This document shows, piece after piece, positions 1 through 24,652 of a DNA stretch of 24,652 nt. Location of the stretch: the IMG/VR virus record IMGVR_UViG_3300033993_000734, positions 1-24,652 of that record. One strand, 5' to 3'. Within the stretch, counting starts at the first letter, position 1, and every line of letters begins with the position of its first letter. Position numbers and translations under genes: made by a program. Source of the DNA: a virus. The notes below the pieces were generated by a model. That model did no database searches. It worked only from the letters and a program-made list of their open reading frames with translations, and was not told the origin of the DNA.

Positions 1-38
1 AATTCGACAATGCGAGACGATGACAGACCTTCGGTCAT
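1..38 (-). CDS. Start of a leftward gene, cut by window edge
   Basis: Reading the minus strand from 38, an ATG opens an uninterrupted frame to the edge, giving MTEGLSSSRIVE. The ATG overlaps the TGA of the upstream gene (ATGA), the same coupling used by other genes of this leftward operon, which is the main support for it. Only 12 residues are visible, so no function can be given. Confidence 0.5.
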   Translation of the reverse strand, partial: MTEGLSSSRIVE

Positions 39-292
39 TTTGTGTACCTCTTCATCATCCGGATAGGTGAATCGTTGTTACTAGTAATGCTATTGAATGT
101 AAACTTTACACCCAAATTCTCCAGTGCATTAATGAACAATGATGCGTCGCAATCCTCTTCAAGATATACCTTATCTCCCTTGATGTAACTATACCCGCTA
201 ACTTGATCGTCGATGTGTAGCATAGCTAACTCATCTCTCCCTACCTCAAGCCATCCATGTCCGGGGTCGCTGTGAAAATTGTATGTTGTCAT
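35..292 (-). CDS. Small conserved phage protein (SDPGHGWLEV type), 85 aa
   Basis: Small soluble protein without membrane segments. It carries two stretches that I recognise as conserved in a small protein family common in phages and plasmids of proteobacteria: SDPGHGWLEV near the N terminus and KVYLEEDCDASLF in the middle. The family's function is unknown to me. A longer reading frame starts with TTG at 313, but the ATG at 292 has a GGAAA Shine-Dalgarno sequence just upstream, so I use 292. The gene follows the 27-aa micro-ORF with one base between its stop and this start, and its own stop overlaps the next ATG. It is therefore an internal gene of a translationally coupled leftward operon. 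A near-copy of the GTTACTAGTAAC palindrome (77-88, one mismatch) lies inside the gene. Confidence 0.8.
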   Translation of the reverse strand: MTTYNFHSDPGHGWLEVGRDELAMLHIDDQVSGYSYIKGDKVYLEEDCDASLFINALENLGVKFTFNSITSNNDSPIRMMKRYTK

Positions 293-293
293 G

Positions 294-377
294 TTATTTC
301 CAAAGAATGTCAAAGAATGCTAGCAGTGCTACTAGTAACACTACACCTACTAATGTTGCCTCGAATTCATCTCTCAT
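294..377 (-). CDS. Single-TM micropeptide, 27 aa
   Basis: A tiny frame reads MRDEFEATLVGVVLLVALLAFFDILWK and then TAA. Residues 8-22 are almost entirely hydrophobic, flanked by an acidic N terminus and a C-terminal W-K, as expected for one membrane-spanning helix. Its ATG overlaps the TGA of the upstream gene (ATGA), and its TAA lies one base before the ATG of the downstream gene. The frame therefore exactly fills a gap in the operon that otherwise has no gene. It has no own Shine-Dalgarno sequence and would depend on coupled translation. The role could be a small membrane-acting early protein; that is inference. The exact fit of start and stop to both neighbours and the clean hydrophobic profile support a real gene. 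It is too short for homology to be judged by eye. Confidence 0.65.
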   Translation of the reverse strand: MRDEFEATLVGVVLLVALLAFFDILWK

Positions 378-610
378 ACCGTTGCTCCCAATGCACGTAA
401 TCGTGATTTTGTGGTAACTGTAGGCCATTTGGCTAACGTATTATTGTTAACCATTACAAAGCCTGTCCTACTGTTAACGTCTGCAATATGATTACCCCAT
501 AGATACACTGCTACGTTAACGTCGTCAATAGGTTTTACTGATGTGTTGTCATTAGACCATGTAAGCCTATTGTTAACAGCATTACACATAGCTTTTTCAA
601 TTTTACGCAT
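374..610 (-). CDS. Small conserved phage protein, 78 aa
   Basis: Soluble protein of 78 residues. It starts MRKIEKAM, and its mid part NVAVYLWGNHIADV followed by a C-terminal TTKSRLRALG resembles a short family of unknown function seen in many phage genomes. I recognise the pattern only and give no function. The start is an ATG at 610 with an AAGGA Shine-Dalgarno sequence 7 bases upstream. The stop overlaps the ATG of the 27-aa membrane micropeptide, so the two are probably translated together. Upstream, between this gene and the 170-aa gene, lie the perfect GTTACTAGTAAC palindrome (625-636) and a GC-rich hairpin (636-656), both in the leader of this gene. Confidence 0.75.
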   Translation of the reverse strand: MRKIEKAMCNAVNNRLTWSNDNTSVKPIDDVNVAVYLWGNHIADVNSRTGFVMVNNNTLAKWPTVTTKSRLRALGATV

Positions 611-624
611 GATAATCCTTGTTT

Positions 625-636
625 GTTACTAGTAAC
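625..636. repeat. Perfect copy of dispersed palindrome GTTACTAGTAAC
   Basis: Perfect 12-bp palindrome in the intergenic leader of the 78-aa gene. Other perfect copies lie at 1227-1238 and 20179-20190. Copies with one mismatch lie at 77-88, 328-339, 912-923, 2864-2875, 7542-7553, 8530-8541 and 10308-10319. Weaker ones (two mismatches) lie at 1569-1580 and 1825-1836. With about 60% A+T I estimate roughly 0.1 matches at one mismatch or fewer in this length by chance, against ten seen. This one sits directly beside the hairpin at 636-656, away from coding constraint. Confidence 0.8.
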
Positions 637-656
637 AGGGGATTGTTAGTCCCCTG
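636..656 (-). other. GC-rich stem-loop between two leftward genes
   Basis: CAGGGGA and TCCCCTG form a 7-bp stem with a 7-base loop, in the gap between the 170-aa gene and the 78-aa gene. On the minus strand it follows the stop of the 170-aa gene, but no run of T comes directly after it, so it is not a textbook rho-independent terminator. It may pause or process the transcript or lower expression of the genes downstream. It abuts the palindrome at 625-636. Confidence 0.55.
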
Positions 657-662
657 CCATCC

Positions 663-1175
663 TTACTGTGCGTTCTTAGCTTCGTACACTGAGTCAGCTA
701 GCAAGGCAATCTTACCCCACAATTCTTGCAACTCTTCCTTGCTGAATGCATCTCGTGTCTCGCTGTCATACTTCTTTTGTGCCGCCTCGATGAATCCAAG
801 CATACGCTCAAAGTCACTCTTAGCCTCTTGCAACTCGCTTTTACCCTTGGGCATTGGGAATCCATCTTCCATCACTACACTACCTGAGTCGTCACGTTGC
901 CACACATCAACGTTATTAGTAACGGCCTTGCCTACTACGGATTTTGCTGAGCGTAGACTATTTTTCTCTTCCTTGGATAATTCCTTAATGTTGTTGAGAT
1001 CATCAACCAATGTTTTGTGTGCTTTATCCAACTCTTCTACATTTGAGGGCTGACCACCTATGTAGCATGTAGCTCTCACATAGTTAGCCCACACTCCCGC
1101 CCCTGCTTCCCTTGAAATGTCCTTACCTTCTTTTGCTTGGGTAAGGGCAACTCGCAGATTATTTTCGTATGACAT
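663..1175 (-). CDS. First gene of the leftward operon, unknown function, 170 aa
   Basis: Soluble, charged, mostly helical protein. Its likely coiled-coil stretches are around residues 45-75 (rich in E, K, L, D) and 110-165. It has no membrane segment or signal peptide and no motif that I recognise. The start ATG at 1175 has a good AAAGGA Shine-Dalgarno sequence. It is the first gene downstream of the control region, about 230 bases from the nearest leftward promoter-like repeat, so it is probably an early gene made in quantity. A host-takeover or DNA-binding accessory role would suit that position but nothing in the sequence proves it. A long frame on the opposite strand (619-1053) is a shadow of this gene. 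Confidence 0.8.
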   Translation of the reverse strand: MSYENNLRVALTQAKEGKDISREAGAGVWANYVRATCYIGGQPSNVEELDKAHKTLVDDLNNIKELSKEEKNSLRSAKSVVGKAVTNNVDVWQRDDSGSVVMEDGFPMPKGKSELQEAKSDFERMLGFIEAAQKKYDSETRDAFSKEELQELWGKIALLADSVYEAKNAQ

Positions 1176-1226
1176 ATAATTCCTTTACAGTTTAATTTGA
1201 TTTACTAAGGCTTGATCTTAGCACAC

Positions 1227-1238
1227 GTTACTAGTAAC
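1227..1238. repeat. Perfect copy of dispersed palindrome GTTACTAGTAAC
   Basis: Intergenic perfect copy, about 50 bases upstream of the first leftward gene and downstream of all four leftward promoter-like repeats. It would therefore lie in the leader of the early transcript, a suitable place for a regulator or roadblock site. Confidence 0.8.
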
Positions 1239-1249
1239 ATATACTAAGG

Positions 1250-1298
1250 AAAACCCTAGAGTTTTCTGGTAACTTATCCCCTGTGCCATTAGGGTTTT
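1250..1298 (-). other. Leader hairpin AAAACCCTA/TAGGGTTTT
   Basis: Nine complementary bases on each side (1250-1258 and 1290-1298) enclose 31 bases. On the leftward transcript this gives an A-rich 5' side, a short CCCTA/TAGGG core and a TTTT 3' side, reminiscent of a weak terminator or attenuator in the 5' leader. The long loop and only three G-C pairs make it doubtful as a terminator. The length and lack of cloverleaf arms exclude a tRNA. Confidence 0.4.
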
Positions 1299-1413
1299 AC
1301 CTGATACTCTCCCAAGTATCTTGCACCTAGCGAACTCGTATGGACACTGTGTTGCCATAGTCAAAGCTTTCGCATACGTTTTATTAGGGGTACGTATTCC
1401 CTTGCTTGCATCC

Positions 1414-1447
1414 ATTATAACTCTGGTTTCTTACACCAAACTTACAA
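1414..1447 (-). promoter_or_regulatory. Leftward promoter-like repeat, copy 1
   Basis: On the minus strand this reads TTGTAAG, then a second TGTAAG 11 bases after the first, then TATAAT 10 bases further on. The other three copies have 9 bases in that gap. The TATAAT is a perfect -10 box. There is no good -35 hexamer at 17 bases; instead the two TGTAAG half-sites, one helical turn apart, cover that position. It is the copy nearest to the leftward genes. Confidence 0.6.
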
Positions 1448-1484
1448 CTTCCAAAGAACTTTTGTTGTCTTTACACAACACCCA

Positions 1485-1506
1485 CAACATGCAAGATTAC
1501 ATGTTG
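1485..1506. repeat. Inverted repeat CAACATG/CATGTTG
   Basis: Seven-bp arms separated by 8 bases, located between promoter-like copies 1 and 2. The half-site CAACAT recurs in the perfect palindrome at 1637-1648, which suggests an operator for one protein, though this is inference from two sites only. Confidence 0.4.
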
Positions 1507-1521
1507 CTTCGTATGACCTTC

Positions 1522-1554
1522 ATTATACACACTAACCTTACACGAAACTTACAG
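1522..1554 (-). promoter_or_regulatory. Leftward promoter-like repeat, copy 2
   Basis: Minus strand CTGTAAG, TGTAAG 11 bases later, then 9 bases and a perfect TATAAT (1522-1527). It matches copy 3 at nearly every position in the first 18 bases, and also shares GTGTATAAT. Confidence 0.65.
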
Positions 1555-1606
1555 TGAGAATCATTGTCCTTACTAGTATCGTGCACCGTATCAGTGCATG
1601 GCCTCT

Positions 1607-1639
1607 ATTATACACAGAAACCTTACATGAAACTTACAA
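1607..1639 (-). promoter_or_regulatory. Leftward promoter-like repeat, copy 3
   Basis: Minus strand TTGTAAG, TGTAAG 11 bases later, 9 bases, then TATAAT (1607-1612). Its upstream end overlaps the 12-bp palindrome at 1637-1648, which would allow a bound protein to block or assist this copy. Confidence 0.65.
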
Positions 1640-1648
1640 CATATGTTG
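1637..1648. promoter_or_regulatory. Perfect palindrome CAACATATGTTG, possible operator
   Basis: Perfect 12-bp dyad overlapping by three bases the upstream edge of promoter-like copy 3. It shares the half-site CAACAT with the inverted repeat at 1485-1506. Confidence 0.4.
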
Positions 1649-1680
1649 CTAATTAACAACATCTGCTGTGCATGTGACCC

Positions 1681-1713
1681 ATTATCCATAGAATACTTAC
1701 ACGAACCTTACAA
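1681..1713 (-). promoter_or_regulatory. Leftward promoter-like repeat, copy 4
   Basis: Minus strand TTGTAAG, TGTAAG 11 bases later, 9 bases, then GATAAT, one base from the consensus -10. It is the outermost copy; the four copies are 108, 85 and 74 bases apart. Spacing within the unit is conserved while the 9-base filler differs. This indicates selection on the two half-sites and the TATAAT box rather than a recent duplication. Confidence 0.6.
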
Positions 1714-1726
1714 ACCTTGCGTACCC

Positions 1727-1780
1727 ATGTACGTATACATATGTACACGTATACGCGCGCGTACGTATATATGTACGTAT
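1727..1780. repeat. 54-bp perfectly alternating purine-pyrimidine tract
   Basis: Every base from 1727 to 1780 alternates purine and pyrimidine, with (CG)4 at 1754-1761 inside the palindrome TACGCGCGCGTA and TACGTA/GTATAC units around it. Such tracts adopt Z-DNA or cruciforms under negative supercoiling. The tract stands between the promoter-like repeats and the A+T tract. Confidence 0.85.
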
Positions 1781-2001
1781 TATATGCATTATATTGCATA
1801 TTATATCTATAATATTATCAATATAATACTAGTAACATTATATAACTATATAATATATATAACTATTATACTATTATATATAATAATATATATACTACTG
1901 GGGGTATATTAATATATAACTAGTTACTATATACTTATATATTATCTAATATAGTATATATATATACTATAGTTAATATATTATATATATATATATATAT
2001 A
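1781..2001. repeat. About 220 bp of nearly pure A+T
   Basis: Low-complexity TATA/ATAT sequence with only scattered G or C, apart from a short CTGGGGG at about 1897-1903 and a TA-dinucleotide run near 1982-2001. It includes an imperfect dispersed palindrome (1825-1836) and many TATAAT-like hexamers, so single -10 boxes cannot be assigned here. It would melt easily, which suits an origin or promoter region. Confidence 0.8.
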
Positions 2002-2005
2002 GGTA

Positions 2006-2048
2006 AGTAAGTACTCACTTACACATTTAAGTTAGTAAGTGCTCACTT
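2006..2048. repeat. Tandem operator-like repeat AGTAAGTRCTCACTT
   Basis: Two 15-base copies (2006-2020 and 2034-2048) differ at one position and are 28 bases apart. Each copy is itself a partial dyad: AGTAAGT with ACTT, and in copy 1 GTAAGT-ACTC-ACTTAC. Paired dyads of this kind are typical binding sites for a dimeric regulator; which protein binds is not visible here. Confidence 0.6.
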
Positions 2049-2065
2049 CACACAATTTCGACAAA

Positions 2066-2083
2066 GGGGGGTAGGGGGGTTGG
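2066..2083 (+). other. G-rich tract, possible quadruplex
   Basis: Two runs of six G separated by TA, followed by TTGG. It could form a two-layer quadruplex by splitting the runs. It is very unusual in this A+T-rich region. Confidence 0.45.
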
Positions 2084-2167
2084 TTTTATATTGCACTAAC
2101 GTGTAAAATTATCTCCACATAATTAACCTATCCAGTAATTATTCTTTGAAATACATTAATAATGATT

Positions 2168-2181
2168 CCCTCCCACCCACC
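2168..2181 (-). other. Quadruplex-type tract on the minus strand
   Basis: The plus strand reads CCCTCCCACCCACC, so the minus strand has four G tracts (2, 3, 3, 3) with one-base loops. Short loops make this the strongest quadruplex candidate of the three here. Confidence 0.5.
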
Positions 2182-2227
2182 ACTATCATGTTTAAATTGA
2201 TTTTAAGGGGGTTTACAGCTTCTTTTA

Positions 2228-2247
2228 GGGGTTAGGTAAGGGATAGG
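2228..2247 (+). other. Four-tract G-rich sequence, possible two-layer quadruplex
   Basis: GGGG, GG, GGG and GG are separated by three-base loops (TTA, TAA, ATA). This fits a two-layer quadruplex, comparable in form to telomere-like repeats, on the strand that is non-template for the rightward genes. Confidence 0.45.
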
Positions 2248-2279
2248 TAGCCTGAATAGCTTAAAATCGCTTATAGCGC

Positions 2280-2297
2280 GTTTAAATCGGTTTAAAC
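2280..2297 (+). other. Hairpin GTTTAAA-TCGG-TTTAAAC
   Basis: Perfect 7-bp stem with a four-base loop, about 115 bases upstream of the first spike gene. It is A+T-rich and thus weak as RNA; it may equally be a protein-binding dyad. No T run follows, so it is not a terminator. Confidence 0.45.
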
Positions 2298-2352
2298 AAA
2301 TTACAGTAAAAGTGACATTTGTATTTAAAGGAAGTCTAAGCATACCATTAAA

Positions 2353-2358
2353 TATAAT
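2353..2358 (+). promoter_or_regulatory. Possible rightward -10 box TATAAT
   Basis: Perfect TATAAT 53 bases before the first spike start, the right place for a promoter of the rightward genes. No good -35 hexamer stands 16-18 bases upstream, and the surroundings are A+T-rich, so it may be chance. A phage-type promoter recognised by another polymerase cannot be excluded. Confidence 0.25.
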
Positions 2359-2410
2359 TTTTTCAGAAAATTAATTTTTCCCCCACTAAACTTCTTTGTT
2401 TAGGAATACA

Positions 2411-4423
2411 ATGGCAAAACTCACATTAAATACAATCGGTAGTCGGTATGGGTCTATTGATGCACTGAATGCTAATTTCGATGCCATTGAAACGGCATTG
2501 GAGAACACCCTGTCTAGGGACGGTACAGCACCCAATGGTATGGATGCTAACTTTGACATGGATTCTAACCGCATCATTAACCTCACTGATGCTCTAAATA
2601 ATTCTGATGCTGTCACTTTGCGTCAAGTAAATGGTATTGTTGCAGGTGCTTCTACAGGAATCATTGCTTCCCTACGGGAAAACTTTGTTGCCACTGCTGG
2701 TCAGACAGTGTTTAACATTGCCTCTTTTACGTACAACGTAGGCAGTAACAACTTAGCTGTATATTTGGACGGTGTGCGCCAATATCCCGGCACTAGTTAC
2801 ACAGAGACAGATAACAACACAATTACCTTTTCAGCCGGATTACATGTCGGTGCATTGGTTATGGTTATTAGTAACCAAAGCGTAGACACTGCCAATTTGA
2901 ACGCATCTTTAGTACATTACAATCCTGCTGGCACTGGTGCTGTAGCAACCAACGTGCAGAGTAAGTTACGTGAAAGTGTGAGTGTTAAAGACTTTGGAGC
3001 TGTTTGTGATGGTATTGCTGATGACACCGCTGCCGTTCAAGCCGCAGTTAATTATTGCCTAACAGATTCTCTTAGACCTATTTCTCTTCTTGTTCCCGGT
3101 CAATGTAAGTTAACATCTTCAATTAAAATTGACCAAAGTGTAAGCGTTACAACTTTAAAACTAGGTGATTTTAGAATTATTGGTCAAGGCAAAATGCCCG
3201 GCTTTTACGTTACAACTCCAATTGTGATGTTCTCAGCAACAGCCAATCACACAGTTCAGTCTGTATCTTCAAACATTTCGTTTGAAGGCATTGTGTTTGA
3301 TAACAATGATCGCACAGTTGCCGCATTTGTAACTGATGGCGCTTACATTCAAGTTAAGTTTCAGAACTGCCGATTCAATCGAATTAAGTGCATGAATACA
3401 TCAGGAATCAATACGTTTTCGTATTCATTCTTGGCTTGTGAAATGCGTAATTGGGATGGTGATTTCTTTAATTTACAGTACACAACTTCAAACGACATTA
3501 CGTTTTCAAACTGTTATTTCAATGGTGGCTACAACTGCGTTGTTTTAGGTATTTCTCAAACATTCAATTTTATTGACAATACTGCTGAATCATTGCAAGG
3601 CAGACCCATTAGTCTTAGCGGTGGTAGAGACATTTTAATTACTGGTAATTATTTTGAGGCTAACAGAACAGCGTTAGGTCAAGCATACGAAGTGCAACTT
3701 GCGTCAGGCGCATTTGCTCTTTCTGGTTGCGTTGTTCAAGCAAACTTATTTTATTTAAGCGCAGGACAAGTAACTGACGCTAATGATTATGCTGTCAACT
3801 ATGGTCAACCAGTGAGCGCCACTTCTATTGGCAACTGGTGCGCTGGAAAACTTAGTCGAACAGTAAGTCCAATATTAGGCTCATTCATGTCTATTGGCGA
3901 TGCTGATAATTCAACCAACGCACCCGCAGATTCCATAACAGTTTTGACAGATTTTCAAGGTAAAGCATTAAATCTTGGCACAAAAGGCTATTACCAACAA
4001 ATTAACAACTACAACGTACAAACTGTTGCAGTTACAAAAGCATTTAATTCTGATTTGTTTAATGCCGCAGCTACAACAGATAATGCTGTGCTCTGGCAAC
4101 AACCAGCACAGTCTTTATTGCTTAACGTAACAATGGTTAATGAACTGTTATTTGTTGCACCAAGCATGACTGATTTGGATATTACGGTTGGTGATGGCTC
4201 AGATGATAATGGAATTTTAGCTGAAACAATGAATTTAACCTCAGATACATTAAATACCAAATATAAAAATCGTGGTGTTTATTGGAATGGCGGTTCTGCT
4301 GGTACGGAATACTACACAACCACAGCAAAAAATTGGTCAGGTTATGCCACCGCAACTGGTGCTAATTTAAGTACTTTGACTGCAGGTCAAGTAACCTTCT
4401 ACTTTACATATCGTTCTCTATAA
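2411..4423 (+). CDS. Tail spike/fibre with pectate-lyase-type beta-helix, 670 aa
   Basis: Virion protein for host recognition, likely trimeric. Residues 1-75 form a short N-terminal adaptor (GSRYGSIDALNANFDAIE, then DSNRIINLTDALNNSDAVTLRQV) of a type common in podoviral fibres. Residues about 91-155 form a beta-rich linker (FVATAGQTVFNI, YLDGVRQYPGTSYTE). From residue 191 the motif VSVKDFGAVCDGIADDTAAVQAAV marks the start of a right-handed parallel beta-helix of the pectate-lyase-3 superfamily. It runs to about residue 480 with repeated short strands. The C terminus (about 560-670) is beta-rich and resembles a jelly-roll head. Start: ATG at 2411 with TAGGA upstream; an upstream TTG at 2396 is less likely. 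Whether it cleaves a polysaccharide cannot be read from the sequence. It is first of three spike/fibre genes. Confidence 0.85.
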   Translation: MAKLTLNTIGSRYGSIDALNANFDAIETALENTLSRDGTAPNGMDANFDMDSNRIINLTDALNNSDAVTLRQVNGIVAGASTGIIASLRENFVATAGQTVFNIASFTYNVGSNNLAVYLDGVRQYPGTSYTETDNNTITFSAGLHVGALVMVISNQSVDTANLNASLVHYNPAGTGAVATNVQSKLRESVSVKDFGAVCDGIADDTAAVQAAVNYCLTDSLRPISLLVPGQCKLTSSIKIDQSVSVTTLKLGDFRIIGQGKMPGFYVTTPIVMFSATANHTVQSVSSNISFEGIVFDNNDRTVAAFVTDGAYIQVKFQNCRFNRIKCMNTSGINTFSYSFLACEMRNWDGDFFNLQYTTSNDITFSNCYFNGGYNCVVLGISQTFNFIDNTAESLQGRPISLSGGRDILITGNYFEANRTALGQAYEVQLASGAFALSGCVVQANLFYLSAGQVTDANDYAVNYGQPVSATSIGNWCAGKLSRTVSPILGSFMSIGDADNSTNAPADSITVLTDFQGKALNLGTKGYYQQINNYNVQTVAVTKAFNSDLFNAAATTDNAVLWQQPAQSLLLNVTMVNELLFVAPSMTDLDITVGDGSDDNGILAETMNLTSDTLNTKYKNRGVYWNGGSAGTEYYTTTAKNWSGYATATGANLSTLTAGQVTFYFTYRSL

Positions 4424-4436
4424 TTGGAGCAAATAA

Positions 4437-5228
4437 ATGGCTGACTTAAAAATCTCCGCACTAACAGGTGCATCAACCCCACTAGCAGGAACTGAAGTAC
4501 TGCCTATTGTACAAAGTAGCACGACTAAAAAAGTATCAATTGCTAATCTAACTGCTGGCAGAAATGTAGCTGGTTTAGCTTATACAGGATTTTCTCCTGA
4601 TGGAACAAAACAACTTGTTTTTACACCGGGCGATGCGGGCCATCAAATTTTGGGTGACTACTCTACTGGGAGCAACGTTCCAATTCAAATTGGAATTTAT
4701 TCAATTCCAGCGATGCTAAAGTTTGAAACAACTGGTGACGTTACAGTTAAAAATAACTTAGTCATCGGCACATCTGGCAAAGGCATCGACTTTTCTGCCA
4801 CATCTGGCACAGGCACAAGTGAGTTGCTGGCTGACTATGAAGAAGGTACGTTTACGGCAGTGATTACGATGGGCAGTGGAACTGCTACTGTTTCAAGTGC
4901 TAACGACCTTATGTCGTATACAAAAGTTGGCAGATTAGTGACAATCAATGGACAGTTTCAAATATCTGCCGTATCTAGCCCATCGGGGACTATGAAAATC
5001 ACTCTACCTTTTACTGTGGCAAATGGTTCTGAGGGGGCTGCTTTTTCCGTTGGAGGCGCGATGCGGATATTTAACGCAGCATTGCCTGCTGGTTTATATC
5101 CGGTAATTCAAGCCAATAATAACGACAATACGGCAAGTTTTTTTATGAATACATCTGCGGGGAATTTGACAAATATGCTCCCAATAGCCGATCATTACTT
5201 TATGATAACTCTTACCTACATTGTTTAA
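4437..5228 (+). CDS. Tail fibre/spike protein, 263 aa
   Basis: Modular virion fibre. The N terminus MADLKISALTGA with VLPIVQSSTTKKVSIANL is a module widely seen at the start of fibre proteins of aquatic phages and probably attaches the fibre. The middle carries KGIDFSATSGTGTSELLADYEEGTFTA, also a recurrent fibre module, followed by YTKVGRLVTINGQFQISA and a beta-rich C-terminal domain that is likely the binding head. A GGAG Shine-Dalgarno sequence stands about 8 bases before the ATG, 13 bases after the previous stop. No enzyme motif is seen. Such modules shuffle between unrelated phages, so this gene may be a recent exchange, although nothing here proves that. Confidence 0.8.
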   Translation: MADLKISALTGASTPLAGTEVLPIVQSSTTKKVSIANLTAGRNVAGLAYTGFSPDGTKQLVFTPGDAGHQILGDYSTGSNVPIQIGIYSIPAMLKFETTGDVTVKNNLVIGTSGKGIDFSATSGTGTSELLADYEEGTFTAVITMGSGTATVSSANDLMSYTKVGRLVTINGQFQISAVSSPSGTMKITLPFTVANGSEGAAFSVGGAMRIFNAALPAGLYPVIQANNNDNTASFFMNTSAGNLTNMLPIADHYFMITLTYIV

Positions 5229-5238
5229 GGTGTAAAAA

Positions 5239-6732
5239 ATGAGTCTTACTAAAACATCTTTTTCAATGATTGCGGGGGCAGCAGTCAATGTACTAGATCA
5301 TGGTGCTGTAGCTGATGGTTCTTGGACAGTAGCAACTTCAACTGTTGCGGGGACTGACAACCTTGCTGCATTTAATGCAGCTATTGCTTTTGCAGTAGCA
5401 AACGGCAAAGGGCTTGTTTATGTACCCAGCGGTCAATACAGGTTGTCGGCAAAATTAAACATACCAGCAAGCATTACGTTGGCTGGTGATGGGAATATGA
5501 AGTACGGATATTTTCCTGCTGGTTTGTATATAGCAGGAACAATTTTGCTAATCAATGGGGCTGCTAGTGATGACTGTATTGCTTTTAATGGCGTTTCAAA
5601 TATTGGCTTGCGGGATATGTCAGTATTTAACACCAACAGCAATGCAATACGTGCTGTGGTATCAGTTGTTGACGTTCTATATCCTGTGATTACTAACGTA
5701 AGTTTAGCCAGCACAATGGCTACTTCAGGTTCAGGGTTGTATGTTAGAGGCGCAACTTATTGGGGCACTTTTACCAATGTAGTTGCAAATGGAAATATCC
5801 GTTTTGGATTAAGACTTTACGGCAATGTAAACGCAAACGAATTTACATCTGGTCAATATGAAGGCACTTGGTATGGAATGTATCAAGCAAGTGGAACTGT
5901 TACTGCTAACGCATTTCATGGTGTTAAGTTTGACTCTAGTTGGAATGGCACAGACACCGCGTTTCTCCCCACATATATTACTGCTGGACTATTTGGTGGC
6001 GCAAACCTACCTTCGTATGTAACTGAAATCATCCGTATGGATGCTTCGGATAGATCAACATTTAGCGGATGTTACTTTGAAGGCTCTGGCGCATTGCCAA
6101 ACTATAGCGATGGAACACATGGTTCATTGCCAAATTACTTCGTTATTTGGATTGGGGGAGGTTGTGAAAATGTCCAAATAATTAACAGTTCGTTTGCGGG
6201 TTGTTATTTATTCGATGTTGGTGTTAGCACGGTTGTTGATCCAACAGTGAGTGGGCCTGGCAACAAGGGGTTTACTCATTCAAGCAGAGATTTTCCACAA
6301 ATTCAAGGTTGGCCTTTTGGCGTTGCTCAAACAATACCAACCGCAACTTGGACTAAATTTGACATAAGTGAGGGAACAGGGAACGCTGCTTCTGAACTTT
6401 ATTTTAATACTTCAACCAACCAAATTACTGTTTTAAATGCGGGCACATTTTTGTTTAATTGGAATATTCAGGTTGCTACTTGGACAAATGCAACTCAATA
6501 TTTGCAAACTAGAATTGTGGGCGTTCGTCAAGGATTTGGTGGGTCTACAACTACTTATTACAGCCCTGTAACTGTAGCAACAAGCGGCAACGAAATGATA
6601 AGTTCTTTTAGCTGCATATCAAAATTAGCCGCAGGGGATTTGCTATCTGTTGAGGTTTACCAAAATTCTGGTTCTGATAAATTAATTACAGAAGCAAACA
6701 GCTTTCTTAATGTAGCTAAATTAAATTCGTAA
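5239..6732 (+). CDS. Tail spike with beta-helix and C1q-like head, 497 aa
   Basis: Second beta-helix spike. The N terminus lacks a long adaptor. Residues about 16-75 (NVLDHGAVADG, AAFNAAIAFAVANGKGLVYVPSG, PASITLAGDG) are the typical opening of a pectate-lyase-3 type helix, which continues to about residue 355. Residues about 360-497 (TATWTKFDI, ELYFNTSTNQITVLNAGTFL, QYLQTRIVG, AAGDLLSVEVYQNSG) have the pattern of a C1q/TNF-like jelly roll, a common receptor-binding head and trimer clamp. With almost no N-terminal attachment region it probably binds through one of the other two fibre proteins. The start has AAGG 10 bases upstream. Depolymerase activity is possible but unproven. Confidence 0.8.
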   Translation: MSLTKTSFSMIAGAAVNVLDHGAVADGSWTVATSTVAGTDNLAAFNAAIAFAVANGKGLVYVPSGQYRLSAKLNIPASITLAGDGNMKYGYFPAGLYIAGTILLINGAASDDCIAFNGVSNIGLRDMSVFNTNSNAIRAVVSVVDVLYPVITNVSLASTMATSGSGLYVRGATYWGTFTNVVANGNIRFGLRLYGNVNANEFTSGQYEGTWYGMYQASGTVTANAFHGVKFDSSWNGTDTAFLPTYITAGLFGGANLPSYVTEIIRMDASDRSTFSGCYFEGSGALPNYSDGTHGSLPNYFVIWIGGGCENVQIINSSFAGCYLFDVGVSTVVDPTVSGPGNKGFTHSSRDFPQIQGWPFGVAQTIPTATWTKFDISEGTGNAASELYFNTSTNQITVLNAGTFLFNWNIQVATWTNATQYLQTRIVGVRQGFGGSTTTYYSPVTVATSGNEMISSFSCISKLAAGDLLSVEVYQNSGSDKLITEANSFLNVAKLNS

Positions 6733-6744
6733 GGAGAAAATCAA

Positions 6745-7008
6745 ATGGCACTAAAGAAAACTTTTACGTTGATGAGCAACTTTGACACTGATGTAACATT
6801 TCCAGATTGTTATATCAAAGTGACTTTTGTTGAGTGTACAAAATCAAATTCAAAAGTTACATACGGAATTTTTAAGTCTGCTGAAGAAAAGTTATTGCGA
6901 AAAGGTGAGTTTATATTTACGCATAATCTTGATGGTAAAAACTTCATAGCGCAAGCCTACAATCACATGAAAACCCTGCCAGAATTTGCTGGCGCAACTG
7001 ACTGCTAA
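6745..7008 (+). CDS. Small conserved tail-region protein, 87 aa
   Basis: Soluble protein opening MALKKTFTLMSNFDTDVTFPDCYIKV and closing with a KTLPEFAGATDC tail. I recognise the KTLPEFAGATDC ending as conserved in small proteins lying directly behind fibre genes in many phages; their function is unknown to me. The likely fold is mostly beta with a C-terminal helix (NFIAQAYNHMKTL). A strong AAGGAGAAAA ribosome site precedes the ATG. Its position between spikes and lysis genes suggests a minor virion or fibre-assembly role, which is inference. Confidence 0.75.
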   Translation: MALKKTFTLMSNFDTDVTFPDCYIKVTFVECTKSNSKVTYGIFKSAEEKLLRKGEFIFTHNLDGKNFIAQAYNHMKTLPEFAGATDC

Positions 7009-7020
7009 AAAGGAAATATT

Positions 7021-7272
7021 ATGGCTCTCGAAAAAGTTATATCTGTTGATCTAATTGAAGTTGTTGAAAACGGCTGCATTCAAGTCCGCACCAAGACCGC
7101 TATCAAAGAAGATGGCAAGGAAATCAGTAGCAAGTTCCACCGCCACGTTGTTGTACCCGGTGCTGATGTAAGTGGTGAAGATGCCAAAGTGCAAGCAATT
7201 GCTGCTTCTATTCACACACCTGCAGTGATTGCTGCATACGTTGCTGCACAAGAAGTTGCACAGCCAGCGTAA
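7021..7272 (+). CDS. Small conserved phage protein (FHRHVVVPG type), 83 aa
   Basis: Soluble beta-alpha protein: IEVVENGCIQVRTKTAIKEDGKEISSKFHRHVVVPGADVS followed by a helix ending TPAVIAAYVAAQE. I recognise this pattern as a family frequently found beside fibre and lysis genes in phages; the function is unknown to me. AAAGGA stands before the start. A long reverse-strand frame here is a shadow. Confidence 0.75.
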   Translation: MALEKVISVDLIEVVENGCIQVRTKTAIKEDGKEISSKFHRHVVVPGADVSGEDAKVQAIAASIHTPAVIAAYVAAQEVAQPA

Positions 7273-7279
7273 GTAGTTT

Positions 7280-7507
7280 ATGTCTGAAGAAATAAGCCAC
7301 AAAGAAATCTATGACCGCCTTGCAACTGTTGAATCTAAAGTTGACAAGGTAGCACAAGATACAAAAGACATGGTGGATGCATTTGTTGCAGCCAAGGGTG
7401 CTTTTGCTGTGTTGGAATGGATTGCTAAGACAGTTAAGTTGTTGTTGATTGTTAGTGCGTTCTTTGGTGCTATATGGCTTGCTATACAAAATAAACTACA
7501 TCAATAA
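7280..7507 (+). CDS. XhlA/holin-like protein, coiled coil plus one TM, 75 aa
   Basis: Likely helps form membrane lesions at lysis. Residues 5-45 (HKEIYDRLATVESKVDKVAQDTKDMV) form an amphipathic coiled coil. Residues about 50-69 (TVKLLLIVSAFFGAIWLAIQ) form one membrane helix, and a short basic tail follows. This arrangement is that of haemolysin XhlA-like holin-associated proteins. It heads the lysis cassette, and its TAA overlaps the ATG of the next gene. With a separate 3-TM holin downstream it may be an accessory or antiholin; the sequence does not decide. Confidence 0.65.
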   Translation: MSEEISHKEIYDRLATVESKVDKVAQDTKDMVDAFVAAKGAFAVLEWIAKTVKLLLIVSAFFGAIWLAIQNKLHQ

Positions 7508-7794
7508 TGAAAAAGCTAATACTAGTAATGCTGTTTGCTGTGTTACTAGTATCAGCACAACCAAGACCCTGTATACTAACAGATTTTTATGGTTTAAGTA
7601 ACATAAACGAACCAACACTAAGACACATAGAACTATCTAGATGGCTTACTACTAACGGTGATAATTGTAGTAGTGAACAACTTGTGACGTTGTGGAATAA
7701 CTTAGCTATGTGGGCTGGTGTAGCAGATAGTAGTGAACTAAGAGCTAAGGTTCTTTATTATTATGCTAGGGCTGTTGAAAGGGAAAAGAAATGA
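7507..7794 (+). CDS. Small exported protein in the lysis cassette, 95 aa
   Basis: Residues 1-17 (MKKLILVMLFAVLLVSA) are a signal peptide with a plausible signal peptidase I cut after SA. The nearby cysteine lacks a lipobox, so it is not a clear lipoprotein. The mature part is about 78 residues with two cysteines (C at 22 and 54) and helical stretches (HIELSRWLTTNG, EQLVTLWNNLAMWAG, SELRAKVLYYYARAVEREKK). It lies between the XhlA-like and helical genes with TAATG and ATGA overlaps. A periplasmic lysis role such as a spanin-type partner would suit its place, but it lacks a spanin's usual features, so the function is open. Two dispersed-palindrome relatives lie in its first 45 bases, one of them (7542-7553) with one mismatch. 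Confidence 0.7.
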   Translation: MKKLILVMLFAVLLVSAQPRPCILTDFYGLSNINEPTLRHIELSRWLTTNGDNCSSEQLVTLWNNLAMWAGVADSSELRAKVLYYYARAVEREKK

Positions 7795-8027
7795 TTACCT
7801 TAGATAAATGGCATCCATTAGTTGAACCTAAGCAAGGTGTAATTACAGTGGCTTTTGAAAAGGCTGTTGAGAAGGTTCAAGAAGAATACCATTATGCACT
7901 AGAAGCAAATAAACTTGAACGTAAAACACTTGATTTAGAAATTGAATTGTATAACAAACGTGCTCATCAAAATACGATTGAGTTAGAAAGTAGTTACAAC
8001 TACCGACGTTTTCAGATATTTATATAA
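7791..8027 (+). CDS. Small helical protein in the lysis cassette, 78 aa
   Basis: Charged, strongly helical protein. Residues 20-70 are rich in E, K and L with a probable coiled coil (VEKVQEEYHYALEANKLERKTLDLEIELY). No signal peptide or membrane segment. Its ATG overlaps the TGA of the exported protein. A helical cytoplasmic protein before the holin may modulate lysis, but I do not recognise the family. Confidence 0.65.
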   Translation: MITLDKWHPLVEPKQGVITVAFEKAVEKVQEEYHYALEANKLERKTLDLEIELYNKRAHQNTIELESSYNYRRFQIFI

Positions 8028-8035
8028 GGAGTAAT

Positions 8036-8443
8036 ATGCTAGGACTAGATGCACTGTTAAATGTGGGCACTAAACTCATTGATAAACTTATTCCTGATCC
8101 GGAGCAAAAGGCTAAGGCTCAATTTGAGCTAACTAAGATGGCACAAGATGGTGAATTGGCTAAGTTGGCTAATGAAACCAAGCTTTATGAAGTAGAGCAA
8201 GAGAATGTAACTAGACGGGCTGAAGCAGATATGTCTAGTGATTCGTGGATGAGTAAGAACATTCGCCCATTGACATTAGTGTTCCTACTTGTAGCGTATT
8301 CAGGATTTGCCATTGCATCTATCTTTGAGTATGAAACTCGTGGTGCGTATGTAGAGTTGCTAGGGCAATGGGGCATGTTAGTTATGTCTTTTTATTTTGG
8401 TGGTAGGACAATGGAGAAGATTGCAGATAGGGTTAAACGATGA
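8036..8443 (+). CDS. Holin, 3-TM gene-transfer-release type, 135 aa
   Basis: Inner-membrane holin that would let the peptidase reach the cell wall. The N-terminal half is a helical soluble region (IPDPEQKAKAQFELTKMAQ, rich in K/E). Residues about 73-84 (SKNIRPLTLVFL) are the conserved entry to the membrane part. Hydrophobic segments follow at about 78-94 and 108-121 (LLGQWGMLVMSFYFGG), ending with RTMEKIADRVKR. This pattern matches the 'holin of 3TMs' family known from gene transfer agents and many phages. Its start has GGAG upstream, and its TGA overlaps the ATG of the peptidase. Confidence 0.85.
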   Translation: MLGLDALLNVGTKLIDKLIPDPEQKAKAQFELTKMAQDGELAKLANETKLYEVEQENVTRRAEADMSSDSWMSKNIRPLTLVFLLVAYSGFAIASIFEYETRGAYVELLGQWGMLVMSFYFGGRTMEKIADRVKR

Positions 8444-8895
8444 AACTATCTTACAACTTTTCACTAGACGAACTTACTAAGTCAGAAACAGCCATTCGTC
8501 GTAACATTGACAACACACCTACACAAAGTGTTATTAGTAACTTGCAAGCACTGGTTAATAATGTGTTGCAACCTGTACGAGATAAGTTTGGCCCCCTTAC
8601 TATTAGTAGCGGTTATCGTTCCCCACAACTTAACACAGCAATTGGTGGAAGTAGTAAAAGTGACCACTGTTTAGGTATGGCTGCTGATATTGAAGCACCC
8701 GGACTAGATAATAAACAACTTGCTCTATATATTAAAGATAACTTTAAATATACACAACTCATTCTAGAGTTTTATACAGAAGGTCAACCGCATAGTGGTT
8801 GGGTTCATGTAAGTTACGATGAAAAAGATTTGAAGTGCGAAGTGCTTACAGCTACTAAGCAAGATGGTAAAACAGTTTATTTAAAAGGAATTTAA
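8440..8895 (+). CDS. Endolysin, M15 family zinc peptidase, 151 aa
   Basis: Cleaves peptide cross-links of peptidoglycan at lysis. The zinc site is plain: H76 and D83 in SSKSDHCLGMAADIE, H123 in GWVHVS, with E110 as the likely catalytic base and SSGYRSPQLN (56-65) ahead of it, as in M15A D-Ala peptidases and DUF882-like endolysins. Length is normal for a single-domain enzyme. It has no signal peptide and no wall-binding domain, so export depends on the holin whose stop overlaps its start. Confidence 0.92.
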   Translation: MKLSYNFSLDELTKSETAIRRNIDNTPTQSVISNLQALVNNVLQPVRDKFGPLTISSGYRSPQLNTAIGGSSKSDHCLGMAADIEAPGLDNKQLALYIKDNFKYTQLILEFYTEGQPHSGWVHVSYDEKDLKCEVLTATKQDGKTVYLKGI

Positions 8896-8896
8896 T

Positions 8897-9064
8897 ATGC
8901 CCATGACCTCTGGTAAAAGTCAAAAAAGTATTTCTGCAAACATTAAAGCAGAAATGAAATCAGGTAAATCACAAAAGCAAGCAGTTGCCATTGCTATGAG
9001 CAAAGCTGGTAGAGAAAAGCCTAAACGTGGTGAAAGAACAGCCAAGAACAAGGCTAAAAAATGA
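8897..9064 (+). CDS. Small basic protein, DUF6496-like, 55 aa
   Basis: Lysine-rich protein reading MPMTSGKSQKSISANIKAEM and then GKSQKQAVAIAMSKAG. The piece NIKAEMKSGKSQKQAVAIAMSKAG matches a small family (I believe DUF6496) that occurs widely in phages and bacteria with unknown function. It starts two bases after the peptidase stop, and its TGA overlaps the next ATG. High positive charge suggests nucleic acid binding, possibly a virion-packaged or packaging-related protein; this is inference. Confidence 0.75.
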   Translation: MPMTSGKSQKSISANIKAEMKSGKSQKQAVAIAMSKAGREKPKRGERTAKNKAKK

Positions 9065-9327
9065 ATTTAGTTTACGTCATTTGGGAAGATGCTTCTGAAC
9101 TTGACGTAACTGCGTGGACAGAACATGAGGAGGATTTTACATATTCTCCTGTGTTATGTAAACAAGTTGGATTTGTTTTATACGATGGCCCTGAAGGGCT
9201 AGTAATTACTAACGGTGTTATTGCAGATGGAGTAGTTGCAAGACGCAATCAAATACCGAGAGGTATGATTAGGAGAATAGAATGGTTGACCGAACCAAGT
9301 TCCTTGACGGAAGTGGAAAACGAGTAA
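9061..9327 (+). CDS. Small conserved phage protein, 88 aa
   Basis: Acidic, beta-rich protein (VYVIWEDASELDVTAW, KQVGFVLYDGPEGLVITN, NQIPRGMIRRIEWL). The plan of a short domain with VGFVLY, a central strand pair and a terminal IPRGMIRRI is one I associate with small phage proteins of unknown function located near the small terminase gene. The 3' end overlaps the small terminase start by 46 bases in another frame. Confidence 0.65.
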   Translation: MNLVYVIWEDASELDVTAWTEHEEDFTYSPVLCKQVGFVLYDGPEGLVITNGVIADGVVARRNQIPRGMIRRIEWLTEPSSLTEVENE

Positions 9328-9761
9328 TATTGCAATTGTTTAAAGAGTTTGCTCGTCCTGACGTTAAGTTCAGGCCTATATACACACTTCAAGAATGGAA
9401 AGATGTTTTCCTAGATTGCCGTGATCCGTCTGAATATCAACCTGCACAATTGTTGTTGGGTGATTGGGAACACTGGTTGGATGTGCGTAATCATCCTTTA
9501 ATTAAACCACATGTAGACAAGTGGCAATCAGAGTTGGAAGTTAAACTTCGTTCTGAAGCCATACATCAAATTAAGAGTCACGCTAAACAACCCGGAGGCA
9601 CTGCTGCTGCTAAATGGTTGGCTGATAAAGGATATGCCGAGGAAGGCATCAAAAAGGCCGTAGGACGACCTAAAAAGGAAGAGGTGGAGCTACCCACTAT
9701 CCCTAGTCGAATTGCAGGTGATATGGCTCGTTTAGGTATTGTAATTGGAGGTCGTAAATGA
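9282..9761 (+). CDS. Small terminase subunit, 159 aa
   Basis: Binds the phage DNA and hands it to the large subunit for packaging. The N-terminal part (residues 10-60) is a DNA-binding type region in front of helices. The C-terminal half carries SEAIHQIKSHA, AAKWLADKGYAEE and GRPKKEEVE, which I recognise as the conserved tail of small terminases of podoviruses with T7-like late modules. Start: ATG at 9282 with AGGAGA upstream, inside the end of the previous gene. The TGA overlaps the next ATG. The large subunit gene follows after four small genes rather than directly. Confidence 0.75.
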   Translation: MVDRTKFLDGSGKRVILQLFKEFARPDVKFRPIYTLQEWKDVFLDCRDPSEYQPAQLLLGDWEHWLDVRNHPLIKPHVDKWQSELEVKLRSEAIHQIKSHAKQPGGTAAAKWLADKGYAEEGIKKAVGRPKKEEVELPTIPSRIAGDMARLGIVIGGRK

Positions 9762-10099
9762 CTATTAATACACAGGCTAAATGGAATGCCTTGCGTGGTT
9801 TGTCGTACACAGGTACTCAAGAAGACATGGAGTTGTCCTTCTATCGTGCCAATGGTGCGACAAGTTATTCGTTACGTGACGCTGAAGATCAGTTTTTAAC
9901 TGGTAGAGGTTACACTGTAGGTGCAGTAGAAGACAAGTGGAAAGCATATCTTTTATCCTTTGGTTACACTGGCGCAGTGGATGATATGATTGTACGGTTT
10001 TGGAATGATGTGGGTGCTGCTATTGCTAACAATCTGTTACTAGAAACTGGCGACGATATTCTTCTAGAAACTGGTGAATACCTATTGTTGGAGAGTTGA
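9758..10099 (+). CDS. Small YTG-repeat protein, probable virion component, 113 aa
   Basis: Built from repeats. Three related units begin YTG or YTV at residues 17, 52 and 70 (YTGTQEDMELSFYRANGA and YTGAVDDMIVRFWNDVGA are clearest). The C terminus repeats an LLLETGDD-type octamer (93-113). YTG-type units and LLLETG tails occur in small structural proteins of many phages; I take it as a minor virion or tail-associated protein. Start overlaps the previous stop (ATGA). Confidence 0.6.
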   Translation: MTINTQAKWNALRGLSYTGTQEDMELSFYRANGATSYSLRDAEDQFLTGRGYTVGAVEDKWKAYLLSFGYTGAVDDMIVRFWNDVGAAIANNLLLETGDDILLETGEYLLLES

Positions 10100-10100
10100 T

Positions 10101-10367
10101 ATGCCCTACATGACAAACGGTAAACGTGATTATAAAAAACAACAGGCATATGATGGTAAACCATCTGTTGTAAAAGATAGAGCTAAACGTAATGGTGCTC
10201 GTCGTATGTTAGAGAGTGAAGGTAAAGTATCTAAGGGTGACGGTAAAGATGTTGACCATAAGAAGCCACTGAGTAAAGGTGGTGGTAATGGTAAGTCTAA
10301 TTTACGTGTTACTAGTAAGACTTCTAACCGCAGTTTTCCTCGTAAGAAAAATGGAGCTATGAAATGA
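10101..10367 (+). CDS. HNH-nuclease-like small protein, 88 aa
   Basis: The motif GKDVDHKKPLSKGGGNGKSNLRVTSKTSNRSF (in pieces: DVDHKKPLSKGG, SNLRV, SNRSF) is that of compact HNH proteins: the first His in VDH, the central Asn in SNL, and the terminal Asn. The protein is very basic. HNH proteins next to terminase can take part in DNA cleavage at packaging; a homing role is the alternative. The classic zinc-binding cysteines are missing and the domain is short, so activity is uncertain. I chose ATG 10101 with GGAG upstream, one base after the previous stop; a frame from 10074 is longer but lacks a site. Confidence 0.65.
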   Translation: MPYMTNGKRDYKKQQAYDGKPSVVKDRAKRNGARRMLESEGKVSKGDGKDVDHKKPLSKGGGNGKSNLRVTSKTSNRSFPRKKNGAMK

Positions 10368-10513
10368 AACCCGGATTGTATGCTAATATTAACGCCAAAC
10401 GTAAACGGATAGCCGAAGGCAGTAAAGAAAAAATGCGTAAACCGGGCACTAAAGGTGCTCCTACTGCTAAAGCTTTTAAAGAGTCTGCAAAGACTGCAAA
10501 GAAAGGTAAGTGA
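10364..10513 (+). CDS. Small basic protein (MKPGLYANI type), 49 aa
   Basis: Very basic protein: MKPGLYANINAKRKRIAEGS, then KEKMRKPGTKGAPTAKAFK. I recognise it as a short family very frequent in phages, with unknown function. It is embedded between two overlaps (ATGA with the HNH-like gene, TGATG with the next gene). Charge and place suggest nucleic acid binding. Confidence 0.75.
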   Translation: MKPGLYANINAKRKRIAEGSKEKMRKPGTKGAPTAKAFKESAKTAKKGK

Positions 10514-10773
10514 TGGCTAAAGACCCTAGATTAGAACGTGCTGGTGTTGCTGGATTCAATAAACCAAAACGTACACCTAGCCATGCAACTAAAAGCCACG
10601 TTGTTGTAGCTAAAGAAGGTGATAAAGTAAAAACTATTCGCTTTGGTCAACAAGGTGTATCAGGTGACAAAGAACCTACAGCACGACAAAAGAGTTTTAA
10701 AGCACGACATGCAAGCAACATTGCTAAAGGCAAGATGAGTGCTGCATATTGGGCAGATAAGGTTAAATGGTAA
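10513..10773 (+). CDS. Small basic protein, DUF6321-like, 86 aa
   Basis: MAKDPRLERAGVAGFNKPKR, SHVVVAKEGDKVKTIRFGQQG, and the very characteristic end SFKARHASNIAKGKMSAAYW-ADKVKW match a small conserved phage family (I believe DUF6321). The function is unknown. It is basic and located immediately before the large terminase with a TAATG overlap; co-production with packaging proteins is likely. ATG 10513 is preferred over GTG 10510 because it overlaps the previous stop. Confidence 0.8.
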   Translation: MAKDPRLERAGVAGFNKPKRTPSHATKSHVVVAKEGDKVKTIRFGQQGVSGDKEPTARQKSFKARHASNIAKGKMSAAYWADKVKW

Positions 10774-12296
10774 TGTCTGAAAAAGAACTAGTAAAGCAAG
10801 CGGCAGAGGAAGACTTACTCACGTTTATTCGACTAGTTGCACCACACCGAGTACTTGGTGCAGTGCACGAAGAATTGTGTGCATGGTGGCAGCGTCAAGA
10901 TGCAAAGGACAACCAGCTTGTCCTGCTTCCACGTGACCACCAGAAGAGTGCAATGATTGCCTATCGTGTGGCACACCACATTACAAAGAATCCAGAAGCC
11001 ACTGTACTGTACGTATCTGCTACAGCTAACTTGGCTGAAAAGCAATTAAAAGCTGTTAAAGACATTCTATTGTCTGACATCTATCGTTTTTATTGGCCTG
11101 AGATGGTTAATGATATGGAAGGTAAGCGAGAGCGTTGGGCTGTTGATGAGATTAGCGTAGACCACCCTAAGCGTAAAGCCGAGGGTATTCGTGATGCCAC
11201 TATTAAAGCAGCAGGTATTACAGCTAACGTTACAGGGCTTCATTGTTCTATTGCTGTACTAGATGACGTTGTAGTTCCAGATAATGCCTATTCACAGATT
11301 GGTCGCGACCAAGTGAGGGCGTTCTATTCGCAACTATCATCCATTGAATCTACTGGTGCAAAAGAATGGGCAGTAGGTACTCGTTACCATCCCGGTGATT
11401 TGTACAAAGACATGATGGAAATGACTGAATCCTATTACGATGATGTTAAGGATGAAGAAGTAGAAAATGAAGTCTACGAAACGTTTGAACGTGTTGTAGA
11501 AACTAATGGTGAGTTTTTGTGGCCTAAACAACGTCGTACAGATGGTAAGACGTTCGGCTTTGACCAGAAAGAACTTGCTCGCAAGAAAGCAAAATATTTG
11601 GACATTACACAGTTTTATGCCCAATATTACAATAATCCCAATGCAGTTGAAACACAACTCATTGATCGTAGTAGATTTAATTATTACGAAAGAGATAAAA
11701 TTGAGAATTTTAGCGGTGCTTGGTACTTTGGTGATAAGCTTCTCCACGTGTATGCAGCTATGGATTTTGCGTACACAGTTAACCACAATTCAGACTATAC
11801 AGTCATTGCAGTGGTAGGCATTGACGAAGATAACAACTATTATGTTTTAGACATTGATAGATTTAAAACAAATAAGATTTCTGTAATGTATGACAAAGCA
11901 GAAACCGTATATCGTAAATGGCGATTTAAGAAGATGCGATGTGAGGTTGTAGCTGCACAACGACTCATTGTTAGCCAGTTTAGAGACTACATGCGTAGTC
12001 AAAACATTGTCTTTACTATTGATGAATACAATCCTCCTAGGACAATGAACAAAGCAGAACGTATTGCATCTATCCTAGAACCACGTTATAGCAACAATCA
12101 AATTTGGCATTATAAAGGTGGTAATTGCCAAACACTAGAAGAAGAACTCATTATGAACAATCCAGAACATGATGACGTTAAAGACGCTTTAGCCGCTTGT
12201 GTAGAGATTTGTAAGTCTCCAGTATCTAATAGATCATGGGGTAAAAAATCCAACATTATTGCATTTAATTCAAAGTTTGGTGGCGTAGCCTACTAA
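10773..12296 (+). CDS. terL: Large terminase subunit (ATPase and nuclease), 507 aa
   Basis: DNA-packaging motor that docks on the portal. Counting from the ATG at 10773, the ATPase half has a Walker A PRDHQKS (53-59), a Walker B IAVLDDVV (160-167) and a coupling GTRYHPGD (202-209). The nuclease half has the acidic cluster of the RNase H fold: D331 in YAAMDFAY, E391 in CEVVAAQ, and D467/D468/D471 in HDDVKDALA. Walker A is a deviant form with Q where most terminases have G or L, as in other phage PRGHxKS terminases. The ATG at 10767 is an alternative start; TAATG overlap with the previous gene favours 10773. The gene carries large shadow frames on both strands. Confidence 0.95.
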   Translation: MSEKELVKQAAEEDLLTFIRLVAPHRVLGAVHEELCAWWQRQDAKDNQLVLLPRDHQKSAMIAYRVAHHITKNPEATVLYVSATANLAEKQLKAVKDILLSDIYRFYWPEMVNDMEGKRERWAVDEISVDHPKRKAEGIRDATIKAAGITANVTGLHCSIAVLDDVVVPDNAYSQIGRDQVRAFYSQLSSIESTGAKEWAVGTRYHPGDLYKDMMEMTESYYDDVKDEEVENEVYETFERVVETNGEFLWPKQRRTDGKTFGFDQKELARKKAKYLDITQFYAQYYNNPNAVETQLIDRSRFNYYERDKIENFSGAWYFGDKLLHVYAAMDFAYTVNHNSDYTVIAVVGIDEDNNYYVLDIDRFKTNKISVMYDKAETVYRKWRFKKMRCEVVAAQRLIVSQFRDYMRSQNIVFTIDEYNPPRTMNKAERIASILEPRYSNNQIWHYKGGNCQTLEEELIMNNPEHDDVKDALAACVEICKSPVSNRSWGKKSNIIAFNSKFGGVAY

Positions 12297-12305
12297 GAGG
12301 AAAAT

Positions 12306-14063
12306 ATGAACGAAAACGTACAAGTAAGTTTTAATGACGATGCACTAGCAAATAAAATTGCTGACATGTGGACTAAGTGGGATACTAACCGTTCTGTTTG
12401 GAAATCTGACCAACAAGAATTACGTAACTATTTGTTTGCTACAGATACACGTAAAACTAGTAACAGCAAACTTCCTTGGAAGAACTCTACAGTTACTCCT
12501 AAACTTACTCAGATTAGAGACAACTTACATGCCAATTATATGGCTGCGTTGTTTCCATCTGAGAATTGGTTTTTCTGGGAAGCTACAGACAAAGGTGTAG
12601 AACTTACTAAAAAGCGTTATGCCATTACAAACTACATGAAACAGAAGTTAAAAGCATCTAACTTTCAGCTTCTTGTTTCTCAACTTGTATATGACTACAT
12701 TGATTTTGGTAACGTTGTTGTTACTTATGACTACGTTCGTGATACTATTAGCGACAGTACAGGTAATGTTGTAAGCAAATACATTGGCCCTAAAGCCTAT
12801 CGTATTAACCCTACAGACTTGGTGTTTAATCCATTAGCTGAGACTTTTGACAAGACTCCTGTGGTGCGTCGTATGCTTAAGTCATTAGGTGATTTAATGA
12901 CTGACATAGAAACTAAACCAGCGTTAAATTACAGCAAAGATGTTCTAGACAAAGCATTACAATTCCGTCAAAACTATCGTGATGACCCTGAGTTCAAAAA
13001 AGAATTAAACATGGCTATTGATGGCTTTGGTAGTGCTGATGAATACCTAGAAAGCGACATGGTTGAGTTGCTGGAGTTCTGGGGAGATATTTACGATCCC
13101 GACACGAAGACGCTTTTACGCAACCAGTTAGTAACAATTATCGACCGTAAGTGGGTTTTACGTAAACAACCTAATCCAATGTGGACAGGTAGCAAACCTA
13201 TGTTCCATTGTGGTTGGAGATTGCGTACAGATAACTTGTGGGCACAAGGCCCACTAGACCAGTTGGTTGGTATGCAATATCGTATTGACCACTTGGAGAA
13301 CTTGAAGGCTGACGTATTTGACCTTATTGCCTACCCTGTTATGGTAGTTAAAGGTAACACTGTAGAGGAGTTTGAATACGAACCCGGAGCTACTGTGTTT
13401 GTTGGTGACGAAGGTGGTTTGGAATTTATGCGTCCTGATGCTACAGCATTGCAAGCAGACCTCCAGATTAACGAGCTTATGAACCGCATGGAAGAGCTTG
13501 CAGGAGCACCTAAACAGGCTATGGGTATACGTACCCCCGGAGAGAAGACTAAATACGAAGTACAGAGCCTAGAGAACGCTGCTGGACGTATCTTCCAAAG
13601 CAAGGTAAGTTGGTTTGAACGTAACATTCTAGAACCGCTACTTAATGGCATGTTAGCTGAATCTGTACGTAACTTTGAAGGTGTAGAGCGTATTCGTTCA
13701 GTTGATGAAGATTATGGTACTGTATCCTTTGTTGAAGTGACTAAAGATGATTTGATGGCTGCTGGTAAAATCTACCCATTAGGTGCTCGTCACTACGGTG
13801 AACAAGCTAGATTTATTCAAGAGTTGTCGCAGACAATAACTGCTGTACAAGCTATTCCTACAGTTGCTGCCCACATTAGTGGTAAGGCTATTGCCAAAGC
13901 GTTGGAAGAAAATCTTGGTTGGCAGAACTACCGTATTGTACAAGACAATGCTATGATTTTTGAACAAGCTGAAACACAGCGATTGATGAATCAGGTATCT
14001 GAAGATATACAAACTGAAGCAACTATTAACCCCGAAGGGCCACCTATTGACATGCCACAATAA
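12306..14063 (+). CDS. Portal / head-tail connector protein, 585 aa
   Basis: Dodecameric ring at the capsid vertex for DNA entry and exit. The sequence has the layout of podoviral connectors: helical N-terminal wing (about 1-160, with SKLPWKNSTVTPKLTQIRDNLHANYMAALFPSENWFFW), a central beta region (ELLEFWGDIYD, IIDRKWVLR), then GPLDQLVGMQYRIDHLENLKADVFD, and a tunnel-loop/helical part from 400 on (ELAGAPKQAMGIRTPGEKTKYEVQ). It is a little longer than the T7 connector. The Shine-Dalgarno AGAGGAAAA lies 10 bases after the terminase stop. The stop codon falls in the centre of a perfect dyad described separately. Confidence 0.9.
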   Translation: MNENVQVSFNDDALANKIADMWTKWDTNRSVWKSDQQELRNYLFATDTRKTSNSKLPWKNSTVTPKLTQIRDNLHANYMAALFPSENWFFWEATDKGVELTKKRYAITNYMKQKLKASNFQLLVSQLVYDYIDFGNVVVTYDYVRDTISDSTGNVVSKYIGPKAYRINPTDLVFNPLAETFDKTPVVRRMLKSLGDLMTDIETKPALNYSKDVLDKALQFRQNYRDDPEFKKELNMAIDGFGSADEYLESDMVELLEFWGDIYDPDTKTLLRNQLVTIIDRKWVLRKQPNPMWTGSKPMFHCGWRLRTDNLWAQGPLDQLVGMQYRIDHLENLKADVFDLIAYPVMVVKGNTVEEFEYEPGATVFVGDEGGLEFMRPDATALQADLQINELMNRMEELAGAPKQAMGIRTPGEKTKYEVQSLENAAGRIFQSKVSWFERNILEPLLNGMLAESVRNFEGVERIRSVDEDYGTVSFVEVTKDDLMAAGKIYPLGARHYGEQARFIQELSQTITAVQAIPTVAAHISGKAIAKALEENLGWQNYRIVQDNAMIFEQAETQRLMNQVSEDIQTEATINPEGPPIDMPQ

Positions 14064-14078
14064 TTGTGGTAGTATAAT
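14047..14078 (+). promoter_or_regulatory. Promoter candidate with 20-bp spacer and central dyad
   Basis: TTGACA (14047-14052), the ideal -35, and TATAAT (14073-14078), the ideal -10, are 20 bases apart. That is three too many for ordinary initiation but typical of promoters activated by MerR-type regulators. The spacer holds a perfect dyad CCACAAT-A-ATTGTGG (14055-14069). The small gene at 14137 follows. The -35 and half the dyad lie in the portal's last codons, so chance cannot be ruled out. Confidence 0.45.
14055..14069. promoter_or_regulatory. Perfect dyad CCACAATAATTGTGG
   Basis: Seven-bp arms around a single central base, covering the portal stop codon. Either an operator between -35 and -10, or an RNA hairpin at the end of the portal reading frame; no T run follows for a terminator. 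Confidence 0.6.
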
Positions 14079-14136
14079 ATATATATTATATAGTATTAAT
14101 TATATTATATAAATATATATATAAATAGGATATATA

Positions 14137-14388
14137 ATGAATAAACTATTACTAAATAATAAACCTAAAGATAGTAGTAATGAAGAGTTTATTAAAGCTT
14201 GGAATAATAGTAGTTATACTTTAGAAGCTTTATATAAAACATTACTAGTATTAAAAGAAGATATTAACAGTATTAAAAAGGATGATTTTGACTGTCCTAA
14301 CCATTACGCTAAATTGGCGTACAATTTAGGACAGATGAAAGCATTTGATTTAATTGTCTCAATGTTACCTGATACAGCTAAAAAGTGA
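14137..14388 (+). CDS. Moron-like small protein of unknown function, 83 aa
   Basis: Soluble helical protein (MNKLLLNNKPKDSSNEEFIKAW, YTLEALYKTLLVLKEDINSIKK). Sits between portal and scaffold, where related phages usually have nothing. The gene and its 73-base upstream gap are visibly richer in A+T than its neighbours (AAT, AGT, TTA codons throughout; upstream almost only A and T). It has its own promoter candidate and a weak terminator-like hairpin after it, so it looks like a moron added to the late operon. AGGA stands before the ATG. I do not recognise the family and give no function. Confidence 0.7.
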   Translation: MNKLLLNNKPKDSSNEEFIKAWNNSSYTLEALYKTLLVLKEDINSIKKDDFDCPNHYAKLAYNLGQMKAFDLIVSMLPDTAKK

Positions 14389-14399
14389 CATTTTTCAAA

Positions 14400-14426
14400 T
14401 AGCCTACTCTAAGGCTACCAATTTTT
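14400..14426 (+). terminator. Weak terminator-like hairpin after the moron
   Basis: TAGCCT and AGGCTA form a 6-bp stem with a 6-base loop, followed after four bases by TTTTT (14422-14426). Short stem and a gap before the T run make it weak; read-through to the scaffold gene is expected. Confidence 0.45.
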
Positions 14427-14440
14427 AAAGGAATTTCCGC

Positions 14441-15172
14441 ATGACCAATGCAACAATCTTTAACGGTGAGAACGACAATCCTCCCGCTAATCAACCACCA
14501 GCGACAACTGATGGATCGCTTTTCACTGCTCTAGTGGGTGAACAGCAAAAATACAAAACTCCAGATGATTTAGCTAAAGCATATAACAATGCTGACCAGT
14601 TTATTGAAACCTTGAAAGAGGAAAATCGTAGACTACGTGAGCAAGCAGCTTCCGCTAAAACCATTGATGAAGTTTTGGAACGTATGTCGAAACAAAGTGG
14701 TGCACCAGAGGCCGACAATCCTCCTGTACAGGGCTTAACCCCTGATGTTGTGCAACAGCTTGTAGAGAGGACGTTAGAGGGTCGTAAACAGCAAGATAGT
14801 AAGAATGGCAATTTGCTTAGGGCTGATGCTCTTATGAAAGAGAAATTCGGTGATAAAGCAGAACAGATGTTTAAGCAAAAAGCTTCTACACCTGAAAAGG
14901 CTAAAATTCTTATGGAACTAGCTGCAAATGATCCGACAGAGTTTGTGTCATTATTTAATGGTGTTCAACTACCCACAAATAATTTTGATACAGGTTCTGT
15001 AAATACAACTTCCGTAGCTTCTAGTGGAGGTGATCGAAGTAGAGTTGAAGGAACAAAAGAATGGGCCGCTAAAGTCCGTAAAGATGATCCTAATACCTAT
15101 TGGTCACAAGAATTCCAATATAAACTACAACAAACTGTTTCTAAAAACCCGACCCTATATTTTGGTCAATAA
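14441..15172 (+). CDS. Capsid assembly (scaffolding) protein, 243 aa
   Basis: Guides procapsid assembly and leaves the mature head. Typical composition: acidic, Pro/Gln-rich N terminus, KYKTPDDLAKAYNNADQFIETLKEENRRLREQ (a domain opening with TPDDLAKAY plus coiled coil, about 37-70), a GLTPDVVQQLVERTLEGRKQQ middle, and a C-terminal part that would touch the capsid protein. It lies directly before the major capsid gene, as in T7-like order. An AAAGGAA ribosome site precedes the ATG. Confidence 0.88.
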   Translation: MTNATIFNGENDNPPANQPPATTDGSLFTALVGEQQKYKTPDDLAKAYNNADQFIETLKEENRRLREQAASAKTIDEVLERMSKQSGAPEADNPPVQGLTPDVVQQLVERTLEGRKQQDSKNGNLLRADALMKEKFGDKAEQMFKQKASTPEKAKILMELAANDPTEFVSLFNGVQLPTNNFDTGSVNTTSVASSGGDRSRVEGTKEWAAKVRKDDPNTYWSQEFQYKLQQTVSKNPTLYFGQ

Positions 15173-15183
15173 GGAGAATTTAA

Positions 15184-16140
15184 ATGGCTGGTGTTGATTA
15201 CGCAAAGGTTAATGAAAACCTCGTTCGTGCAGAACTTTGGTCTGCCGAACTAAAAGATGTGTTGCAAGAGCAATTGATGGGTACACGCTATGTGCGTATG
15301 CTCAACGGTTTCCCTGATGGCAACCAATTTACTATTCCGTCTGTTGGCGAATTGCCAATGCGTGAAACTGCTGAACTGACCCCCGTTGTGTATGACGCAA
15401 TGGACACTGGTGAGTTCAACTTCACGATTGATCGTTATGTTGAATCTGCTACCTATATCACTGATAAGGCTAAGCAAGACAGCTACTACGCTCAACAACT
15501 CATTGGTATGTTCCCTACCAAGATGCGTCGTGCTTTGGATGAGAACTTGGAGACTTCTGTTTTCTCTCTCGCCAATACACAAACTGCTAACAACTTGAAT
15601 ACCATTAACGGTGCTGCTCACCGCTTTGTGGCTTCAGGTGCAACCAACACTGTCTTGTCTTTGGATGACTTTGCTAAAGCTAAGTTTGCCTTGGATAAAG
15701 CACAAGCTGGTGGTAGCCGTGTAGCGATCATTGACCCATCACAAGAGTATGTGTTCAACCAATTGGTTGGTGCACAAGCTTTCATTAACAACCCACAATT
15801 CGGTGGTATTGTTAACGGTGGTTTCGTGAATGAAGTAACAGGTATGCGCTTCGTTAAAAACATCTTCGGCTTTGACGTTTATGTTTCTAACTTCTTGGCT
15901 ACACCTACTGATACAACTATCAATAGCGTGTCTGTTCCTGCATCTCCAGTGACTAACATCTTTATGTCTGTTGGTGGTGACTTGACTCCCTTCGTCGGTG
16001 CTTATCGCCAGATGCCTCGTGTTGAATACGAGCGTAACAAAGATTTGCGTCGTGATGAGTATGTGATGAACGCACGTTTTGGCCTCAAGCTTTATCGCCC
16101 TGAGTGCTTGGTGTCCATCATTTCTAAATCAACAATCTAA
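15184..16140 (+). CDS. Major capsid protein, HK97-like, 318 aa
   Basis: Forms the icosahedral head. The gene order (directly behind the scaffold), length near 320 residues and sequence (VGELPMRETAELTPVVYDAM, FTIDRYVESATYITDKAKQD, MRRALDENLETSVFSLANT, GMRFVKNIFGFDVYVSN, FGLKLYRPECLVSI) fit the HK97-fold capsid proteins of podoviruses. It has the best ribosome site of the window (AAGGAGAA) and a strong terminator 8 bases after the stop, so it is made at high level as its own transcript end. Confidence 0.92.
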   Translation: MAGVDYAKVNENLVRAELWSAELKDVLQEQLMGTRYVRMLNGFPDGNQFTIPSVGELPMRETAELTPVVYDAMDTGEFNFTIDRYVESATYITDKAKQDSYYAQQLIGMFPTKMRRALDENLETSVFSLANTQTANNLNTINGAAHRFVASGATNTVLSLDDFAKAKFALDKAQAGGSRVAIIDPSQEYVFNQLVGAQAFINNPQFGGIVNGGFVNEVTGMRFVKNIFGFDVYVSNFLATPTDTTINSVSVPASPVTNIFMSVGGDLTPFVGAYRQMPRVEYERNKDLRRDEYVMNARFGLKLYRPECLVSIISKSTI

Positions 16141-16147
16141 ACTAATT

Positions 16148-16177
16148 AACACTAGGGGAATACTCCTAGTGTTTTTT
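16148..16177 (+). terminator. Rho-independent terminator after the capsid gene
   Basis: AACACTAGG and CCTAGTGTT form a 9-bp stem with an 8-base loop, and six T (16172-16177) follow, overlapping the stem end. Placed directly behind the major capsid gene, the classic site for a T7-type late terminator that lets some transcripts continue. Confidence 0.85.
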
Positions 16178-16202
16178 AACTAACACATAAAGGAAATTTA
16201 AA

Positions 16203-16661
16203 ATGACTCGTCAATCTACTTGGGCTAATGCTGATGGCCTGATTGTGGGCTTTGGCCCTAACATTCCAGAACGTAATGTTGCTGGTGTATACGATACTGA
16301 TGGTGCTGTTAAAGAGGCTCATCTAGCTATTACCTTTCAATCCTCTGGTGCTGTTATTGACATCCCTGCTGGCTCTGTTGTGCTAGATGTAGTGATGAAA
16401 GTTGGCACTGCATGGGTTGGTGGTACTGATGTACAGTTTGGTGATGGTACTGATCCTGATGGCTGGATTTCAGCTACTCAAGGTGCTACTGCTAACTTGA
16501 CTGCAAATGCTACCATTCGTGCTGCTGGTGCTTATGCCATTGGTGATGCTGCTACTAACCGTGGTTTGGGTAAAGTGTATGCTGCTGCCGATACATTGGA
16601 TGTTGCATTCACTGGTACTTTTACTGCAGGTACTGCTACCTTCGTAGTAAGTTACATTTAA
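16203..16661 (+). CDS. Small virion protein, likely capsid decoration, 152 aa
   Basis: Beta-rich and A/G/T-rich protein without membrane or signal segments (TWANADGLIVGFGPNIPERN, GAVIDIPAGSVVLDVVMKVG, GKVYAAADTLDVAFTGTF). Located between two terminators right after the capsid gene with its own AAAGGAAA site, it is a monocistronic late gene. The composition and place match decoration or head-associated proteins of other phages; direct family recognition is only moderate. Confidence 0.65.
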   Translation: MTRQSTWANADGLIVGFGPNIPERNVAGVYDTDGAVKEAHLAITFQSSGAVIDIPAGSVVLDVVMKVGTAWVGGTDVQFGDGTDPDGWISATQGATANLTANATIRAAGAYAIGDAATNRGLGKVYAAADTLDVAFTGTFTAGTATFVVSYI

Positions 16662-16670
16662 TGTAAATTA

Positions 16671-16709
16671 ACGGGGAAACTCTCACAAGGGGTTTCTCCG
16701 TTTCCTTTT
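16671..16709 (+). terminator. Terminator-like hairpin between two virion genes
   Basis: ACGGGGAAAC (16671-16680) pairs with GTTTCTCCGT (16692-16701), one G-T wobble in ten pairs, 11-base loop. The tail TTTCCTTTT is only partly T, so efficiency is probably moderate. Confidence 0.65.
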
Positions 16710-16720
16710 GGAGAAATAAA

Positions 16721-17368
16721 TTGGCAAATATTCAACATTCAGTATTGACTGACCCTAATTTACACGAGCCAAAAGGAGTGTCCACTGCCACAACTGGTCA
16801 AGTGTATGTAGCCAATGGTAGTGGTACTGGCGTATGGAAAGATGTACCCCCAACTAGTTTAACTGGTTTAGCTAGTAATGGAACTAATGGACAAGTAGTA
16901 GGTGTTGATGGTACAGGTAATTTTAAATACTTTAGTACTCCACATGGTCAAATTGATTTTTATAATTTAGCTACACCTTATGTATTAACATATCCTTCTG
17001 TATTTACAAAACTTGCTCCAACTACTTCAGCAGGTGGTGTTCCTTTGCAGTTTACAGAAGCAACAACTGCACGACTCACTTACACAGGAACACTCACTGT
17101 TCCTATGTCAATTACTTACTCTGTATCTTTAGATACAACGGCTGGTGCTAATAGAGATATTATTCTTGCTATTTATAAAAATGGTGCTCTAACAAATGCT
17201 CACTGTGTAGTTACCACACAGTCCGGTAATAAGCACAGTTTGTCTGGTACAAACACTATTAATATGGCTACTAATGATTATGTAGAACTATATGCATTAA
17301 ATAATGGTGCAAATGGTGATGTACGTGTGTATGCCATGCAATTAAACGCAATTTTTGCCGGAGCATAA
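16721..17368 (+). CDS. Virion fibre/decoration protein with jelly-roll C terminus, 215 aa
   Basis: The N terminus MANIQHSVLTDPNLHEPKGV and then ATTGQVYVANGSGTGVW is a module I recognise from phage structural and decoration proteins. The rest (about 80-215: TKLAPTTSAGGVPLQF, LTVPMSITYSVSLDTTAG, NDYVELYALNNGANGDVRVYAMQLNAIF) has the strand pattern of a TNF/C1q-like head. The start codon is TTG at 16721, with GGAG 8 bases upstream; no in-frame ATG replaces it. It probably projects from the capsid or collar. Confidence 0.7.
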   Translation: MANIQHSVLTDPNLHEPKGVSTATTGQVYVANGSGTGVWKDVPPTSLTGLASNGTNGQVVGVDGTGNFKYFSTPHGQIDFYNLATPYVLTYPSVFTKLAPTTSAGGVPLQFTEATTARLTYTGTLTVPMSITYSVSLDTTAGANRDIILAIYKNGALTNAHCVVTTQSGNKHSLSGTNTINMATNDYVELYALNNGANGDVRVYAMQLNAIFAGA

Positions 17369-17369
17369 T

Positions 17370-18074
17370 ATGGCAAAACTTACACTATTAGACATGACGC
17401 AGAACATTCTTTCTGCACTTGACTCAGACCCTGTAGATAGCATTGACGAAACTGTTGAAGCTGTACAAGTAGCTGAACTTGTTAAAGAAGCCTACTTTGA
17501 ACTTATTAGCCAGCGTGACTGGCCTTTTCTATTTCAACTTGCACCATTGCAAGGACTAGGTGATGTTAACAACCCAACTAAAATGAAGATTCCAGATACT
17601 TGGAATAAAATTAAGTGGGTTAAATATAATAAAAAAGATGTGCAGTGGACTGACCCTGAAACATTTACAGACATTATTAATAATCGTGTAGCGCAAGCAG
17701 GTGTTATTAATAGCAGTGGCTATGTCATTAACCAAGACCCACAATATTGGACTAGTTATGATGACCAGTTTTTAATTTTTGATGGCTATAACATTGCTGT
17801 TGACACTACATTGCAAGCTAGTAAGAGCAATGCATACGGCACACAACAAGCTAACTGGACACACACAGATAGTTTTATTCCTGCAATTCCAGAGAAGTTC
17901 TTTCCAACACTGTTAGCTGAAGCTAAGAGTCAAGCATTCGTAAACTTAAAGCAACAATCTAATGCTCGTGAAGAGCGTAAGGCTACACGTGGTCGTATGG
18001 CTATGCGTAATGATAGCTGGAAGAATGAGAATGGTGAAGCTAAGTACAATACAAAGGTAAATTATGGACGATAA
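17370..18074 (+). CDS. Tail tubular protein A-like adaptor, 234 aa
   Basis: Ring under the portal that connects head and tail nozzle. The opening MAKLTLLDMTQNILSALDSD and DETVEAVQVAELVKEAYFELISQRDW is the conserved start of gp11-like adaptors, followed by FQLAPLQGL, KIKWVKYNKKD, WTSYDDQFLIFDGYN and a helical end FFPTLLAEAKSQAFVNLKQQ. Length is usual for the family. A longer frame from 17355 is possible, but ATG 17370 has CGGAG upstream and begins right after the previous stop. Confidence 0.85.
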   Translation: MAKLTLLDMTQNILSALDSDPVDSIDETVEAVQVAELVKEAYFELISQRDWPFLFQLAPLQGLGDVNNPTKMKIPDTWNKIKWVKYNKKDVQWTDPETFTDIINNRVAQAGVINSSGYVINQDPQYWTSYDDQFLIFDGYNIAVDTTLQASKSNAYGTQQANWTHTDSFIPAIPEKFFPTLLAEAKSQAFVNLKQQSNAREERKATRGRMAMRNDSWKNENGEAKYNTKVNYGR

Positions 18075-18327
18075 AACTGCATACGATAAAGTGATGGACA
18101 AACATCAAGAGAAAAAACAAGCAGCTAAAGAACGTAAAGAAGAGATGATTGAGTCAGGTATTGTAAACAAACTTGCAATTGATCGTACTCCTATGGGTTT
18201 GTATTTAGCACGATATACAATGCGTGGTCAAGTACCTGATGAACTTAAAGGATTCTTTACTCGTAAAGAACGTATTTTAGCAATTGCTAGACAACGTGGC
18301 ATTGAAGTCGATGAAGCCTGTGCGTAA
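18064..18327 (+). CDS. Small conserved protein between tail genes, 87 aa
   Basis: Charged N-terminal helix (DKVMDKHQEKKQAAKERKEEM), then a compact part IDRTPMGLYLARYTMRGQVPDELKGFFTRKERILAIARQRGI. Function unknown to me; it may be an assembly factor for the tail proteins around it. Its start overlaps the adaptor gene by 11 bases and its end overlaps the next small gene by 17. Confidence 0.7.
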   Translation: MDDKTAYDKVMDKHQEKKQAAKERKEEMIESGIVNKLAIDRTPMGLYLARYTMRGQVPDELKGFFTRKERILAIARQRGIEVDEACA

Positions 18328-18463
18328 AGAAGACGCTATGCAGCGTCAACAACGTTTAGCTAAACTTGCTCAAGCTGGTGATAAAGCTAAGCAAGAACTT
18401 GGCATTAAAGAAGAACCAACTAAAGATGACGTTAATCGTCATAAGTGGAAAGGTGTAATGTAA
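18311..18463 (+). CDS. Small basic protein between tail genes, 50 aa
   Basis: Frame MKPVRKEDAMQRQQRLAKLA, then QAGDKAKQELGIKEEPTKDD and VNRHKWKGVM before TAA. It begins inside the previous gene, in another frame, and ends with TAATG, sharing its stop with the tail nozzle start. Without it there would be a 136-base gap in a region with otherwise no gaps, which supports it. Charged and helical; function unknown. Confidence 0.65.
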   Translation: MKPVRKEDAMQRQQRLAKLAQAGDKAKQELGIKEEPTKDDVNRHKWKGVM

Positions 18464-20685
18464 TGGCAGCACAAGCTTCAGTTAAGGATGCGTTTACCTT
18501 TGTAGGTGGTCTAGTCACTGAAGGCGGCTATTTCATTACTCCTGAGAATAGCTACAAAGAAGGTGTAAACGTAGTTCCACAGATGGATGGTACTCTTGAA
18601 CGACGTAATGGTTTAGATTACGAAGACGATTACGCTTTACATGCAGCAGCTATTTCGTCAGATCAAAAAGACTTATGGGCATTTACTACAGGTACTTGGT
18701 CTACTGTAGCAGGTAGTGGTAACAAGGATTTTATTGTAGCGCAACTTGGTCGTTATTTACATTTTTACAATGCGTCTACTGGCTCTACTAGTGCAAGTCG
18801 TAATACTGTATATAGCATTGATTTAAACACTTATAAAGTACCCGGCAATACTAATGTAACTGGTGTTGCTTTATGTAGTTTTGCATCTACATATGGTAGA
18901 CTCATTGTTACTAGTGCTGACACTTTACCCATTATTATTACATATACTCCTGTAGTTGGTGATGATAGTGCTTGGGGTACATTTGCTGTTGAAACAATTG
19001 ATATTAATATTCGTGATTTTAAAGGTATACCATTAGTTGACAATAGCGGTAATACTGTAGCAATTGATGTTGAATACACTGAAGCAGAATGGACAGCACT
19101 AGGTATTGACATTGCTGATGTTAAATATAACTTGTATAACCAAGGTTGGACAGATACGCAAATTGATTCATATAAAACCGTTAATGCTGATAAGTTTCCA
19201 TCTAATACTAAAAGTTGGATTTATGGTAAAGATACCAATGATAATTTTGATAGTGTTGTATTAAATAAACAAGACTTTGGTAACTCTCCTGCCCCTAAAG
19301 GGCATTTTATTATTGATCCTTTTATTGATACTACTTATCGGCCTAAAGTATGTGCGTTCTTTGCAGGACGTACATGGTATGCAGGTATGACTTCATCTGA
19401 CTTACTAGGCACTGTATTCTTTAGTCAAGTGTTGGATACTGTAGACAAAGTAGGTAATGCATATCAAACTAATGATCCTACATCTGAAGTCATTAGTGAT
19501 CTAGAAGATGATGATGGTGGCACTGTAGAGATTCCAGAAGCAGGTGAGATTGTAGCAATGCAACCATTAGGCCGTGGCATCATGGTGCTAGCAACTAACG
19601 GTGTGTGGTTTATCTCTGGTGTAGATCAGGGATTTAAAGCATCTAACTACGCAGTTGATAGGGTATCATCTGTAGGTTGTGTTAGTGGTAAAGCTGCTAT
19701 AGTTGTTGAAGATAGTTTGTTATATTGGAGTAACAGTGGTATTTACGCTGTTAGTGCTGCTAATGCTGTAGAATTTACTGCTACTAATATTAGTGACAAA
19801 AACATTAAAACATTTTATCAAGACATTCCTGTGTTGGGTAAATTATATGCTGAAGGTGCGTACAATGCTACAGATAAAACTATTTATTGGTTATATTCAA
19901 ACACAGTTACTGCAAGTACTAATAGTGGTAGATTCAACAAAAACACTATTCTTGCCTTTGACATACGTTTAAATAGTTGGTATTGGTTTTCTATTAATAC
20001 AACTGTAGGTGTTATTCCTATTTCTATTGAAGTTACTAAAGAAACAAATACAATTACAAACGAATATGGGGTATTAGTTGGCGCAGATACAGTGGTTGTA
20101 GGCGCAGATACAGTTACAGCATATATAAACAATGTTTCCGGCACACGCAAACTATATAAAGTGTTATCATTACACCCAGTTACTAGTAACAATTATTCAG
20201 TAACTTACAGTGACTTTGCTAACACAAGAGATAGTAGCACTAAGTTTAAAGACTGGTATTCATTTAACACTGCTGGTAATGAGCAACAAGCATACTTTAT
20301 TACTGGATATAACATGGGTGGTAATGGCCCTGCTCGTGCTAAAACAGGTCAATATCTTACAGTGTTTATGAAGCGTACTGAAACGTCTTTTAATGCTAGT
20401 GCAATCCCACTAAATCAAAGTGGTTGCTTGATGCAAAGTCGATATGATTTTACTGACAATGGTTATCCCGGCAAGTGGGCTGATAATGTACAAGTATATC
20501 GTCAACTACGTCCATTCTTTGCAAATCCTTTAGATAGTTTTGATGATGGCTATCCATTAGTTATTTCTAAAAATAAACTACGGGGTAGAGGTAAAGCTGT
20601 ACAGTTTAAGTTTGCTAGCGAAGATGGTAAAGATATGAAGATTGTTGGATGGACAGGAACATTTATAGGTAATACTAATGTCTAA
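18463..20685 (+). CDS. Tail tubular protein B-like nozzle, 740 aa
   Basis: Tail nozzle beneath the adaptor, carrying the fibres. The start AFTFVGGLVTEGGYFITPEN and SYKEGVNVVPQMDGTLERRNGLDYEDD is characteristic of gp12-like nozzle proteins, followed by beta-propeller-like strands (LIVTSADTLPIIITY, KVCAFFAGRTWYAG, VVEDSLLYWSNSGIYAVS, FDIRLNSWYWFS). The C-terminal part ends KIVGWTGTFIGNTNV. Length is close to the T7 gp12. The ATG at 18463 shares bases with the preceding TAA. A perfect GTTACTAGTAAC occurs in frame as codons Val-Thr-Ser-Asn (20179-20190). Confidence 0.88.
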   Translation: MAAQASVKDAFTFVGGLVTEGGYFITPENSYKEGVNVVPQMDGTLERRNGLDYEDDYALHAAAISSDQKDLWAFTTGTWSTVAGSGNKDFIVAQLGRYLHFYNASTGSTSASRNTVYSIDLNTYKVPGNTNVTGVALCSFASTYGRLIVTSADTLPIIITYTPVVGDDSAWGTFAVETIDINIRDFKGIPLVDNSGNTVAIDVEYTEAEWTALGIDIADVKYNLYNQGWTDTQIDSYKTVNADKFPSNTKSWIYGKDTNDNFDSVVLNKQDFGNSPAPKGHFIIDPFIDTTYRPKVCAFFAGRTWYAGMTSSDLLGTVFFSQVLDTVDKVGNAYQTNDPTSEVISDLEDDDGGTVEIPEAGEIVAMQPLGRGIMVLATNGVWFISGVDQGFKASNYAVDRVSSVGCVSGKAAIVVEDSLLYWSNSGIYAVSAANAVEFTATNISDKNIKTFYQDIPVLGKLYAEGAYNATDKTIYWLYSNTVTASTNSGRFNKNTILAFDIRLNSWYWFSINTTVGVIPISIEVTKETNTITNEYGVLVGADTVVVGADTVTAYINNVSGTRKLYKVLSLHPVTSNNYSVTYSDFANTRDSSTKFKDWYSFNTAGNEQQAYFITGYNMGGNGPARAKTGQYLTVFMKRTETSFNASAIPLNQSGCLMQSRYDFTDNGYPGKWADNVQVYRQLRPFFANPLDSFDDGYPLVISKNKLRGRGKAVQFKFASEDGKDMKIVGWTGTFIGNTNV
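20179..20190. repeat. Perfect copy of dispersed palindrome GTTACTAGTAAC
   Basis: Inside the tail nozzle gene, in frame as Val-Thr-Ser-Asn. ACT-AGT codon pairs are common here, so this copy alone could be codon use. Confidence 0.6.
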
Positions 20686-20983
20686 TATAGAGCATTATTT
20701 TTCAGAGAACCTATACGCTAAAGAAGTAAGTTTAGATGCAGGTGCAATTGCAGTACAACATAAACATAAGTTTGACCATTTATCTATTTTAGCTAAAGGT
20801 AAAGTAATTGTTTTATTTGAAGATGATGCTGATGAATATACTGCGCCAGCTTGCATTAACATTGTTAAAGGCGTAGATCACGCCATTAAAGCTTTAGAAG
20901 ATAGTGTATGGTATTGTGTACACGCAACTGACGAGACTGACGCTACTAAAGTAGACGAAGTTCTTATTCAAGAAGGAGAATAA
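20678..20983 (+). CDS. Cupin-fold small protein, 101 aa
   Basis: Residues 22-85 have a cupin pattern: H28, H30 and H34 in VQHKHKFDHLSILAKGKV, then a second motif with H68 (IVKGVDHAI) and strands VWYCVHATD. This would bind a metal ion. Small cupin proteins occur in the tail/ejection module of several podovirus groups; the role is unknown, an assembly factor or virion protein being likely. The start overlaps the nozzle gene end by 8 bases. The classic Glu of cupin motif 1 is not in its place. Confidence 0.7.
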   Translation: MSNIEHYFSENLYAKEVSLDAGAIAVQHKHKFDHLSILAKGKVIVLFEDDADEYTAPACINIVKGVDHAIKALEDSVWYCVHATDETDATKVDEVLIQEGE

Positions 20984-20984
20984 T

Positions 20985-21395
20985 ATGCCAGTCTTTTGGG
21001 TAATTGCCGCAGCTACTGCTGCATCTGCTTATAGTAGTTATAAAGCCGGAGAAGCACAGCAAGATCAATATGCTGCTGAAGCTCGTAAAGCTGAGATTCA
21101 AAACATTCGTAGTGTGCGTCAACAAATTCGTGAAGCACGTATGGCACAAGCATCTATGACTAACGTAGCCGCACAGACAGGTGGTATGGGTGGTAGTGCT
21201 CTTGCAGGAGGTATATCTAGTGTGGGTAGTCAACTTGCAGGTAATTTAAGTTACATGTCTGACATTGCAGATCAAAATACTGCCATTACTAATGCCGCTA
21301 TAAGTGCATCTCAATACCAAACTACAGCTACTATATTTGGTGCAATAGGTAGTGTAGCAGGTACATACGGTAAAGCCACTGGTAAAATGAAATAA
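20985..21395 (+). CDS. Internal virion (ejection) protein, gp14-like, 136 aa
   Basis: Small ejection protein that would leave the head first and enter the host envelope. The N terminus FWVIAAATAASAYSSYKAGE followed by AQQDQYAAEARKAEIQNIRSV and then a Gly/Ala-rich stretch TGGMGGSALAGGISSVGSQLAGN, plus a C-terminal hydrophobic ATIFGAIGSVAGTYGKA, fits gp14-like core proteins. A strong AGAAGGAGAA ribosome site lies upstream and the start is one base after the previous stop. It stands immediately before the giant ejection protein. Confidence 0.75.
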   Translation: MPVFWVIAAATAASAYSSYKAGEAQQDQYAAEARKAEIQNIRSVRQQIREARMAQASMTNVAAQTGGMGGSALAGGISSVGSQLAGNLSYMSDIADQNTAITNAAISASQYQTTATIFGAIGSVAGTYGKATGKMK

Positions 21396-21407
21396 AGGTA
21401 CAATATA

Positions 21408-24400
21408 ATGGCATTATACGAAGAAGATGGTGTAATACAACCTGAAAATAGTTTGTACACTGCCGAAGATACCGTACCTGTTCCTGATACAAATGTAGGT
21501 AACTACTCTGTATTAAAAGGTATTGCTGCATTTGCAACTGGTGAAGTGTCTGTACCAGACAGTATTAATTTTAATCACTTTGTAGATGAAAACTGGCGTA
21601 AAACTGTACCTGAACAAAATACCATTGATCGTAGTTTAGCTGCTAAAGCTGCTAATGAAGGTAATGTAAATATTGTTCAACAGACATTAGATAGTGTTGC
21701 TGCACGTAATAAAATGTATGGGGAACTCAGTACTAATAACGCTAATGAAGTACGTGCTAAACTTAAAGAGTTAACTAACCAAGCAGTAGAAACAACTGCT
21801 GTACGTAATCCTTCTGTATTATTTAATAATACTCCTGATGAAATTAACGAGTCTACTGCTCGTATCTCTAGCCGCCTTAGTGCGGCTGCTACGCTTGATA
21901 AAGCCATTCAAGATGGTAAGAGTTGGTCTAGTGTAGGTTTAGGTTTCTTGTATGAGTTTACACCAATGGCGGCTGAACAAGGTGCTGCTATTGATAGAGT
22001 TGCTATTAAGTATGGTGTACCTGCTGATGCCATTAGTCGTGCTACAGGTAGATCACAAACTAAAAGTTATTTGCAAGCTGCATTTAATGGTCAACCAGAA
22101 GAAGAAAAAGGTGAGTGGTTAAGTAATCTTTACAAAGATTTAAAAGATAGTTGGCTAATTACAGATTGGCAAGCTGCACTACTCATTCAAGAAGTTGCTA
22201 CCAACGAAGAACAATCATGGGATGGCTTATCTGATTGGTTAGATAGACTTGGTGTAGTAGGTGCTGCATTATCTGGTGGGGCTGCTATTTTTAAATCAGC
22301 TAAGTTATTTAAAAGTGCTAACGCTATTAATAACGTAGAGCGTACACTAGCTGCATCGGGTGGTAAAAATGCAATTATGGCTGCAGAGACAGCTAAGATT
22401 GCTACACAAGTAGCTAACAAACAACGTCTACAAGCCGTAGGTGTAGTGGCTGGTGAACTCACTGGTATTACTACAGCTATTGACTTAAGTAAACTAGTGA
22501 CAATGAATGCCGCTAAAGTATTACCTGATGTAATTACAACTGCGGCTGATGACTTACAAAAGACTATTCGTGCTCCTGTAGAAAAACTTATTGCAGAATT
22601 ACAAGATGTAATTTCTGCTAAAGGTGTACGTGCATCTGAAGCTGCTATAGAATTAGAGAATTTACAACGTATTTATTCTAAGGCTAACAATCCTAATATC
22701 CATTCTCTAGATAATTTTACATTGTCTGAGGATGGTTTAGTCATTACTGGTAAAGTATTTTATAAACCAGACACATCAACTAGTTTCTTAACTAAAGAGG
22801 CCGCAGAAGCATACATTAAAGTTTCTGATCCTACTGGTTCTATTAATATGAAGGTAGTGCCAGATACTACCAACACTGGCTTCTTGGTTGAAGAGAGTGT
22901 TAAGACAGATTTGCAACTTCGTAAAGCTGCATTAGAAGCACAAATCTTAGAAGAAGTTGGTAAGTCTAAAGTAAAGAAAACTACTAAGAAAGCAGTTACA
23001 GAAGCAGAAGTTCCACCATTGGAACGTGCTCCTGCGCCTAAGTCATTAACAGATAGTAAGCCTCGTTATAAAACATCCATGTTGTCTTTTGAAGATGATG
23101 TGGATAAAGCCGCCTATCAAATAGGTAGCAAGACCGCTACTAGTAAGAGTGATAAAGAGATTAAAACTTGGTTACAAAGTGTAACTGGTTGGGATGATTC
23201 AACTATTGCAGGACATGCACAATCTGTGCGTGACTACATTAAGGCTAATGAAACAGTGGTTGATGAAGCTGGTAACATTCGTGTTGCTAGTCAAGTTCCT
23301 GTAAGTAGACCAACTACTCTATCTCAAGCAAGTTTCAATCAATCGTTTACCGCCTTACAAAGTGCACCTAAAACAATTACTGTTGGCAACATCACAATGT
23401 CTGATGGTGTTAAGAAAGCATTTGTTGTTGAGTTTGTAACCAAGCTTGGTAAGAGTTTGGGTATGGAAAACCGTAAACTTGTAGTCATGGACTACGAGGA
23501 TATGGTTAAGAGTAAAGACCCAACTGTACGTAGTTTAGTAGCACACATTAAACAAAAGCATACGTCTTCAGGTGCTGTACATTATGACTATGGTAATGGA
23601 CAATCGTTCATTGTAATGCGTAGAGGCACTGATACATCTCCTATATCTTTACGCAGATATATGGAGAACTTTGCACATGAGTATGGTCATGCATTTGAAG
23701 CAGAGTTTGCTACTAAATACTTTGGCATTATTAATAGCAGTTTTAATAAATGGCTACGTGCTAAGAACATTAAGTTTAAAGGTGATGGAATTAATAAATC
23801 CATTACTGATGCATTTCCACCTGAAGCACTGTTAGAATACCGTTCAATTATGAATGCAGAAGACTTAGTGGTCAACTGGATTGATAAATGGGCTGGTGGT
23901 AATGTTGGTGTGTACCAAGCATATGAATCACAAATTCACAAGTGGGCATCTAGCTACAGTGAATTCTTTGCTGAGAACTTTGCTAAGTGGGCGTTTACAG
24001 ACGAGATACCTACTACTATACTAGGACAGACATTTAAGAAGCTTGTAGACGGTTTTAAGCTCATTATAAGCGAAGTTACAGGTAGACTAACAGCGTTAGG
24101 AATGAGTGCTGATGTAGGCAAAGTGGACAAGAACATTGCCACTATGCTTAACACCCACATCAAACAACTACAAGATGAAGTGGTTGAAGGTAATGCTACA
24201 ATGAATATGATTGCTTCTGAAAGCAAACGTATTAAACCTTCATTGGCTACGTTACAAAAAGAACTAGATGTAGTTAGTGATGAACTTGCCGCTATTGAAG
24301 ATGCTGAAAAGGGTTTAAAGACAGGTTGGTTAGTTGAGCAGCCTATCAATAAAACTCTTGATTATTCAATTGTAGGTAAATACTCTGATAGTGATATTAA

Positions 24401-24652
24401 TAGCGCAGCACGTTTTGCTATGGGTGATTGGGCATTGTCTACATCTAGTGAATTATATTCACAACGAGTAGTTGGCATTAATCAAAGCAGTCGCTACCAA
24501 AAGTTGTTAACTAACTTTGTACGTCCATCTATCGAGAAGCTTAGCAAAGCTGAGATGGTTGCACTTAATGATGCATTAGTAATTGGCGATAAAGAAGGTA
24601 AACTATTTACTGAACACGAACTTGCTGGTCAAGGACTGTCATCAAATGCTCG
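21408..24652 (+). CDS. Giant ejection protein with HEYGH zincin motif, 3' end cut
   Basis: Open frame from ATG 21408 (AAGG upstream) to the window edge, 1081 codons with no stop. Place and size match the large internal virion protein of T7-like phages. Visible parts: N-terminal helical region; a small hydrophobic segment near 281-298 (VVGAALSGGAAIF); coiled-coil stretches; and a basic linker (about 520-545, KSKVKKTTKKAV). A metallopeptidase-like region follows, with H757-E758-Y759-G760-H761 in FAHEYGHAFEAEF and a second acidic element S851-EFFAE-856 about 95 residues later, as expected for the third zinc ligand of gluzincins. Helices follow to the edge. It may open host envelope layers or act on host proteins after ejection. 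The part with other domains may lie beyond the window. Confidence 0.8.
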   Translation, partial: MALYEEDGVIQPENSLYTAEDTVPVPDTNVGNYSVLKGIAAFATGEVSVPDSINFNHFVDENWRKTVPEQNTIDRSLAAKAANEGNVNIVQQTLDSVAARNKMYGELSTNNANEVRAKLKELTNQAVETTAVRNPSVLFNNTPDEINESTARISSRLSAAATLDKAIQDGKSWSSVGLGFLYEFTPMAAEQGAAIDRVAIKYGVPADAISRATGRSQTKSYLQAAFNGQPEEEKGEWLSNLYKDLKDSWLITDWQAALLIQEVATNEEQSWDGLSDWLDRLGVVGAALSGGAAIFKSAKLFKSANAINNVERTLAASGGKNAIMAAETAKIATQVANKQRLQAVGVVAGELTGITTAIDLSKLVTMNAAKVLPDVITTAADDLQKTIRAPVEKLIAELQDVISAKGVRASEAAIELENLQRIYSKANNPNIHSLDNFTLSEDGLVITGKVFYKPDTSTSFLTKEAAEAYIKVSDPTGSINMKVVPDTTNTGFLVEESVKTDLQLRKAALEAQILEEVGKSKVKKTTKKAVTEAEVPPLERAPAPKSLTDSKPRYKTSMLSFEDDVDKAAYQIGSKTATSKSDKEIKTWLQSVTGWDDSTIAGHAQSVRDYIKANETVVDEAGNIRVASQVPVSRPTTLSQASFNQSFTALQSAPKTITVGNITMSDGVKKAFVVEFVTKLGKSLGMENRKLVVMDYEDMVKSKDPTVRSLVAHIKQKHTSSGAVHYDYGNGQSFIVMRRGTDTSPISLRRYMENFAHEYGHAFEAEFATKYFGIINSSFNKWLRAKNIKFKGDGINKSITDAFPPEALLEYRSIMNAEDLVVNWIDKWAGGNVGVYQAYESQIHKWASSYSEFFAENFAKWAFTDEIPTTILGQTFKKLVDGFKLIISEVTGRLTALGMSADVGKVDKNIATMLNTHIKQLQDEVVEGNATMNMIASESKRIKPSLATLQKELDVVSDELAAIEDAEKGLKTGWLVEQPINKTLDYSIVGKYSDSDINSAARFAMGDWALSTSSELYSQRVVGINQSSRYQKLLTNFVRPSIEKLSKAEMVALNDALVIGDKEGKLFTEHELAGQGLSSNA

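Follow-up and report, generated by a model that had tools for sequence, protein, structure and literature searches.

Evenly spaced palindromes in the early arm of uncultured podophages and a candidate reader protein family

Stoperators, described for the cluster A mycobacteriophages (L5, Bxb1 and the TipsytheTRex repressor), are many short dispersed sites served by one phage protein (PMC6550527, PMC9283540). They lie near promoters and in transcription units, and protein and site sequence evolve together (PMC6550527, PMC9283540). Sites of the L5 type are 13 bp long, asymmetric and mostly in one orientation, and occur in temperate phages; the L5-type repressor is a monomer with two DNA-binding domains (PMC9283540, PMC6550527).

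The window analyzed here, a stretch of 24,652 nt of viral DNA, contains multiple copies of a 12-bp palindrome, GTTACTAGTAAC. As in the mycobacteriophages, many short sites of the same sequence are dispersed over a phage genome, and their variants follow the protein that we propose as their reader. Unlike the L5-type stoperators, however, the site is a palindrome with a symmetric logo and is mostly intragenic. The candidate reader, a member of what we term the RSAKS family, shows no recognizable relation to the L5 repressor by sequence or by fold search (no match to Pfam, PHROG or NCBIfam models and no clear fold match). No integrase or resolvase was found in 13 genomes, many of which are incomplete. 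Given the symmetry of the site and a reader that is not recognizably related, we would describe the system as stoperator-like, yet not as a member of the mycobacteriophage stoperators.

On the kinship of its terminase and portal with those of members, the window can be placed as part of a podophage related to the Zobellviridae. The best named matches of the two proteins are to the Methylophilales phages MEP401/402, SIO1 and ICP2 (65-70% DNA identity). The Zobellviridae isolates ICP2, SIO1, MEP401/402 and VP41s3 have related terminase, portal, capsid and, in part, replication genes but differ in having neither the palindrome array nor an RSAKS gene. The SlmA and Noc nucleoid-occlusion systems and parS-ParB also use short palindromes, scattered along a chromosome, to which dimers bind. 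The present sites resemble these as short dispersed palindromes; the differences are that the RSAKS protein has no sequence similarity to the proteins of those systems and that the sites track phage transcription arms.

The palindrome array in the window and its relatives

Eleven copies of GTTACTAGTAAC with no more than one mismatch occur in the window. With up to two mismatches there are 16, against a mean of 1.99 and a maximum of 7 in 100 dinucleotide shuffles, and the reversed pattern gives 0. Codon-preserving shuffles of the window genes gave a mean of 0.52 coding copies (maximum 3, n = 200) compared with the 9 observed, so codon choice is not the explanation. A first-pass annotation of the sequence had allowed it for some coding copies but not for the intergenic ones or the spacing.

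Early genes run leftward from about 1175 and late genes rightward from about 2400. The two divergent arms are separated by an AT-rich repeat block (1798..2001), possibly an origin or promoter region. The first site, 77..88 (GTTACTAGTAAT, one mismatch), lies within gene 35-313(-), and the homologous codons for SITSN/VTSN carry a site in the relative G014 too. The site at 328..339 (GCTACTAGTAAC, one mismatch) falls between genes 35-313(-) and 374-610(-). A perfect site at 625..636, at a position kept in relatives, is 15 bp ahead of the start codon of gene 374-610(-) and, counted from the start of gene 663-1175(-), about 540 bp inward. This last gene (663..1175, minus strand), the first of the early arm, encodes the candidate reader, an RSAKS-family protein of 170 amino acids that we call p170. 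The site at 912..923 (GTTATTAGTAAC, one mismatch) lies midway through the reader gene at about +250, where it overlaps VTNN codons directly after the RSAKS helix, and is kept in nearly all class A relatives (below). A second perfect site, 1227..1238, is 52 bp upstream of the reader start codon. The sites at 1569..1580 (CTTACTAGTATC) in the intergenic leader and at 1825..1836 (AATACTAGTAAC) on the margin of the AT-rich block have two mismatches each. These seven left-arm copies had all been listed in the first-pass annotation, and a rescan recovered every one of them together with the gaps of 251, 297, 287, 315, 342 and 256 bases. The near-regular spacing seen there is borne out: its coefficient of variation is 0.12, where random placement has a median of 0.86 (P ~1e-4). 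The special density attributed to this arm is not peculiar to the first 1.9 kb; the window contig begins within the early arm, and longer relatives carry an array that extends for about 20 kb.

Beyond the left arm, sites with one mismatch occur at 2864..2875 (GTTATTAGTAAC) in the tail-fibre-like gene 2396-4423(+), at 7542..7553 (GTTACTAGTATC, coding), at 8530..8541 (GTTATTAGTAAC) in gene 8440-8895(+), at 10036..10047 (GTTACTAGAAAC) and at 10308..10319 (GTTACTAGTAAG, coding). A perfect site at 20179..20190 lies in the head-closure-like gene 18445-20685(+). Five of these had been listed before and all five are present; the copy at 10036 had been overlooked. No site with up to two mismatches lies between 10320 and 20178 of the window. 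The plus-strand genes for the terminase large subunit, portal, scaffold region and major capsid (10767..16140) form a site-free stretch. The window has no tRNA or Rfam matches, and a literature search on the palindrome returned nothing except two unrelated primer-type matches.

Related IMG/VR genomes were gathered in three sets (14, then 11, then 12). Among 12-mer palindromes it ranks at or near the top in class A relatives, and near-complete class A genomes have 8-22 copies with no more than one mismatch. Their coding copies number 7-16 compared with 0.3-1.0 in codon-preserving shuffles; the same comparison counted 3 in the fragment G013 and 0 in the motif-free G006. A redundant set of 78 loci totaling 831 kb, retrieved by helicase similarity, contains 452 copies of the palindrome and 2 of a complement control. 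The site logo is clean, symmetric and TGTTAYTARTAACA-like, with no information past one flanking base on each side. More distant relatives have a sister palindrome, GTTCYTARGAAC, alone or with GTTACTAGTAAC. Among these more distant helicase relatives (37-48% identity), class C has GTTCTTAAGAAC and GTTCCTAGGAAC, and G028 carries 28 class C palindromes where well under 1 is expected. In the mixed-class genomes G032-G034, A, C and hybrid sites occur together. The occurrence of all three kinds of site across relatives defines the site family as GTTMYTARKAAC, of which the class A form, that of the window phage included, is GTTAYTARTAAC. The palindrome is absent from seven motif-free relatives (G006, MEP401, MEP402, MW202697, SIO1, ICP2 and VP41s3).

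Site conservation was judged in codon alignments of genes. Most sites found in many sequences return at the same alignment column, and synonymous variability in well-conserved sites is mostly 0.01-0.25, compared with gene means of 0.44-0.51; for a few less conserved sites it is 0.36-0.60. The kept positions and low synonymous change show DNA-level selection on the array. Relatives with conserved proteins thus retain the sites; the first-pass annotation had staked its proposal on this comparison and on the codon shuffle, and the proposal withstood both.

The genes rich in sites are those for helicase (74 sites in 49 sequences), CobS (70 in 36), CobT, polymerase, primase and RNR. The capsid, terminase and portal genes have almost none, with 0 sites in 45 MCP, 6 in 57 TerL and 7 in 56 portal sequences. 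Between helicase and p170, 10 of 13 genomes show spacing more even than expected at random (P<0.01); the genomes are related and hence non-independent. Sites per kb are more numerous in the early than in the late arm in all near-complete class A and C genomes tested, by 2-4-fold in most genomes, whereas the mixed-class genomes G032 and G033 show little arm bias. Density peaks at the RSAKS gene, at 23.6 sites per 10 kb, and falls along the direction of early transcription to 9 and then to about 5; it is lowest, at 0.6-2 per 10 kb, 4-12 kb into the late side.

The RSAKS family and its association with the palindrome

Clustering of all proteins identified three groups shared by all motif classes: the replication genes, p170, and a CobT-adjacent family of proteins about as long as p170 (family 154). 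The replication genes also occur in motif-free phages. p170 and family 154 are distant homologues (HHalign probability 87%, E 4.5e-6) with the common core RSAKSV...GKSxL, and AlphaFold models of both branches match the same BFVD entries, which are uncultured-phage structures. We propose to define the RSAKS family by the core [R]SAK[SC]V...GK[ST]xL in an early protein of 140-240 amino acids. This definition takes in the window protein (R75 S76 A77 K78 ... G111 K112 S113) and its relatives. The family was not found by tblastn in named phage records. Bacterial genomes scanned with pattern A1 contained no RSAKS gene and so give no clue to the host; the alignment patterns A3 and A4 were not strict enough for some of the collection scans.

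In the predicted structure Arg75 is in a helix (residues 68-86) that follows a helix at 46-63 and precedes a hairpin. Residues 46-106 might be read as a helix-turn-helix plus hairpin, as in a winged-helix reader, although fold searches give this no support: PDB searches with the AlphaFold models recognized no known DNA-binding fold (best Z 6-7, to helical parts).

Of the 16 site-bearing class A genomes listed, 13 have a site 46-56 bp upstream of the reader start codon. A site kept at this position suggests autoregulation, and the window copy at 1227..1238 is likely to be an autoregulatory operator. The first-pass annotation saw no enzyme recognizing the palindrome. This was probably wrong, since the best candidate reader is gene 663-1175, within the stretch that it described.

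A joint profile detects the RSAKS family in all motif genomes, whether class A, mixed or C, that have a contig extending to the locus; the seven motif-free relatives give no match. ICP2, without motif or RSAKS gene, nevertheless has homologues of the helicase, polymerase, primase, SSB, CobS and CobT. A narrow p170 family was rejected as the sole reader, since loci L294, L297 and L303 have the palindrome without a narrow-profile p170; the distant homology of family 154 to p170 resolves this discrepancy. Class B loci G029, G035 and G036 have no RSAKS match. Their contigs stop 2-5 kb upstream of the helicase, while in G027 the RSAKS gene is about 7 kb upstream, so these contigs are too short to reach the position and are no counter-examples.

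The association also holds when loci are chosen by the protein. The protein-only pattern [MF]Pxx[YW]RSAKS fetched 80 loci, of which 60 new ones of at least 9 kb were tested by ranking about 4000 palindromes, 8 of them of the GTTNYTARNAAC type (GTT[A/C]YTAR[T/G]AAC). A palindrome of this type ranked first in 53 of the 60 loci and second or third in the other 7; after proteins more than 80% alike were dropped, it was first in 22 of 23. Among control loci fetched via the MEP402 helicase, which lack an RSAKS gene, 0 of 35 had such a palindrome in the top three, and in 780 kb of these loci there were 2/2/2 sites compared with 3.3/3.3/1.1 expected. The locus counts share ancestry and are not independent events, but the contrast between presence and absence is sharp. 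The one-to-one association with a single protein family, together with the kept positions, the constraint and the early-arm bias, gives good support to the original suggestion that a protein binds DNA and acts across the entire early region.

Possible roles of the array

We favor, by a modest measure, a scheme in which the RSAKS protein reads the dispersed palindromes, limits itself and silences the early arm while the late genes run. The association between protein and palindrome argues that the palindromes are binding sites of the RSAKS-family protein 663-1175(-), which would read GTTMYTARKAAC, probably as a dimer with one half-site per subunit. As the product of the first early gene, with a site some 52 bp ahead of its start codon, the reader would probably limit its own synthesis. 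On accumulating, it would fill the sites, which are spaced 300-800 bp apart on the early (replication) arm and are densest at the early start, and when bound would act as operator plus elongation roadblock, shutting down early transcription. The late-proximal operon (terminase, portal and capsid), almost without sites, would be transcribed freely, and an ECF-like sigma factor encoded by relatives could drive the late genes. A roadblock would fit the arm bias and the gradient, as well as sites that ignore gene boundaries and a late-proximal operon free of them. With no integrase or resolvase detected in 13 genomes and an ECF-like sigma factor encoded by relatives, stoperator-like timing in lytic phages is our first choice. 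If correct, it would extend stoperator-like control beyond temperate actinobacteriophages, reveal a hidden regulatory layer inside the protein-coding sequence of a large uncultured phage group, and assign a role to a protein family so far without function.

Silencing of the early region is judged from position and is proposed more cautiously than binding; the even lattice and the distal late-arm sites would also suit an architectural or replication role. The main, less likely alternative is that the RSAKS protein organizes, condenses, segregates or helps replicate the genome in a nucleoid-, ParB- or initiator-like manner, the effect on transcription being secondary. The lattice would then be needed for bridging, or for spreading from an origin-like AT-rich region. 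The even spacing agrees with this, as do the position of the density maximum beside the AT-rich intergenic block, the occurrence of sites within genes and in both arms, their palindromic and not oriented form, and the replication genes that are constant neighbors of the RSAKS gene. However, the arm bias and the near-lack of sites in terminase, portal and capsid genes follow transcription units, and the fixed site upstream of the reader gene resembles an operator.

It is improbable that the sites are read by another linked phage protein (the CobS/CobT-like pair, SSB or primase) or by a host factor that is recruited or titrated. Genes for the CobS/CobT-like pair, SSB and primase are also common to motif phages, and host range could track the same tree. 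Nevertheless, ICP2 has all those phage genes and MEP-type loci have the helicase, in both cases without the motif, whereas RSAKS-only loci predict the motif and site variants track RSAKS clades. CobS/CobT, SSB, helicase, polymerase and primase were rejected as reader on their presence in motif-free ICP2 or MEP phages. The ECF-like sigma factor was also rejected: not all motif genomes have it, and promoters read by sigma factors are not palindromes.

The core idea of a DNA-binding protein stands among the roles first suggested for the palindrome, but a modification or restriction-related site, retained for a phage or host enzyme, is very improbable: the sites are indeed palindromic and dispersed in coding and non-coding DNA, yet their strong over-representation, fixed positions, arm bias and gradient would be unusual for such a site, and no N6/N4 DNA methylase was found in 13 genomes (PF01555 family only). 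Chance or codon usage (VTSN and like codon strings) has a negligible claim, for although the palindrome fits two reading frames inside genes, the dinucleotide and codon-preserving shuffles and the complement control described above rule it out as the origin of the array.

Site variants and specificity

On the RSAKS tree the site classes A, mixed and C fall in clades, with 6 changes for 5 labels compared with a shuffled mean of 30. The association is phylogenetically clustered, and site class would track clade for any linked gene. The conserved Arg is replaced by Ala in G022 and by Thr in G037. The outer G, usually present in a fraction of 0.51 of half-sites, falls to 0.10 in G022 (4 of 40 half-sites compared with 585 of 1140, Fisher 1e-7) and to 0.17 in G037 (2 of 12, P 0.02). 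These two genomes form one clade, so the paired change of Arg and outer G is a single evolutionary event, suggestive of an Arg-G contact and not proof of it. Under such a contact, in which the conserved Arg75 would read the outer G of the site, an R75A variant is predicted to lose the outer-G preference and keep TTACTAGTAA.

In its general form we advance the proposal tentatively, at a little under an even chance: an unnamed family in lytic podophages would read evenly spaced palindromes in early-arm coding sequence, for early shut-off or genome organization, by a specificity code linking Arg75 to the outer G and clade to A or C at position 4. The many clades with differing site variants constitute a natural data set for protein-DNA specificity. 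The residue before the Arg is Leu in proteins with A sites and Tyr in those with C sites, and W...AMKL accompanies mixed sites.

Relatives without the candidate reader family

In the related phage G006 (L125-L127), terminase, portal and capsid are 72-80% identical, yet the helicase-polymerase-CobS-CobT-RSAKS module, which includes the candidate reader family RSAKS, is absent, and the palindromic sites are gone together with the entire module. G006 is a natural module swap in which module and sites were lost jointly. In the RSAKS-free Vibrio phage VP41s3 (L133), other palindromes, of the GTCCTATAGGAC, GTCCTCGAGGAC and GACCAATTGGTC types, look enriched, and this set is perhaps another reader/site pair.

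Candidate reader paralogues and leader

Two RSAKS paralogues were found in some phages carrying the class C palindrome variant (G028, L358 and L373), lying in G028 at 39621-40091 and 41876-42454. Upstream of the window's candidate reader gene, a leader segment (1321-1430) is kept among relatives in the form of a short ORF-like stretch, with a protein identity of 62-81%; the segment matched no tRNA or Rfam family.

Sigma factor and other features

Pfam matches (Sigma70_r2, 5e-11; r4_2, 1.5e-9) identified an ECF-like sigma factor gene in the relatives G005 (12485-13009, -), G027 (13094-13576, +) and G028 (28170-28676, -) (L098, L304 and L308). Many relatives have this gene at the early arm's distal end, and it is likely to encode a late-gene sigma factor.

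The window has AT-rich tandem repeat blocks at 1798-2001, between the divergent arms, and at 14077-14138. Its small early gene at 374-610 (-) matches Pfam Kyano_Gp96 (4.5e-17), and the hexamer GTTAAC occurs four times inside this gene, in a stretch of ~130 bp.

Follow-up and report, generated by a model that had tools for sequence, protein, structure and literature searches.

Predicted tandem early promoters with paired TGTAAG boxes, and their probable activation by a host OmpR/PhoB-family response regulator, in a Zobellviridae-like podovirus

Tandem early promoters are known in phages, for example A1-A3 of T7, and promoters with paired half-sites are known from lambda, where the CII half-sites (TTGC-N6-TTGC) recur with a 10-bp period on either side of a -35. 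In the Vibrio phage ICP2 (Zobellviridae), the rightward early genes are preceded by three tandem promoters, annotated as sigma-70 promoters of the classical TTGACA/TATAAT type. Bacterial promoters offer another arrangement: in the intergenic region before E. coli phoA, we read TGTCAT-AAAGT-TGTCAC-N10-TATAGT. The E. coli Pho box usually substitutes for the -35 and is bound by a PhoB dimer, one subunit on each repeat (PMC4971064). Host PhoBR control has been described for cyanophage genes (in S-PM2d, and pstS of P-SSM2), with PhoB binding seen by gel shift (PMC10976474); PhoB failed to bind one predicted Pho box of S-PM2d (PMC10976474), so a predicted box is not in itself proof.

We analyzed a stretch of viral DNA at its full length (the window), a 24,652-nt IMG/VR virus fragment with a podovirus structural block. 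Judged by its genes, the window is a piece of a Zobellviridae-like podovirus; its terminase has its nearest relatives among isolates in the Methylophilales phages MEP401 and MEP402 (Zobellviridae; 56% identity), and its portal gene matches ICP2-type Vibrio phage DNA over a short stretch. Its leftward early operon opens with a gene for a 170-aa protein (663-1175, minus strand), which has 13 relatives (loci) in IMG/VR and whose product matches no Pfam or PHROGs family; the next leftward ORFs encode 78 aa (374-610, minus strand) and 92 aa (35-313, minus strand). In a near-complete relative of 41,951 nt (G001), the homologue of the 170-aa gene opens an early block with a CobT/CobS-like pair, primase, helicase, DNA polymerase, exonuclease, ThyX, ribonucleotide reductase, and an ECF-type sigma factor (we named the replication genes by comparing the translations with the MEP401/402 maps), and the structural genes are on the opposite strand. 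The early gene order of a more distant contig (L031) is similar to that of G001, which places the sequences described below before an early/replication operon. The CobT/CobS-like pair (L031:3512-6245; G001:12918-15652) also has relatives in ICP2 and in unrelated phages.

Upstream of the 170-aa gene, four units were delimited on the minus strand by pattern scans and by alignment with the units of related phages. Unit A, nearest the gene, spans 1414-1446 and reads TGTAAG-N5-TGTAAG-N10-TATAAT (half-sites 1446-1441 and 1435-1430; TATAAT 1419-1414; predicted start ~1407). Units B and C both read TGTAAG-N5-TGTAAG-N9-TATAAT: B is located at 1522-1553 (half-sites 1553-1548 and 1542-1537; TATAAT 1527-1522; predicted start ~1515) and C at 1607-1638 (half-sites 1638-1633 and 1627-1622; TATAAT 1612-1607; predicted start ~1600). 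Unit D, the farthest from the gene, spans 1681-1712 and reads TGTAAG-N5-TGTAAG-N9-GATAAT (half-sites 1712-1707 and 1701-1696; GATAAT 1686-1681; predicted start ~1674). Neighboring units are 74, 85, and 107 bp apart. The first-pass annotation of this DNA had described four minus-strand copies, each with TATAAT; all four are there, but TATAAT occurs in A-C only. It had also found no classic -35, and our sigma-70 scan agrees: no sigma-70-like -35/-10 pair lies over units A-D, and the -10 boxes have no TTGACA-type partner. The half-site pair, with at most one mismatch, occurs at only four places in the whole window, and these are units A-D; dinucleotide shuffles of the window (n = 400) gave no whole unit and seven lone pairs, and 10,000 shuffles of 1400-1740 gave no unit and at most one pair each.

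The same unit is present in related phages, in two to five copies (L049 has just two), at the same place and on the same strand, 260-650 nt before the first early gene and always pointing into the early/replication operon. When the half-site pair was searched in the records of these relatives, nearly all matches fell within the promoter cluster; for example, all five matches in G001 are in the cluster, and none is elsewhere in its 41,951 nt. We aligned 39 units (38 distinct) from 11 related contigs, one of which (L047) is nearly the window itself. Both half-sites are present in every unit, and across the 38 distinct units the twelve half-site bases are invariant except for the first T of the second half-site, a count slightly biased by the scan, which allowed one mismatch. 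The spacer between the half-sites leans to KTTSR, and a GGA..CA start region downstream of the -10 is conserved. The -10 lies at N9 from the second half-site in 28 of the 38 distinct units and at N10 in the other 10; it is less constrained than the half-sites (position 3 is T in 22 of 38 units), so selection on the putative half-site binding seems to be stronger than on the -10 itself.

Taken with the position of the array directly upstream of the early/replication genes, pointing into them and conserved in relatives, these data make it very likely that units A-D are a promoter array. The earlier proposal of a leftward array in which an activator box replaces the -35 thus holds, position, strand, and spacing all being kept in relatives. 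Its remark that four tandem copies for one operon is unusual was overstated, given the copy numbers in relatives and the three promoters annotated in ICP2.

We also looked for the arrangement farther afield. A de novo search for any 11-bp repeat with a -10 in the early regions of MEP401, MEP402, ICP2, and P12053L found none, so that among those tested the arrangement was found only in the array-bearing clade, and BLAST of one unit against phage records gave no meaningful match. The TGTAAG unit is also found between genes in contigs that differ in terminase or gene content (e.g., L006, L036, and L039), and one such contig (L008) has a tandem array; some of the single matches in these contigs may be due to chance.

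The geometry of the units is that of PhoB/OmpR-type response-regulator activation. As in class II OmpR/PhoB promoters, direct half-sites lie 11 bp apart, and the second stands 9-11 bases before the -10, replacing the -35. Similar to the Pho-box promoter of E. coli phoA, each unit has an 11-bp direct repeat in the -35 place followed by a -10, but the phage half-site is TGTAAG rather than TGTCA, and the phage units mostly have N9 where phoA has N10. With the cyanophages they share promoters carrying boxes for a host OmpR/PhoB-family response regulator (predicted here); the cyanophage boxes serve individual phosphate-stress genes, whereas here a different box stands, in tandem, in all the promoters found before the early/replication operon. 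The ICP2 promoters occupy a matching genome position, but, unlike the units described here, have no TGTAAG pairs. Lambda CII promoters, which the first-pass annotation had taken as a model, also have two half-sites near the -35 position; the comparison does not carry over, since the units have TGTAAG, an 11-bp period, and no -35. A CII-type promoter, with TTGC-N6-TTGC around a -35, is accordingly not supported as a description of the units.

If the regulator is a host protein, the TGTAAG box is expected in bacteria as well. In 349 genomes of an order that we take to be Burkholderiales in GTDB (from the Rhodocyclales centre L074), the box had 112 matches (11 of them exact), vs. 29 for the reversed pattern. 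We looked at 20 of the sites, chosen mainly for exact matches or for several matches per genome, and four of them lie between a gene for a QseB/PmrA/TctD-like OmpR-family regulator and a divergent DUF485-ActP operon or its remains. We then took the best 30 loci for the QseB/PmrA/TctD-like regulator: the pair, with at most two mismatches, occurs within 300 bp upstream of 19 of the 30 regulator genes, always on the divergent strand, and a control pattern upstream of the same genes occurs at none. TAnnnT stands at exactly N10 in 16 of the 19 box-bearing loci, and at N9 in none. In a second family, probably Methylophilaceae (an assignment based on paired hexulose-6-phosphate synthase genes), the box had 174 matches vs. 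73 for the control; an OmpR-type regulator adjoins it in three of 20 loci examined, and N10 is the commonest -10 spacing (9 of 23 sites). By co-occurrence only, then, TGTAAG appears to be a half-site used by OmpR/PhoB-family regulators. The Burkholderiales promoters beside DUF485-ActP resemble the phage units in having TGTAAG-N5-TGTAAG, in the same order, followed by a -10; they differ in that the host promoters have a weaker -10 at N10, while the phages have near-consensus boxes and near-consensus -10s in two to five stacked copies, mostly at N9.

TGTAAG-N5-TGTAAG-N10-TAnnnT stands beside a QseB/PmrA/TctD-like regulator gene in L117, L119, L120, and L126-L133, and in the first three of these the box faces DUF485-ActP genes; the box-bearing loci are predicted to form an acetate or carboxylate transport regulon of Burkholderiales. 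At five further loci (L107, L108, L109, L122, and L124), the box lies beside an apparent second regulator-kinase pair (read in L107) and a gene resembling those for sugar-binding proteins. We found no description of a TGTAAG-N5-TGTAAG-N10 box in a limited search of open-access papers. When the full unit, TATAAT included, was sought in 84,980 species genomes, it turned up in 20 stretches with one match each, mostly from low-GC Firmicutes, and pointed to no clear host; since host sites have weaker -10 boxes, this pattern was too strict. Comparison of 20 kb of the window with 399 Burkholderiales genomes, for spacers and proviruses, gave short matches only, the best being 32 bp long and outside any repeat array. 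The link of the phage host to Burkholderiales is drawn from the enrichment of the box and from the Methylophilales phages being nearest by terminase.

We consider it probable that a host OmpR/PhoB-family response regulator activates the units. The four tandem sigma-70-type early promoters, each with a good -10 and an 11-bp direct repeat in the place of the missing -35, would fire leftward into the early/replication operon, and the TGTAAG pair is most likely the binding site for two subunits of an OmpR/PhoB-family regulator of the host, from the QseB/PmrA/TctD branch (the branch has many paralogues, and the regulator is specified to branch only). The host of the phage would then belong to the regulator-bearing group, its own regulator would bind the phage boxes, and the bound regulator would, in the manner of PhoB, recruit RNA polymerase by way of sigma region 4, so that the early programme would depend on the level or phosphorylation of the regulator. 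The OmpR-type DNA-binding domain (Trans_reg_C) was found in none of 15 phage records, while control genomes gave matches as expected. Counting against a host regulator is the N9 spacing of 28 of the 38 phage units, one base closer than the N10 of the host sites.

Other proteins could in principle read the same boxes. An activator of a new family, encoded by the phage and either made early or carried in the virion, would make these promoters comparable to the middle promoters that depend on MotA in T4; several early proteins, including the conserved 170-aa product of the first gene, belong to no known family, and the ECF-type sigma factor indicates that transcription factors made by the phages are in play. 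We nevertheless think such an activator unlikely: apart from the array, no units were found ahead of the first early genes, which means that the operon could not be started by an activator that it encodes itself, and an identical box with near-identical spacing stands beside host response-regulator genes. Contigs whose terminases are unrelated have the unit too, which would be expected of a shared host factor. That the ECF-type sigma factor itself (G001:28943-29467, or L085:8943-9467; also in G002, G003, G009, G010, and G020) reads the units is very improbable. Among the records searched it is found only in relatives that bear the array, and not in MEP401, MEP402, or ICP2, but the gene lies at the distal end of the very early block that it would have to start, a poor position for that role, and the -10 of the units is the plain sigma-70 TATAAT; late genes may be its likelier target.

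The TGTAAG pairs might instead be operators, or serve a dual role, with a host or phage regulator bound over the -35 shutting the early promoters off. The sites do cover the -35 position, which would suit a repressor as well, but there is no -35 underneath to repress, and the pairs keep the fixed distance from the -10 seen in activated promoters; we regard repression as improbable. Hardly any weight can be given to the alternative, raised in the first-pass annotation, that the repeats are iterons for a replication initiator. These direct repeats do adjoin a very AT-rich stretch of alternating TA (1740-2010), which separates the early promoters from the rightward (late/structural) genes, resembles stretches in several relatives, and is a possible origin or melting region. 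However, in every unit the -10 keeps a fixed distance from the repeats and is followed by a conserved start region, all in one orientation toward the early genes, and both the distances between units (74-107 bp) and the copy number are irregular for iterons. Activation by a host response regulator therefore remains the reading that we prefer.

Downstream of the array, a conserved, covarying structured RNA lies at the 5' end of the leader (1326-1405, minus strand), identified from alignments as an H-type pseudoknot (GGG/CCC and ATACGT/ACGTAT) together with a two-segment hairpin (GCGAA/TTCGC and TATGG/CCATA). It starts only a few bases downstream of where transcription from unit A is predicted to begin, and this position independently supports that start. 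Across seven sequences, 96.2% of the cells are paired, with changes on both sides at 9 pairs (17 cells); none of 500 shuffles scored as high, and sliding the partners destroyed the signal. The RNA is conserved in most relatives (L048 does not share it), and L053 keeps the pseudoknot with wholly different sequence (ACAGC/GCTGT and GCAACAT/ATGTTGC). It has no Rfam match.

Two other kinds of repeats were seen. Short inverted repeats of varied sequence follow several units, in 1455-1675 of the window and in the same segments of relatives (for example, TGCACTGATACGGTGCA and CAACATGTAATCTTGCATGTTG on the minus strand), and are candidate hairpins or operators. In addition, the 10-bp palindrome TTACTAGTAA occurs in the window at 78, 626, 1228, 10309, and 20180 (five copies vs. 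0.11 expected). It is the commonest 10-mer of G001 (16 copies, L084-L086), at about one per 0.4-1.7 kb over most of the early region, both within and between genes; there are 14 copies in L031, 9 in L056, and one in MEP402, and it is not listed for ICP2. One guess is an operator-like or stoperator-like element.

Early promoters of phages are as a rule strong and activator-independent, which lets infection begin regardless of the activity of the cell. It is possible, and we put it forward tentatively, that a clade of lytic podoviruses has instead wired its whole early programme to a host two-component regulator, with stacked promoters that have no -35 and fire only when the regulator is present or phosphorylated, so that infection reads the nutritional signalling of the host, and that the same box marks an undescribed Burkholderiales regulon of QseB/PmrA/TctD type, used by several unrelated phages. 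Host PhoB control of individual cyanophage genes is known; the claim here is stronger, as it concerns every promoter found before the early operon. If true, tying the early promoters to a host response regulator would allow the phage to sense its host; it would also create, for the host, one point of failure on which selection for resistance could act. For the bacteria, the TGTAAG-N5-TGTAAG-N10 box would predict targets of a group of Burkholderiales regulators.
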